A stretch of 56,350 nt of DNA from Balneolaceae bacterium (GTDB lineage: Bacteria > Bacteroidota > Rhodothermia > Balneolales > Balneolaceae), in NCBI GenBank assembly GCA_020832415.1, contig JAFIES010000030.1:1-56350 (forward strand), written 5' to 3'. The notes below the pieces were generated by a model that was not told the origin of the DNA, did no database searches, and worked only from the letters and a program-made list of their open reading frames with translations. The position numbers and the translations under genes are program-made. Shown in pieces: positions 1 through 56,350 of the stretch; the stretch's first letter is position 1; each line of letters begins with the position of its first letter.

Positions 1-2207
1 GCGTTGATTGATTCAGCCCCGCCACCCGTAAACAGGTCCATTATACCCATTCCCGGTATCTGACCGATGTGGTTTAAGTTGGTATTATTCACATACCCCC
101 ACAACCAGCCATCGGTTGACTCACCAAACCGATCCCTCAGATATGCCACTGCCTTTTGGAATGATATAAATAGTAGATCGTTCAGTGTCTCGGTATCATC
201 CGTCTGAACATTGTTAAATATGGGTGAATCAGGTTCATTAACGATCAGTTCTGCAGTGATGTCTCTCCAGGGGCGTCGCATGGGGTAATCGGCATCGAAT
301 TTATTATCCCAGATTTCACGATTCAATTCTACCCACCACCTTCTGAAGAGAGACGGCTCAATTTTATCACCATCATTCAGATAATCCCATTCAGCCAGCA
401 AGTCGATCAATGCACGTTCATGTGATTCAAGCTTGGTTCGGTCATCTGCAATTCGCTCAAGCATTGTGGGCAGTATGCTGTATGCATGATAACTGAAATT
501 ATCCATCAGCATCACTTTGAAATCATCTGTGGTGATATTATCCATCTCCGCAAGTAGGTCATTAATTCGGCGGCCGCGTTCGTAGGGCGCAAAATCGTCG
601 CCCAGATAGTATGGATAATCAACATCGGCAGGATATTGATTTGCCGCACTCAGAAAACCTCTATCGGGATTGAGTGAGTACGGATTCTGCTCATAGGGGA
701 TAAATTCGGTCCAGTCGTACAGGGGATCGGAACCATCGCCTACCGTTCTGCCCTGGAATTGCCATTTTACAGGAAATTTACCGCCGGTTTGAATCGCAAT
801 ATTTCCATCTATACCTGCATAATTCATGTTTTGTGCAGGCGCCTGATACGTTCGAAATGCTTCTCTGAAATCGTCATAATTCTGTGCCCGATTGAGCAAA
901 TAAAATGTTCGAAGCTCATTTGATGGTTCATGGGCAATCCATCGAAGTGCCAGATCTTTCTGATTAATTTCATTGATTGGAGTTTCGCGCACACTTTCGT
1001 AAACAGGCCCATGGTGCGTAAAGAGAATGGTATCGGTAACAGCCTCTCCGCTTTTGGTGTAGATTGTTTCGATACGGGTTTCAACAGGAAGCCACTCCCC
1101 ATCGTAGAGATACTCCGATTTCTTCTCATCCCTGAAGGTTATTTCGAGCCAGTCCATCACATCAGCGCCGGTATTTGTGGAACCCCAGGCGATATACTCA
1201 TTAAAGCCCACTATTACTGTTGGAGTACCCTGCAGAGTAACTCCATACACATTTTGATCGGGTGTGTGCAGCTGAACTTCGTACCAAATTGCCGGAGCGG
1301 ACATATTCAGATGCATATCATTGGCAAGTATAGGATATCCGGCTGCTGTTTTTGTGCCATCAACAACCCAGTTATTGCTGCCGTTAAACGGGTGCGGTTT
1401 CCACGGCTCAATCTGTTCTGTAAAACGAGGCTGATAAAGCGTATCGGGCCTCTCTGTCGGTATCGGTTCAAAATCCCATTCTGTTCCGGGTGGGATGATT
1501 GGATCCATTAAATCGGGGCGTTTGCTGAGATACCGATTCGCAAACTCTTCTCCCAGATATGCGATTGTATTACTGGTTTCCACTGCAGAATTTCTTCCGG
1601 CAAGCATTTGAGTCATGTACTTCAATAAGAGTGCAGTATGCAGAGGTTCCCACTGCTGTGGTTCCACACCCAGCACTTTGTATTCAACCGGAAACTTTTC
1701 GTAGTGAAGAGTAGCAATGTAGGCATTCACTCCGGCAGCATAAGCATCAAGAACACCTGAAATTAATTCATCACGGCCAATCTCCTCCATTGCCTGTTCT
1801 GCTCCATAAAGCATGCCAAGCCTGCGCTGATGGCGATCGTATGAAATGAGATCATCTCCCAGCCACTCTGCCAAAAAACCGCCTGCAGCTCTTATCTGTA
1901 ATTCCATCTGGAAGAGCCGGTCGCGAGCGGTTACATATCCCTGGGCAAAGTAGAGATCATGATCGTTTTCTGCGAAGATGTGGGGCACTCCGCGATCATC
2001 AAAGAAAACATCCACAGGCTGCTGCAAACCATCAACGGTCAAATGCAGCTCACCGGATACTTTTACAGTTTCAGCATTTGCCCAAAAGCCTGTAGAAGGA
2101 TGAAAAAACTGGCCAACCGGTGGTAATGGTCCCAAAGCTGTGGAATATATAAACCAGGTGATAACTGCAAAAAGTACAGTTGCCAACAGAGATATTTTTT
2201 TTGCCAT
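1..2207 (-). CDS. Penicillin acylase family N-terminal-nucleophile hydrolase, 3' end cut by window
   Basis: The frame is open from the ATG at 2207 to the window edge, giving 735 codons without a stop; the C-terminus is missing. The start is followed by a hydrophobic anchor (residues ~4-25), so the protein is probably exported. The hallmark is Gly-Ser at residues 276-277, followed by Asn-Asn-Trp-Val. In this family the precursor cuts itself before that Ser, which becomes the N-terminal nucleophile of the beta chain. About 250 residues of alpha-chain-like sequence precede it, which is the normal arrangement. Members hydrolyse amide bonds in penicillins, acyl-homoserine lactones or related amides; the substrate cannot be read here. 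It lies 68 bp downstream of the barrel gene on the same strand and may share its transcript. Family call is firm, substrate unknown. Confidence 0.88.
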   Translation of the reverse strand, partial: MAKKISLLATVLFAVITWFIYSTALGPLPPVGQFFHPSTGFWANAETVKVSGELHLTVDGLQQPVDVFFDDRGVPHIFAENDHDLYFAQGYVTARDRLFQMELQIRAAGGFLAEWLGDDLISYDRHQRRLGMLYGAEQAMEEIGRDELISGVLDAYAAGVNAYIATLHYEKFPVEYKVLGVEPQQWEPLHTALLLKYMTQMLAGRNSAVETSNTIAYLGEEFANRYLSKRPDLMDPIIPPGTEWDFEPIPTERPDTLYQPRFTEQIEPWKPHPFNGSNNWVVDGTKTAAGYPILANDMHLNMSAPAIWYEVQLHTPDQNVYGVTLQGTPTVIVGFNEYIAWGSTNTGADVMDWLEITFRDEKKSEYLYDGEWLPVETRIETIYTKSGEAVTDTILFTHHGPVYESVRETPINEINQKDLALRWIAHEPSNELRTFYLLNRAQNYDDFREAFRTYQAPAQNMNYAGIDGNIAIQTGGKFPVKWQFQGRTVGDGSDPLYDWTEFIPYEQNPYSLNPDRGFLSAANQYPADVDYPYYLGDDFAPYERGRRINDLLAEMDNITTDDFKVMLMDNFSYHAYSILPTMLERIADDRTKLESHERALIDLLAEWDYLNDGDKIEPSLFRRWWVELNREIWDNKFDADYPMRRPWRDITAELIVNEPDSPIFNNVQTDDTETLNDLLFISFQKAVAYLRDRFGESTDGWLWGYVNNTNLNHIGQIPGMGIMDLFTGGGAESIN

Positions 2208-2275
2208 CAGAAGTGATTTTTTTAACTGGAACGCTCTAATAGTAAATCTTTTACACCCAGCTTTGCAAGCTGCGA

Positions 2276-3046
2276 TTAAAATGAGATTAAAATACCATTT
2301 TTCAGCTCATAGGTAAGTTTTGGGATATCAATTACGGGATTGGCATCGTGCGTTAGCACAAAACTGACTGAAAAAAGAACCCATCTGCTCATACGGATAT
2401 TTAACTGATTTTCAAGTGTAACCCGAGGCTCAAAGAATCTTGAGGGCCTTGCCTGGTAATATCCGATTAAGAGAAGTGATGTTTGATCGGAAAGCCGTCC
2501 CCGCATGGAGATGTTATTTGTGCTTTTCAAAAAGTTGTTTTCGATTGCCTCTTCCCCCGAAAGCCGCCAGTTCTCGTACTCCTGCATCAATGCAGTGCTG
2601 AATCTGCCGGTTATGGCATCACGGGAAAGGAATGTGTACCTCACTCCCGCTCCGGCAAGCGCACGGCCTCTCAAGCCAAGATTGTTATTGTACTGATGCT
2701 GTATAAAAAGCTCGGGTGAAAGAGTTCTTTCCCGATAAAAAACACCTCTTAAATGCGCATAACCGCTGCTAACCAGCGATGCCCCGTCAACATTGATAAT
2801 TTCGAGATTGGTCAGAAAAACGTAGCTGTGCAGATTGGAGTAGTAAGCGGCGTTTGCCTGGTTTCCAAGTTTAAAAATACGGTCGTTGTATTTATTAACA
2901 GACAGGTCAAAACCGAGGTCTCCGTGCCAGCCTGTACTGTCGGCAAATGTTCGGATTCTCTCCACATTTAGAAGCTGGGCATGTAATGTTGAGTAACCGG
3001 TGAGAAAAATTAAACAGAGAAACAGTGTACTGCGAAAGAAAGCCAT
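2276..3046 (-). CDS. Outer-membrane beta-barrel protein, DUF481-like
   Basis: This 256-residue protein has a clear signal peptide (hydrophobic residues ~7-20 ending in HAQ). The rest is made of alternating amphipathic strands rich in Tyr, Asn, Arg and Leu, and it ends in Phe (ISF), the usual terminal signature of an outer-membrane barrel. The spacing of strands (GYAHLRG, FIQHQYNNN, GAGVRYTF) resembles DUF481/YdiY-like salt-induced outer-membrane proteins, but this is pattern recognition, not an alignment. It lies 32 bp after the erythromycin-esterase homologue in the same direction, so the two are likely co-transcribed. No ligand or function can be inferred. Barrel call is good, family call moderate. 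Confidence 0.65.
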   Translation of the reverse strand: MAFFRSTLFLCLIFLTGYSTLHAQLLNVERIRTFADSTGWHGDLGFDLSVNKYNDRIFKLGNQANAAYYSNLHSYVFLTNLEIINVDGASLVSSGYAHLRGVFYRERTLSPELFIQHQYNNNLGLRGRALAGAGVRYTFLSRDAITGRFSTALMQEYENWRLSGEEAIENNFLKSTNNISMRGRLSDQTSLLLIGYYQARPSRFFEPRVTLENQLNIRMSRWVLFSVSFVLTHDANPVIDIPKLTYELKNGILISF

Positions 3047-3078
3047 GAAATTCTTAGTTACAATGGTGTTGAATCAGA

Positions 3079-4371
3079 TCAATCAAGCGGAGAGAGTACG
3101 CCGGTTGTATGGATAAAGATAAATGCGTCATACCGCTCCGGGAGAAGCGATGGAACGTAATTTCCCTGGTCTGCAGCCGGGTTATATGTTACCCCGATTG
3201 CCCTGTGTGGTACGGGATTCCGGAGTTCGTTTATTATTTCATCCTGATCAAAAAGCAGGTACAGTTTTTCAAGGCCTGTCTGCATTAAAATGTGTTCCCA
3301 GCTGTCTGATTGTGCTTCGGGAGTTTCCATTGCCTGCATGGTTCCTTCCCAGCTGCTTGCAGCCAGAACTTCGCCCGTATAGGTACCAAAGCCGATTGCG
3401 AATGTATTGTTGCGACCAAGTGCATCGCGGCTCAGCTGACCAATATTTAGCACTCCCATCCGTCCCATATCTGTTGCACGGGCATCGCCGATATGCGTGT
3501 TATGTGCCCATACAATACCCCGGCTGTTATCACCATAAAACTCCAATAGCCTTTCTGCTGTAAGGTAAAAGTGCGATGCTCTGTGATTCCACGATGCCGC
3601 ACCACCCTCAATATTTGAGCGATAGTGCAGCTCTGCATTGATGGCTACTTTTGCGCCCTGTTCAGCCCGAAAATATTCCCATTCAGATATACCATCAGAA
3701 TCTCGAAGGGATTGAACCATTTCGAGCACCTGCTCAATATCATCCCCGCAATGCTGCCCCGTTCTGGCAACCATTTGTACGTAATTGCCGGGATCGGGGT
3801 GGCGTGTCATACAAGAATAGGCCCTGTCTGCAGTTCTGCCCAGGCTACTATCAACTGTATTGATCCAGCTTACTACATCCCGCATGGATGCCTCATGATC
3901 ATACACATCTATTCCATAAAGGCCCACTCTTTCGGTCGGTTCAAGCCCTGAATTATAATCGTGCAGCCACTCCACAAGGCTTTTGAACTCACTATTTTTC
4001 CACATCCAGAGCGGCCATCGCTGTAATGAGTTCATCACTTCAGATATATCGGCCGGTGCACCCGGTTTATGCTTTACATATTCATTGATTCTTGCCATCG
4101 ATGCCCAGTCACCCTCAACTGCAATAAAATTGAATCCCCTTTCCGAAATAAGATGCTTGCTCATTGCAGCACGTTTTGTGTAAAACTGAGAGGTTCCGTG
4201 CGATGCCTCTCCCATTAATACAAGCCGCTCTTCAGTGATGGCGTCTGTAAGTGTGGAAAGTTCAAACCGATCCTCAAATGGTACGGCATGTTGAAGAATC
4301 ACATCAGGTGATTGTGAAAATGAGTTTGTGAAGATTAATAAAAGGGGCAGAACAGCAAGCAGTTTTTTCAT
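3079..4371 (-). CDS. Erythromycin esterase family protein (EreA/EreB-like), secreted
   Basis: The 430-residue product starts with a signal peptide (KKLLAVLPLLLIFTNSFSQ). The core carries the family motifs: GEASHG near residues 54-59 (Glu55 and His58 match the EreB Glu/His pair), an EGDW motif near 86-89, and AHNTHIGD in the C-terminal half with the second His pair. These residues activate water for ester hydrolysis in EreB-type enzymes. Chromosomal homologues are common in Bacteroidota and many do not touch macrolides, so resistance should not be assumed. Export to the periplasm also differs from the cytoplasmic EreA and EreB resistance enzymes. The barrel gene follows it by 32 bp. Confidence 0.85.
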   Translation of the reverse strand: MKKLLAVLPLLLIFTNSFSQSPDVILQHAVPFEDRFELSTLTDAITEERLVLMGEASHGTSQFYTKRAAMSKHLISERGFNFIAVEGDWASMARINEYVKHKPGAPADISEVMNSLQRWPLWMWKNSEFKSLVEWLHDYNSGLEPTERVGLYGIDVYDHEASMRDVVSWINTVDSSLGRTADRAYSCMTRHPDPGNYVQMVARTGQHCGDDIEQVLEMVQSLRDSDGISEWEYFRAEQGAKVAINAELHYRSNIEGGAASWNHRASHFYLTAERLLEFYGDNSRGIVWAHNTHIGDARATDMGRMGVLNIGQLSRDALGRNNTFAIGFGTYTGEVLAASSWEGTMQAMETPEAQSDSWEHILMQTGLEKLYLLFDQDEIINELRNPVPHRAIGVTYNPAADQGNYVPSLLPERYDAFIFIHTTGVLSPLD

Positions 4372-4472
4372 GGGTATCGTATTGATTTTATGAATCGACC
4401 ATAAGATAAAAAAAGAGTGCAGGTGCTGAGTAATGGTTTCGTATTTATTCTTGCAAAATGCAGATGAATCTA

Positions 4473-5030
4473 TTACCCAGCCAATTCAAGTGTCTTTTCA
4501 GCCTGCCAAAAATGTCTTTTTTGATGTGAATGCCAGATCAGAATAAACTCTGTGAGCGACATTCTGATTTTAAACACAGAATTCTTCCCTTTAATTTTTT
4601 TCAGATCAAGATGGGAAGTTTCTGCCTCGTTAATTCTGGATATGATCTCTTTGTTTTGACGGATCAGCTCTTCAATATCCGTTTGATAATCTTTCGCCTC
4701 TGTAAGAAGAGGTTCCATTCTGTTGAGAGTTTTGATTTTCATTTTGTAGGGCGGGTTCAAAAAACTGATGAACATCCTGATCAAAAATCCCGGATAAAAA
4801 TCAGGCTGGTCGGTTGTCGGATTATCACTTTTTGAGATGGCTTTATCAATGAATCGAAGATACAGCTCATTAAACCGAACAAGATGTTGCACGATTTCAC
4901 CTGTACACCACACCTTATCTGATGGTTTATAAGAAAGCTTTTCAGGTGATAGCTTAGCAAGCTCTTCAGCTTTTTTGATGGATTCCTCGAAAAGCCCGGT
5001 TAACCCGGAGTATGTGTACCTCTTGCTCAT
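4473..5030 (-). CDS. DinB-like four-helix-bundle protein
   Basis: This 185-residue, mainly helical protein matches the DinB/YfiT superfamily pattern. His49 sits in an early helix (EIVQHLVRFNELY), and a His-rich final helix has His167, His169 and His173 (IWHSHQKRHFWQ). In this superfamily a His triad of this kind binds a divalent metal, often for thiol transfer, though many members have no known reaction. No membrane or signal segment is visible. It starts 6 bp after the stop of the GH3 gene, so the two belong to one transcript. Specific function unknown. Confidence 0.75.
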   Translation of the reverse strand: MSKRYTYSGLTGLFEESIKKAEELAKLSPEKLSYKPSDKVWCTGEIVQHLVRFNELYLRFIDKAISKSDNPTTDQPDFYPGFLIRMFISFLNPPYKMKIKTLNRMEPLLTEAKDYQTDIEELIRQNKEIISRINEAETSHLDLKKIKGKNSVFKIRMSLTEFILIWHSHQKRHFWQAEKTLELAG

Positions 5031-5036
5031 TTTATC

Positions 5037-6170
5037 TTAATTCCATGCGTTTTTGGCTGCCATAATTCTGTTGTACGATTCACGTATTCTCTCCTCAGTT
5101 ATCACCCCATCATCAATTAGATCTTTGATGATTCCGGTTACACGGGGCACAATTTCGGGATCATAGACCGAGTTATTGGCAAAAACAAGTACATCCACCC
5201 CGGCCAGTATGGCATTCTCCACAGCCATTTCCAGCCCGTAGTACGATCGGATTGCATCCATCTGCATATCATCAGAAAACAACACTCCTTCAAAACCGAT
5301 CTCCTCTCTTAATAAGCCGGTTTGTACCGATTTTGAGAGTGTAGCCGGCACATCCGGATCGAGATTCTCATTAAACACATGCGCTGTCATCACAGCAAAC
5401 GGGCTCTCTTTTTGAACCAAATTCTTGTATGGCTCCAGCTCAATCTCTTCCCACGTATCGGTTACATCGGCCATGCCCACATGAGAGTCGTTCCAGGCGC
5501 TTCCGTGGCCCGGAAAGTGTTTCAGAACTCCAAGTATGTTATACGCAGTAAACTCCTCGAGAAATATTGAGGCGTGGCTGGTCACCAGACCAGCATCTGC
5601 ACTAAAACTTCGGTCAAGCTGACCAATAACCGGGTTTTCAGGGTTGGTGTTCAGATCAACAACAGGAGCAAAGTTTACATTGAAACCGAGCTCATTTAAC
5701 TGCTTTGCCATGTTTGCCGCATAGTAGCGTGTGGAATCGGGATTGTTTAAATCGCCCAGATATTCAGCAGATACGTGTGGAGCAAACCCTCTGTCTGCCT
5801 TCAGCCGGGCCACGCGCCCTCCTTCCTGATCTACAGCCATAAAAAGCGGCAGCTCTGATAGATTCTGCAGATCAGAAATAAGCTTTTTAACCTGCTCGGG
5901 ACTGTCGATATTTCGATTAGGTGTGCGGGTTGGCATATCGTAATCAAAAAGAATAATTCCACCCGTATGGTACTCCCTGATATCGCGAATTACATGGGAT
6001 GTATCGCTAACTTCAAATCCTTTGAAGCCCACCATCAGCATCTGACCGATCTGTTTATCCAGCGATACCTCAACTTTTGAATCGGCTTTTTCTGATTCGT
6101 CTGAAAATGGCAACAAAATCAAAATGAGAGGAATAATTGAAGCAAAAATCTTTTGTATATGTGATAGCAT
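5037..6170 (-). CDS. Glycoside hydrolase family 3, beta-N-acetylhexosaminidase (NagZ-like)
   Basis: The protein has 377 residues with a hydrophobic N-terminus (~8-22), suggesting export. GH3 N-acetylglucosaminidase motifs are present: KHFPGHG at 217-223, followed by Asp228 and His230, the Asp-His dyad that NagZ-type enzymes use as general acid/base, and FSDD at 298-301 holding the nucleophilic Asp. It carries only the single TIM-barrel domain, as in NagZ, and no C-terminal GH3 domain. NagZ cuts GlcNAc from muropeptides in cell-wall recycling; a periplasmic form would do this before uptake. It is followed after 6 bp by the DinB-like gene and preceded at 30 bp by the cupin gene. Confidence 0.88.
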   Translation of the reverse strand: MLSHIQKIFASIIPLILILLPFSDESEKADSKVEVSLDKQIGQMLMVGFKGFEVSDTSHVIRDIREYHTGGIILFDYDMPTRTPNRNIDSPEQVKKLISDLQNLSELPLFMAVDQEGGRVARLKADRGFAPHVSAEYLGDLNNPDSTRYYAANMAKQLNELGFNVNFAPVVDLNTNPENPVIGQLDRSFSADAGLVTSHASIFLEEFTAYNILGVLKHFPGHGSAWNDSHVGMADVTDTWEEIELEPYKNLVQKESPFAVMTAHVFNENLDPDVPATLSKSVQTGLLREEIGFEGVLFSDDMQMDAIRSYYGLEMAVENAILAGVDVLVFANNSVYDPEIVPRVTGIIKDLIDDGVITEERIRESYNRIMAAKNAWN

Positions 6171-6200
6171 TGTAGCTGGATTTATTAGTTAAAACTTGAT

Positions 6201-6698
6201 TTATCGGCCAAAGTCATCTTCTATCCGCACGATATCTTCTTCTGCGGATGGATCGTTGGAATCGGTATGCTGCCAAATTTCAGCCACGATACACCAATCG
6301 TCACGCCCAATCAGGCGATGTCTGATTCCTTTTTCAAGCCGTATGATATCACCTGTAATAAACGTCTCAGGCGGCTTCTGTTGGTCGGTTTTGCTGATGA
6401 TTACATCCACGTCCCCTTTAACAATTTTCCACAATTCAGACCTCCGATTGTGATATTGCCATGAGAGGCGCTTGCCGGGCTCAACAAGCAGAACCTTAGG
6501 GCTCAGAGTTTGATGCTGCAAATCCTCTTTAGTTAGCTCACCGGGGAAAAATTCTTCAATAAAATTGGTAAGTGAGCTATCCTCTATTACAAAATAACCC
6601 CCCCACGGTCGTGATGTATCTTTAGAGTGAATCTTTAATCCTTTTGATGATAGTTCAAGCTCGGTATCTGAAAAAATTTCAGTTTTTGTGATTACCAT
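6201..6698 (-). CDS. Cupin, mannose-6-phosphate isomerase type II / ManC C-terminal-like
   Basis: The product has 165 residues. It contains RPWGGYFVIED near 30-40, a metal-binding cupin core (QYHNRRSELWKIVKG) and a C-terminal EDDIVRIEDDFGR-like tail, which together match the small stand-alone cupin related to the isomerase part of ManC. Such proteins are often annotated phosphomannose or phosphoheptose isomerase and interconvert fructose-6-phosphate and mannose-6-phosphate. The conserved HxxR and Glu of the first cupin motif are visible. It leads a short set with the GH3 hexosaminidase (30 bp away). The exact sugar cannot be fixed from sequence. Confidence 0.75.
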   Translation of the reverse strand: MVITKTEIFSDTELELSSKGLKIHSKDTSRPWGGYFVIEDSSLTNFIEEFFPGELTKEDLQHQTLSPKVLLVEPGKRLSWQYHNRRSELWKIVKGDVDVIISKTDQQKPPETFITGDIIRLEKGIRHRLIGRDDWCIVAEIWQHTDSNDPSAEEDIVRIEDDFGR

Positions 6699-6791
6699 AC
6701 CTGCAGATTGGTTACTTGATTAACTGGTTAACAGCTAAAGGTAAGAGAAATAAAACTGTAGAAAAAAGAAGAAACGCATATTCCTGCTGCT

Positions 6792-8003
6792 TCAGGAGTG
6801 TACCGGTAGTGTAATTGTAAACTCGGAACCGGCCCCTGGACTGCTTGTGATTTCGAGCTTGCCATTAAACAGATCAACAAACCGTTTTATAATGGTCATA
6901 CCAATGCCGGTACTGTCAACATCTGGTTTTTGATTGGATTTTACTGACAACCCTTTCAGTAACATCTCTCTTACCTCTTCCGTCATACCGGTACCGGTAT
7001 CCTTCACACGCAGAATGATACTGGTTGAACCGTACTCAGGAATTCGTTCAAGTGTACTTTGAACAGAGCCACCATTTTCGGTGTACTTAATGGCGTTGGA
7101 AAGAAGGTTACCAAAAATCTGCTCAAACTTCTCTTTGTCGATCTGTACATTAGCCAGGTTATTGCTGCCTGTGAATTGAAGGTCGATGTTTTTGAACCGA
7201 GCCAATGGTTCATACAGAGATTTCATTTTTTGGATGGTTTCCCTCAAATCCGCTTTTTGGCTATCGATTTTAAAACCTTCAGAATCGAGAAGTGCGTAGT
7301 TAAAAATTTCACTTATCATCTGTTTAAGCTGTTTCGCACTTTGGCTGATACCTTTAATCAAGCTTTTAGATTCTGCGCCCGAAATAACAAAATCTTCTGT
7401 TTCTATCATCAAATCGGTTAATCCGATGATTCCGTTTAAAGGAGCTCGCAGATCGTGGCTGAGCATTTTCATGAGCTGAACATGGTATTGATTCAGCCTT
7501 TTGAGTTCTGCGTTTTGCTTTCGAAGTTCCAGATGCGCCATAACCTGATTGGCCAATATTCTGAGCTGGTTCTTTTTCTCTGCATCGAGTCTTTTAGGGG
7601 TAAAATCCAAAATACAGAGTGTGCCGATTATCAGGCCATCGTTATTTTCAAGTGGCGCACCCAAGTAGTAACGAAACTTCGGATCATTCTTTACATGAGA
7701 TAGATCCTTAAAACGTTCATCAACCGAGAGATCGGGTACTTCAAACAGATCAATTTTCTGTATAGCGTACTGACAAACTGTACTTTTTCTGGGTGTGCTG
7801 CGCTGATCAGATGAAATTCCATATAACGATTTCGACCACTGTTCCCGGTCATCAAGCAGGTTTATAATAGCAACCGGTGATGCACAAATGGATGCTGCAA
7901 GCCGGGTTAATTCATCGTACTCTTCTTCAGCACCTGTATGTAAAACTTTATAAGAATTGAGGGCTTCTAAACGCTTAAACTCTAAAATATCATCCATCTG
8001 CAC
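6792..8003 (-). CDS. GAF-domain sensor histidine kinase
   Basis: This 403-residue cytoplasmic kinase has no membrane segment. A GAF domain (~25-160) is followed by a HisKA domain with the H-box SHDLRAP (phospho-acceptor His183) and an intact HATPase: N-box with Asn303 (NLLSNAIKY), DTGTG at 335-339 and GIGM at 366-369. All ATP-binding motifs are in place, so it should be active. It senses an intracellular signal through GAF and phosphorylates a response regulator. The preceding gene, 22 bp upstream, is a single-domain receiver, the likely partner. It is the last gene of the signalling cluster. Confidence 0.9.
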   Translation of the reverse strand: MQMDDILEFKRLEALNSYKVLHTGAEEEYDELTRLAASICASPVAIINLLDDREQWSKSLYGISSDQRSTPRKSTVCQYAIQKIDLFEVPDLSVDERFKDLSHVKNDPKFRYYLGAPLENNDGLIIGTLCILDFTPKRLDAEKKNQLRILANQVMAHLELRKQNAELKRLNQYHVQLMKMLSHDLRAPLNGIIGLTDLMIETEDFVISGAESKSLIKGISQSAKQLKQMISEIFNYALLDSEGFKIDSQKADLRETIQKMKSLYEPLARFKNIDLQFTGSNNLANVQIDKEKFEQIFGNLLSNAIKYTENGGSVQSTLERIPEYGSTSIILRVKDTGTGMTEEVREMLLKGLSVKSNQKPDVDSTGIGMTIIKRFVDLFNGKLEITSSPGAGSEFTITLPVHS

Positions 8004-8025
8004 CTAAAAGCCATAAAATTTATTA

Positions 8026-8388
8026 TTACTGTAAGATATTTATATCTGTGAGCAGCTCACGTAGTTCAATCTGATTGATAGGCTTAACAAGGTAACCGAG
8101 GTATTTGGTTTCCTCAATCTGTTTTTTGTAAAATCTGTCTGAATTTCCGGTAATGTATACTACCTTTATTTCATTATTCCCATTTAAACTTCTTACAACA
8201 TCAATACCAGTTGATTCCTCCTCCAGATTAATGTCTACAAATAGAAGTTCGGGTTTAAATTCGTCTATTAATCTTAAAGCTTGACTGTATGAATGGGCTT
8301 TTTCTGTTTGAGTGAATCCCATTTTGTTCATTACTGTTTCAAGATACAATGCCTGTATGGCGTTGTCCTCTATGATTAAAATGCGCAT
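8026..8388 (-). CDS. Single-domain response regulator (CheY-like)
   Basis: The protein is 120 residues and consists of a receiver domain only. The acidic pair (Glu7-Asp8), phospho-acceptor Asp52 (FVDIN), Thr80 (YITGN) and Lys102 (VKP) are all present, so it should accept phosphate. There is no output domain; such proteins act by protein contact or as phosphorelay intermediates. It lies 8 bp after the PAS/HisKA_2 kinase and 22 bp before the GAF kinase, so it probably links the two. The similar stand-alone receiver at 49670-50050 has the same TGN/GKP core. Confidence 0.9.
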   Translation of the reverse strand: MRILIIEDNAIQALYLETVMNKMGFTQTEKAHSYSQALRLIDEFKPELLFVDINLEEESTGIDVVRSLNGNNEIKVVYITGNSDRFYKKQIEETKYLGYLVKPINQIELRELLTDINILQ

Positions 8389-8396
8389 AATTTACT

Positions 8397-10592
8397 TTAT
8401 CTCTTTTTATTTTTAAACAGGTTATCTCTGCTTGTAATAGCACTGCTCGAGCCCCTGAGGTCTTCCGTTCGCTTGAAGTGTACTAACACACTATTTGTTC
8501 CATTACGGCTATAGCGAATATCAGCATCTATCTGTTTAATGAATGTGTCTATCAGAAGTTTATGGAATGTGTATGATTCATCTGTGGATTCTAACTCTTC
8601 GATATTTTTTTCAAATCCGTCGATCTCAAGCTGAACATCGTTTCCGTTACAAGTCAAATTTATGTTAACCTCGTGTTTAATCGCTGAAGTATCCGTCGAT
8701 TTCATCTGAATCAGTTCATTAATTACCAATCCCAATGGAACTGCCTGATTCAGGTTCAGCATAAATGGCTCTGAGTGCTCCTCTCTTTTAATTGAGAATT
8801 TCTTCTCACCTGCCACGTACGACATTGACCCGATAATTGAATCGAGATATTCATTGAATTCAATCTGCACCACATCTTTCTGCTGATAGAGTGTTTCGTG
8901 TATTTTAGCGATTGAGAAAATACGGCTGTGTGCCTCTTCAAGTTTATGCTTTACTGCTATGTTATTTTCATAAATCACCTGCAGTTCAAGTAACCCTGCG
9001 ATAATTGCCAGATTATTTTTAACCCGATGGTGCAGTTCCTGAAGAAGTATATTCTTTTCGTTTAAAGAGGTTTGAAGGTCACGCTCCAGTTTTTTCTGCT
9101 CTGTCAGATCTACATAGATACCATATGCAGCAATCACCTCACCATGGCTCCAGATTGGTACGGTACTCACCAAAACCGGCACAGCGTTTTGATGTTTGGT
9201 AAGGCGTAATGTTTCCTGCTGATGTGCCTGCCCTGTTATGGCACTTTTACTAACCTCTTCTGCCTCTTTAAGTTTACTATCTTCTGTGATAAGTTTATTT
9301 ACATTTTTACCAAGTACCTCAACGGGGTCATAGCCAAAAAGTGTAGTAAACCCGTTATTAACTTTTTGCACCCGGCTCTGCTTATCTATCATCACCATGG
9401 CAAGCGGTGAGTTTTCAAACAGCTGTGTCATCAAGGCAAAATTACGTTCTCTTTCATGCTCAGATGCCAAAAACTCTGTAATATCCACACCGGTGCTCAC
9501 CAGGTACTCTTCATCTTCGCTGATAAATCTGTTCACATAGATATGATACGTACGATCACCATTGTGTTTCGAGAGGATATGAGTAACAAAACCATTGTTT
9601 CCATGTTCAAAAGCGTTGTTAAACATCTCTTCCGCTTTCTCTCTCTCATTCTCTTTAAAGATCTCCAGAATGCTCATGGTTTGCAGTTCATCTTCATTGT
9701 ACCCCAGCTCTTTTTCGATCGATTCGTTCCATCGGATAAGCTTGCCTTTGCTGTCTAATACGAAGAAAATTCCGGGTATACTGTTTAATACGGTTTTTGT
9801 AAATCTCCGCTCTTCCTCAAGAAAATGTTCCACCTGCTTCTCAAGGGTTATATCCCTGAATGTATTAATTACTTTGAGCCCTTCTTCCTCATCTTTATAA
9901 GTAACCGAAATAATTTCAACAGGCACAGTATGGCCGTCTCTGTGAGTGTATTCTTTCTCACCTTCAAATACAGACTCTTCATCTCGAACCTGTAACATCT
10001 CAATATGTGCCGGATTTGATTCATCTACAATTAACTGCCGGCCACCTTCAATGAGCTCTTCCTTTGAATAACCCAATATTTTGCAGGCTGCAGGGTTTGC
10101 ATCAAAAATCTCTCCCTCGGGCGAGCCTAATATTATTCCTGATACAGAATACTGAAATTGCTGGCTGTATCTCTCCTCCGACTCACGAAGCAGATGGATG
10201 GCCCTCATGTTAGCCGTTACATCATCGAAAATAATCAGTGCAATTTGCTCACTGCTGTTGATTTTAGAAACCGAAACTTTGCACCATCTTCTTGGGCCAC
10301 CATTTTGAGCCATCGTCATCTCAAGGGATGCTCTCTCTCCATCTAACACTTCCCTTATGCCGAACAGTAGTTTTAAAGCATAATCATTTCCCTCTTCTAC
10401 CGCTTTTTTGCAGTGCTCGAAGTAGTTGTCACCAGACTTTTCAATTTCAAGCCAGTTCGAACACTTACTTCCATTTTCCCAATTTTCATTCGAAGCTATA
10501 ATCTCGCCATCTTTGTCGATGATGGCAGCCGAACCCGGCAAAGCATGCAGCAGAGCTGTCTCTTCTCTTAGAATATTTATCTGTTTTTTCAC
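8397..10592 (-). CDS. PAS-repeat HisKA_2 sensor kinase with degenerate ATPase domain
   Basis: The 731-residue protein has no membrane segment. Four PAS domains (roughly 10-130, 138-255, 262-378 and 385-502) precede a HisKA_2 domain with ELHHRVKNNL at 519-528 (phospho-acceptor His521). The following ATPase region is unusual. The N-box keeps NEL (625-627) but then reads IQMKST instead of the usual Asn-Ala-x-Lys-His stretch. The expected Asp-x-Gly-x-Gly loop reads DGFEKN, and the later Gly-rich segment is absent. ATP binding therefore looks impaired. The protein could still dimerise, dock the receiver gene 8 bp downstream, and act as a sensor scaffold or phosphatase. Confidence 0.82.
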   Translation of the reverse strand: MKKQINILREETALLHALPGSAAIIDKDGEIIASNENWENGSKCSNWLEIEKSGDNYFEHCKKAVEEGNDYALKLLFGIREVLDGERASLEMTMAQNGGPRRWCKVSVSKINSSEQIALIIFDDVTANMRAIHLLRESEERYSQQFQYSVSGIILGSPEGEIFDANPAACKILGYSKEELIEGGRQLIVDESNPAHIEMLQVRDEESVFEGEKEYTHRDGHTVPVEIISVTYKDEEEGLKVINTFRDITLEKQVEHFLEEERRFTKTVLNSIPGIFFVLDSKGKLIRWNESIEKELGYNEDELQTMSILEIFKENEREKAEEMFNNAFEHGNNGFVTHILSKHNGDRTYHIYVNRFISEDEEYLVSTGVDITEFLASEHERERNFALMTQLFENSPLAMVMIDKQSRVQKVNNGFTTLFGYDPVEVLGKNVNKLITEDSKLKEAEEVSKSAITGQAHQQETLRLTKHQNAVPVLVSTVPIWSHGEVIAAYGIYVDLTEQKKLERDLQTSLNEKNILLQELHHRVKNNLAIIAGLLELQVIYENNIAVKHKLEEAHSRIFSIAKIHETLYQQKDVVQIEFNEYLDSIIGSMSYVAGEKKFSIKREEHSEPFMLNLNQAVPLGLVINELIQMKSTDTSAIKHEVNINLTCNGNDVQLEIDGFEKNIEELESTDESYTFHKLLIDTFIKQIDADIRYSRNGTNSVLVHFKRTEDLRGSSSAITSRDNLFKNKKR

Positions 10593-10730
10593 TTGAGTTA
10601 CTTAAATTTCTCAGGAGCATTTCTTGTTCATTAAATCTCTTCTATTTTTAGATAATATACTTGACGCGAAATGCTTAAAATTTTTTAAGATACAAATGCC
10701 TATCTCTAACAATAAACAACGTAAGTCTTT

Positions 10731-11141
10731 TTACTTAGATGCCAAATAGCTTGGTTTATAATTCTTCCCGTTTGATACAGATATAATTGCATTCGCAAGT
10801 TCTTCTTTGGTAGGCTCGTAATAGATGTAACCATTTACTCCACAATCAAATAGAGGGTCAACCAGAATAGCCGAACGGTACATATGAAGAGCAATAATCG
10901 AGGCCTTTTGATTCTTGCTTTTTATCTTGTTGATAATCTTTTTTGCAGGCAAATCTACACCCATTAGATCTAATAATATCAGCAAATTACCATCCTCTTC
11001 TTCAATTGGCAATGAGGTATCCGGGTCAACCACAGCAATATTCACACTACCGTTAAGGCTACTCTTGATCAGGCCTTCAATAATGGTTGCGCGAATTTTC
11101 TGCGTAGAAAGGATTACAATATTTTCCGTAGCCTCTACCAT
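10731..11141 (-). CDS. Receiver-like protein with missing active-site residues (pseudo-receiver)
   Basis: The 136-residue product has the CheY fold pattern: strand NIVILST, strand NLLILLDLMG, strand SIIALHM and a final GYIYYEP-EEL-AI segment typical of receivers attached to NarL regulators. Asp58 sits where the phospho-acceptor belongs, but the N-terminal acidic pair is replaced by Ser-Thr, the Thr/Ser switch position reads His, and the conserved Lys is replaced by Tyr-Tyr. It probably cannot be phosphorylated normally. There is no DNA-binding domain. It stands between the NarL regulator and the HisKA_2 kinase, with gaps of about 130 bp on both sides, and may be transcribed separately. Confidence 0.7.
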   Translation of the reverse strand: MVEATENIVILSTQKIRATIIEGLIKSSLNGSVNIAVVDPDTSLPIEEEDGNLLILLDLMGVDLPAKKIINKIKSKNQKASIIALHMYRSAILVDPLFDCGVNGYIYYEPTKEELANAIISVSNGKNYKPSYLASK

Positions 11142-11273
11142 ATTTAGAAATCTATATACGGGCTTATATAATAGAAATAGGCAAAAGGGCGTAATTTATA
11201 GAAGTCAGATATAGTAAAATTGCTTAAGCGCTAAAAAAAATTAAAACTCAGAATGTGAGAAATAATGGTTCTG

Positions 11274-11933
11274 CTATTTTTGAGGTGGTGATATGATATT
11301 ATGCTGAAAAGCGTATTTCACGAGCCCTGCTGTATTTCTTGCCCCGGTTTTTTGCAAAAGATTTCTGCGGTGGGCATCAACAGTTCTGGAACTTATAAAA
11401 AGCTTTTCTGCTATTTCCTGGTTGGTAAATTCTTGTACAATTAACTCAAGAATTTCAAGCTCTCTGTCTGTAATGTGAACCGAATCGGGCGAAGTAGGTT
11501 TGCCTTTTCCTTTCACAAGATCCATCATAATGCTATGTGTAGCTTCATCACTAAAATAGTGTTTTCCATTCATAATGGAACTAATGGCATCTTTTAGCTC
11601 TACCCTTCCTGCGCTCTTCATGATATAGCCGGAAGCACCTGCTTGTATCATCTGCCTGATGTGTAAATCATCATTACTCATGGTTAGTGCGAGAACTTTA
11701 ACGTCGGGATAAACTTTTTTTATCTGTTTAGTAGCTGTAATTCCATCCATTTCCGGCATGTTGATATCCATAATTACGATATCAATCAGCACATCTTTTA
11801 ATTTTTCAATCGCTTCCACTCCATTATTTGCTTCTGCCACTACATCAATTCCAACCTCAGGTTCAAGCATTAGTTTAATTCCGTCCCGTACAATTTTATG
11901 ATCGTCCGCTAAAAGTACCTTTATATTTGCCAT
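11274..11933 (-). CDS. NarL/FixJ-family response regulator
   Basis: The product has 219 residues. The receiver domain (1-120) has Asp10-Asp11, phospho-acceptor Asp56 (IMDINMPEMDG) and Lys106 (IMKSAG). A LuxR-type helix-turn-helix follows (~150-212; TDRELEILELI and NQEIAEKLFISSRTVDAHRRN). It is a DNA-binding transcription regulator. The gene lies 15 bp after the nine-PAS HisKA_3 kinase, and kinase/NarL pairs of this type are normally cognate partners. All catalytic residues are intact. Confidence 0.93.
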   Translation of the reverse strand: MANIKVLLADDHKIVRDGIKLMLEPEVGIDVVAEANNGVEAIEKLKDVLIDIVIMDINMPEMDGITATKQIKKVYPDVKVLALTMSNDDLHIRQMIQAGASGYIMKSAGRVELKDAISSIMNGKHYFSDEATHSIMMDLVKGKGKPTSPDSVHITDRELEILELIVQEFTNQEIAEKLFISSRTVDAHRRNLLQKTGARNTAGLVKYAFQHNIISPPQK

Positions 11934-11948
11934 AGTTTTTTTATCTGT

Positions 11949-14900
11949 TTAGAGTGGCACAACAATATTTACTATTGTTCCGCGTCCTTTATTACTCACT
12001 ATATCTAAATCAGCAGCCATTGCACCTGCCCGGGTACGCATGCTCCTTATTCCAAGCCCAAATTTACTTTCATCCGCTAAATCGAAACCGGAACCATTAT
12101 CTTCAATAGTTAGCAAGAGCTCATTGTCCGAATAAACCAGCTGAATGTCAATTCGTTTTGGCTTTCCATGCCGTATTGCATTATTGATCGCTTCCTGAAA
12201 TATACGATACAAATTTATCTGAATTTTATCAGGAATCTCAGCAACTCCGAGGTTTTTATAAAAATAGAAAACTATTTCATTGTTACTTTTCAAATGACTG
12301 ATAAGAGATTCAATGGCCAGTTCAAGCCCATAATCTTGTATTGCTTTTGGCATCAGGTTCTGGGAAATATTTCTGGTTTCGGATATGGCATGATTTAAAA
12401 ACTCCAGCCCTGAGCCATATGCACTCAATAATCTTGTGGACATCTCCGGCAACTCTTCAAACACCGATTTCAAATTCATACTCGCAGCCGAAAGGTACTG
12501 TCCAAGCCCATCATGCAGTTCTTTTGCAATGCGCTGGCGCTCTCTCTCCTCACCTTCAATAATAGCGCTGATTGTACGCTCTTCTGCTTTTCTCTGTTCT
12601 GTGATATCATGTGCTATAACAAGCCTTTGTAATTTATCTTTATAAAAAATATCTGATGCAGATATCTCAACGATCAATTTTGTGCCCTCTTTGGTAATGT
12701 GAATCCACTCTCCAAACGAGGTTTTTCCTCTGTTTTTTTCGATATCTTTTTTTACTGAATCCATATCTGCTTCCGGGCGTATTTCAAGAATACTCATGTT
12801 TAAAACTTTCTTTTTACTGTAGCCATACTTCGATACAAACGCTTCATTAACCGCAGAAAAGTTGTAGGTGTCAGGGTCAAAAATCATCATGGGGATCGGG
12901 TTTTGGTCAAATAACAACCGATATTGCTCTTCCGATGCTTTTAACTCCTCCTTTGCTTTAACGTCAGCTGTAATATCAGATATGGTTCCTACCACATTAA
13001 GTACCTTGCCATGTTCATCACGGATAAAGTATGCCCTGTCAATTACAATGGAATAGTTCCCTGTTCCATTTTTAAACCTGTAATATTCAATCAAAGAATC
13101 CTTGTTCGATTTCAGCGTGTTGGTTACGCTTTTACTTACTTTTTCTCTGTTTTCGGGATGAATTCTCTCTTCCCACCACTCTATGGTATTTTCAATTTCT
13201 TCATCATCAAAACCGAAGCGCAATTGCCAGCCCTCACTCCACCAAACTTCATTGGCCTGAACATCCCAATCGTAAAGCACGTCGTTTGAGCTTTTCGCAA
13301 TCATTTCAAACTTATAACTCTGATGCTTGAGAGCCTCTCTGTACTCTATCTCTTTGGTTTTATCAACCATTGCACCGATTATTCTGATAATGGATCCATC
13401 TTCCCGACGGATAATAATTGATGAATCGAATATGTGTTTTTTGCTGCCATCAGCTCCATAAAACTTATATTCTGCCGACCAGAGAGTTGCTCCGTTCTCT
13501 TCGGCATCTTTCATACTTTTTGTTATTCGTTCACGATCCTCTTCAGCAATATGCTCGTGCCAAAATGAAGGGTTTTTTTCATACTGGTCTTTTGTATATC
13601 CCAATACCGACTCTATACCATCACCCCACCAAAGCTGTTTTTCTTTTGGATCCCACTCCCATATCACATCACTTGTGATGTTTGCGGCAACTTCAAAACG
13701 TTTTTGCTCTTCCTGAAGCTGCATTTCCATTTTTTTAATTTCAGTGAGGTCGAGAACTGTTCCGTTATACACATGATTATTAGTATGTTCGTCAAAAACC
13801 CGTTTCCCTTTAATTTGAACAAACCCAATACTGCTATCTGCTCTCACTATTCGATGGGTGATCTCAAAACCATCATCTTTCAATGAATCTGATAACAAAT
13901 CTTTTACAGCCGCAACATCATCAGGGTGGGTAATATTCAAGTACCGTTCGAGTTTGGGCTCAAAATGAGCGGGATCTTTATCATAAATCTCATACACTAT
14001 ATCAGACCACCAAAGCTCTTCGGTATCCGTGTTAAACGTCCAATACCCCATACGGGCGATCTCCTGGGCTTGCAGCAACCGGTCCTGGTTTCGTTTAAGC
14101 TCATATTGCTGCTCCTTAATATTGGTAATATCCTGTATCGTACTGATTCGATAACTCTGCCCTGTATCGCTATCTGTTACCAGTGTAAGGTTTATCAATG
14201 CATCAAACGTTGAGCCATCCTTTCGTATCAGTTCGCTTTCAAAGATTGTGAACCCAAAATCATTGAGCTCATCAATGATTCTCTCCGGATCCTCCTGCGA
14301 ATTTTGAGAATAGAGCTTATGTATATCCATCCCAATCATATCTTGTAATTTGTAACCAAACATTTCAGCATATGCTTCATTTACTCTTTCCAGTAAATTT
14401 GTTTGATGATTACTCACAGAAAGCCCGGTGTTTGATTGTAAAAACACCTCAGCAAGCAGGCGGTTTTCTTTCTCAAAGTTTACCCTGTCTGTAATATCAA
14501 CATGCGTGCCAACAAGTCTTGTAGGCACACCATTTTCATCCCAGTCAACAGCCCGGCCCCTGTCCAGAATCCACACCCAATGCCCATCTTTGTGTTTCAT
14601 TCTCACTTCAACCTGGTAGATCTCGGTTTTTCCTGAGAAATAGTCTTCTACGGCCAGGTCAAACCTTTTCAGATCATCCGGATGAACCAATTTATTCCAT
14701 GTTTCGATTGAGATTGGCTCCAGTTCTTCTTTTGAGTGGCCTACAAGATTTGCCCACATATCATCAATTTCAACCTGGCCGGTTTGCGGATGCCACTCCC
14801 AAAGGCCAACATTTGCGCTAAATGTTGTTACACGCAGCCTCTCACGATTGCGCTTAATATCTTCTTCGAGCTTTTTGCGCTCTGTAATATCTACGCCAAT

Positions 14901-16166
14901 GCCTATTGATTTTTCATCACTTATTTTAGCATTAATCCAAGTGGTGTAAAGCTTCTCTCCACTCTTGCTGATCAGCTCAAAATCGGCCCATCTACCTTCG
15001 GCTTTTTCAATCTCTTCTTTTGCCCTTATGTACCCCTCCTCTGTAGTAATCAGCTTTAGCAGATCACCCTTTTTAGCATCCTCATCAGAATAACCTACTT
15101 TCTCTTCAAAATATTTATTCACAGATACTACATCAGATCCTTCTCCATGCAAATTGATAAAAACAGGCATATTATCAAATATTGCCTGCAGCTCTTCTCT
15201 TTCTGATTTAATCTGATTTTCAAGCTTTTTCCTCTCCGTTATATCGTAACCCACTCCTACAAATGTATCATTACTGAGAATAATATTTGTCCAGAGTTGG
15301 CTTCTTATTTCGCCGCTTTTAGTATGTACCTCATACTCTTTCCAACCCTTGTGCATCTTTTTAATATCATTTCGAACAAATTCTCTGTATTCCGGGTCCG
15401 GGTAGCACAGTTCCAAAATCGAACTCTGATTTATATCCTCATAACTCCAGCCTAAAATATCCTGATGATATTTATTGAACATGATCAGGTTTTGATCCTT
15501 GTCATAAATATTAATCAATACCGGAATTCGGTCAAATAGCTTTTCGAGACGCTCTCTCTCGATTTTAAGCTCTTCCTCTAACTCCCTGTTTTTACTCACA
15601 TCAATGGTGATACCACTCACTTTCTTTACGGTGTCGGTTACCTCCGTTGGTTCACCTTTGGTCCACAGCGATCGAATGGAACCACCCGGTAAGATAACCC
15701 TGTATTGTATATAGAATTCTTTCCCTTCTTTCAGAGTTTTTTCTGCAAGCCTTTTGAATTCCTCCAGATCATCTTCATGGATAACATCCAGAACCATCCC
15801 AAGGTTTAGCTCTGCATCTTCCGACAATCCGAAAAGTGCGTTATGATTATTGGATGTGATGTATGAATCGGTTTCAGGGAAATATTCCCACGTTGCAATC
15901 TGTCCTGAATCGAGAGCCAGGTTCAGACTCTTCTCTTTTTCCCGAAGCTTGCGTTCACTGCCTGCAATATACATTTCATAGCTCTTCATCATCAGATAAA
16001 GAGCAACTGCAGTCATCGTTACATAGAAAAAACCTTTTGCCGTCTGAAGTTGTGTAAGAAGTGAAATATCATCAACCAGCCATTCCAGTAACTGATCTGT
16101 AGTTGTAATCCATAGAATTGCAAAGATGAGATAGATTACAGATATGCGTAGTGGAGTAAATTTCAT
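11949..16166 (-). CDS. Nine-PAS HisKA_3 sensor histidine kinase
   Basis: This 1405-residue protein begins with two hydrophobic segments in the first ~65 residues (membrane anchor). I count nine PAS/PAC units, each ending in a recognisable DITERKKLE-like or DLTEIKK-like linker, covering about 75-1190. The C-terminus is a NarL-partner kinase: KELHDGLGQY with phospho-acceptor His1218, EAINNAIRHG (N-box) and EDNGSGF (G-box), then FGLGIRSMRTRA. All ATP-binding elements are present. It should feed the NarL regulator 15 bp downstream. So many PAS domains suggest integration of several small-molecule or redox inputs, or recent internal duplication; several units share WEW and WWS motifs. Signals are unknown. 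Confidence 0.92.
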   Translation of the reverse strand: MKFTPLRISVIYLIFAILWITTTDQLLEWLVDDISLLTQLQTAKGFFYVTMTAVALYLMMKSYEMYIAGSERKLREKEKSLNLALDSGQIATWEYFPETDSYITSNNHNALFGLSEDAELNLGMVLDVIHEDDLEEFKRLAEKTLKEGKEFYIQYRVILPGGSIRSLWTKGEPTEVTDTVKKVSGITIDVSKNRELEEELKIERERLEKLFDRIPVLINIYDKDQNLIMFNKYHQDILGWSYEDINQSSILELCYPDPEYREFVRNDIKKMHKGWKEYEVHTKSGEIRSQLWTNIILSNDTFVGVGYDITERKKLENQIKSEREELQAIFDNMPVFINLHGEGSDVVSVNKYFEEKVGYSDEDAKKGDLLKLITTEEGYIRAKEEIEKAEGRWADFELISKSGEKLYTTWINAKISDEKSIGIGVDITERKKLEEDIKRNRERLRVTTFSANVGLWEWHPQTGQVEIDDMWANLVGHSKEELEPISIETWNKLVHPDDLKRFDLAVEDYFSGKTEIYQVEVRMKHKDGHWVWILDRGRAVDWDENGVPTRLVGTHVDITDRVNFEKENRLLAEVFLQSNTGLSVSNHQTNLLERVNEAYAEMFGYKLQDMIGMDIHKLYSQNSQEDPERIIDELNDFGFTIFESELIRKDGSTFDALINLTLVTDSDTGQSYRISTIQDITNIKEQQYELKRNQDRLLQAQEIARMGYWTFNTDTEELWWSDIVYEIYDKDPAHFEPKLERYLNITHPDDVAAVKDLLSDSLKDDGFEITHRIVRADSSIGFVQIKGKRVFDEHTNNHVYNGTVLDLTEIKKMEMQLQEEQKRFEVAANITSDVIWEWDPKEKQLWWGDGIESVLGYTKDQYEKNPSFWHEHIAEEDRERITKSMKDAEENGATLWSAEYKFYGADGSKKHIFDSSIIIRREDGSIIRIIGAMVDKTKEIEYREALKHQSYKFEMIAKSSNDVLYDWDVQANEVWWSEGWQLRFGFDDEEIENTIEWWEERIHPENREKVSKSVTNTLKSNKDSLIEYYRFKNGTGNYSIVIDRAYFIRDEHGKVLNVVGTISDITADVKAKEELKASEEQYRLLFDQNPIPMMIFDPDTYNFSAVNEAFVSKYGYSKKKVLNMSILEIRPEADMDSVKKDIEKNRGKTSFGEWIHITKEGTKLIVEISASDIFYKDKLQRLVIAHDITEQRKAEERTISAIIEGEERERQRIAKELHDGLGQYLSAASMNLKSVFEELPEMSTRLLSAYGSGLEFLNHAISETRNISQNLMPKAIQDYGLELAIESLISHLKSNNEIVFYFYKNLGVAEIPDKIQINLYRIFQEAINNAIRHGKPKRIDIQLVYSDNELLLTIEDNGSGFDLADESKFGLGIRSMRTRAGAMAADLDIVSNKGRGTIVNIVVPL

Positions 16167-16264
16167 AATCTTATATCGTTACGACTGACCTCTACTTTAC
16201 CGATTTGATAACTACCGATCAACTTTCAGTTTTTTTCTCAATAGGCCAGGCAGAAAACTAAAAA

Positions 16265-17413
16265 CTACCACTTGCCTTCGCGTACCGGATAACTTCCCAG
16301 CACTTTCAAATACTGCGCTTTTTTCGCCAGTTTTGCCAGGGCATCTGACACCCTGGGATTGTTTGAATTCCCTTCTATATCCAGATAGAAAAGCGATTGC
16401 CATGGATGGCCAATTCTTGGCCGCGATTCGAGCTTTGTCATGTTAATACCGCTGTCATCCAGCAGATTCAGGCATTTGAGCAGCGCCCCTTTTTCGTCGA
16501 TGGTGGCAAAAATGAGTGAAGTTTTGCAATTCAGCTGTGGATCGCAGGATAACGGATCCCTGCCCACAATCACAAATCGTGTGAGATTATCGGTCTGATT
16601 GGCCAGATCGCGCTTGAGGATTTGTAAACCATAAATTTCGGCTGCATACGAACTGGCAATTGCTGCCTGAGATAGATCATCATCATCCCGAACTTTACGG
16701 GCGGCCATGGCTGTATCAAAATACGATTCTACATGGCAGCGTGGCAGAGAGCTCAAAAACCGGCTGCACTGCGCGATAGCCTGTGGGTGCGACAAAATTC
16801 GCCTTACATTATTCAGCGGCACATTTTCCGGGGCCATCAGGCAGTGATTGATCTTAAGCACCTCCTCCCCGATAATGTAAAGACTTTTATCGTTCAGCAG
16901 ATCGTACGTATCGTTGATAGAACCGGCTGTGGTATTTTCAATGGGCAGTATCGATACATCTACATCGCCTTTTTCAACTGCGTCGGCAGCCTCTTCAAAA
17001 CGTGTGTAACCAATACATTCAACATTGGTGTAACGCTGTTTAAAATGCCTCATAGCCGCCTGGTGGCTGAACGCCCCATCAGTACCCTGGTAAGAAACAC
17101 GGATCGTCTGCTCCAGAGTCTTGTCGTTTTGATGATCTACCAAAGCGTGCGTTTGATAGCGAACAGAGTGCTGAATAATCTCCCTGAAAAGCTGCTCAAG
17201 AAAGAATGGATCCATTCCGGCATCAGGAGCTTTTTCACGGATTTTTTTGAGCAGCTGCTCTTCCCGTTCCGGATCGCGAATATCGTCGGCTCGTTCAAGC
17301 TTATCTGAAATTACTTGCTGTACAATTTTTTGCCGCTCACCCAGCGCTTTTACAATTGCATCATCGAGGCTGTCGATGGTTTTACGGATCTCATCCAATC
17401 GTTTTTTTGACAT
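16265..17413 (-). CDS. pheA: Bifunctional chorismate mutase / prephenate dehydratase (P-protein)
   Basis: The 382-residue protein has three parts: an N-terminal AroQ chorismate mutase helix bundle (~1-90; LDEIRKTIDSLDDAIV), a prephenate dehydratase domain (~105-285; YQGTDGAFSH, ENTTAGSINDT and the catalytic TRF at 278-280), and a C-terminal ACT domain with ESRP at 329-332, the phenylalanine-binding signature. It converts chorismate through prephenate to phenylpyruvate and should be feedback-inhibited by Phe. It starts 2 bp after the AAA+ ATPase gene and is the last gene of the seven-gene run. Phenylalanine hydroxylase is encoded 28 kb away at 45650. Confidence 0.95.
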   Translation of the reverse strand: MSKKRLDEIRKTIDSLDDAIVKALGERQKIVQQVISDKLERADDIRDPEREEQLLKKIREKAPDAGMDPFFLEQLFREIIQHSVRYQTHALVDHQNDKTLEQTIRVSYQGTDGAFSHQAAMRHFKQRYTNVECIGYTRFEEAADAVEKGDVDVSILPIENTTAGSINDTYDLLNDKSLYIIGEEVLKINHCLMAPENVPLNNVRRILSHPQAIAQCSRFLSSLPRCHVESYFDTAMAARKVRDDDDLSQAAIASSYAAEIYGLQILKRDLANQTDNLTRFVIVGRDPLSCDPQLNCKTSLIFATIDEKGALLKCLNLLDDSGINMTKLESRPRIGHPWQSLFYLDIEGNSNNPRVSDALAKLAKKAQYLKVLGSYPVREGKW

Positions 17414-17415
17414 TC

Positions 17416-19128
17416 TTAGCGAACCTGTTTCTTCAATTCCTGAATTCGTGTTAATACATTACTGCGGTTTAATTTACGGAATCGATCGGGTAAAAGTGCT
17501 TTTGATGTGCATTCAGCTACAGCAGTTAATGTTTGAAGTTCAACTTCATCTGGATAGGTGGGCGGCAGAAAATCTTCGAAGACAGCATCCAAAATTGCAG
17601 GTGTTGTTTTATCAAGACCTTCTGAGGCAGTTCTGAATTTAGCCCGGGTTAATGCAGCTTCCATATCTGCCCCTGAATAACTGGCCGCCCCTTTTAAAAC
17701 GGCTGATGGGATGTAAGGCTCAGTGAGTTCAAGACCTGTTTTTTTCTGCATTGCTTCAAATAGTTCAATGCGTTCTTCTTTTGTTTCGGGCGGAAAAAGT
17801 GCAATATGCTCTTCAGCACGTCCCTGACGTTTTAAATCAATCGGCATCAGATCGGGTCTTGCCGTCATCAAAAACCAGATAATTCTTCCCCGGTGATCGG
17901 TATTGCTCATAAATGTGGCTATTTGTGAGAATACCCTGCTGGATACACCACTATCACCTGAAGCAGCCCGGTCCCCCAGATAAGCATCCGCCTCATCTAT
18001 CATTACGGCAACAGGTGCCATTGCACGAAGAAGATTTAGAATTTTTTCGAGATTCCCCTCCGTAACACCCTGCCACTGACTCCTGAAATTTTTCAGCTTC
18101 ACCATCGGGATGCCTACTTCACCTGAAAATGAGGTGACAAGAAACGTTTTCCCCGTACCAACCGGTCCGCAAACCAAATACCCCATTGGCAGAACATCAC
18201 GCCGGCCCGCTTTTAGCGCTTCAATAGCATAGCGAAGGTGCGTTTTCACTTTTCGATGGCCGGCCACTGCATCCAGATTTCCTTTTGTGGTTACAAACTC
18301 GAGCAGGCCGTACGCTTCGGCCTCTATCATCTCTTTTTTGATTTTGGTGAGCGACCCGAATGTTATTTTTTCATCATTCTGGATAGAATTGGATAGAATG
18401 CTTTTCAGTTTGAGGTACCCAAGACCGGCCATCATCTGTGCCATCACCTTTTCGGGAACAGATGAAATTTCACTGTATTTCTGTTGATCAATTTCGTTTT
18501 TGATGAAACTGAGCCTGTCATCTTCATTGGGAAGCGTAATGCGAACATCAGAAGAGTATGGATTCTGCAGCAATGTACGGTTCAGATCAGCCCGGTTTTC
18601 TGTAAGTAAAACGGTGGTAAAATCTGCTGCAAGAAAAAGTGGATCATGTGCCCATTTCAACAAATAGACAAGGGAATTTCGGTCTTCCGTACCTGAGCTG
18701 CCCGTCTCGCTGGCAGGTACAATGGTATCTGCAAAATCGATGATGAGGGCGATACTTTTATTTTGATCGAGGCGTGAGCGAAAATACTGTTCCAAAATCG
18801 AAAATACACGAACGGGATCTTTCGGCAATTTCTTGGCATATTCGGTGCCGGCAAATGAATCCTGACCGGCAACTGCCTGACTGAAGTCTCGCTGTGAATC
18901 CTGATCCCGGAAATAGATGCCCGATGCCCGGTCGTAAAAAACCACGATATCCCTGGCTCCAAAAAACTCCTCCGCCATAAATGTTTTAAGGCGCAGATAT
19001 TTTTTCTCCGTTTTTGTACCTACCGGAACCAAATCATGCACATTCCCATGAATGATGAACTGATTGAGTGTTCTGCTGAGGTACTTTCTCGCAAGTTGCC
19101 GGGCCCATTCAGGATATGTATCGATCAT
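17416..19128 (-). CDS. AAA+ ATPase with a second, P-loop-less N-terminal half
   Basis: The product has 570 residues. The C-terminal half is a canonical AAA+ module: Walker A GPVGTGKT at 321-328, Walker B VMIDEAD at 375-381, and Arg residues around 434-437 (LKRQGR) as candidate arginine fingers. The N-terminal ~270 residues have a Walker-B-like IIDFAD near 129-134 and a TEN segment like sensor 1, but no P-loop, as if a first AAA domain has lost ATP binding; this recalls Ycf46-type proteins. No membrane segment. It is tightly coupled to pheA (2 bp) and follows corC at 48 bp, which says little about its target. Probable role is remodelling of an unknown protein or membrane complex. Confidence 0.8.
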   Translation of the reverse strand: MIDTYPEWARQLARKYLSRTLNQFIIHGNVHDLVPVGTKTEKKYLRLKTFMAEEFFGARDIVVFYDRASGIYFRDQDSQRDFSQAVAGQDSFAGTEYAKKLPKDPVRVFSILEQYFRSRLDQNKSIALIIDFADTIVPASETGSSGTEDRNSLVYLLKWAHDPLFLAADFTTVLLTENRADLNRTLLQNPYSSDVRITLPNEDDRLSFIKNEIDQQKYSEISSVPEKVMAQMMAGLGYLKLKSILSNSIQNDEKITFGSLTKIKKEMIEAEAYGLLEFVTTKGNLDAVAGHRKVKTHLRYAIEALKAGRRDVLPMGYLVCGPVGTGKTFLVTSFSGEVGIPMVKLKNFRSQWQGVTEGNLEKILNLLRAMAPVAVMIDEADAYLGDRAASGDSGVSSRVFSQIATFMSNTDHRGRIIWFLMTARPDLMPIDLKRQGRAEEHIALFPPETKEERIELFEAMQKKTGLELTEPYIPSAVLKGAASYSGADMEAALTRAKFRTASEGLDKTTPAILDAVFEDFLPPTYPDEVELQTLTAVAECTSKALLPDRFRKLNRSNVLTRIQELKKQVR

Positions 19129-19176
19129 AACGTTTCTATTGAGATAATTTAGTAATCAATATGCAGAGAGAACCGG

Positions 19177-20460
19177 TTATTCGCCGGACCCTGCAATCAG
19201 CTTTACAGTTTCCAGCTTACTCTGCGTAGCTTTGGATATGATAAACGTATTTCCGTGAATCTGAATCTCTTCATTCACTTTGGGAATTCTCCCGGTGTGG
19301 TGAATAATGTAACCTGCCACGGTTTCGAAATCATTGTCTTCATAATTCAGGAATATTTCAGGGTAATGTTCTTCCAGATCATCCAGCTCTACAGAACCCG
19401 ACAAGAGAAATGTATTGTGATTTATTTTCTTGATCAGATCACTCTCTTTATCATATTCATCCTGAATATCGCCCACCACCTCTTCGATTAAATCTTCGAT
19501 GGTAACCATTCCTGCGGTTCCGCCATACTCATCAATCACAACGGCAACAGAGATATTACTTTGGCGAAACTCCGTAAGCAGATCTTTCGATTTTTTGCTG
19601 GATGGAATCAGTTTTACAGGACGGATTATTTCACCGATATCTTTGGGATTGCTGAACATATCATACGCAAATACCACACCGATGATGTCATCAATTGTAT
19701 CCTGATAGACCGGAACTTTAGAATACCCTGATTCAATAAATGCTTTTTTCAGTTCTTCGAGACTTGCGCTCTTTTCCACGGCAATTATCTCAGTTCGGGG
19801 TACCATTGTTTCCCGAACGCGTTTGTTGGAAAGCTCGAGCACATTATGGAGAATTTCAGAATCGTCGTGATCAATATCCTGGCTGCCGCCACTCTCTTTA
19901 AGTTCTCTGAGAATCATCTCGACATCCTGCCGGCGAAATATTTTTTCGCTGCGCTCATTGCCAACATTTAATGATCGTATGAGAAAACCGGACGCACTGT
20001 TACTCATCACAATTAATGGCCATAAAATATATTCGGTAATACGCAATGGTATGGCTATGATCTTAATAAGATGGTCTGCCAAAACCCGGAAAATGGCTTT
20101 TGATAAAATCTCACCAAACAGCAAAATCAGAATGGATGCAATAACTGTCTGAATAAAGAGAACCATCGCACCACTTGGCACTTCAGAAAACAGGCTGGCG
20201 TAGAGCCCCCTGATTGGTTCAGCAAGGAAGATTGCCATCAACGTAGCATACGCTACATTCACAATGTTATTTCCAACAAGTGTGGTAGTAAGGAATTTCT
20301 CCGGGTTGTCGCTGAAGTAGGCTATCGAACGACCCTGAAAGGTATTTTTCCGCGACTCAATTTCCATTTTCAGTTTATTGGCCGTAACAAATGCCATCTC
20401 CGAACCGGAAAAAAACGCACTAATAAGAATTACAATAACGATGTAGAGAATCTCTGGCAT
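19177..20460 (-). CDS. CNNM/DUF21-CBS-CorC_HlyC membrane protein
   Basis: The 427-residue protein has an N-terminal DUF21/CNNM domain with about four membrane helices (1-150; FSGSEMAFV near the start), a pair of CBS domains (~200-320; MVPRTEI and VVIDEYGGTAGMVT) and a C-terminal CorC_HlyC domain (~340-425). This is the standard hemolysin-C/CorC layout. Family members are linked to Mg2+ or Co2+ efflux; the old hemolysin name is misleading. In gliding Bacteroidota a related protein is called GldE, but nothing here supports a gliding role. It follows the enoyl-CoA hydratase at 38 bp in the same direction. Confidence 0.9.
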   Translation of the reverse strand: MPEILYIVIVILISAFFSGSEMAFVTANKLKMEIESRKNTFQGRSIAYFSDNPEKFLTTTLVGNNIVNVAYATLMAIFLAEPIRGLYASLFSEVPSGAMVLFIQTVIASILILLFGEILSKAIFRVLADHLIKIIAIPLRITEYILWPLIVMSNSASGFLIRSLNVGNERSEKIFRRQDVEMILRELKESGGSQDIDHDDSEILHNVLELSNKRVRETMVPRTEIIAVEKSASLEELKKAFIESGYSKVPVYQDTIDDIIGVVFAYDMFSNPKDIGEIIRPVKLIPSSKKSKDLLTEFRQSNISVAVVIDEYGGTAGMVTIEDLIEEVVGDIQDEYDKESDLIKKINHNTFLLSGSVELDDLEEHYPEIFLNYEDNDFETVAGYIIHHTGRIPKVNEEIQIHGNTFIISKATQSKLETVKLIAGSGE

Positions 20461-20498
20461 TTAGGAATTTCAGCAAATTAAAAATTGAGAAAAGGCCA

Positions 20499-21284
20499 TT
20501 AATTACCTTTGAATTGTGCTTTTCTTTTTTCGAGAAATGCGCTGGTACCCTCAGAAAAATCATCCGTTTCGCAGAGTTGGCCGAACAAAACAGCTTCGCG
20601 TGCAAATCCGTTAGCCCTGCCGGATGCATTTACAGCTTCTATTGCTGCTGAAATAGCCAGCGGACCATTATTAATGATTGAACCTGCCAGTTTTTTTGCA
20701 TAACCGAGAGCTTCTTCAGGAGACAGTACGGCATTTACCAAACCGGATTGTTGAGCGGCATCCGCTTTGATCGGTTTACCTGTAAGAATCATCTCCATCG
20801 CCTTCGACTTACCAACAAGTGCCGGCAGCCTTTGTGTACCACCATACCCCGGAATTAGTCCAAGAGAAACTTCAGGCAAGCCAATTACAGCGTTTTCTGT
20901 AGCTATGCGAATATGGCAAGCCATCGCAAGCTCGGCACCACCACCCAAAGCGTATCCATTTACAATTGCGATAACAGGTTTTTTGCTGTTCTCAATTGCA
21001 TCAAAAATATGTTGCCCGCGTGATGCAAGCTTCTCACCGGTCTGCTTATTCAGTGTGTTTAACTCTTTAATATCAGCGCCGGCTACAAAAGCTTTTTCAC
21101 CTGCACCGGTGATAATCAAAACCCTGACTGCCTCATCACGATTTACCTCAGAGATTGCTGTTTCAAGCTCACCAAGTACCTCTGCATTTAATGCATTCAG
21201 CTTATCGGGGCGGTTAATGGTTAGCGTAGCAATACCTGTTTCATCGGCTTCTAAAATGATGGTCTCAAAATTCATTTTGCTCAT
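20499..21284 (-). CDS. Enoyl-CoA hydratase/isomerase (crotonase family)
   Basis: The 261-residue enzyme has the full crotonase pattern: AFVAGADIKEL near 65-75 (oxyanion hole), GGGAELAMACHI with Glu118, and GLPEVSLGLIPGYGGTQRL with Glu138. Both catalytic Glu residues of true hydratases are present, so hydration of 2-enoyl-CoA is likely, as in beta-oxidation or butyryl-CoA metabolism. Its ATG overlaps the stop of the preceding coiled-coil membrane protein by 4 bp (21281-21284), so it is translationally coupled to the pspA group despite the unrelated chemistry. Confidence 0.92.
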   Translation of the reverse strand: MSKMNFETIILEADETGIATLTINRPDKLNALNAEVLGELETAISEVNRDEAVRVLIITGAGEKAFVAGADIKELNTLNKQTGEKLASRGQHIFDAIENSKKPVIAIVNGYALGGGAELAMACHIRIATENAVIGLPEVSLGLIPGYGGTQRLPALVGKSKAMEMILTGKPIKADAAQQSGLVNAVLSPEEALGYAKKLAGSIINNGPLAISAAIEAVNASGRANGFAREAVLFGQLCETDDFSEGTSAFLEKRKAQFKGN

Positions 21285-22165
21285 ACAGACTTTCTTACTT
21301 TCTTTTCTGTTTCACTTTGAAGCTCTTCGGCCTCTTTTTTCAGCTGGGCTAATTTAAGCTCTTTATCCATATCCTCCATTGCCGGGAACAGATCATAATC
21401 CAACTCTTCAATTACATTTGTAGTCTCTTCCATTTCGCTCAAAAGATGATCAAGCTGATGGCCAACATCATCCGCATTTGGCATGGTCATCGACTGTTCG
21501 TAGATGTACCGAATGGCATCTTCTATCGTATCAAGATGGGTTTCTGTGATGAGATACTTCTCTTTTGCCACATCAAACTTTTTCAGGCGTTTGTTCAGAA
21601 TATTCAGCCTTCTGCGGCCTGTTGCCAGCAGTTGTTCGGAGTCGGTGTCATCCAGTTTCGATTCTTGTAACTTCACATCACGCCTGATCTCATCTTCCAC
21701 TTCAGAGTTCATGTAGATTTCGTACCTGCGGTGCATCTCAAGAAGAGTAAGGTAGGTTGAAAGCAGATCATCCATTTTACTTTGAATATGCCCAAGCATT
21801 CCTTTTGAAGAGTAAGGCAGTGTATCAAAATTCTTTTTTACCTCTTTTGTGATGTGTTTAAGCACTAAAAACTGTTTTTGCGATTTTGGATCGAGGCGAT
21901 AAAAGATCTGCTTTTCGTTTGAACCCTGCTGCTGTTCCTCTTTCTCCTTTTTTAACCGCACATTTTTTTGATAGGATGGCAGCCTTGGTACAATTCCCAG
22001 GTAGATCAGTTCCATGCCGAAGGTGAAGGCAAGAATTGCGTTTGGTGCCAGGCCCACATCATTCAACAGAAGCGCCGATACCATAGCCACCAACAAGCAG
22101 ACAAGGTTTACAGGGTGTAAAAAAGCTTCTTTTGTGAAGTTGATATTTTTCTCTTCTGATTCCAT
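21281..22165 (-). CDS. Membrane protein with cytoplasmic coiled coil, pspA-linked
   Basis: I do not recognise a named family. The 294-residue protein has two hydrophobic helices (~18-36 and ~40-62) followed by about 220 charged residues with heptad-like spacing (for example residues ~150-200 and ~255-290), so a long coiled coil on the cytoplasmic side is likely. It begins immediately after the stop of the 148-residue coiled-coil gene and overlaps the hydratase start by 4 bp. Its place directly behind pspA suggests a membrane partner for PspA, in the way PspB and PspC serve in proteobacteria, but it has no sequence resemblance to either that I can see. Confidence 0.75.
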   Translation of the reverse strand: MESEEKNINFTKEAFLHPVNLVCLLVAMVSALLLNDVGLAPNAILAFTFGMELIYLGIVPRLPSYQKNVRLKKEKEEQQQGSNEKQIFYRLDPKSQKQFLVLKHITKEVKKNFDTLPYSSKGMLGHIQSKMDDLLSTYLTLLEMHRRYEIYMNSEVEDEIRRDVKLQESKLDDTDSEQLLATGRRRLNILNKRLKKFDVAKEKYLITETHLDTIEDAIRYIYEQSMTMPNADDVGHQLDHLLSEMEETTNVIEELDYDLFPAMEDMDKELKLAQLKKEAEELQSETEKKVRKSV

Positions 22166-22612
22166 CTACGTTGTTTCAGGGTCTTCGGAGTCATGAGAAT
22201 CACTCTCTGCCGGTTTTCGGCCCACAGTTTTTTCGGCCTGCAATTCATCAGCCTGCTGTTCAATTTCTCTGTAGAGGAGTCCCATCTCCATTTTTATCTG
22301 CTTTAATGTGCTTTTAGCACTCTCTTTTCGCATTGCTTCATCAAGTTCAGCATCTTTTGTATCGTTCTCCATAAAATGGTCCATCGCAACATCGAGGCGG
22401 GCTTCGATGTGAGCCATTTTATGCCTCACTTTTCCAAGAAACTCATCAACCGATGTGAGCAGCTCATCTGCATTCATCTTCTGCAGCGACTCATTTACGT
22501 TTTGAACATATTTTGAGCGCTGCAGTTTTTCCTTGGCATCACGTATTTTCCGATAGTGATCTTTGTACTCCTCTTTGAGACGTTCTCTTTCCTGTTCGCT
22601 ATTGCTGCTCAT
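22166..22612 (-). CDS. Small coiled-coil protein, pspA-linked
   Basis: This 148-residue protein is strongly charged and almost entirely helical (ERERLKEEYKDHYRKIRDAKEKL at the start, EMGLLYREIEQQADELQAEK near the end). There is no signal or membrane segment. The tail is acidic and ends in Glu-Thr-Thr. I recognise no domain. It sits between pspA (46 bp) and the two-helix membrane protein (0 bp), so the three probably act together at the membrane. Heptad composition suggests it binds PspA or the neighbouring coiled coil. Confidence 0.72.
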   Translation of the reverse strand: MSSNSEQERERLKEEYKDHYRKIRDAKEKLQRSKYVQNVNESLQKMNADELLTSVDEFLGKVRHKMAHIEARLDVAMDHFMENDTKDAELDEAMRKESAKSTLKQIKMEMGLLYREIEQQADELQAEKTVGRKPAESDSHDSEDPETT

Positions 22613-22658
22613 GGTACTTTCCGTTTAGAAATCAATTCAACCGGATGTTTTGCTTGGA

Positions 22659-23423
22659 TTATGCTTTTGTCCTGTCTTTACCGATGGTTTTCTGAGACTC
22701 TTTTGAAGGTTCGTCGCTTTCATCAATCTCAATTTTCTTAGACTTCTGCTTTGGCTCCTCAGCCTTGCCCATTTCCTGTTTAAACTGATTTACAAGCTCC
22801 TGTGCCCGAAGTTTCTCGGCATTTGCTTCAATCTCCATGGTTTGAGTATCCACACTTTCGAGAGCAATTTCCATTCGTGCTTCGTTACGTGCAGTCTGCT
22901 CATTTAGTCGGTTCACCATTTCACTGTGTGTTTGATCGAGCCCGCCCATTTCGAATGATTCCAGCGCATCAGCCACCCGTGATTGCCACTCTGCCCGTTC
23001 ACTGGCACGCAATGCTTCCCGAGCCTCTTTAATTTTGCGATCTTTTTCGCGCATAAATGCCTGCTTCACCTTGATCGCTTTTTCGTACGCTTCATCCGCA
23101 TATTTCATCTGCTGTTTGGACTGTCCAAGATTTTCGCGGGCTTTTTCCAGCTGCAAGGCATATCCCTCTGCGAGGTCATCTCTGTCTGCATTAATGGCCG
23201 ACTTTATTTTTGAAGTAATTTCAGCTATCGACTTTTCGTACCGTTCCACCTCTTTACGAAGCATCACCGCATTCGCTTTTACAGTTGCGATGTTTTCGTT
23301 CATTTGAGGAATCTGGTCATTCAGTTCACGAATATTCTGCTCCAGAATCAGTTTTGGGTCTTCCATGGAACTGACCATCCCGCCAAACATCGATTTAATG
23401 GCTCTGATAAAACGTTTAAACAT
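22659..23423 (-). CDS. pspA: PspA/IM30 family membrane-stress protein
   Basis: The product has 254 residues. The amphipathic start (MFKRFIRAIKSMFGGMVSSMEDP) followed by LILEQNIREL and long uninterrupted helices matches PspA/IM30/Vipp1. Such proteins are ESCRT-III-like, bind damaged or curved inner membrane and preserve the proton gradient. A charged low-complexity tail (~215-254; EEPKQKSKK and DESDEPSKES) extends past the usual ~220 residues and may be flexible. It is the first gene of the run 23423 to 16265; no PspF, PspB or PspC homologues are visible nearby. Confidence 0.9.
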   Translation of the reverse strand: MFKRFIRAIKSMFGGMVSSMEDPKLILEQNIRELNDQIPQMNENIATVKANAVMLRKEVERYEKSIAEITSKIKSAINADRDDLAEGYALQLEKARENLGQSKQQMKYADEAYEKAIKVKQAFMREKDRKIKEAREALRASERAEWQSRVADALESFEMGGLDQTHSEMVNRLNEQTARNEARMEIALESVDTQTMEIEANAEKLRAQELVNQFKQEMGKAEEPKQKSKKIEIDESDEPSKESQKTIGKDRTKA

Positions 23424-23506
23424 AATTTTTTGAGTTTATTCGGTTAATAACCCTTGTTGAGAATACATAGGGTGTAATTTACATGTTTTCGCGGCTTTCG
23501 CAATCT

Positions 23507-24853
23507 TTATCCACCATAATTGTGAAGGCCATTTTTATCCACTTTGTGAGTAATTTGCCGTAATATTTCGGGAGGCCTGTTTTCTATGGTAATTGCCAGC
23601 TGCAGCCCTTTTTTTGCGGTTTTCAGCATTTCTTGCTTGTTCGTGTATAGGGTGGCAAATGTTTCACCTTCTTTAACCTTATCACCTATTTTTTTGTGAA
23701 GGATAAATCCGGCGGCAGGATCCACACTATCCTCTTTGGCCCGGCGGCCGGCACCCAGTTCTACAGAAACCATTCCCATGGCAAACGCATCCATTTTTGT
23801 GATGTAACCATCACCGGTTGCAGATACTTCTTCTATGTAATCGGCAGCGGGGTAACTTTCAGGATTTATTATTACAGAACTGTCGCCACCCTGCTCTTCT
23901 ACGATATCTATCCACTTTTGAAATGCGGAACCATCTTCTATCGACTTTATACTCTTTTCAATTCCTTCTTCAATCGTGCTGGCTTGTTTGCCCAGATAGA
24001 TCATGGTTCCGGCCAGCAAATGAGTAATCTCCATCACGTCTTCGGGGCCACCTCCATTCAGGCAGTCGATGCTCTCTTTCACCTCAAGCCAGTTTCCAAC
24101 AGCATTGCCTAAAGGCTGCTCCATATTTGTGAGATAGGCGATTGTCTCCTTTCCAAATTCCTCACCAATTCCAACCAGTGTTTCAGCCAGTTTAACAGCA
24201 TCTTCGTGCTTTTTCATGAATGCTCCGGAGCCAAATTTTACATCCAGCACCAATGCATCGATACCCTCCGCCAGTTTTTTACTCATAATGCTTCCGGCGA
24301 TCAGCGGAATCGATTCAACAGTAGCGGTAACATCCCGCAGGGCATAGAGACGCTTATCGGCCGGGGCAATTTCTTCGGTCTGACCAACCAGTACCAGGTT
24401 CTGTTTTTCAAGAATTTCTTTATATCGGTCCAGGTTCACATCAACCGTAAAACCGGGAATGGATTCCAGCTTATCGAGTGTGCCGCCGGTATGGCCAAGA
24501 CCGCGACCAGAAATCATTGGAACGGGTACGCCACACGCCGCCACAATAGGGGCAAGTATCAGCGATAGTTTATCACCTACTCCTCCGGTTGAGTGTTTAT
24601 CCACTTTTGTGCCTTTTACATGGCTCAGGTCAACCACTATACCGCTGTGAAGCATGGAGTGTGTGAGGGCTGCAGCTTCTGTTGTATTAAGTCCATTTAG
24701 AAACGACGCCATCAAAAATGCACTCATCTGATAATCGGGGATGCGATCATCCGTATATGCTCGTACCAGATATTGAATTTCCTGTTTGGTTAATGTTTCA
24801 CCTTCCCTTTTTTTCCTGATAAGTGAAACTGTGTTAAACTCTTTATGGGACAT
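23507..24853 (-). CDS. deoA: Thymidine / pyrimidine-nucleoside phosphorylase
   Basis: The 448-residue enzyme has the family signature: KHSTGGVGDKLSL from Lys86, MISGRGLGHTGGTLDKLE, and a C-terminal PYNP domain (GFILHKKIGDKVKEGE). It splits thymidine or related pyrimidine nucleosides with phosphate to base and deoxyribose-1-phosphate in nucleoside salvage. Length and domain order are normal. Whether it accepts uridine as well cannot be read. It is divergent from pdxB with a 107 bp shared upstream region, and lies 83 bp upstream of pspA in the same direction. Confidence 0.93.
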   Translation of the reverse strand: MSHKEFNTVSLIRKKREGETLTKQEIQYLVRAYTDDRIPDYQMSAFLMASFLNGLNTTEAAALTHSMLHSGIVVDLSHVKGTKVDKHSTGGVGDKLSLILAPIVAACGVPVPMISGRGLGHTGGTLDKLESIPGFTVDVNLDRYKEILEKQNLVLVGQTEEIAPADKRLYALRDVTATVESIPLIAGSIMSKKLAEGIDALVLDVKFGSGAFMKKHEDAVKLAETLVGIGEEFGKETIAYLTNMEQPLGNAVGNWLEVKESIDCLNGGGPEDVMEITHLLAGTMIYLGKQASTIEEGIEKSIKSIEDGSAFQKWIDIVEEQGGDSSVIINPESYPAADYIEEVSATGDGYITKMDAFAMGMVSVELGAGRRAKEDSVDPAAGFILHKKIGDKVKEGETFATLYTNKQEMLKTAKKGLQLAITIENRPPEILRQITHKVDKNGLHNYGG

Positions 24854-24960
24854 GAACTGATAATTTTAATTCTCGTTACTTTCCTGCCATGGCTAAGCAT
24901 AATTAAATGTAGCAACTATTGCCATTTAAAACATAGAAAGCAAATTGCTATCATTGAGGT

Positions 24961-26064
24961 ATGAAAGTTCTGGCCGATCAATTCCTATACAATGTTCGTG
25001 AACTGCTTCCAAACAGTTGCGAGTGTTCTCTGTTCGATCCATCCGATGGTTTTCCTGAGAAGGCACCACTTTACGATGCACTGCTAATCAGAACCGTTAC
25101 GAAAATAAACCGGGAGACATTACCTGATCCCGGGAATCTGAAATTTATCGGCACAGCTACAGCCGGTTTTGATCATGTAGATCAGAACCATCTGAAGAAA
25201 CTTGGGGTTGCATTTGCCAGATCGGAAGGGTGTAACGCCAGTGCAGTGGGCGAATACGTTCTTACCTCTTTATACAAGTGGGCTGATTCAAAAAACAGAG
25301 ATCTCAAAAATCTGCAGATTGGTATTGTTGGATGTGGAAATACAGGCAGTGCCGTAAACTTCTATCTGAAGAGACTGGGGATTAAAACCGTGCTTTATGA
25401 TCCGCCTAAAGACCGCAGAGAACCCACTTTCAGTTCCGCCTCAGAAGAGGAGCTGTTAAACTGCGATATCCTCACATTTCACACGCCACTTACTGCTTCA
25501 GGTGATGATCCAACGGTTCACATCTGCGGAGAAAAATGGCTGAACAGAGAGTTCAAATTGGTAATTAATAGTGCACGAGGCGGGGTTGTTGATGAGAAAT
25601 CACTGCTGAAAGCAAAAGAGATCGGGCTGATTGAAGATTATATTCTGGATGTATGGGAAGGTGAGCCTGACTTTTCAGACGAGGTAGCATCAGAAGCATT
25701 CATTGCCACACCTCATATTGCAGGTTATTCACGAGAAGCAAAACAGAGAGCCAGTGAAATGGTGATAACTGAACTCTGTAGGTTTTTTAACCTGAAACAG
25801 CCTGATACTGTTTTCAATGAAATTCCTCCGGCTTTAAGAAAGAGTGATAGCCTGAGTTTTGCCTCATTTTTGTGGGAAAATAATCAGGTCGATCTTTATG
25901 ATCTTGAACTCAGAAAATTGATTGGAATGTCATCAGTCACTAAATCAGAAAAATTTGCAGAACTTCGTTCTCAAACAAAGACCCGCTTTGAGTTTGCTAC
26001 ACTACTAAAAAGTTCAGAACAGATAGATATCTTACCGGAAGAGGCTAAAATCTTTACAAAATAA
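24961..26064 (+). CDS. pdxB: Erythronate-4-phosphate dehydrogenase
   Basis: The 367-residue enzyme of the D-2-hydroxyacid dehydrogenase family shows PdxB-specific N-terminal wording (IRTVTKIN, FIGTATAGFDHVD, EGCNASAVGEYV). The NAD site is GIVGCGNTGSAV at 121-132; the catalytic residues Arg206 (NSARGG), Glu235 and His252 (TPHIAGYS) are present. A C-terminal extension of ~70 residues fits the PdxB dimerisation domain. It makes 2-oxo-3-hydroxy-4-phosphobutanoate in the deoxyxylulose-5-phosphate-independent branch feeding pyridoxal-5-phosphate. It stands alone on the plus strand and converges with rlmN. Confidence 0.92.
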   Translation: MKVLADQFLYNVRELLPNSCECSLFDPSDGFPEKAPLYDALLIRTVTKINRETLPDPGNLKFIGTATAGFDHVDQNHLKKLGVAFARSEGCNASAVGEYVLTSLYKWADSKNRDLKNLQIGIVGCGNTGSAVNFYLKRLGIKTVLYDPPKDRREPTFSSASEEELLNCDILTFHTPLTASGDDPTVHICGEKWLNREFKLVINSARGGVVDEKSLLKAKEIGLIEDYILDVWEGEPDFSDEVASEAFIATPHIAGYSREAKQRASEMVITELCRFFNLKQPDTVFNEIPPALRKSDSLSFASFLWENNQVDLYDLELRKLIGMSSVTKSEKFAELRSQTKTRFEFATLLKSSEQIDILPEEAKIFTK

Positions 26065-26078
26065 TGTGAGCTCAAAAG

Positions 26079-27194
26079 CTACGCTTTTACCAATGATTTG
26101 CCTTTTTCCTGCCCTTCGCGAATGGCAAGCTGACCGCAACCGGCATCAATATCATCGCCGCGGCTTCGGCGAACGGTTGCTGTAACATGATTTTTGGCCA
26201 GTATTCGCATGAAAGCATTGAGCCGATCTTCTCTTGCCCGCTGCAGAGCCACACCTGCCACATTGTTGTACATAATAATATTCACTTTTGATGGAACCCA
26301 GCGTGCAATTTCAACAAGTTTTTTTGCATCGGCAGCGCTGTCGTTAAACTCATCAAACAAAAGATATTCGTACGTAAGCGGCTTCTCATTTTTATCGAAA
26401 TAATATCGCACGGCCTCTTCAAGTTTTTCGAGATTAAGCGATTCATTTATCGGCATAATTTTATTACGCTTCTCATCATCGGCAGCATGCAGTGAAATCG
26501 CTAAATTACTACCAAGATCTTCATATGCAAGCTGTTTGATCTGTTTCGTAAGGCCTACCGTTGAGATGGTAATTCTGCGGGGTGAAAGTTCAATTCCAAG
26601 CGGATCAGAGATGATTCTTACCGATTCAGTAACAGCTTTATAGTTGTGCAGCGGCTCTCCCATCCCCATGTAAACAATATTGGTGATTTTTTTCCCAAAT
26701 CTCTCTTCAGCCAGTTCATTTATGGTTTGAACCTGATCCACAATTTCGCCGTGAGTGAGATTTCGGAAATAACCCATTTTTCCGGTTGCACAAAACGAGC
26801 AGCCAAACATACAGCCCACCTGCGATGATACGCAGACTGTAAGCCTGTTTGCCTCTCCGTCATCATAAAAATCGGGAATCAGAACGGCTTCTACTTTGTA
26901 TGCGGCCGGGTCATCAAGCTGAAAAAGGAATTTAATGGTGCCATCTTTCGACTCCTGCCGCTGAAACTCTTTGGCCCGCCTGATCTCTCCCTTCTCAGAA
27001 AGCTCATTTCGCAAATCTTTCGACAGATTGGTCATCTCATCAAACGAAGATACCCCCTTTTGATAGAGCCACTGAAACACCTGATCTGCCCTGTATGAGG
27101 CAAGGCCCATCTCTTTCAGATAATCAGATAGTTCGGTTTTTGTGAGGGATTTGAGATCCACTTTCTTTTGTGTGTTTACTTCGGTCTTTTCCAT
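26079..27194 (-). CDS. rlmN: Dual-specificity rRNA/tRNA adenine-C2 methyltransferase, radical SAM
   Basis: I place the start at the ATG at 27194 (371 residues). A longer frame up to 27350 adds 52 residues unlike the family (Cys- and Leu-rich) that overlap the neighbouring barrel-like gene. The radical SAM motif CMFGCSFC gives Cys128, Cys132 and Cys135; Cys121 lies just before it, and the late DAGCGQ motif supplies the methyl-carrying Cys near residue 350. RlmN methylates A2503 of 23S rRNA and A37 of some tRNAs. Normal length. It converges with pdxB over a gap of 14 bp. Confidence 0.93.
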   Translation of the reverse strand: MEKTEVNTQKKVDLKSLTKTELSDYLKEMGLASYRADQVFQWLYQKGVSSFDEMTNLSKDLRNELSEKGEIRRAKEFQRQESKDGTIKFLFQLDDPAAYKVEAVLIPDFYDDGEANRLTVCVSSQVGCMFGCSFCATGKMGYFRNLTHGEIVDQVQTINELAEERFGKKITNIVYMGMGEPLHNYKAVTESVRIISDPLGIELSPRRITISTVGLTKQIKQLAYEDLGSNLAISLHAADDEKRNKIMPINESLNLEKLEEAVRYYFDKNEKPLTYEYLLFDEFNDSAADAKKLVEIARWVPSKVNIIMYNNVAGVALQRAREDRLNAFMRILAKNHVTATVRRSRGDDIDAGCGQLAIREGQEKGKSLVKA

Positions 27195-27235
27195 GGCCAA
27201 AGATACGCAGAATAGCGAGGAATGAACAGTTCCGG

Positions 27236-28504
27236 TTAAAAGCGGGGATTTACAACATTGTTGTAGATGGATCCAAACGTATAGGATAGACCGAATGATA
27301 CGCTGTAGTCGTATGATGTGGGACGCTGGCAATTTCCAAGTGCAAAACAATCATCGGACTGATCGGCAGCCGGAAGTGAAATCTGATCGTTTATGATTCT
27401 GTACCTGCCGGAAAAACTGATTGAAAATCCGCGAACTATCCGTAAATCTATGGAGGGATTAAATTCAAACCGGTTCAATGAAAGATCATGAAAAAAGTTT
27501 GAGCCGGAGACCGACACATTTACTCTGCCCCAGGGGCGGTCGTATCGAAGAAGCGCGTATAAATTTTGATGAACCAAAAACTGAGCGTCTTCACCCAGCA
27601 CAGTAGTTTCGTAATAAGTCTGATATGAAGGTGTAATCCTGTAGCGGACAATAAAACGCCTCTGCTGATATTCTCCGTATGGGTAGAAATTGTACTCAAA
27701 TGCGGGGGAAGCTTCCACATTGGATTTAATATTGCTGTTACGGGCAAAATTGGTTCTTGTGTACAATCCAATCGAAGCATGATCATTAATACTGTACGCA
27801 TACAGGCCCCAGTATTCACCCCAATCGCGGATACTGCTGCGAACAGCACCATCACTCAGTTCCACCTGCCGGCGATTTAACTCTCCGCGCAGCCTCGTTC
27901 TTATTTTCCAGTCATTTGTTATCCACTCTGCAAATATTCCTGAATTCAATCCAAGATTTCGTTCAGTGGATTGCCCGTTCAGCCATGATCGCATATTGAC
28001 ATCAAACACCCAGCCTCGCCATGGATCGTGCAGGGGTTCATCATCAACGTCAGCATCCACCGTGGACTCATAAAAAATATCCAGATTTCTCATAGCCACA
28101 GTACCCATTACATAAGGTACGAGGCCAATTTTTATGTAGCGGTTCAGTCCAACTCTTCGTTCATCACCGGAATCAGTACTTGAAGATACGTAGCGGAGTG
28201 TATCTACCCGGGTGCTGAAATCGCGCAAACCTCTGTAGGTTAGTGTGTATTCGCGCCCGCCTCCTGCCGTTCTCAGATCGGTAATGTTCAGATAAATATC
28301 GGCATCATCCTGATCACGAACATAATTTACAAAGGTAATATTTGAACGTATATAGGTTATATCACATACGTTACAATCAAGATAGACGTTAGGTATTGGT
28401 TGCAAACGGGATGAGCCTTGAGCAACTACCAACTCATGTGTAAAAAGAAAGAATAAAAAAAGGATTATTGTGCGATTCACAAGAAAAAGACAGATTTTTA
28501 ACAT
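27236..28504 (-). CDS. Conserved secreted protein, probable beta-barrel, with N-terminal CxxC
   Basis: I choose the ATG at 28504 (422 residues) because it places a signal peptide at the start (LKICLFLVNRTIILFLFFLF, then VVAQ); an in-frame ATG 17 codons upstream (28555) gives a poor signal. The mature N-terminus carries LDCNVCD, then a domain of about 100 residues with strands (ADIYLNITDL and EYTLTYRGL). The remaining ~280 residues alternate polar and aromatic residues like an outer-membrane barrel, but the protein ends in RF. Similar proteins are common in Bacteroidota as hypotheticals. The Cys pair may form a disulfide. Function unknown. It overlaps no gene once rlmN starts at 27194. Confidence 0.72.
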   Translation of the reverse strand: MLKICLFLVNRTIILFLFFLFTHELVVAQGSSRLQPIPNVYLDCNVCDITYIRSNITFVNYVRDQDDADIYLNITDLRTAGGGREYTLTYRGLRDFSTRVDTLRYVSSSTDSGDERRVGLNRYIKIGLVPYVMGTVAMRNLDIFYESTVDADVDDEPLHDPWRGWVFDVNMRSWLNGQSTERNLGLNSGIFAEWITNDWKIRTRLRGELNRRQVELSDGAVRSSIRDWGEYWGLYAYSINDHASIGLYTRTNFARNSNIKSNVEASPAFEYNFYPYGEYQQRRFIVRYRITPSYQTYYETTVLGEDAQFLVHQNLYALLRYDRPWGRVNVSVSGSNFFHDLSLNRFEFNPSIDLRIVRGFSISFSGRYRIINDQISLPAADQSDDCFALGNCQRPTSYDYSVSFGLSYTFGSIYNNVVNPRF

Positions 28505-28648
28505 TGTCTGCAGATAGTACAAGTTAATCAATTCGCAGAAAGAATTGCCAATCAATCGGTAATGAGTTTGTAAATTGAATGCATTAAATTAACCGACAGA
28601 TTACAACTCATGGATTTCGATCTAATTTTCAGCTAATCTAAACAGTTC

Positions 28649-30349
28649 GTGAACACAACAAACCGACAGTTAACTTATTTTTTTGCTAAAAGACGCACCA
28701 GAACAAACATAAAGAAACTGATGAAATTCATCGGATTTCTGTTCATCATTTATGCGGTGTATGCAATTCTGTTTCACGTTGTTGCCCGATATGAAGAGAT
28801 GGAAACTCATTCATTTATCACCGGGTTTTACTGGGCGTTGACAACTATGTCTACCCTTGGGTACGGTGATATTGTGTTTACCACTGACCTTGGAAAGGTC
28901 TTTTCTATGATTGTAATGTTTTCCGGTATTCTCTTTCTACTTGTTTTGCTGCCATTTACCTTTATTGAGTTCTTTTATGCTCCGTGGATGGAAGCTCAGA
29001 ACGAAGCAAGAGCCCCAAAAACGCTGGATCCTTCGGTGAAAAATCATGTAATCATCACAAAACTCGATCCTGTTGCAGATGCACTCATAAAAAAACTACA
29101 GACCTATAAAATTGATTACGTTATTCTTGAACCCGACCTGCAAAAAGCACTTGACTTGTCGGACGCCGGGTATAAAATTGTAAATCTCGACCCGACCGAC
29201 TTTGAAGCTTACGACAAACTCTGCATTAACAATGCACGAATGGTTGTTGCAACCGGAACTGATACTGTAAACACAAACGTAACTTTTACGGTGAGAGAGT
29301 ATAATCCGGATATTAAAATTGTTGCTACGGCTGCCTCGCCCGATTCGGTTGATATCCTACAGCTTGCCGGGGCAAATCACGTTCTTCAGATGGGTGAAAT
29401 TTTAGGGCGCTCACTCGCACGGCGCACTCTCGGAGGCAATGCCCGCGTTCATGTTATTGGGCATATCGACGAACTGGTAATTGGTGAAGCTACAGCCCAG
29501 GAAACACCCTTAATTGGTAAAACACTTGCCGAGAGCCGATTACGTGAAACAACCGGTGTAACTGTAGTGGGTTTCTGGGAACGCGGTGAGTTTAAACAGG
29601 CACTGCCAGAAACGGTTATTACAGAAAAAACCATGCTTGTACTGGCAGGATCCGTAAATCAACTCAGAAATTATGATGAACTCGTAAGTATTTACCACGT
29701 ATCAGATAAACCGGTAATTATTATTGGAGCCGGAAGAGTAGGCCGTGCCGCTGCAAAAAACTTTAAAGAGAGGCATATTGATTACCGTGTGATTGACAAA
29801 GATGCCACCAGAATTTATGACAAGAGTAAATACATACAGGGTGATGCTGCCGATCATGAAGTATTGAAAAAGGCCGGATTAGAAGAAGCTCACACCGTAC
29901 TTATAACCACTCACGATGATGATGTGAATATTTACCTCACCATCTACTGCCGCCAGTTAAGCCCCAATATGCAGATCATCAGCCGTACTACGTACGAAAA
30001 AAATATTGCCACAATGCACCGCGCCGGTGCCGATTTTGTGATGTCGTACGCATCCATGGGGGCAAATTCCATTTTTAATATTATTGAGGGACAGGATGTG
30101 CTGATACTGGCTGAAGGGCTGAACATATTCAACCATAAAGTGAATAAACTACTCGCTGATAAATCCCTGATAGAGTCTGATATTCGGAAAAATACCGGCT
30201 GTACCGTGGTTGCCATTAAGTGTAAAGAGGGGATGAAAGTAAGCCCTCAGCCTGACAGAAAACTCAGAGAGGGAGAAGAAATCGTACTGATCGGTTCATC
30301 AGAAAGCGAAACCGAATTTGTTAAACTCTACGAAATGGATTCCGCGTAA
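28649..30349 (+). CDS. Two-helix potassium channel with two RCK (TrkA) modules
   Basis: This 566-residue protein uses a GTG start at 28649. Two membrane helices (~24-45 and ~84-108) flank a pore with the K+ filter TLGYGD at 69-74. The cytoplasmic part holds two RCK/TrkA-N domains, each followed by a TrkA-C-like domain: first ~128-340, second ~348-565. The second has a proper nucleotide site (IIIGAGRVGRAA), but the first reads VIITKLDPVADAL and lacks the Gly-x-Gly-x-x-Gly loop. This resembles MthK-type gated channels with two RCK units per chain. It converges with the deaminase gene. Confidence 0.9.
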   Translation: MNTTNRQLTYFFAKRRTRTNIKKLMKFIGFLFIIYAVYAILFHVVARYEEMETHSFITGFYWALTTMSTLGYGDIVFTTDLGKVFSMIVMFSGILFLLVLLPFTFIEFFYAPWMEAQNEARAPKTLDPSVKNHVIITKLDPVADALIKKLQTYKIDYVILEPDLQKALDLSDAGYKIVNLDPTDFEAYDKLCINNARMVVATGTDTVNTNVTFTVREYNPDIKIVATAASPDSVDILQLAGANHVLQMGEILGRSLARRTLGGNARVHVIGHIDELVIGEATAQETPLIGKTLAESRLRETTGVTVVGFWERGEFKQALPETVITEKTMLVLAGSVNQLRNYDELVSIYHVSDKPVIIIGAGRVGRAAAKNFKERHIDYRVIDKDATRIYDKSKYIQGDAADHEVLKKAGLEEAHTVLITTHDDDVNIYLTIYCRQLSPNMQIISRTTYEKNIATMHRAGADFVMSYASMGANSIFNIIEGQDVLILAEGLNIFNHKVNKLLADKSLIESDIRKNTGCTVVAIKCKEGMKVSPQPDRKLREGEEIVLIGSSESETEFVKLYEMDSA

Positions 30350-30361
30350 AGCAGGCGTTTT

Positions 30362-30796
30362 TTACGAAAAATCTTTCAAAAGTTTTTCGCACTCTTCAGA
30401 CATGATATTGCCAATTACCTCAATTTTATGGGTAGTTAACATTGCAAGTTCGTGAGATTTTAACCGGATTTGAGGCATATATCCGGAGATTGTATCTATA
30501 CTGCAACCGTAAATTACCAGATCTATTTTAGCCCAGATAGCCGCACTCATACACATCGGGCAGGGCTCGCAGGTTGTGTAGAGTGTAAAGCCGGAAAGAT
30601 CGGTTTTTCGCAGATGTTCCGCCAGTTTTCGGATGGCCAGCAGTTCGGCATGGGCAGTGGGGTCGTTCAATGCCTTGGTTTGATTGGCTGCCTCCGCAAA
30701 TAGTTCATCCCCCATGGTGAGTACTGCTCCGAATGGAGTTTTTCCTTTTCTTGCCACATCAATGGCTGCCTGCATGTGTTCTACGAATGGTTTCAA
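30362..30796 (-). CDS. Nucleoside/guanine deaminase of the cytidine-deaminase fold
   Basis: The 144-residue enzyme has the zinc site His49-Ala-Glu51 and Pro-Cys79-Pro-Met-Cys82 (TTCEPCPMC), the deaminase signature. The tail (IWAKIDLVIYGCSI) is closer to guanine deaminase (GuaD-like) and related nucleoside deaminases than to TadA, and a TadA-type RNA-binding patch is not evident. The substrate is not certain. It ends 12 bp after the K+ channel stop, in convergent orientation. Its start is adjacent to the G-rich left flank of the S23 element. Confidence 0.85.
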   Translation of the reverse strand: MKPFVEHMQAAIDVARKGKTPFGAVLTMGDELFAEAANQTKALNDPTAHAELLAIRKLAEHLRKTDLSGFTLYTTCEPCPMCMSAAIWAKIDLVIYGCSIDTISGYMPQIRLKSHELAMLTTHKIEVIGNIMSEECEKLLKDFS

Positions 30797-30803
30797 GTTT
30801 CAG

Positions 30804-31321
30804 GGTGCAAGGTTCAGGGGGGAGGTTTTGAATTTATTTTGTAAGGAATCATGAATTTTGTGCTCATACATCTAAACAGTGATTAAACACTTTTGCAATT
30901 AGCTATAAAGATTTAAAAATCTGGCAAGAAGCGAAAGAGCTTTCTATTGAAATACATAAAATGACAATGCAGCTTCCAAAGTTTGAATTGTATGAAACCG
31001 GTAGTCAAATCAGAAGATCTTCAAAATCTATTCGTTCGAACATAGTTGAGGGATATGGGCGCAGGAGGTATAAATTAGATTTCATAAGATTTTTGATTTA
31101 CGCTCATTCATCAGTAGATGAAACCCGAGACCACCTTGAAACTCTATTTGAAACAGAATCTTTAAAAGACAGAAACAAATTTGAAAGAATTCAAAATAAA
31201 TTAGACCAAACCGGCAAAATGATCTACAGATTCATTCAAAGCATAGAAATGCGATAATTAAAAAACCTCGCCTTTCCACTTACACCCCGCACCCAGCCCC
31301 TTGAGCCACGTCCCTTGCACC
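30804..31321. repeat. Inverted G-rich/C-rich flanks around the S23-type gene
   Basis: The left flank contains GGTGCAAGG at 30804-30812 within a GGTTCAGGGG-rich stretch. The right flank carries its exact inverse, CCTTGCACC, at 31313-31321, within a C-rich stretch (31283-31329). Neither flank is coding. The arrangement encloses the four-helix-bundle gene and resembles sequence often seen bordering this family in Bacteroidota. Only the 9-bp core is perfectly inverted; the rest is similar in base composition. Confidence 0.5.
30961..31257 (+). CDS. S23/23S rRNA intervening-sequence-type four-helix-bundle protein
   Basis: The 98 residues from the first ATG contain the family core ([25 protein letters not shown], then [23 protein letters not shown]). 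Homology clearly begins earlier: the 21 codons before the ATG (30898-30960) read [21 protein letters not shown], the normal N-terminal helix, but no ATG, GTG or TTG stands before them in frame; a stop lies at 30880. Translation might start at the ATT at 30898, or the start has decayed. Such proteins are carried in rRNA intervening sequences and in stand-alone elements; function is unknown. G-rich inverted flanks border it. Confidence 0.82.
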
Positions 31322-31328
31322 TTGTCCC

Positions 31329-33566
31329 CTACTTCAAATGCCTGTTCAAAAAATTGGTATAGACCCTGTGCAGCAGCAAGTAGCTCTGCTGGTTGTAGGC
31401 CACACCGTGGGCGCCGGGCGGGTAGATACGCACATCCACATCTTTGCCTGCATTGGTAAATGCGGTTAGCATCTGCATGGTATTTTGAATATGCACATTC
31501 TCATCCATGGATGAGTGCACCACAAGCATATTGTCCTGCAGGCGTTGCGCATGTGCCATTACAGAGCTGCTGCGATAATTTTCATAATTCTCTTCCAGCA
31601 AACCCATGTAACGCTCGGTGTAAATAGTATCATACAGGCGCCAGTCGGTTACAGGAGCCGCCACAATTCCTGCTTTAAAAACACGCGGATGCAGCACCAT
31701 GGTTAAGGCTGCCATATAGCCGCCATAACTGTGTCCCCGAATAGCCATCCGCTCCCCATCAATCCAGTCGTAACCGGCCAAATAGCGGGCAGTTTCTGCG
31801 AAATCGTACGCCTCTTTTTTGCCGAGATTCAGATATACAGATTTTTCAAAATCCCGTCCATAACCGCCGTTTCCGCGATTATTTACATTGGCAATTACAA
31901 ACCCGTTCTGTGCCAGATATTGGAACCACGCATTCGATTCAAACTGGTTATACACTCCCTGTGAGCTTGGCCCTCCATAAATCATCAGAATTAGCGGGTA
32001 TGATTTTTCCTCGTCAAAATCAGGTGGTCTAATCAGGTATCCATCCAGTTCCTGCCCGTCGGATGTTGTGAATGAGAAAAGCTCCCGGGGTGCATACACG
32101 TACCGGTTGATGTACTCCTGTACAGATTCATTATCCACAAGAGTTTTCAGTTTCGCCCCCCCATTTTCCGTAGTTCGAATTTCAACCCGTGTGGGCGTAC
32201 TCACGTTCGACCACGTATCAATAAAAAAGCGGCCATCAGGCCCCATGCTGAATGAGTGCCGGCCGGGCTCTTCGGTGTACCGCACTTTTTCGGTGCCATC
32301 AAACCGGATAGAGTAGAGATGTCTTTCGAGCGGACTCTCTTCCGTTGACTCATAATAGATTTTTCCCTGATCGGAATTTACGGCAAATACATTGGTTACC
32401 TGCCAGTTACCCGATGTAACCTGATTGATCAGCTCTCCGCTGTAATCGTACCTGTACAAATGTTTAAAGCCATACCGATCGGAGATCCAAAGAAATTCCT
32501 GTCTGTCATCCGGAAAGAAAAAGTAGTGGTCAATTCCTGCAAAAAAGTCGAACACATCAATCCAGCCATCATCTGATTTCTCCTCCATGATCATCTCTCC
32601 GCTGCCATCGGTAACATCATGAAAAAACAATTTCAGGTGATTTTGTTGGCGATTCATCCAGACTACGGCAAGTTCAGCGGGGTTTGATGTCCAGTAGAGC
32701 CGGGGGATCAGTCCGTCGCCAATATCAATATCCATCCATTTGGTTTCATGTGACTCTATATCGATCACGCCGATTTTCACAAAAGGATTATCCTCACCCA
32801 CTTTCGGATAGGGTATATCTGTATATTGGGGGTAAATCCCTTCATAATCGGTGGATACAAAACGCTCTACATGCCTTTCATCTGATTGCCAGAATGCGAT
32901 ATAGCGGCTGTCATGCGACCAGCTCCACGCCTGAACCAGCCCAAATTCTTCTTCATAAACCCATCCAAACCGGCCATTAAAAAAGTGCTCTTTTGCATCG
33001 AATGTAAGCTGGGTTTCTTTACCTGTATTCAGATCGAAAACAAACATCTCTCCATCCCGGTGGTACGCCACTTTTTGTCCATCGGGTGAAAGTTCTGCGG
33101 TAAACGCCTGCTCAACAATTTTTTCGATCGTATTATCTTCGAGGGAATAGTAGTAGTAATCGGCAGTGCCGGAGTAGCGGTAGATCGGCACAAAGTCTGC
33201 CTGAAAAACCAGGTATTGAAAATCGGCTGACCATTGAAAAGACTGGAAATAAAATGGGTCTTCGCTTCCGGGAAAGGTGTATTGAGATGTATCAAAAATC
33301 AATTCATCTTCATCCGTTTCAGGGTTATGAACCCGAATCTGAATATCACCGGTTTGAAAATCCTGCTCCATATATGAGAAACGTTCGCCTCCCTCAATCC
33401 AGGTTACATTTTGAGGGCCTTGTTCGCCGGCCAGGTTCGCGGCAGAAAATAGTGCATGCTGCAGGCTTTGATACTCCTGAAGTGCCTGACCTTCAACCGG
33501 TTGAGTTCCAACAAAAATAAACAGAGCAACAATGAACAATCTAATCGGGTAGCTGAATTGAAACAT
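31329..33566 (-). CDS. Dipeptidyl peptidase IV (S9B)
   Basis: The 745-residue protein has a signal peptide (~1-28, ending VEGQ). An N-terminal beta-propeller (~45-470) includes GWVYEEEF, the Glu pair that holds the substrate amino terminus in DPP-IV. The C-terminal alpha/beta-hydrolase domain has the triad Ser613 (GHSYGGYM), Asp688 (SSMDENVH) and His720 (GAHGV). It removes X-Pro or X-Ala dipeptides from peptides in the periplasm. Length and order are normal for Bacteroidota DPP-IV. It stands alone, with 246 bp of non-coding sequence before the metal-ATPase gene end. Confidence 0.93.
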   Translation of the reverse strand: MFQFSYPIRLFIVALFIFVGTQPVEGQALQEYQSLQHALFSAANLAGEQGPQNVTWIEGGERFSYMEQDFQTGDIQIRVHNPETDEDELIFDTSQYTFPGSEDPFYFQSFQWSADFQYLVFQADFVPIYRYSGTADYYYYSLEDNTIEKIVEQAFTAELSPDGQKVAYHRDGEMFVFDLNTGKETQLTFDAKEHFFNGRFGWVYEEEFGLVQAWSWSHDSRYIAFWQSDERHVERFVSTDYEGIYPQYTDIPYPKVGEDNPFVKIGVIDIESHETKWMDIDIGDGLIPRLYWTSNPAELAVVWMNRQQNHLKLFFHDVTDGSGEMIMEEKSDDGWIDVFDFFAGIDHYFFFPDDRQEFLWISDRYGFKHLYRYDYSGELINQVTSGNWQVTNVFAVNSDQGKIYYESTEESPLERHLYSIRFDGTEKVRYTEEPGRHSFSMGPDGRFFIDTWSNVSTPTRVEIRTTENGGAKLKTLVDNESVQEYINRYVYAPRELFSFTTSDGQELDGYLIRPPDFDEEKSYPLILMIYGGPSSQGVYNQFESNAWFQYLAQNGFVIANVNNRGNGGYGRDFEKSVYLNLGKKEAYDFAETARYLAGYDWIDGERMAIRGHSYGGYMAALTMVLHPRVFKAGIVAAPVTDWRLYDTIYTERYMGLLEENYENYRSSSVMAHAQRLQDNMLVVHSSMDENVHIQNTMQMLTAFTNAGKDVDVRIYPPGAHGVAYNQQSYLLLHRVYTNFLNRHLK

Positions 33567-33812
33567 AAATTTCAGAATTTTAAATCAATGGTGGTCGTAT
33601 CCATAATTAACAACAGAGCATAGAATATAGTATTAACCCGCAAAACATTTCCCTGAGAGTTTGAGACCGGGTACAATAGCTACCTGCTTCATATGACAAA
33701 TGTTTCCCATATGCCACTACCGGGGCTTACTCCGCTCACCCCTATTTCATGAAGATCTTAAGAGCGCCACTGAAACACTGAAATTCAAAGAAAATCAGGC
33801 CGGCATCTGCTG

Positions 33813-35726
33813 CTATCCATTTTTGAGCAATCGTAAACCATTCAAAACCACAAGAAGTGTGCTGCCTTCGTGACCGATGACGCCGGCAGTTAATGGCAGA
33901 TCGATCAGAAAAACACCCGCTAACAACATCACAATTACCATCATGCTAAATATTATATTTTGCCATACTACTTTTTTGGCTTTTCTGGTGAGCCACAACA
34001 TGTAGGGTATTTTTTCGAGATCATCACCCATCAGCACAACATCGGCGGTTTCCAGTGCCACATCGGTTCCGGCCGCACCCATGGCAATGCCCAGATGGCT
34101 CAATGCAAGGGCAGGTGCATCGTTCACGCCATCTCCCACCATCGCCACTGTTCCGGTTGATTTGAGCTGATTCAGCACATCCACTTTCTGCTCGGGAAGC
34201 AGGTCTGCGTGAATTTCATCAATATCGAGATCGGCTGCGATTGCATGTGCCACATCGGGGTTATCGCCCGTGAGCATAACTATTTTTTTGATGCCCATTT
34301 TCCGAAGTTTCGCGATGGTTTCTTTAGCCTGCGGGCGAACCTGATCTGCAAGGGCAATCAGCCCGATCGGCTTGTTCTCTTCAACCACAAAAACAACCGT
34401 ATTTCCTTGTTTGCGCAGCTCTTCAGCTTTTGCCTCTATGATTTTACTCCACTGCCCTATCTCCTCCCCGAACATCTTGATGTTACCCACGGCCACCTGC
34501 TTGCCATCTATCTCTGCCTCCACACCCTGGCCGGGAGTAGCCGTCATGTTTTCTGCCTTAAACGGCTCGGTTTTTTGAGCTTTTGCATAGTCTGTAATCG
34601 CCTCGGCAAGATGATGCTCAGAGTACTGTTCACAGCCTGCAGCAACAGCAAGCAGATAACCGACTGATTTTTCATCGGATGAAAAGCGTTCCGATTCAGC
34701 ATCAAATGCAATCATATCGGTTACTTCCGGCTTTCCTTTGGTTAGTGTGCCGGTTTTATCAAATGCGATGGTGTCGATACCCACAGCCTGCTCCACATAA
34801 GCCCCGCCCTTGAACAGAACACCATTTTTAGCCCCATTGGCTATTGCTGAAATGATCGATGCAGGTGTGCTGATGATCAAAGCGCAGGGAGAGGCCACCA
34901 CGAGAACAGTCATTGCACGATAGAATGTGGAATCAAATTCATGGCCGAATATCAGCCAGGGGATAAGGATCAGACCCAGAACAGCCACTACAACGCTGAT
35001 GGCGTAACGGGGTTCGAAGGTATCGAGCAGGCGTTGAGTTTTAGCCTTGTTCTTCTGCGCACTTTCAACCAGTTCAATGATTTTTGCAACCGTTGTATCT
35101 TTGGCAGGCTTGGTTACTTCAAGTTCAATTACGCCATTTTCGTTGAGAGTAGCGGCAAAAACCGAATCGCCAATCTCTTTTGTAACCGGAATACTCTCCC
35201 CTGTTATGGCAGACTGATCCACAGTAGTCTGCCCTTTCACAATGGTTCCATCTATGGGAATGTACTCTCCGGGTTTTACAAGAACCGTATCACCTACGTT
35301 TAACTGCTCGATAGGTACCTGCACTTCGGTGCCGTCCGGTTTTAACAGTAGGCCCTGGTTTGGGCGCAGTTCCAGAAGAGAGTGGATGGCATTTCGGCTC
35401 TTCCCTAATGCATAACTCTCCAGGGCACCACTCAGTGAAAAGAGGAAAAGCAGGATGGCACCTTCTATCCACTCGCCAAGAATAGCAGCTCCCAGTGCTG
35501 CGGCAATCATCAGAAAATCGATGTTCAGCTCGAGTTTTCGCAGATGTTCCACCGTTTCAATAAGCCCGTGATACCCGCCTGAGATGTACGCAATCATATA
35601 AAAAACGATCGCAACGGATTCCGGCAACAGCGCGGTGTAATCGGCCACTGCCCCCATCAGAATGGAGATCAGGCAGATTATGGTTAATGGAATTTGCCCC
35701 GATTGATGATCGTGATTATGTGCCAT
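33813..35726 (-). CDS. P1B-4-type heavy-metal P-type ATPase (Co/Zn/Fe exporter)
   Basis: The 637-residue ATPase has TGES at 175-178, the phosphorylated Asp in DKTGT at 323-327, MLTGDN and GDGVNDAPAL. Its metal site is distinctive: Ser279-Pro-Cys281 instead of CPC, together with HEGST at 619-623 in the last helix. SPC plus HEG(S/G)T is the signature of subgroup P1B-4 (CoaT, CtpD, PfeT), which exports Co2+, Fe2+ or Zn2+. There is no N-terminal HMA domain, only a short His-rich start (AHNHDHQ). It begins 10 bp after the phosphohexomutase stop, so they are co-transcribed. A generic label of Cd/Zn ATPase would be less precise. Confidence 0.9.
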   Translation of the reverse strand: MAHNHDHQSGQIPLTIICLISILMGAVADYTALLPESVAIVFYMIAYISGGYHGLIETVEHLRKLELNIDFLMIAAALGAAILGEWIEGAILLFLFSLSGALESYALGKSRNAIHSLLELRPNQGLLLKPDGTEVQVPIEQLNVGDTVLVKPGEYIPIDGTIVKGQTTVDQSAITGESIPVTKEIGDSVFAATLNENGVIELEVTKPAKDTTVAKIIELVESAQKNKAKTQRLLDTFEPRYAISVVVAVLGLILIPWLIFGHEFDSTFYRAMTVLVVASPCALIISTPASIISAIANGAKNGVLFKGGAYVEQAVGIDTIAFDKTGTLTKGKPEVTDMIAFDAESERFSSDEKSVGYLLAVAAGCEQYSEHHLAEAITDYAKAQKTEPFKAENMTATPGQGVEAEIDGKQVAVGNIKMFGEEIGQWSKIIEAKAEELRKQGNTVVFVVEENKPIGLIALADQVRPQAKETIAKLRKMGIKKIVMLTGDNPDVAHAIAADLDIDEIHADLLPEQKVDVLNQLKSTGTVAMVGDGVNDAPALALSHLGIAMGAAGTDVALETADVVLMGDDLEKIPYMLWLTRKAKKVVWQNIIFSMMVIVMLLAGVFLIDLPLTAGVIGHEGSTLLVVLNGLRLLKNG

Positions 35727-35736
35727 CGCCCTTCTT

Positions 35737-37155
35737 CTACATCAGAATTTCAGGTTTATTGAGCCACTCAATCGTGCTGTTTACGAGTGCTTCAGCCGTG
35801 GATCTGTTCTCAGCTTCTGAGTAAATCCTCAAAACAGGTTCCGTACCCGACTGCCGCACCAGCAGCCACGACCCATCTTCGAGCGTGTGTTTGATACCAT
35901 CCGTCATATCCCACTCCACTACGTTTTTACCAGCTATCTCCTTCAGTTTTTTCTCTGTGCAAAAACGGATCATACCTTTCTTCTTCGCGTCATCGGTGTG
36001 AACATCCAGTCTGAAATATTCGTGATTTCCAAACTCATCGAAAAGAGCCTGTACAAGCTGGCTGAGCGTCCTGCCCGATTTTACGATCATCTCGGCAATC
36101 AGAAGCCCGATATAGATTCCGTCTCGTTCAGGCAGGTGGCCTTTTGCAGATACACCCCCCGACTCCTCCCCGCCCACAAGCACATCGCCGGAGATGATTT
36201 TATCAGCTACATATTTAAAGCCAATCGGGGTTACTTCAATCGGCAAACCGTACGCTTTTGCCTGCTTATTGAGCATATCGGTGGTGGAAAATGTCTTAAC
36301 AATGGTGCCGGTCAGCCCTTTTTCATGAACCAGGTATTTAGCGAGGAGGCTCAGAATCAGATGAGAACTTACAAACTTTCCGTTTTCATCAACCATGCCA
36401 ATTCTGTCGGCATCGCCATCATTTGCTATACCGAGCGAGCATCCGTTTTTTAATACATGTGCAGAGAGCTGCGCCATATTTTGCTCCATTGGCTCGGGTG
36501 CTTTGCCGCCAAAGAGCGGGTCCCTGGTTGCATTGATCTCCAAAACCCGGTCTCCCAACAATCGCTTCAGCAGGCCGCTGCCGCTTCCAAACATAGGGTC
36601 GTGGCCAATAGTAATTCCGCTTTTTTTGATGGCATCAATATCAATCCGTTCACTGATTACATCCAGATATCCCTCAGCAAAATCCATTTCGCGAATCAAA
36701 CCGAGCTTTTTCAAATGATTGAATGGCCTTACAGATACAGATTCAGTTACTTTTTTCAGCTTTTTTTCTACTGCTTCAATCTGATCGGGAGAGGCAGACC
36801 CTCCAAATGGTGCCTTTATTTTAAAACCGTTATAAACCGGCGGATTGTGGCTTGCAGTAATTACAATTCCGGTTGCATCAAAATGATTTGCAGCCCAGCT
36901 GATGACCGGAGTGGCAACGATGGCATCAGAAATGCGCACCGGCAATCCACACTCTGCAAAAACTGAAGCGGCATGTTCGGCAAACTCTCTGCTTAAAAAG
37001 CGGGCATCATAGCCAATTACCACACCATTTTTTGTGATATTTTCTTCTGATATCCAGGCAGCCGTTGCCTGTGATACGATATTGAGATTCTCAAATGTGT
37101 AGCCTTCTGCGATGATTGCACGCCAACCGTCCGTGCCAAATTTGATGGGCATCAT
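35737..37155 (-). CDS. Phosphoglucomutase/phosphomannomutase family
   Basis: The product has 472 residues. The phospho-Ser loop TASHNPP places the catalytic Ser at 102; the Mg-binding loop DGDADRIG, the sugar-binding GGEESGG segment and the C-terminal phosphate-binding RQSGTEPVLRIYSEA are all present. Four-domain layout and length are normal. It moves phosphate between C1 and C6 of a hexose, feeding cell-wall or polysaccharide synthesis. Substrate choice between glucose and mannose is not readable. ATG-ATG at the start leaves a one-residue ambiguity. It precedes the P1B-4 ATPase by 10 bp. Confidence 0.92.
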   Translation of the reverse strand: MMPIKFGTDGWRAIIAEGYTFENLNIVSQATAAWISEENITKNGVVIGYDARFLSREFAEHAASVFAECGLPVRISDAIVATPVISWAANHFDATGIVITASHNPPVYNGFKIKAPFGGSASPDQIEAVEKKLKKVTESVSVRPFNHLKKLGLIREMDFAEGYLDVISERIDIDAIKKSGITIGHDPMFGSGSGLLKRLLGDRVLEINATRDPLFGGKAPEPMEQNMAQLSAHVLKNGCSLGIANDGDADRIGMVDENGKFVSSHLILSLLAKYLVHEKGLTGTIVKTFSTTDMLNKQAKAYGLPIEVTPIGFKYVADKIISGDVLVGGEESGGVSAKGHLPERDGIYIGLLIAEMIVKSGRTLSQLVQALFDEFGNHEYFRLDVHTDDAKKKGMIRFCTEKKLKEIAGKNVVEWDMTDGIKHTLEDGSWLLVRQSGTEPVLRIYSEAENRSTAEALVNSTIEWLNKPEILM

Positions 37156-37299
37156 AAATTTCCTCTTAAAGTCCTGTTTCTTTATTTTTGCTCTGATTAG
37201 AAAAGTACGGGAACCATTTCTTTATATCTAATCAGCATGGTATGAAGTTTCCCGAATTTCTGTTATTTGATTTAAACTCAAACAAAAGACTGACTAACC

Positions 37300-38319
37300 G
37301 TGAAAAATACGTACATCATTGGGATAGCTGCGATTCTATTCTCTATTCTCACACTCCCTCTATTTGCCCAACAACAGGAACCTATGGCCGACAGGCTTGA
37401 AGAACGATTTAAGACCGATATATTCAGCCTTGGCATTCTGCTGCAGTCTGAAGGATATTTCTCTTTTAACGATGATAATTTTAATGGCGGGCGCAAATTT
37501 GATATTGGTGCAACACGGCTCGATGTTCGCGGCAACGTGGACAACGGCTTCCTTTACAGGTTTCAGCTCGATTTTCGCCGACAAACCAGCGTTCTGGATG
37601 CACAGGTAGGTTATCGGTTCTCTGACACGATGAGAATCATTGGAGGTGCCTTTAAACCTTTTCTTAGTGCCGATCTTGATCCCAATCCGGGTGACACAGA
37701 TTTTATGAATCGTGCTCGTCAGGTTGGTACTATGATGAATTCCCGTGAAATTGGACTTACACTTTTGGGAGAACCGGGCAAATTTAATTACCGGTTTGGT
37801 ATGTACAACGGAACCGGCCTTACCCGCAGTAATGACAACCGCTTTATGTACACTGCCCGCCTTGGATATACCGCGGATCTGAACGGCGGTACCCTCGAAT
37901 TAGGATTCAACGGCGCTTACGATGAAACCAGAATGAACAGTGTGGGAAATACCGGTCTTGTTTCCATGGGCGACAGAGTTCTATATGGCGGCTTTATTAA
38001 ACTCGACACCCCTGCAATTTTTGGTACTGCAGAAATTTTACAAACCAAATTTGATGCTCAAAATTTTGGCGGAAATGAAGAGACCATAACCGGATTTTAT
38101 GCTACTCTTGGAAGTAACGTTTCTGACAAAGATCAGCTTCTTGTTCGATGGGATTATCTCGATTTTGATTTGAGAGGTGACTCTTCGGACCTCATAACTT
38201 TCGGATGGAACCATCAGGCAACAAGACTCATCAGTTTTCAGCTGAACTTTCTTGCCCTGCTCGAAGATGACGAGGATACGCAGTTTGGAGTATCCGGTGT
38301 GATGCAGTTCCAATTCTAA
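37300..38319 (+). CDS. Phosphate-selective porin-like outer-membrane protein (OprP/OprO type)
   Basis: The 339-residue protein uses a GTG start at 37300. A signal peptide (~1-23, ending LFAQ) precedes about 16 amphipathic strands, with a final QFQF ending in Phe, the outer-membrane assembly signal. Phrases such as LDVRGNVDNGFLYRFQLDFRR and RQVGTMMNSREIGLTL match the Porin_O_P pattern. It probably passes anions such as phosphate; specificity is not visible. It is divergent from the phosphohexomutase, with 144 bp between them. A hairpin follows 10 nt after the stop. Confidence 0.82.
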   Translation: MKNTYIIGIAAILFSILTLPLFAQQQEPMADRLEERFKTDIFSLGILLQSEGYFSFNDDNFNGGRKFDIGATRLDVRGNVDNGFLYRFQLDFRRQTSVLDAQVGYRFSDTMRIIGGAFKPFLSADLDPNPGDTDFMNRARQVGTMMNSREIGLTLLGEPGKFNYRFGMYNGTGLTRSNDNRFMYTARLGYTADLNGGTLELGFNGAYDETRMNSVGNTGLVSMGDRVLYGGFIKLDTPAIFGTAEILQTKFDAQNFGGNEETITGFYATLGSNVSDKDQLLVRWDYLDFDLRGDSSDLITFGWNHQATRLISFQLNFLALLEDDEDTQFGVSGVMQFQF

Positions 38320-38329
38320 ACTGATGAGC

Positions 38330-38360
38330 AAAAAAAAACCGGCAGTGCTTTCACTGCCGG
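38330..38360 (-). terminator. Rho-independent terminator hairpin, U-run on the minus strand
   Basis: The inverted repeat CCGGCAGTG-CTTT-CACTGCCGG occupies 38339-38360 (9-bp perfect stem, 4-nt loop). On the plus strand it is preceded by nine A residues (38330-38338) and not followed by T. Read on the minus strand it is stem then U9, so it should stop transcripts arriving from the cyclase gene side. It may also act weakly at the end of the porin gene. Confidence 0.6.
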
Positions 38361-38550
38361 CCTTGTAAGTATCTGAAGATTCTTTCAATAAAATCCTCAG
38401 AATCCTTAACCCCATCTGAATATACTCTATTTAGCCTAATTTATAAACCTATCTTCGTTACTCCCGCGAGACTAATATCAGTTGTATCTGGTTTTAAAAG
38501 CTTGTAATTTTCGAGTCTTTCAAAGAACTCAAATCACGCTGATTTGTAAA

Positions 38551-38624
38551 GGGCCCATAGCTCAGTTGGTCAGAGCAGTCGACTCATAATCGATTGGTCG
38601 CAGGTTCAAGTCCTGCTGGGCCCA
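38551..38624 (+). tRNA. ileX: tRNA-Ile2 (CAT anticodon, lysidine type)
   Basis: A 74-nt cloverleaf is complete: acceptor GGGCCCA pairs with TGGGCCC, the D arm is GCTC...GAGC, the anticodon loop is CTCATAA, and the T arm is GCAGG-TTCAAGT-CCTGC. The anticodon is CAT. The body (GCAGTCGACTCATAATCG, then GGTCGCAGG) is much closer to E. coli tRNA-Ile2 (ileX) than to elongator tRNA-Met, so a lysidine-modified isoleucine tRNA is the better call. The CCA end is not encoded. The 3' end is duplicated downstream. Confidence 0.88.
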
Positions 38625-38842
38625 CTTTTTATTTTTACCCTCCTGCTTTTTCATAGACTCCTCTTGTCTAATCTCTTTACATATTCTAAATCCAGCTGTT
38701 GATGTTTCTAAGCAGTGCTTCGCGGTTCAAGTCCTGCTGGGCCCACATTTTATTTTTACCCTCCTGCTTTTTCATAGACGGCTTTTGTCTAATCTCTTTA
38801 CATTTTCTAAATCCAGGCGTTGATCTTGCGAAGCAGTGCTTC
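38603..38842 (+). repeat. 121-bp tandem duplication that includes the 3' end of tRNA-Ile2
   Basis: Two imperfect copies, 38603-38723 and 38724-38842, are spaced exactly 121 bp apart. Each begins with the last 22 nt of the tRNA (GGTTCAAGTCCTGCTGGGCC and two more bases) and runs through TTATTTTTACCCTCCTGC, a TTTTCATAGAC block and AGCAGTGCTTC. Most positions agree by eye; the divergence indicates an old event. The second copy has no tRNA body, so it is not a second gene. It could come from recombination at the tRNA 3' end. Confidence 0.88.
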
Positions 38843-38870
38843 CTGTTCAGATTTGCAGACCAATCTGATG

Positions 38871-39956
38871 TCAAATCAGTAGATAGACGAGTAAAAAACT
38901 GAATACTGTTGCCACGAGGCCCACCATAAAAATGTTGTAGGCAACTCTGAGCAGTTTGAATTTTTTTGAAAGAACAGATCCAAGTCCGTGTAAATCCCGG
39001 GCCATTGTGTCGTAAAGGCGTTCACTGTCAGTCATCAGCTCCTCGATACCGGTCACAAAATCGTCTCGCTCCATCGTGTAAAAATTACCAAAAAAGAGGA
39101 TATTGGATCGGTTTGCACGCACATCATCCAGGGTCACTTTTTCATTGCCTACACGTGGCCTTGCTGCTAAAACAGAATAAACCAGGGACGACATACAGGT
39201 AATCAATAAAATTGCAGTGGGTATTATCAACAAGGTGTTTGAGAGAATTCGTGTTGAAATCGATGCAATGATAATGGAGATGATGATTCCATTAATACTG
39301 ATCATGATGTTCGACTTGTTATCTGCAATCGCACTCAGATTGATATGATTTCGGTATGAGGTTCGGAACATATCCGAAACACCGCGGTTGAGGGACCCAA
39401 GTTTCTTTTTTGCTGAAATATCCTCATTTGCTGATTCCTCTTCGTCTGTCTCTTCCGAATCATCATCACAGCTTTCGTCAGGTTCAGGGTTTTTACAGAT
39501 CAGTGAGTATAGTTTTACCGGCTTGGAAATGTTTTTTAATTTTTTTTCACCGAATGATTCAACCCGAAAACCGGAATGATTTTTAATCTCCGTAAATACA
39601 TTTTCTGAAATGATTACCGAACCGGCTTCTCCAAATGACTGTACCCGGGAGGCGATATTCACGGCATCCCCATAAATCCCTTCGTCATCATAAACAATAT
39701 CACCAATATGAATACCAATCCGGATCGGAACCGCCGGCTCGTTGGTGAGCTCAACCTGAATATCCCTTGCACACTGTACAGCGGCAAGGGCACTGCCAAA
39801 CATAATCAGTGTGCCATCTCCATAATACTGCAAAACCTTTCCGTGGTATTTTAACAGAGACGTTTCAATTACCGCACGCTTGCGATCTCTTAGTGATTTT
39901 GCATTGAGCTCATCTTGCTGCATCATTTTTGAATAACCCACAATGTCGGCAAACAT
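38871..39956 (-). CDS. Class III nucleotide cyclase fused to Pycsar-type membrane effector (PycTM) domain
   Basis: The 361 residues counted from the ATG at 39956 have two modules. The cyclase (1-~153) keeps metal Asp4 (FADIVGYS) and Asp47 (YYGDG), and Asn100/Arg104 (GDAVNIASR) for transition-state contact. The residues that select adenine in adenylate cyclases are Gln43 and Gly93 here instead of Lys and Asp. An acidic linker (158-179) leads to a C-terminal domain (~195-361) with SAIADNKSNIMISINGIIIS, a second helix, FFGNF and a last helix after LRVAYNIFM. This matches the PycTM/DUF5706 effector of Pycsar. In-frame homology (HIRLLAAI) extends upstream of the ATG with no standard start. Nucleotide and role are inferred. 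Confidence 0.85.
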   Translation of the reverse strand: MFADIVGYSKMMQQDELNAKSLRDRKRAVIETSLLKYHGKVLQYYGDGTLIMFGSALAAVQCARDIQVELTNEPAVPIRIGIHIGDIVYDDEGIYGDAVNIASRVQSFGEAGSVIISENVFTEIKNHSGFRVESFGEKKLKNISKPVKLYSLICKNPEPDESCDDDSEETDEEESANEDISAKKKLGSLNRGVSDMFRTSYRNHINLSAIADNKSNIMISINGIIISIIIASISTRILSNTLLIIPTAILLITCMSSLVYSVLAARPRVGNEKVTLDDVRANRSNILFFGNFYTMERDDFVTGIEELMTDSERLYDTMARDLHGLGSVLSKKFKLLRVAYNIFMVGLVATVFSFLLVYLLI

Positions 39957-40206
39957 AATGGCTGCAAGTAGTCTGATATGATTATTTTCTTCGATGATAA
40001 TTGTGCCCGTAAATTATGAGAATATGAACAGATGTAGTGATCTGTACGATAAAAACAGTTCTCTTTTATTGATATCGATCAAAATAAATATCTGATTTTG
40101 AAAGTGTAGAGTGTACCCGTTTATTAAAAAAACAATTGCTTAATGTATCAAAATAAAATCTAAAACAACGAACTTTATACCCCAATGCCATTTTAAAAAG
40201 GCAGCA

Positions 40207-41295
40207 TCATTGGTTCTGCATACCAGTAATCACAACATTACCCGTTCCGCGCGGATCACATGGATAGCTGAAATCCCTTCTCATTCTTCTTGGGTTGTTT
40301 ATTGTGTCATAGAATTCATCCAGATATCTCGTGGCAAAATTAATGTACCTCCGATCGAGCAAGGTATTTTCTGTTATAAGCTTATATATCTCCGGTTTGA
40401 GTTCCCGAAACTGTTCGAATGTGGGCTCTAATACACTGAGATCTTCCAGGCAATATCCTCTGTATCGCCTCTCTCTAACCGAACTCAGCCGCAAAGCCTC
40501 CTCCGGCCTTGCATAGGGGGCAGATACAAGCCCTGCCAAATCAAAATCGTAGGGTACTGCCACATAGATTTTTTCATCTTCCAGAAAAAGCAGCCTGGTA
40601 TTTTGCTGATATTGAATAGACCAATCGGTGTTGCCGATCATGTATTCAAATACGCTCATTCTTAAAAATGCTGACTGATCTACAACTTCAGGCCTTAAGT
40701 GCAAGCGGGTTATACGCCGGGCATTGTTTCGGGAAGCCATATCGTTTGCATGCTCTACTATAAAAGCATACTCCGGATCAGATTTCCGGCCATTTCCGGT
40801 ATCGTGATAAGTAAGGCGAACCAGCCGTACCCTGAAACTATATTCAGTAAATAAATTGTATAGTTTGTAAATAAGGTACTCGCGTATCACATACTCTTCT
40901 CCCTGGCAAGGCACCACAAGTTTTAAATTGGATTGGCCGGCAAATAGTGAATGTTCAGGCAGCTCACTTCTGTTAAAATTCAATCTTAGAGGCGGAGTTC
41001 TGCAATTTTCCCGTTGCCTGCGAAAATTGCCCCTTACCCTTGATCGTATATCCAGATATTCTTCTATATTGGGGCCTTTAACATGCAGTTTCATGTTATG
41101 ATATGAAGGTTCATCCCCACGGTCTCTCTGAAGCGTCCTGATATCCCCTTCCAGTCTGATATCTAAAATTTCATCACTGTCGAATAAACCCTCAAATTGA
41201 TTTGGCTCTGGTTCCAGCTGAAAAGCAACAGATGCCGGACTCAGTAAAAATAGCATGAGTGGCAAAAAGGCGAATATTTTACTGAAGATGTGCAT
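40207..41295 (-). CDS. Secreted protein of unknown function, possibly CotH-kinase-like
   Basis: I start at the ATG at 41295 (362 residues), where a signal peptide begins (MHIFSKIFAFLPLMLFLL, then ASVAF); an ATG ten codons upstream (41325) is possible. The mature part contains DIRSRVRGNFRRQ, then LKLVVPC, YVIREYLIYKLYN, EYMIGNTDWS and VPYDFDLAG. That order (RGN, then a helical core, an IGNxDW motif and a late Asp-Phe-Asp) recalls CotH-type secreted kinases, but I cannot confirm catalytic residues. No close neighbour explains its role; it lies between the cyclase-PycTM gene and a metallophosphoesterase, both on the same strand but 250 bp away. Low confidence in function, fair in being a gene. 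Confidence 0.6.
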   Translation of the reverse strand: MHIFSKIFAFLPLMLFLLSPASVAFQLEPEPNQFEGLFDSDEILDIRLEGDIRTLQRDRGDEPSYHNMKLHVKGPNIEEYLDIRSRVRGNFRRQRENCRTPPLRLNFNRSELPEHSLFAGQSNLKLVVPCQGEEYVIREYLIYKLYNLFTEYSFRVRLVRLTYHDTGNGRKSDPEYAFIVEHANDMASRNNARRITRLHLRPEVVDQSAFLRMSVFEYMIGNTDWSIQYQQNTRLLFLEDEKIYVAVPYDFDLAGLVSAPYARPEEALRLSSVRERRYRGYCLEDLSVLEPTFEQFRELKPEIYKLITENTLLDRRYINFATRYLDEFYDTINNPRRMRRDFSYPCDPRGTGNVVITGMQNQ

Positions 41296-41543
41296 TGTTA
41301 TCGCGTTAGGTAAGAGTTTTAACAATTTCAGAATAATCTTTTTTTTAAATCAATCAAAAAGCAAAATTTCACACTGTTTTGATTGGGAGTTACCCTTTAT
41401 TAATAAATTTATTAACTAAAATTTTGGGGTAACTTCAGATTTTTAAACCCTTTTATTGTAATATCGTGGATGAAGTGCCTTAACAATGTCTGACGATTTT
41501 TTCGATAATTGAGCCGTTCAATAGTGTCTGTTTTGGCAATGGA

Positions 41544-42311
41544 TCAGCGTTTTTGAACCCCATTAATTCGATTGAATTCCCCCTCCCACCAGCCTTTTAG
41601 TGGTATATCTGATGCAAGAATTAAGTTTTGAAACTTTGGGAAATCATATTCAATACTTTTCAGATCAACAGATATATTTTTTTGCATTACTTCCACAATC
41701 GCATACTCGGCAACCGGCAAATAGGTTGGAACCGGCGGGGATATAAAAGGATGCATAAAAGCAGATCCCACACTGCCTGCATTCAATAAAATGTGCTCCT
41801 TATGTTTTCGATACATTTGAAAATGAGTATGACCACCAATTGCTATTTTTGTTGAATTATCGAATTTGATTAATGAATCAATTTCTTCCGGTGAAGATGT
41901 TGGCAAAACAGCACGGATTGTTGAGTGGGGCGAACCGTGATAACAGAGCATATCTATTTCGTCATCAAGTGGAACACTCACTGTTTTCTTAAAAGACCTG
42001 ATAAACGATAAATCCTTATCGTACAATTTGTTTAAACACCAATAAACAGACTTCTGTAAAGCCTCTCCTTCTATTTCATAAACGCTCGTATTTTCCGGGT
42101 CGAATAAAGCTTCTTCATGATTGCCCATTACACACGAGCAATTATGCTGTTGAAGCATCTCTATTATTTCGCGGGGGGAAGGGCCAAAAGTTACAATATC
42201 ACCCAGGCAAATAATCGAATCGACACTGTTTTTGCCGATATCTGCAAGAACTGCTTCTAAAGCTTGAGCATTACCATGAACATCCGAAACAACTGCTATT
42301 CTCTTAGCCAT
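41544..42311 (-). CDS. Metallophosphoesterase (YfcE/MPP family)
   Basis: The ATG at 42311 gives a 255-residue protein that begins directly with the first metal motif (RIAVVSDVHGN; Asp10, His12); the alternative start at 42359 adds 16 residues of no family likeness. Further motifs are GDIV (Asp38), GNHE (Asn64, His65), and in the second half CYHGSP and GGHTHF with the remaining His ligands. It is a cytoplasmic two-metal phosphoesterase; substrates range from phosphodiesters to proteins, and cyclic-nucleotide cleavage is within the superfamily's range. It lies 1.6 kb upstream of the cyclase-PycTM gene, with one gene between. Confidence 0.85.
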   Translation of the reverse strand: MAKRIAVVSDVHGNAQALEAVLADIGKNSVDSIICLGDIVTFGPSPREIIEMLQQHNCSCVMGNHEEALFDPENTSVYEIEGEALQKSVYWCLNKLYDKDLSFIRSFKKTVSVPLDDEIDMLCYHGSPHSTIRAVLPTSSPEEIDSLIKFDNSTKIAIGGHTHFQMYRKHKEHILLNAGSVGSAFMHPFISPPVPTYLPVAEYAIVEVMQKNISVDLKSIEYDFPKFQNLILASDIPLKGWWEGEFNRINGVQKR

Positions 42312-42541
42312 TTTAAATTTAATTATTTTATTGGTTGTGACCGGCAATTCAACAGGCAATCAGCAGCTAACCCTGCCAAAGAATATCGCAATGTTTCTAA
42401 ATACTTTAATGCTTTTTTCAAAAATATTCTTTTCATAAAAAATTAAACCCTGTCCAACTTCATATCGAAGTAAATTTTTTAGTATTCTTGTTGGTAATTA
42501 TATCAGATACAGAAACCTCCCTACATACATACCAATATTCT

Positions 42542-43753
42542 GTGATTCGAATTTTCTCAACCCTTCTTTTTTTGATTGTTTTTGTCGGATTTTATCTGGC
42601 TTTTACCCTCTTCGTCCCGGAGACTGAAATTGAAGAACCTGTACCTGAACCTGAGGAGTGGGTGATGGATAGCTCAACCGCCTTCTTTATCGAAGAATTT
42701 GAACAGGCTTTTACAGAGGGGTTAAACAACGAACAAATCCCCGGGGCGGCAGTTACCATAGTGAAAGATGGTCGGGTTATTTATCAAAAAGGATTTGGTG
42801 TAAAAGAGAGAGGAAAACCTGAAAAAGTAGATGAATATACTGTATTTAGGCTGGGTAGTTTATCTAAGGGCTTTGCTTCGGTTCTTACAGGATTGTTAGT
42901 AGAAGAAGATATACTAAGCTGGGATATTCCAATCACCAATTATTTAAATGATTTCAGACTGAATGATCCGGAGCAAACCGAAAGGGTTCAGATCCGGCAT
43001 TTACTCTCGCACACCTCCGGGCTGCCACGCCATGCCTATACAAATTTACTGGAAGATGGACTTTCGTTAGACCAGATAATCCCCCGGTTAGAATCAGTTC
43101 CGCTGGTTGCAAGAGAGGGCACTCAACATTCCTACCAGAACGCGGCTTTTTCAATTATAGAAAAAATTGTGGAAAACCAGACAAACACCAGTTATAACGC
43201 CTTACTGCAAGAAAAACTATTCGAACCATTGGCGATGAACCGGGCATCCTATAACTATGATGGCATCATAAATTCAGGAAATAATGCTTCACCACATCTT
43301 TATGCATCCCGAGCGCAGGGCCGCGTTCCGGTTGCGATTAACAGAAGATACTACAATGCCGTATCCTCCGGCGGAGTCAATGCTTCAGCTTCAGATATGG
43401 GAAATTGGTTGCTTCTGCTAACAGGGTACTATCCTGAGATTATTTCTGAAGAAACACTTAACGAAATATTTACTCCGATCGCTACCATCCGTAATCGCCG
43501 GTTTAGCAGATATTGGGATGGTGTGAATGAATCGTACTACGCAAAAGGATGGCGTGTACTTGATAATCACGGGCAAAGAATTGTTTACCATGGCGGTTAT
43601 GTAAACGGTTACCGCAGCGAAGTTGCATTTGCCCCTGAAGATGGATTGGGAATCAGTATACTCGTTAATACCAACTCCGGCTATGCCTTAGAAGTAATTC
43701 CATACTTTTTTAATCACTTCAAGTCCGATTCTTTGGAAGTAACTTCTAACTAA
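42542..43753 (+). CDS. Serine beta-lactamase-type hydrolase (class C/PBP4*-like), membrane anchored
   Basis: I prefer the GTG at 42542 (403 residues), which places the membrane anchor (~4-24) at the start; a TTG at 42488 would add 18 residues. Motifs: Ser107-x-x-Lys110 (LGSLSKGF), Tyr-Gln-Asn (HSYQNAAFS) and HGG near the C-terminus (VYHGGYVNGY). It is an esterase, peptidase or low-activity beta-lactamase homologue acting in the periplasm; true antibiotic resistance is not implied. The stop codon TAA at 43751-43753 is formed by the first bases of a palindromic repeat. Confidence 0.85.
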   Translation: MIRIFSTLLFLIVFVGFYLAFTLFVPETEIEEPVPEPEEWVMDSSTAFFIEEFEQAFTEGLNNEQIPGAAVTIVKDGRVIYQKGFGVKERGKPEKVDEYTVFRLGSLSKGFASVLTGLLVEEDILSWDIPITNYLNDFRLNDPEQTERVQIRHLLSHTSGLPRHAYTNLLEDGLSLDQIIPRLESVPLVAREGTQHSYQNAAFSIIEKIVENQTNTSYNALLQEKLFEPLAMNRASYNYDGIINSGNNASPHLYASRAQGRVPVAINRRYYNAVSSGGVNASASDMGNWLLLLTGYYPEIISEETLNEIFTPIATIRNRRFSRYWDGVNESYYAKGWRVLDNHGQRIVYHGGYVNGYRSEVAFAPEDGLGISILVNTNSGYALEVIPYFFNHFKSDSLEVTSN

Positions 43754-43879
43754 CGTGAGTTCGATATAACATATAGAAAGAATCGGCAGTTAGAGCGCAG
43801 TCCCGATGCAGTTCAATCGGGATGCGCTCAATATGACGAGTTCAGTCATATTGTTCATTTTTATATCGAACTCACGTTA
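43751..43879. repeat. Palindromic repeat element, copy A
   Basis: A 129-bp element is bounded by perfect 19-bp inverted ends, TAACGTGAGTTCGATATAA at 43751-43769 and its inverse at 43861-43879. Inside are nested inverted pairs, AATATGAC/GTCATATT and GAGCGCA/TGCGCTC with ATCGGGA between them, so the RNA or single strand could fold into a branched structure. The left end supplies the stop codon of the hydrolase gene. A related copy lies at the window end. It encodes no transposase and is probably a MITE- or REP-like element. Confidence 0.85.
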
Positions 43880-44065
43880 ACTAAGAAATCACGGCCGTAC
43901 TAATCTGATTGATCCCGGCGAACAGTTCACTACCCATTTTTGTTTATCGTCTGTATGCTAATTGAGAAGCAGCAGAATTCAAGAATTCAGTAACAAAAAT
44001 TAATTGAACTCTGTGAGCCTTTTCTTAACAAAGACAATATTCCGATCAACCCTATCTTACTCCAA
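43880..44065. other. Non-coding leader between repeat and sugar dehydrogenase
   Basis: No gene is visible here. The stretch is AT-rich and precedes the lipoprotein gene at 44066; it presumably holds that gene's promoter, but I cannot point to clear -35 and -10 boxes. With copy A of the repeat it makes up the 312-bp gap. Confidence 0.4.
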
Positions 44066-45229
44066 ATGAAAATCTGTTATACACCTATACTGATAAGCTT
44101 ACTCTTATTGTTGGCCGCCTGTTCAGCGCCGGAAGGGCCCGTTCCTCTTTCTGCAGATGTACCTGAAGCGGAAGGCTGGGATATGGAAACGATTATAGAC
44201 GGCCTTTCCCACCCCTGGTCCGTAGTGTGGCTTCCCGGCAACAGCGATACACTATTAATTACCGAAAGAACCGGACAGCTTCGAATGGTTCAGAATGGGG
44301 AACTACTACCTGATGCAATAGGCGGGCTTCCGGAAATTTTTGTTAGTGGCCAGGGCGGGCTTCTTGACATTGCGCTGCATCCTGATTTTGAAGAGAACCG
44401 CCTTGTGTACCTCACTTATGCAAGCGGCGATGAGGATGCAAATCGCACAACGGTTGGCAGAGGAGAATTAGACGGGCTGCAGCTCAAAAATTTTGAAGAG
44501 ATCTTCCGGGTGTCCGATGACAAACCGAAAGACCAGCATTTTGGGTCACGGATCCAGTGGCTGCCCGACAATACATTTTTACTGACGCTTGCAGATGGAG
44601 GAAATTATATTCGATTTGATGGAGGCTGGATTCGCGAGCAGGCACAAAATCCGGATACCCATCTTGGAAAAGTGCTGCGATTGACCGAAAATGGTAATCC
44701 TGCACCGGACAATCCGTTCATAAATTATGAAAATACACTTCCTGAAATATGGTCGCTTGGCCATCGCAATATCCAGGGTATTACACGTGACCCGGAAAGC
44801 GGCAGAATCTGGGCAAATGAACACGGCTCGCGCGGCGGGGATGAACTGAACCTGTTACAGGCGGGGAAAAACTATGGCTGGCCGGAAACAACCTATAGCC
44901 TGGAATACCACTACACCCGAATTTCAAGTGAAACGACACTGCCCGGCATGGAAGACCCAAAAGTTGTCTGGACCCCGGCACAGGCTCCAAGCGGCCTCGA
45001 ATTTTATACCGGTGATCAGTTCGCCGACTGGCGTGGCAACCTCTTTAGCGGCGGCCTGGTTGGTGAGCAGGTTCGGCGTATCATTCTGGATGAAGAAGAA
45101 GTGATCGGAGAAGAATCAATCACTATAGGCAAACGGGTTCGCCATGTAGCCCAGGGCCCTGATGGGTATCTCTATATTCTTACAGATCATGCGAATGGCG
45201 AACTCATTCGAATATTTCCTGCTGAATAA
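44066..45229 (+). CDS. PQQ-dependent aldose-sugar dehydrogenase-like lipoprotein
   Basis: The 387-residue product has a lipoprotein signal with the lipobox LAAC (Cys19). The rest is a six-bladed propeller of the soluble glucose/aldose dehydrogenase type (YliI-like): GLSHPWSVVWLP, GQGGLLDIALHPDF, YVTYA-like LTYASG, then GSRIQWLPDN, SLGHRNIQGI and WANEHGSRGGDELN. PQQ-binding His and Arg positions of the family fit these last motifs. It oxidises sugars and passes electrons to the respiratory chain from the periplasmic face. Substrate unknown. It stands alone. Confidence 0.85.
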   Translation: MKICYTPILISLLLLLAACSAPEGPVPLSADVPEAEGWDMETIIDGLSHPWSVVWLPGNSDTLLITERTGQLRMVQNGELLPDAIGGLPEIFVSGQGGLLDIALHPDFEENRLVYLTYASGDEDANRTTVGRGELDGLQLKNFEEIFRVSDDKPKDQHFGSRIQWLPDNTFLLTLADGGNYIRFDGGWIREQAQNPDTHLGKVLRLTENGNPAPDNPFINYENTLPEIWSLGHRNIQGITRDPESGRIWANEHGSRGGDELNLLQAGKNYGWPETTYSLEYHYTRISSETTLPGMEDPKVVWTPAQAPSGLEFYTGDQFADWRGNLFSGGLVGEQVRRIILDEEEVIGEESITIGKRVRHVAQGPDGYLYILTDHANGELIRIFPAE

Positions 45230-45396
45230 GAGTAACAACGGCATCCATCAAATCGCAATAGCTGCTGCTGTGGTCAACGAAAGCCACTTCCCTGGATGTT
45301 TAACTTCTTTTTGTCTGCTCTGAGTTTTGAAACCATATTCTCACTGCTCGTTTAAATTCAAACTTTTCCGGTATACCCTGAATCGTAAATTATTCC

Positions 45397-45519
45397 TCAA
45401 ATCGGGTTTACTGGGAGGTGCAGGTTTACTGCTGCCCGGTCAGCGAGATCCGGTCGGGATAATCCAAGCTGTTCCCGCCGGGCTTTCATAAAGTCAATAC
45501 GTTCATTTTCTATGCTCAT
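45397..45519 (-). pseudogene. Truncated XRE-family regulator remnant
   Basis: An ATG at 45519 on the minus strand opens a 40-codon frame whose first ~31 residues (ERIDFMKARREQLGLSRPDL, then ADRAAV) are a clear XRE helix-turn-helix N-terminal half (LGLSRPDLADRA). The frame then turns into unrelated sequence and stops at 45397, so the rest of the domain is missing. A perfect 8-bp inverted repeat abuts the start codon (45520-45541) and looks like its own operator. It is most likely the decayed head of a regulator or antitoxin gene. Confidence 0.55.
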
Positions 45520-45541
45520 ACTATACCTGATCGGGTATAGT
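45520..45541. promoter_or_regulatory. Operator-like inverted repeat in front of the XRE remnant
   Basis: ACTATACC at 45520-45527 and GGTATAGT at 45534-45541 form perfect 8-bp arms around a 6-bp spacer (TGATCG). The site directly touches the ATG of the XRE remnant. Autoregulated XRE and HipB-like proteins bind sites of this design just upstream of their own gene. It is visible as a palindrome; binding is inferred. Confidence 0.5.
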
Positions 45542-45649
45542 GATAATTGCAAAATCAAGGGGTTTTAGTGATAAAAGCCGGAACGAATAGAGAGAAAATA
45601 TTTTTAAGATCGCCTGAATCAGTATTAAAACCACTTATCTATTCTACAG

Positions 45650-46384
45650 ATGAAAAAGATGACGCAAGACTACAGCAAGTACACCGAAGAAGATCGTAAA
45701 GTTTGGAAGACACTATTTGAACGGCAGCAGAAAAATCTGCCGGGGAAAGCTCATTCCGAATACCTGAAATGCCTCAATCAGCTAAGCGATGTTTTAAATC
45801 CGGACAAAATCATCAATTTTGATGAGTTGAATGAATATTTGAGGGCAGAAAATGGGTGGTCAGTTGTGGTTGTACCGGGCCTGATTCCTGTAGATGACTT
45901 CTTCAAACTGCTTTCGGAAAAGAAGTTTTGCTCTTCAACATGGCTGCGTAAAATGGATCAGCTCGATTATCTGGAAGAGCCGGATATGTTCCACGACATT
46001 TTCGGGCATATCCCGCTATTAATGAACTCCAATTACGCACGATTTGTAGAGGAGTTCGGCAAGCTGGGAGTTGAATATGGCCACAACAAAACCGTTGAGA
46101 AGCAGCTGCAGCGGCTCTATTGGTTTACAGTAGAGTTTGGCTTGATAAAGCAGAATCAGGAAACTGAGATATATGGTGCGGGTATCATCTCATCGGCAGG
46201 GGAGACAGACCACATCTTTGAAGATGATATCGACGTTCTCCCCTACGATGTTGATAAAGTACTGAACAACGATTTTATCACCTCAGAAATACAGACCCGA
46301 TACTATGAAATTGAATCTTTTGAGCAGCTTTTTAACTCTGTGGTGGAGCTGCAGCAGAGCCTCGGGGAAGAGGTGAATGTGTAA
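45650..46384 (+). CDS. phhA: Phenylalanine-4-hydroxylase
   Basis: The 244-residue monomeric bacterial enzyme has the iron ligands His115 and His120 (DMFHDIFGHIPLL) and Glu162 (TVEFGLI), followed by YGAGIISSAGE. It converts phenylalanine to tyrosine with tetrahydropterin and O2. No N-terminal ACT regulatory domain is present, as usual for bacteria. An ATG at 45650 has another in-frame Met at codon 4, leaving a small ambiguity. Together with pheA it shows that the organism makes Phe and can turn it into Tyr. Confidence 0.93.
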   Translation: MKKMTQDYSKYTEEDRKVWKTLFERQQKNLPGKAHSEYLKCLNQLSDVLNPDKIINFDELNEYLRAENGWSVVVVPGLIPVDDFFKLLSEKKFCSSTWLRKMDQLDYLEEPDMFHDIFGHIPLLMNSNYARFVEEFGKLGVEYGHNKTVEKQLQRLYWFTVEFGLIKQNQETEIYGAGIISSAGETDHIFEDDIDVLPYDVDKVLNNDFITSEIQTRYYEIESFEQLFNSVVELQQSLGEEVNV

Positions 46385-46447
46385 GCTTTTTCGCGTAGTT
46401 TTTTTGCAAAATTAAATTATACTTCACTTCCATTTATTGAGAAATCA

Positions 46448-47032
46448 TTGAGCAAAAAAAACAATATTACTCCTGAATCTTCATTAAAAAAAGCCTGGAA
46501 CGAGGTTTTGAATGAAGTGCGTAAGGCTATTTCTGAAGCGCAACATCCATTCCGGTATGTTACACTTGCTACTGTCGATAATATGAATTCCCCTCAACAG
46601 AGAATGGTCGTGCTGCGGGATTTCAACGAAAAATCAGAGTTTTTGATCTATACTGACAGCAGATCTGATAAAGTCGCCGAGATCATGAAGAATAACTCAG
46701 TGAGCCTTCTGTTCTATCATAGTGAGATGAGATTACAACTTAGAGTTACAGGTAGTGCTGCCATCATACAATCAGGAGAGGAGTTTGATAAAGAGTGGGA
46801 TAGCCGGGGAAGTAAAAGTCCGCACTCCTACACATCCGTTCTTTCTCCGGGAACTTAGATTGGCAATCCGAAGGAGGCGTATCACTGGCAGCCGGAGGAA
46901 AAGCTAAACTTTTGTCTCATTAAAATAGAAGCGACTAACATGGAGTTTTTACAGCTGGATGGCATCAACCATATCCGGGCGGAGAAAATCATTCATGAGG
47001 GAAAAGAGGTCTTCCGCTGGATTGCTCCTTAA
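46448..47032 (+). pseudogene. Pyridoxamine-5'-phosphate-oxidase-like FMN protein split by in-frame TAG
   Basis: From a TTG start at 46448 the frame encodes a PPOx-type flavin protein (ATVDNMNSPQQRMVVLRDF, IYTDSRSDKVAEI, LLFYHSEMRLQLRVTGSA). TAG at 46856-46858 (codon 137) interrupts the sentence SVLSPGT-stop-IGNPKEAYHW. The same frame then continues with typical C-terminal sequence (PEEKLNFCLIKIE, MEFLQLDG, then H-I-R and WIAP) to a TAA at 47030-47032. The total of 194 sense positions is the normal length. Either a nonsense mutation, a sequencing error or readthrough is possible; function is probably lost. The product as read would lack the C-terminal FMN contacts. Confidence 0.85.
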
Positions 47033-47143
47033 CCAATTGGTTGATGATTTTGACATCGAATAAAGGTTCATTTTTTTGATGGAAACTTCTTTACTTTAGG
47101 TAACCAATTATCAGGAACTACTACATTTTCAGCACCCGGATTC

Positions 47144-49666
47144 ATGCCAAACCTATTTCATGTAAGAAGATTTCATCTGTTACTTTTCCCCGCACTGCTC
47201 CTGCTTCTAATCTATTTTGGCTGCCGTTCTTCGGAAATCATCATAGAAAAAGAACCCGCGGTACTTGAAGAGGAGATCGTTGAGACAGAGTCTGATTCGA
47301 CAACAATCTTACCGGAGATAATTTCCGCTGATGATATTATCGCTCCGTCTCGCGAATTCCGTGCAGCATGGGTAGCAACGGTTGCCAATATCGACTGGCC
47401 ATCCAGGCCGGGTTTGCCTGTTGAGCAGCAGCAAAGAGAGATGATCGAGCTGCTTGACCGAGCCGCATCACTCCATTTCAATGCAATTATCCTGCAGGTG
47501 CGTCCGGCTGCCGATGCACTATACAACTCACCCTATGAGCCATGGTCGTACTATCTCACCGGAAAAATGGGTGAAGCACCCCTGCCCAACTACGATCCGC
47601 TTGAATTTGCGATCCATGAAGCACATCGACGGGGAATGGAGCTGCACGCCTGGTTCAACCCCTACAGGGCACTGCATCCAACAAACCGATCTGAGATCTC
47701 ACCTGATCACATCAGCAGGACAAACCCGGACTATGTGAAACAATACGGCGACTTTTTATGGCTCGATCCCGGCAATCCCGATGCCAAAGAACACACACTA
47801 AATGTAATTCTGGATGTGGTTACACGATATGATATTGACGGTGTTCATTTTGATGACTACTTCTACCCCTATCCATCATACGCAAACGGGGCCGATTTTC
47901 CTGACGAAGAGAGCTGGCAGGCAGCTCAGCAAAACGGGAATACACTATCGCGGGGCGACTGGAGGCGTGAAAACGTAAATACTTTGATGAGGGAATTATC
48001 AGAGAGAATCAAAGAAGTAAAGCCTCATGTTAAATTCGGAATCAGCCCGTTTGGAATCTGGAGGCCCGGCTTTCCGGAAAATACTACCGGATTTGATGCA
48101 TACGAAAACCTCTATGCCGATGCACGTTTATGGCTTAAAGAAGGCTGGGTTGATTATTTTACACCACAGATTTACTATCGAATCGATCAGGATCCGCAGC
48201 CATTCCCGGTAATGCTTGAGTGGTGGATCGAACAGAATGATTTTGACAGACACATGTGGCCCGGCCTCTTTACAAGCCGTCTGAGAGAGGCTGATGGCAG
48301 CTGGCCGCAATCCGAAATAACCGGGCAGGTTTACACAGCACGCGGATTTCCAGGAGTAAGTGGCACTGTTCATTTCAGTATGCGCACATTTATGGAAAAT
48401 CCGGATCGGTTCAATCACAAAATGAGTGCCGGTCCTCACGCAAAACCTTCAGTAATTCCCGCTTCACACTGGCTTGGCAGCAGCCCGGAATCTGTGCCGG
48501 AAGCAGTACTTCGTGACTACGATGAGTATATTAATCTTCAATTTTCTGCACCTGAAGCAGATGATGTAACCTGGTGGATCATACGAACAAAAACTGCAGG
48601 AAACTGGGAGATAGATATTTTGCCCGGCAGCAGACACGAAATTAACTACTACAACGGAGAGGCATCCATCAGGCCCGATTCTGTCAGCATATCTTACCTG
48701 AATCGCGTTGGCCTGGAAAGCCCAATCATAAATATTAAGCACAATCTGGTTCAGCAAAAGCCGGCTGATTCAATCAGAGTTCAAAAACCTGCAATTATTC
48801 CGCGTACTACATGGGGAAATCATGCTCCTTCCGGTGTTGAAGCAAACGCAATCCGACAAAACATCGCAACCGGTGATACATTAAGGTTCAGAGATTTAAC
48901 CGTTATCTCAGGCGGAATGTTACGCTCTGCACCGGTTTCATCCAACCTGCTTAAACCGGGTGCTCCACATGGAGTTGATGAAGGTGAAGAACAGGAAACA
49001 ATCACACTGCAACTCTATAAAAATGGTGTTTCCGAGAGAATACAGGTTGAAAAGGGAGATGCATTTAACTGGTTTGGGTATCACATTGCTGTTTTAAATT
49101 CTGAATTCTCAACGGGCCGGCTACAGCTTGAAATTGCAACAGTGCAATCACTGCTTGTTGACAGGGCTGTCATGCGATCTGCAGGAAATGCATCACAGCG
49201 ATTTCGTATTCCACATAAGGTAAATCATATTACACTGCACCATACCGGCAGTAATGAGCCTCTCAATCAAAATGATGATCCCATCGAAATCCTCAACAAT
49301 CTGTTTGAATGGGGAGCTGCTGAGCAAAACTGGTGGGATGTGCCCTACCACTACTTAATCGATTTGGATGGAAATATCTACGAAGGGCGTGATGCAAATT
49401 TCGCCGGAGACACCAATACGTTGTATGATCCACGCGGGCATCTTTCTATCAGCCTGATGGGAAATTACAACCTTCAGCAGCCAACAGAATATCAGGTTGA
49501 TGCCACATCTGAATTGATGGCTTATCTGGTTGAAAAATACAACCTGTCTTCTGACGACCTGTATCTTCATCAAGATCATGCAGATACCAGTTGCCCCGGC
49601 GAGTATCTTGTTCCACTTCTGAAGGGAGGAATTTTACAGGATCGAATAGAGGTGTTGTTCAGATAG
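47144..49666 (+). CDS. DigH-like glycosidase (GHL10) fused to N-acetylmuramoyl-L-alanine amidase, lipoprotein
   Basis: This 840-residue lipoprotein has lipobox IYFGC (Cys27). The first domain (~70-400) is a GHL10/DUF187 glycosidase: FRAAWVATVANIDWPSRPG, AIILQVRPAADALY, WFNPYRA, DGVHFDDYFYPYP and FGISPFGIWRP; E. coli DigH (YddW) of this family cuts denuded peptidoglycan. A middle beta-rich linker (~450-680) follows. The last domain (686-830) is an Amidase_2/PGRP: zinc ligands His699 or His700 (LHHTG), His809 and Cys817 (HQDHADTSCPG), Tyr735. One protein thus holds an enzyme that strips stem peptides and one that cuts the bare glycan. No frameshift joins them; the frame is continuous. Confidence 0.9.
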   Translation: MPNLFHVRRFHLLLFPALLLLLIYFGCRSSEIIIEKEPAVLEEEIVETESDSTTILPEIISADDIIAPSREFRAAWVATVANIDWPSRPGLPVEQQQREMIELLDRAASLHFNAIILQVRPAADALYNSPYEPWSYYLTGKMGEAPLPNYDPLEFAIHEAHRRGMELHAWFNPYRALHPTNRSEISPDHISRTNPDYVKQYGDFLWLDPGNPDAKEHTLNVILDVVTRYDIDGVHFDDYFYPYPSYANGADFPDEESWQAAQQNGNTLSRGDWRRENVNTLMRELSERIKEVKPHVKFGISPFGIWRPGFPENTTGFDAYENLYADARLWLKEGWVDYFTPQIYYRIDQDPQPFPVMLEWWIEQNDFDRHMWPGLFTSRLREADGSWPQSEITGQVYTARGFPGVSGTVHFSMRTFMENPDRFNHKMSAGPHAKPSVIPASHWLGSSPESVPEAVLRDYDEYINLQFSAPEADDVTWWIIRTKTAGNWEIDILPGSRHEINYYNGEASIRPDSVSISYLNRVGLESPIINIKHNLVQQKPADSIRVQKPAIIPRTTWGNHAPSGVEANAIRQNIATGDTLRFRDLTVISGGMLRSAPVSSNLLKPGAPHGVDEGEEQETITLQLYKNGVSERIQVEKGDAFNWFGYHIAVLNSEFSTGRLQLEIATVQSLLVDRAVMRSAGNASQRFRIPHKVNHITLHHTGSNEPLNQNDDPIEILNNLFEWGAAEQNWWDVPYHYLIDLDGNIYEGRDANFAGDTNTLYDPRGHLSISLMGNYNLQQPTEYQVDATSELMAYLVEKYNLSSDDLYLHQDHADTSCPGEYLVPLLKGGILQDRIEVLFR

Positions 49667-49669
49667 AGA

Positions 49670-50050
49670 TTATCCTTCTTGAATCTCGAACAGCCTCTGA
49701 ATTGATCTTTTTAGCTGTGAATAGGTGATTGGTTTCCCAATGTAGTCGTGGTATCCAATCTCTGCGGCACGCTCTTTGTTTTTTGGATCGGTATTTCCGG
49801 TTATGTAGATAACCGGAATATCTTTTACCTCATTTATTCTTCGGTAAGCTTCAATTCCATCAATATCATCCTGAAGCATAATATCCATCAGAATCAGGTC
49901 AAAATCAGCCTCATTGCATTTTAAAACTGCACTTTGACCTTTTGTTACTTTTTCGTAGCGGCTGAACCCCATCTTTTTAAGCATATGTTCAAGCATCAGC
50001 TGAAGCACAAGTTCATCTTCAACTATCAAAATGTTTAGATCGGGTTTCAT
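49670..50050 (-). CDS. Single-domain response regulator
   Basis: The 126-residue receiver has Glu11-Asp12, phospho-acceptor Asp56 (ILMDIML), Thr84 (YITGN) and Lys106 (IGKPI), all intact. No output domain is present, and no kinase lies beside it; the nearest kinases are more than 30 kb away. It resembles the receiver at 8026-8388 in the VYITGN and KPI regions. It converges with the DigH-amidase gene (3-bp gap). Confidence 0.9.
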   Translation of the reverse strand: MKPDLNILIVEDELVLQLMLEHMLKKMGFSRYEKVTKGQSAVLKCNEADFDLILMDIMLQDDIDGIEAYRRINEVKDIPVIYITGNTDPKNKERAAEIGYHDYIGKPITYSQLKRSIQRLFEIQEG

Positions 50051-50183
50051 CTTACTTCTATGAGATTAATCAAAAGATAATTTTACGAACAAATAAAGAG
50101 CAAACAGAGGCATTCCAATACTATGAATGTAAGAAACTGTATCTATAAATAATACTTTTAGTTATTTGGGCACTATTTTAGCA

Positions 50184-51194
50184 TTAGTAGCTTAACACTT
50201 TACAAATTGCGTCTGTATAGGTCTTTGTTGTGCCCTTGCCGCCAATATCCATTGTGCAATCTTCTTTATGATCTTGCAGAACGGTGTAAACTGCAGATCT
50301 GATTTTTTCAGCCGTTTTATAATCATCAAGATATTCAAGCATCATCAGTGCAGAAAACAGAAGAGCTGTCGGGTTCGCTTTACCCTGCCCCGCAATATCA
50401 GGTGCAGATCCATGAACAGCCTCGAACATTGCAGCTGTGTCGCCAATATTGGCAGCGCCTGTAACTCCAAGACCACCAACAAGACCCGAAGCCAAATCAG
50501 ACAGAATATCGCCAAACAGGTTTGTGGTTACAATTACATCAAATTGCTGCGGGCGAAGTACCATCTGCATCGCCATGTTATCTACAATAAGGTCTTCAAA
50601 TTCAACTTCGGGGTAATTTTTCTCAATTTCTCTTCCAATTTCAAGAAATAGCCCGGTTGTAAGCTTCAGAATATTGGCCTTATGCACCAGGGTAACCTTT
50701 TTGCGTTTATTCTTTTTTGCATACTCAAAAGCCGCAGTGATTATTCTCTCACTGGCATCTCTGGTTACAACGGCAATACTTTCGGCGTGCTTTTTAGCAT
50801 CATCAACCCAGTGTTCTTTACCTATATAGAGCCCTTGTGTGTTCTCTCTGAACAGTACTATGTCAACTGCTCTGAACGGACTATCAATATTCGGGAGTGA
50901 TTTTGCAGGGCGAATATTGCTATAGAGATTAAATTTCTGCCGCAGCGCTACATTTATAGAGCGAAAACCTGCACCAACCGGGGTTGTGAGCGGCCCTTTC
51001 AGTACAATTCGATGCTCTTCAATGGCTGAAATGGTTTCATCCGGAAGTGGATTGCCGGTTTTTTTGAATGTTGCTTCCCCTGCTTCGCACTCAATCCAGT
51101 TTAATTTGGCACCGGCAGCATCTAATATGGTAGTTACAGATTCAGTAATCTCTTTTCCTATCCCATCCCCGGGTATTAAAACAATATTCTGCAT
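50184..51194 (-). CDS. NAD-type isocitrate dehydrogenase family enzyme
   Basis: The 336-residue enzyme of the beta-decarboxylating dehydrogenase family has PGDGIGKEI, VLKGPLTTP, RSINVALRQKFNLYSNIRPAKS (substrate Ser and Arg residues), NLFGDILSD (metal Asp), and EAVHGSAPDIAGQGKANPTA for cofactor binding. The VLKGPL...LRQKFNLY...RP pattern and size are those of the short NAD-dependent isocitrate dehydrogenases rather than of LeuB. Homoisocitrate or isopropylmalate activity cannot be excluded by eye. It feeds 2-oxoglutarate into the citrate cycle. It stands alone. Confidence 0.87.
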   Translation of the reverse strand: MQNIVLIPGDGIGKEITESVTTILDAAGAKLNWIECEAGEATFKKTGNPLPDETISAIEEHRIVLKGPLTTPVGAGFRSINVALRQKFNLYSNIRPAKSLPNIDSPFRAVDIVLFRENTQGLYIGKEHWVDDAKKHAESIAVVTRDASERIITAAFEYAKKNKRKKVTLVHKANILKLTTGLFLEIGREIEKNYPEVEFEDLIVDNMAMQMVLRPQQFDVIVTTNLFGDILSDLASGLVGGLGVTGAANIGDTAAMFEAVHGSAPDIAGQGKANPTALLFSALMMLEYLDDYKTAEKIRSAVYTVLQDHKEDCTMDIGGKGTTKTYTDAICKVLSY

Positions 51195-51382
51195 TATTGA
51201 TGATTTATTCAGTTTTTTAATTCATTAAAAGATAGCAAATAATGAAGGTATGTTACAGCAATATCTGATGAGCTTGTTATCATATCTTAACAATCCCTGC
51301 CATTTATCTTTCACAGTTTTCTTTATTATGAGAACGAAATTCACTATATCTGCAGGCGTCTAACTTAACCGCATTATCCTGT

Positions 51383-52729
51383 ATGAAAAAATTTAGGAGT
51401 GATACACCCAGGGCATCCAAAAAAGAAATTTTTGGCTGGGCCATGTTCGATTTTGCCAATCAGGCCTATACACTTCTCATCATCACCGTAATATTTCCTG
51501 TTTTATTCACAACGGTAGTTGTTGGTGATGCAGAACAAGACTATCGTCTTGGCAACCTTTTGTGGAGTGTAGCTCTGGCCATCAGCTACTTTTTAGTGGT
51601 ACTTAGCGGGCCTGTTTTTGGCGCCATCATGGACTACTCCGCACTAAAAAAGAAATTTCTTTTCTATAGTTACATGCTCACGATTGTGAGTACCACAATG
51701 TTATACTTTGTTGAGCCCGGCCTTGTTGTGCTGGGTGTTACTTTAATTGTGATATCGAACTTTGCGTACGCTATAGGTGAAAATTTCATCGCATCCTTTC
51801 TGCCAAGCCTGGGCCCTCCTAAAGATTTGGGCAAAATCTCCGGCTTTGGCTGGGCTTTAGGATACGTGGGCGGTTTATTTGCTGCCGGTTTTGTAATTCT
51901 CTACCTCGGTGAACCCACCGCCGACAACTATTCCCGCATACGATGGGTCGGTCCATACGCTGCTCTATTCTTTATGCTTGCAGCCATTCCAACATTTGTA
52001 TGGGTAAAAGAACCCGGTGCAAGAAAGGTGCTTCCTAAAGGTGAAACCTTCATGTCGATTGGATTTAAAAGACTCGGAGATACCATCAAAATGGTTGGGC
52101 AGTTCAGAGACCTTATGGTGTTTCTCATCTCCGTATTTTTTGCGATGGCAGGTATCTATATTATCATCTCATTTGCCTTCATCTATGGTGACCAGATTGT
52201 TCAATGGGATGAAACAGTACGTGTATTAATGTTTGTAGTAGTGCAGATTACGGCAGCCATTGGTGCTTTCTCATTTGGATTTATTCAGGATCGAATAGGT
52301 GCAAAAGTAACCTATAATATCACTCTGGGCCTTTGGTTTCTTGGTGTGATAGGCATTTGGGCAGTAACCGATATCACCAATTTCCTGAACAATACATTCC
52401 AGACAGATTTTGAAGTTCAATATGTATTTCTTTACATCGGAGTGATAGCAGGTCTCAGCCTTGGTTCCAGCCAATCTGCAAGCCGTGCACTTGTGGGGCT
52501 CTTTACACCTGAGCAAAAATCAGCAGAATTTTATGGATTTTGGGGACTCTCCAACAAAATTGCTGGTGTTTTTGGCATCATTGGCCTCGGCCTTCTTCAG
52601 GCAGAATTTGGGCTCCATCAATCTGTTCTTTTCTGTGCATTCCTCTTTATTATCGCCATTGTGATCTGTTTCTTTGTAAATGAAAAAAGAGGTGAGCTTG
52701 CCGCCGATGATTTTCAGGAACAAAATTGA
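51383..52729 (+). CDS. MFS transporter, UMF1/Atg22-like
   Basis: The 448-residue membrane protein has about 11-12 hydrophobic helices. The start, EIFGWAMFDFANQAYTLLIITVIFP, is typical of the UMF1/Atg22 family, as are SFLPSLGPPKDLGKISGFGWALGYVGG and SQSASRALVGLFTPEQKSAEFYGFW. Atg22 exports amino acids from the yeast vacuole; bacterial relatives have no settled substrate. Length is normal. It stands alone on the plus strand. Confidence 0.88.
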   Translation: MKKFRSDTPRASKKEIFGWAMFDFANQAYTLLIITVIFPVLFTTVVVGDAEQDYRLGNLLWSVALAISYFLVVLSGPVFGAIMDYSALKKKFLFYSYMLTIVSTTMLYFVEPGLVVLGVTLIVISNFAYAIGENFIASFLPSLGPPKDLGKISGFGWALGYVGGLFAAGFVILYLGEPTADNYSRIRWVGPYAALFFMLAAIPTFVWVKEPGARKVLPKGETFMSIGFKRLGDTIKMVGQFRDLMVFLISVFFAMAGIYIIISFAFIYGDQIVQWDETVRVLMFVVVQITAAIGAFSFGFIQDRIGAKVTYNITLGLWFLGVIGIWAVTDITNFLNNTFQTDFEVQYVFLYIGVIAGLSLGSSQSASRALVGLFTPEQKSAEFYGFWGLSNKIAGVFGIIGLGLLQAEFGLHQSVLFCAFLFIIAIVICFFVNEKRGELAADDFQEQN

Positions 52730-53075
52730 GGCAGAAAAATCACTCAAATATGCATTTCAGACTAAAACTGAGCCATAAACAGTAAACTATCTCAGATTTT
52801 TTCGCATGATGCATTAATTTCAATATTACTAATAATGTATTGTTTTTACATAACTAATACGCATTCAAAGATAGCAATCCATCTGATAATGCAGACAATA
52901 ATTAAGAAATATGAAGTTTCCGTTAAAAAAAGAGGGATTGATGGATGCTTTTTAATGGCAGAATGTTAACTTGTGGCATCTAAAAATGTATTAAGAATCC
53001 ATATTGATTCACTGCATTCCTACTGATGATGGATTATATCATCAAGATAAATACTAACTAAATAATGGAGAATCT
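52730..53075. other. 346-bp AT-rich upstream region of the histone-like gene
   Basis: I see no gene of credible length. It is very AT-rich. A TGATGA/TCATCA inverted pair spaced 9 bp (53024-53044) lies about 30 bp before the start codon and could be an operator, though the arms are short. A strong Shine-Dalgarno GGAG sits at 53067-53070. The promoter of the histone-like gene should be here, but I cannot pick it with confidence. Confidence 0.4.
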
Positions 53076-53252
53076 ATGAGTAGAATTGACGAAATCAAAA
53101 ACCTGATGGCAGAACTCGAAGAAGATCTTGTTAAGTTTTATGACAAGGGTAACAAAGCAGCCGGTACCCGTGCTCGTAAGCAACTACAAGACCTGAAGAA
53201 ACTATCTCAGGATATTCGCCTGGAAATTCAGGACATTAAAAACAACGGATAA
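53076..53252 (+). CDS. Histone H1-like protein (Hc1 type), 58 residues
   Basis: The small frame reads MSRIDEIKNLMAELEEDL, then KFYDKGNKAAGTRARKQL, LKKLSQDIRLEIQDIKNNG. The phrase KFYxKGNKAAGTRxRK is the hallmark of the short Hc1-type histone H1-like proteins of Bacteroidota. They are thought to bind DNA and help organise the nucleoid. It has an ideal Shine-Dalgarno (GGAG, 5 bp before the ATG) and a strong terminator after it, so it is a monocistronic gene, probably well expressed. Confidence 0.9.
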   Translation: MSRIDEIKNLMAELEEDLVKFYDKGNKAAGTRARKQLQDLKKLSQDIRLEIQDIKNNG

Positions 53253-53276
53253 TAATTTATCCCCAGTTTTTAAAAG

Positions 53277-53303
53277 AAAGCCACCATATGCGTGGCTTTT
53301 TTT
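53277..53303 (+). terminator. Rho-independent terminator after the histone-like gene
   Basis: AAAGCCAC at 53277-53284 pairs with GTGGCTTT at 53292-53299 (8-bp perfect stem, 7-nt loop CATATGC), and T residues continue to 53303. The T-run follows directly, so it is a strong forward terminator 25 nt after the stop codon. Confidence 0.88.
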
Positions 53304-53389
53304 GTTTCTGCACTATCCCCTGTTCCGCCATCTTTCATTTTTGTCTGTTTGATTGAACACGTACCTTTCAACCCATAAAACAGATAACT

Positions 53390-53869
53390 ATGAGTGAACC
53401 TGCTTTTCATAAAATTACCCCCCGGGCCATCCGTGTATGGCAATTTGGAAATTTAGTTGGCAATCTATTTTTCTTTGCCATTCCTGCAGCTTATGCCGCC
53501 GTTTTTGGACTCAATGATTTCCATTTTTGGATTGTAACATCGGCAACGTCCATCATTTTCATTGCCTGGATGCTCTCCATTTTTCTGATGCCTTATCTCA
53601 CCTGGAAAAACTGGCGATATGCCATCAATGAGAAAGAGATCGACCTGAAACGCGGTGTGCTTTTCAAAACACGTACGTTAATTCCCCTTAGCCGTGTGCA
53701 ACACGTAGATACAAGGCAGGGGCCGCTGCTTCGATGGTACAATCTTTCTACCGTAACCATCTCCACTGCAGCAACTACTCACGAAATTCCCGGACTTGAT
53801 ACCCAGCTTGCTGACAGAGTTCGCCGGCAAATTTCAACCTACGCACGCCTCGCAGAAGACGATGTCTGA
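53390..53869 (+). CDS. Bacterial PH-domain membrane protein (YdbS-like)
   Basis: The 159-residue protein has two membrane helices (~18-40 and ~47-70) followed by one bPH_2 domain (~75-155; YAINEKEIDLKRGVLFKTRTLIPLSRVQHVDT). This is the YdbS layout. Its last codons overlap the start of the ydbT-like gene by 8 bp (53862-53869), which points to translational coupling and a complex of the two. The role in Bacteroidota is unknown; YdbS/YdbT affect susceptibility to lantibiotic stress in Bacillus. Confidence 0.88.
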   Translation: MSEPAFHKITPRAIRVWQFGNLVGNLFFFAIPAAYAAVFGLNDFHFWIVTSATSIIFIAWMLSIFLMPYLTWKNWRYAINEKEIDLKRGVLFKTRTLIPLSRVQHVDTRQGPLLRWYNLSTVTISTAATTHEIPGLDTQLADRVRRQISTYARLAEDDV

Positions 53870-55370
53870 ATTTGAACGACAACATCCCATAGCAGCAGTC
53901 AGCCGTGCATTCGGATTAATCCGCGGCAACTTTATTACTATTCTGATTTTTCTGTTTGTTGGCGCCCAAAGCGATAATTTTCCGTTTTTATGGTGGATTG
54001 GCGGCGGTTTTGGGTTGCTGCTGGTACTTGGTGTTGCCAACTGGTGGCGATTTCTCTATAAAATAGAAGATGGAACCCTTCACATAAAAAGCGGCATATT
54101 CGTAAGAAAAGATCTCTACCTCACGAAAGACCGTATTCAGGTAATCGATGTCACATCCGGCCTTCTTCAGAGAATGTTCGGTTTGGTTCGGCTTGATATT
54201 CAAACGGCAGGTTCAAGCTCTCGCCAGGCTGCCATTGATGCTATTACGAAAGTTAAAGCGGCTGAAGTAAACCGCATGCTCCGCCAGGCCGGAGCGGTAA
54301 ATACTGAAGATTCGATCGAAAACCAGGAGTTTGAAGATACCCCACTCACTGAGCAAGAGCTGTTAAAGAGAATTAAGCTGCCGGCCAAAGAGCTGCTGAT
54401 TGCAGCTTCAACTTCCGGCAGTTTTGGTATTGCACTCTCCATCATAGCTACTGTTTTTTCTCAGATAGAGCCACTCATCTCGGAATCGGAGTTGTTTGAA
54501 TATCTGTTTGGCATGCTGCCTTCTCAAACCGATACCATAATGATTATTACGGTAATCGCCGTTTTTGTGGTTTTTGCCTGGCTGTTATCGTTTTTCAGCA
54601 CACTTTTCACCTACGGTAATTTTCAGCTCGATGTGAAAGAGAAAGAGATTGTGGTATCTCGCGGTATTTTCGAAAAAAAACGAATTACCGTTCCATTTAA
54701 TCGTATTCAAGCCATTCATATTACCGAAGGTATCATCCGGCAGCCATTGGGATATGCATCTGTTCACCTCGAAAGTGCCGGCTATGGGGATGACAAAGGC
54801 ACGGGCTCCATTGTACTTTATCCGCTCATTCGGATCAACAATCTGAAGAAGCTGCTTAACGATGTACTGCCTGATTACCAGAAAGAGTTTGAAGGAACCC
54901 GACCGCCGGGCCGATCAGCACGTCGCTATATTTTCAGATCGTCATTTTTGGTGACCGCAATCACAGGGTTTGTCTATTGGCAGATGGCACTTAATGTGTG
55001 GATTTGGCTCATTCCGGTCATATCACTCATCTGGGGCTGGAAAAAATACAGCGATGCAGCACTCGGATGGAGTGATGATATGTTTCTGCTGAGAAACAGA
55101 AGATTATCCCGATCTACCGCTTTCATTAAAAAGAAACGTGTACAGGATGCAAGCATGATCCAGAGCCCTTTTCAAAAGCTACGTGATCTTGCATCTGTTC
55201 AGGTATTTGTGGCCTCCGGTGATCGCGGAAAATCGTTCCAGGTGCGAGATCTTGAAATAGAAGATGCAAAAAAACTTATCCATCAGCTTCGGAAAAATGG
55301 AGTCTCTACTACCGATTCAGCTGAGGATGAGTTAAAATCCAATCAACCAAAATTGCCCGGCTGGAACTAA
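53862..55370 (+). CDS. Bacterial PH-domain membrane protein (YdbT-like)
   Basis: The ATG at 53862 gives 502 residues and overlaps the ydbS-like stop; an ATG at 53796 lies inside the other gene and is less likely. Four to six membrane helices separate three bPH_2 repeats: the first ~60-145 (KIEDGTLHIKSGIFVRKDLYLTKDRIQVIDV), the second ~245-340 (KEKEIVVSRGIFEKKRITVPFNRIQAIHI) and the third ~395-485 (MFLLRNRRLSRSTAFIKKKRVQDAS). Each has the same RxQ-type motif. Domain order matches YdbT. Confidence 0.88.
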   Translation: MSEFERQHPIAAVSRAFGLIRGNFITILIFLFVGAQSDNFPFLWWIGGGFGLLLVLGVANWWRFLYKIEDGTLHIKSGIFVRKDLYLTKDRIQVIDVTSGLLQRMFGLVRLDIQTAGSSSRQAAIDAITKVKAAEVNRMLRQAGAVNTEDSIENQEFEDTPLTEQELLKRIKLPAKELLIAASTSGSFGIALSIIATVFSQIEPLISESELFEYLFGMLPSQTDTIMIITVIAVFVVFAWLLSFFSTLFTYGNFQLDVKEKEIVVSRGIFEKKRITVPFNRIQAIHITEGIIRQPLGYASVHLESAGYGDDKGTGSIVLYPLIRINNLKKLLNDVLPDYQKEFEGTRPPGRSARRYIFRSSFLVTAITGFVYWQMALNVWIWLIPVISLIWGWKKYSDAALGWSDDMFLLRNRRLSRSTAFIKKKRVQDASMIQSPFQKLRDLASVQVFVASGDRGKSFQVRDLEIEDAKKLIHQLRKNGVSTTDSAEDELKSNQPKLPGWN

Positions 55371-55409
55371 CCTTGTTTACGATTCCATATCAAACAGATA
55401 AACAACACA

Positions 55410-56174
55410 GTGATGAGACCATACATACTTGCGGAGAATAACTGGAAAAATATGAAAGAGCAGCAGATAGATCTTGCCGTGCTTCCATGGGGCGCAACTG
55501 AGGCTCACAACTATCATCTGCCGTATGCAACAGATAATTATCAAGTTGAAGCAATTGCAGCAGAAGCGGGTAAAATTGCGTGGGATAATGGCACAAAAGC
55601 CATCATATTACCTGTAATTCCTTTTGGTGTAAATACCGGCCAGGTGGATATCCGGCTTGATATGAATCTGAACCCAAGCACACAGCTCATCATACTCCGC
55701 GATCTGATTACCGTACTGAACAGACAAGGCATCAAAAAGCTGCTGGTTCTGAATGGACATGGCGGGAATAATTTCAAACCACTCCTGCGTGAACTGGGCC
55801 TTGAATTCCCAGAAATGTTCCTCTCTCTTTGCAACTGGTTCGGGGTTCCGGACAAACAAGAGATTTTTGAAGAGGACGGAGATCACGCCGATGAGATGGA
55901 AACAAGCCTTATGCTTTATCTGAAGCCCGAGCTGGTACAGCCATTGGATCAAGCCGGTGATGGACACGAAAAGAAATCAGTAGTTACCGGCATTCGGGAA
56001 GGATGGGCATGGGCCGAACGTCAGTGGTCTCAGGTAACAGATGATACCGGTATTGGTAATCCCGCGAAATCCACCAAAGAGAAAGGTGAACAGGTTTTTA
56101 AAGAGGTAACTCAAAAGATTGCCGGCCTGTTGACTGAAATTGCCGAATTGGATATGAATAATCAGTACGAGTAG
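55410..56174 (+). CDS. Creatininase-family amidohydrolase
   Basis: The 254-residue protein has the metal-binding start WGATEAHNYHLPYATD (Glu31, His33, His36, Asp42), then VLNGHGGNNF and GDHADEMETSLML with the remaining His and Glu ligands. Family members hydrolyse creatinine or related cyclic amides, or belong to cofactor pathways such as mycofactocin (MftE) and F420/riboflavin-type routes; no neighbour decides which. Two Met codons open the frame. The 39 bp before it follow the ydbT-like stop, so it may belong to the same transcript. Confidence 0.87.
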   Translation: MMRPYILAENNWKNMKEQQIDLAVLPWGATEAHNYHLPYATDNYQVEAIAAEAGKIAWDNGTKAIILPVIPFGVNTGQVDIRLDMNLNPSTQLIILRDLITVLNRQGIKKLLVLNGHGGNNFKPLLRELGLEFPEMFLSLCNWFGVPDKQEIFEEDGDHADEMETSLMLYLKPELVQPLDQAGDGHEKKSVVTGIREGWAWAERQWSQVTDDTGIGNPAKSTKEKGEQVFKEVTQKIAGLLTEIAELDMNNQYE

Positions 56175-56189
56175 CTTTGCATGCACCTT

Positions 56190-56350
56190 TTAACGTGAGT
56201 TCGATATAAAAATGAACAATATGACTGAACCCGTCATATTGAGCGCAATTCCGAGGGTGCTTTTTCCGAGGAATGAAGTCGCTCATCTGTTGCACGCGTA
56301 GCGATATATGAGTTTTCGACTTCGTCCCTCCTGAAATACGTCGGGACTGC
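56190..56350. repeat. Palindromic repeat element, copy B (cut by window end)
   Basis: TTAACGTGAGTTCGATATAA from 56190 and the following ~40 bp (AATGAACAATATGACTGAAC, then CGTCATATTGAGCGCA) match the inverse of copy A with few changes. Past this, B has unrelated filler with its own inverted pieces (ATTCC...GGAAT) before GTCGGGACTGC near 56340-56350, which again matches copy A. The far inverted end lies outside the window. Confidence 0.8.

Follow-up and report, generated by a model that had tools for sequence, protein, structure and literature searches.

A GHL10 glycosidase fused to a zinc amidase in Rhodohalobacter, a candidate two-step degrader of peptidoglycan

A single gene of a Balneolaceae bacterium belonging to the genus Rhodohalobacter (GCA_020832415.1, contig JAFIES010000030.1) encodes a GHL10 glycosidase domain followed by an amidase domain, raising the question of why two such enzymes share one chain and whether they act in turn on the same substrate. 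The window, that is, the whole stretch of DNA analyzed here, covers positions 1-56,350 of the forward strand (56,350 nucleotides) and comes from a genome that is 95% complete. A sequence-only reading of it had proposed a lipobox, a DigH-like glycosidase and a zinc amidase with all of its ligands in one continuous frame, and had suggested that the protein may strip glycan of its peptides and then cut it. The hand-over of strands from amidase to DigH has so far been studied in E. coli, with separate proteins; the natural fusion, together with the two-gene form, the second fusion and the relatives with a lost amidase site described below, provides a set for testing whether the sequence of steps is obligate and whether a single chain is needed.

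Architecture of the fused protein

The 840-aa frame does run uninterrupted through both domains (Table 1). The fusion is no artefact, because near-full-length homologues are present in 17 of the 27 other Rhodohalobacter genomes; mis-assembly and a chance fusion are thereby ruled out. Both halves score above the curated Pfam cut-offs, GHL10 (PF02638) with an E-value of 5e-70 and 236.5 bits (cut-off 27.9) and Amidase_2 (PF01510) with 1.6e-16 and 61.2 bits (cut-off 26). No NCBIfam model exceeds its cut-off for the 840-aa protein, and no glycosidase family other than GHL10 does so in Pfam or NCBIfam.

Table 1. Features of the fusion gene and its convergent neighbor, in window coordinates
Feature	Position	Strand	Basis or remark
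Fusion CDS, 840 aa (ATG 47144, stop codon 49664-49666)	47144..49666	+	Uninterrupted frame; near-full-length homologues in 17/27 other same-genus genomes
Signal peptide with putative lipid-attachment Cys27 (Y-F-G-C, then R28)	47144..47224	+	Cys kept in relatives
GHL10 (PF02638) catalytic barrel	47354..48235	+	Pfam, aa 71-364; Cwp19 homology continues to aa 417
C-terminal region of the GHL10 half, about aa 425-547	48416..48784	+	Without Pfam match
N-terminal PGRP segment, aa 548-560, I..R..W	48785..48823	+	Structurally part of the amidase domain; parted from the core by the insert
All-beta insert within the PGRP domain, aa 561-678 as modelled	48824..49177	+	Without Pfam family; weak fold likeness to CcsBA periplasmic domain
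Amidase_2/PGRP core, aa 691-820	49214..49603	+	Pfam, structure alignment
Presumed zinc ligand H699	49238..49240	+	Alignment
Y735	49346..49348	+	Alignment
Presumed zinc ligand H809	49568..49570	+	Alignment
Presumed zinc ligand C817 (T815 two residues upstream)	49592..49594	+	Alignment
Convergent single-domain response regulator (PF00072)	49670..50050	-	3 bases from the fusion stop

The lipobox is a putative one. Its cysteine, Cys27, is kept in all 20 fused proteins of the first lineage (that of the window) in which the N-terminus is present, and Arg28 in 18 of these 20, but Y-F-G-C departs from the usual lipobox pattern at -3 and -2. The fusion is probably lipid-anchored at the envelope.

In a search of PDB sequences the N-terminal half matches Cwp19 of C. 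difficile, its closest solved relative (E 1.6e-84). Thirteen likely active-site residues have been named for Cwp19 (PMC5765458), and when the alignment is read by hand twelve of them are identical in the fusion: W76, Q118, W170, R175, D237, D238, Y239, S301, Q342, Y344, F411 and S412, the last two lying past the end of the Pfam match. Gly328 of Cwp19 aligns to Trp372 of the fusion, a position that is ambiguous, as the DigH alignment has a shared Gly at 374. Cwp19 and the fusion thus have in common a GHL10 domain with these twelve residues; unlike the fusion, Cwp19 is a CWB2-repeat protein of a Gram-positive cell surface, with no amidase domain described (PMC6016235). It is a lytic transglycosylase on peptide-bearing peptidoglycan, producing anhydro-muropeptides from that of Micrococcus (PMC6016235).

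The description of this half as DigH-like is borne out by comparison with E. coli DigH (36% identical over 371 aa, E 2e-70; sequence from the annotated K-12 record), which likewise has a GHL10 barrel and, in its sequence, a signal peptide followed by a Cys. At 439 aa, with its aligned barrel at 53-416, DigH has no space for an amidase half; the 840-aa fusion is therefore not classed as DigH. DigH degrades denuded glycan specifically and accumulates at midcell, two features that the source describes for DigH alone (PMC12288456). Free-standing GHL10 proteins of order-level relatives (L021-L024) stop after the equivalent of aa 425-547 of the fusion.

The C-terminal half is best matched among PDB sequences by PGRPs and phage amidases (2e-10 to 4e-10). 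H699, H809 and C817, which by alignment to known amidases we take to be the zinc ligands, are all present, as are T815 and Y735, the latter presumably equivalent to the catalytic Tyr of T7 lysozyme and PGRP-LB. A His-His-Cys zinc triad with a Tyr is the motif of the Amidase_2/PGRP enzymes, and the amidase had rightly been read as carrying its full set of ligands.

An AlphaFold2 model of aa 548-840 (27 sequences, mean pLDDT 91.5) superposes on PGRP-SD over 160 residues (Z 21.6, 2.2 Å; aligned range 1..286 of 293), and the amidase half is predicted to have the PGRP fold with an added insert. The I..R..W segment (aa 548-560) aligns to the PGRP N-terminus; the insert follows, and then the first core strand at about aa 691. 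Plain amidases of the phylum match the C-terminal profile only from about position 121-152, i.e., beyond the insert. Modelled alone, the insert reaches a pLDDT of 86.4. We rejected its assignment to a known domain: it has no Pfam match, and its best structural match, CcsBA (Foldseek E 2.8e-3; VIA Z 9.2, 3.4 Å, 99 residues, 7% identity), lies hardly above unrelated folds (Z 7-8.5). The weak resemblance of the modelled insert to CcsBA is taken as a lead, and no function is claimed from it. The insert, like the repeated loss of the amidase site in relatives (see below), had gone unnoticed in the sequence-only reading.

Distribution, separate genes and a second fused lineage

Near-full-length homologues were sought in 58 genomes. 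Counting its own genome, the fusion is found in 18 of 28 Rhodohalobacter genomes and in 13 of the 18 with a completeness of at least 90% and a contamination of at most 5%; there is no match in the other ten, including five of those 18. A near-full-length homologue is likewise absent from the seven genomes searched from seven other Balneolaceae genera, and in several genomes from other families GHL10 proteins occur with no amidase half attached. Beyond the 58-genome sample, Fodinibius roseus (L065) has the fusion. The fusion is therefore common but dispensable in Rhodohalobacter, and the order GHL10-Amidase_2 also recurs in a second lineage (see below). At the level of the phylum, GHL10 is detected at E 1e-20 in 151 of 296 genomes and the C-terminal profile at 1e-15 in 42 of 296, with insert and amidase together in five, all Rhodohalobacter. 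The single Amidase_2 match in the genome of the window is the fusion itself, alongside two GHL10 matches, two Amidase_3 genes, one NamZ_N and four SPOR matches. Another genome (G005) has three copies, of which one is full length, one (C3) lies within a local duplication and is truncated in the insert region, and one (C9) is incomplete because its contig ends; C3 and C9 were excluded from the count of natural amidase-less forms.

The insert-bearing amidase also occurs as a separate protein. Scanning named genomes with the C-terminal alignment yielded 31 loci, five of which have frames open at a contig end (L056, L067, L074, L078, L084). GHL10-fused proteins account for 14 Balneolaceae loci and one Bacteroidetes MAG (GSL.Bin13, L084). 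The other 16 (L068-L083) are insert-amidase frames of 241-400 aa, 15 of them without GHL10; in the sixteenth, L078, the contig end falls inside the insert. Their hosts are ten Gemmatimonadota, three Sumerlaeota, one UBP4, one unclassified pond MAG and one Rhodothermia MAG. In the phylum of G346, the host of L077, the insert-amidase was found in 9 of 200 genomes, with no frame longer than 567 aa.

Outside the Balneolaceae, 22 genomes from two sets (16 + 6) have an insert-amidase, and in three of them a GHL10 gene adjoins it on the same strand. In G346 (L077/L125) the amidase gene ends at 2508 and is followed by GHL10 genes at 2505-3710 and 3707-5290, each overlapping the gene before it by 4 bases; in G358 (L122) the amidase gene ends at 1451 and GHL10 starts at 1472, a 20-base gap. 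These two pairs have the reverse of the gene order in the fusion. The third, G347 (L127), has the fusion order: a GHL10 frame at 661-2451 on the minus strand precedes an insert-amidase frame whose start lies within 1-639 and which continues beyond the contig end, the GHL10 stop lying at least 18 bases before it. The insert-amidase pieces on contigs 56 and 385 of the G347 MAG disagree where they overlap, so they cannot be parts of a single gene and come from two copies or two strains. The neighboring GHL10 proteins are 51-58% identical to the fusion barrel, apart from the first of G346 at only 30%. The three closer ones cluster together in the GHL10 tree (97/93). If genes were placed uniformly and contig ends disregarded, 0.065 adjacent pairs would be expected within 1.5 kb (P of three or more about 3e-5) and 0.22 within 5 kb (P about 0.001). 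Since the same two enzymes are encoded by adjacent separate genes elsewhere, joint action of the two is probable.

Adjacency of GHL10 and Amidase_2 was also considered as a general rule in the phylum of the fusion and was rejected; among the matches listed there is at least one non-fused pair within 10 kb, in G225, where a plain amidase and the adjoining GHL10 gene are convergent on opposite strands. In G479, GHL10 lies about 1.6 kb from a plain amidase, also on the opposite strand; G479 and G358 are the pairs among 12 genomes.

Two genomes of one family in another class (G296 and G311) encode 722- and 707-aa frames with GHL10 followed by Amidase_2 and without the insert. In an amidase tree of 47 rows, these second-lineage amidases fall outside the insert clade (100/99), and a single clade of all fused amidases is rejected with a p-AU of 0.038, a marginal value from a test made after the first tree had been inspected. 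That first tree includes seven sequences with long or unsure branches (L017, L018, L019, L020, L084, L097, L123) that the 47-row tree leaves out; L041 and L042 were excluded from both. The second lineage has as its nearest amidase a separate one (92/93) from G035, and it is with the GHL10 protein of this same genome, which has no amidase half, that the second lineage groups in the GHL10 tree (100/100). In the latter tree, from which L067 and L084 (cut by contig ends) were omitted, the first fused lineage forms one clade (100/98) that includes the truncated copy L033, and the GHL10 domains of both fused lineages and G035 are sisters (91/93); two AU tests from this part of the analysis were set aside, as the groups compared omitted L033. 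Related GHL10 domains with differing amidases indicate that GHL10 was joined to two amidase types, which would imply either two fusions or a single one whose amidase was afterwards exchanged.

Amidase_2 is also joined to NamZ_N/NamZ_C, in G179 and G279. These fusions (L093, L094) resemble the one in the window in pairing Amidase_2 with a glycosidase family, but the glycosidase is NamZ (an exo-muramidase by Pfam name) and the amidase is insert-less and N-terminal.

Loss of the amidase site in fused relatives

After removal of 11 duplicates, 24 fused proteins were available for comparison of the active sites, 22 from the first lineage and two from the second. The zinc triad is intact in 16 of the 22 and changed in six (L018, L019, L020, L066, L067, L084), whereas all 19 free-standing insert-amidases keep it. 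L018, L019 and L020 belong to one GHL10 clade (100/99), L066 and L067 form one amidase clade in which the ligand Cys is replaced by Gly, and the tree position of L084 is unsure; the triad has therefore been lost two or three times. In all six proteins every GHL10 site present in the sequence is intact, L067 and L084 being cut by contig ends. Both second-lineage proteins retain the triad, with F411 replaced by Trp in both and S412 by Asn in one. This pattern of residues points to the glycosidase as the function that stays constant in the fused lineage; where the triad is lost and the GHL10 sites are kept, the glycosidase would therefore be independent of an active amidase in the same chain.

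Animals have non-catalytic PGRPs, which may be a parallel for the fused relatives that lack the triad. Tentatively, the amidase may be turning, more than once, into a non-catalytic peptidoglycan-recognition module that aims a denuded-glycan glycosidase, with the insert perhaps linking the two active sites or guiding substrate between them.

Proposed function and alternatives

For the fusion itself, the reading to which we incline, by a modest preference, is a probably lipid-anchored peptidoglycan degrader with two coupled steps. The C-terminal zinc amidase would release stem peptides from MurNAc, after which the DigH-like barrel at the N-terminus would cut the exposed glycan, as a muramidase/lytic transglycosylase or as a glucosaminidase. 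The protein may have originated by the joining of two proteins that are encoded by neighboring genes in some Gemmatimonadota, evolution presumably having run in that direction. The link between stripping and cutting that had been suggested from the letters gains indirect support from the same-strand adjacency in 3 of 22 genomes and from the second fused lineage, while the order of the steps is one that we infer. SpoIIP and SpoIID belong to families other than those of the fusion. They nevertheless provide a precedent for the same proposed chemistry, the amidase SpoIIP stripping the glycan that SpoIID, a denuded-specific lytic transglycosylase, then cuts; unlike the two halves of the fusion, they are separate proteins assembled by SpoIIM (PMC6221140). 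The protein most likely takes part in wall turnover or in the separation of daughter cells, sharing the task with several overlapping enzymes and not acting as an essential splitter, because Amidase_3 and SPOR genes are present in the same genome and no match was found in 10 of the 28 Rhodohalobacter genomes. The same observations argue against a core role in division. Of the sequence-only reading, a site at the septum or on the inner face of the outer membrane would be hypothetical, the latter given the atypical lipobox, as would a preference for denuded strands, in which DigH and Cwp19 differ.

Several observations stand against this reading: the triad is lost in 6 of 22 fused proteins, adjacency is rare (3 of 22) with the gene order reversed in two of the three pairs, and Cwp19 does not require denuded strands (PMC6016235). 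A possible, if doubtful, alternative is an uncoupled bifunctional autolysin in which GHL10 cuts peptide-bearing peptidoglycan, the amidase works independently, and fusion co-localizes the two activities for turnover, recycling or autolysis. The closest solved relative has just such an activity on Micrococcus peptidoglycan (PMC6016235), some fused relatives keep the GHL10 residues without the amidase triad, and Atl of S. aureus is a fused amidase and glucosaminidase that is split by proteolysis (PMC6262408). The relative DigH, however, is specific for denuded strands (PMC12288456), and the neighboring genes and the second fusion favor a shared pathway, though not its order. In another alternative, the amidase half of the fusion would mainly bind peptidoglycan and so direct the glycosidase to it, much as animal PGRPs without catalytic activity do the binding alone. 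Retention of the domain in the six first-lineage proteins without a triad, set against the 19 of 19 free-standing amidases that keep it, is in line with this proposal, which the intact triad, Tyr and Thr of the fusion itself make unlikely.

The remaining alternatives concern the target. An outward-facing enzyme, lytic or scavenging, that attacks the peptidoglycan of other bacteria would fit the atypical lipobox and the uneven occurrence within Rhodohalobacter (18 of 28 genomes), but we consider it quite improbable: Pfam names no toxin, secretion or immunity family among the ten neighboring genes tested, and GHL10 is widespread (151 of 296 genomes of the phylum). Lowest in our estimation is a GHL10 half that cuts a polysaccharide other than peptidoglycan, such as an exopolysaccharide. 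Fold kin such as PgaB do act on other glycans (PMC5765458), but peptidoglycan is the substrate of both relatives that have been tested, DigH (PMC12288456) and Cwp19 (PMC6016235), and the domain is fused to, or adjoins, an amidase of a peptidoglycan family.

The preferred two-step degrader would not be the first of its general kind, as an amidase and a glycan cutter in one chain are already known from Atl (PMC6262408). Atl-type autolysins and the fusion share this combination on one polypeptide; in Atl the amidase comes first, the glucosaminidase last, and the chain is split by proteolysis (PMC6262408), whereas in the fusion GHL10 comes first and the chain is probably lipid-anchored. Since the glycosidase half is GHL10 and not of the Atl glucosaminidase family, the fusion would be Atl-like in its working but not a member of that group. 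Among open-licence PMC papers, searched mostly by title and the start of the abstract, we found none on the GHL10-amidase fusion, the two-gene form, the PGRP insert or the repeated loss of the site, which is no proof of absence from print.

The response regulator gene that converges on the fusion gene is also found beside it elsewhere in the genus: four of ten compared loci have a homologue with 71-85% identity, and two more have one with 28-30%.

Relatives of the two halves

The two Bacteroidota proteins that join Amidase_2 to NamZ_N and NamZ_C (L093, L094) come from one family of that phylum, and NamZ is a second glycosidase family found joined to an amidase. Three GHL10 or amidase proteins end in a domain with the YPNPFNP motif that resembles a sorting signal for type IX secretion, so a different export pathway may serve relatives of each half.

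Copies and fragments

In the same-genus genome G005, the second copy of the GHL10-Amidase_2 fusion is truncated within the all-beta insert region, ahead of the amidase core. The MAG G347 has two pieces of insert-containing amidase (L127, L128), each at the end of a contig; their sequences differ, indicating either two copies or mixed strains.

Neighboring genes

The response regulator beside the fusion has counterparts at 71-85% identity in four of the 10 same-genus loci compared (L033, L045, L046, L048), with two further loci among these at 28-30%. Beyond the early stop of the pyridoxamine-phosphate-oxidase-like gene, further sequence of this family continues in the same frame. Its counterparts in G002 and G013 (L045, L046) have no stop at the equivalent site and read on across it; the gene in the window is a recently formed pseudogene, or else the stop is an error in the sequence.

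Features in the window and compared loci
Feature	Location	Strand	Remark
Amidase_2 + NamZ_N + NamZ_C protein	L093 1760-3625	+	
Amidase_2 + NamZ_N + NamZ_C protein	L094 303-2114	-	
GHL10 or amidase protein	L034 (G008) 1823-3868	-	C-terminal sorting-signal-like domain
GHL10 or amidase protein	L041 2432-5119	+	C-terminal sorting-signal-like domain
GHL10 or amidase protein	L124 1427-3634	+	C-terminal sorting-signal-like domain
Local duplication	L033 (G005) 4412-16338		Fusion gene and neighboring gene for large secreted-looking protein
Pyridoxamine-phosphate-oxidase-like gene	window 46448-46858	+	Cut off early by in-frame stop
Single-domain response regulator	window 49670-50050	-	Convergent with fusion, 3 bases apart
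Two overlapping frames, bacterial PH domains (bPH_2)	window 53390-55370	+	One stretch and three stretches
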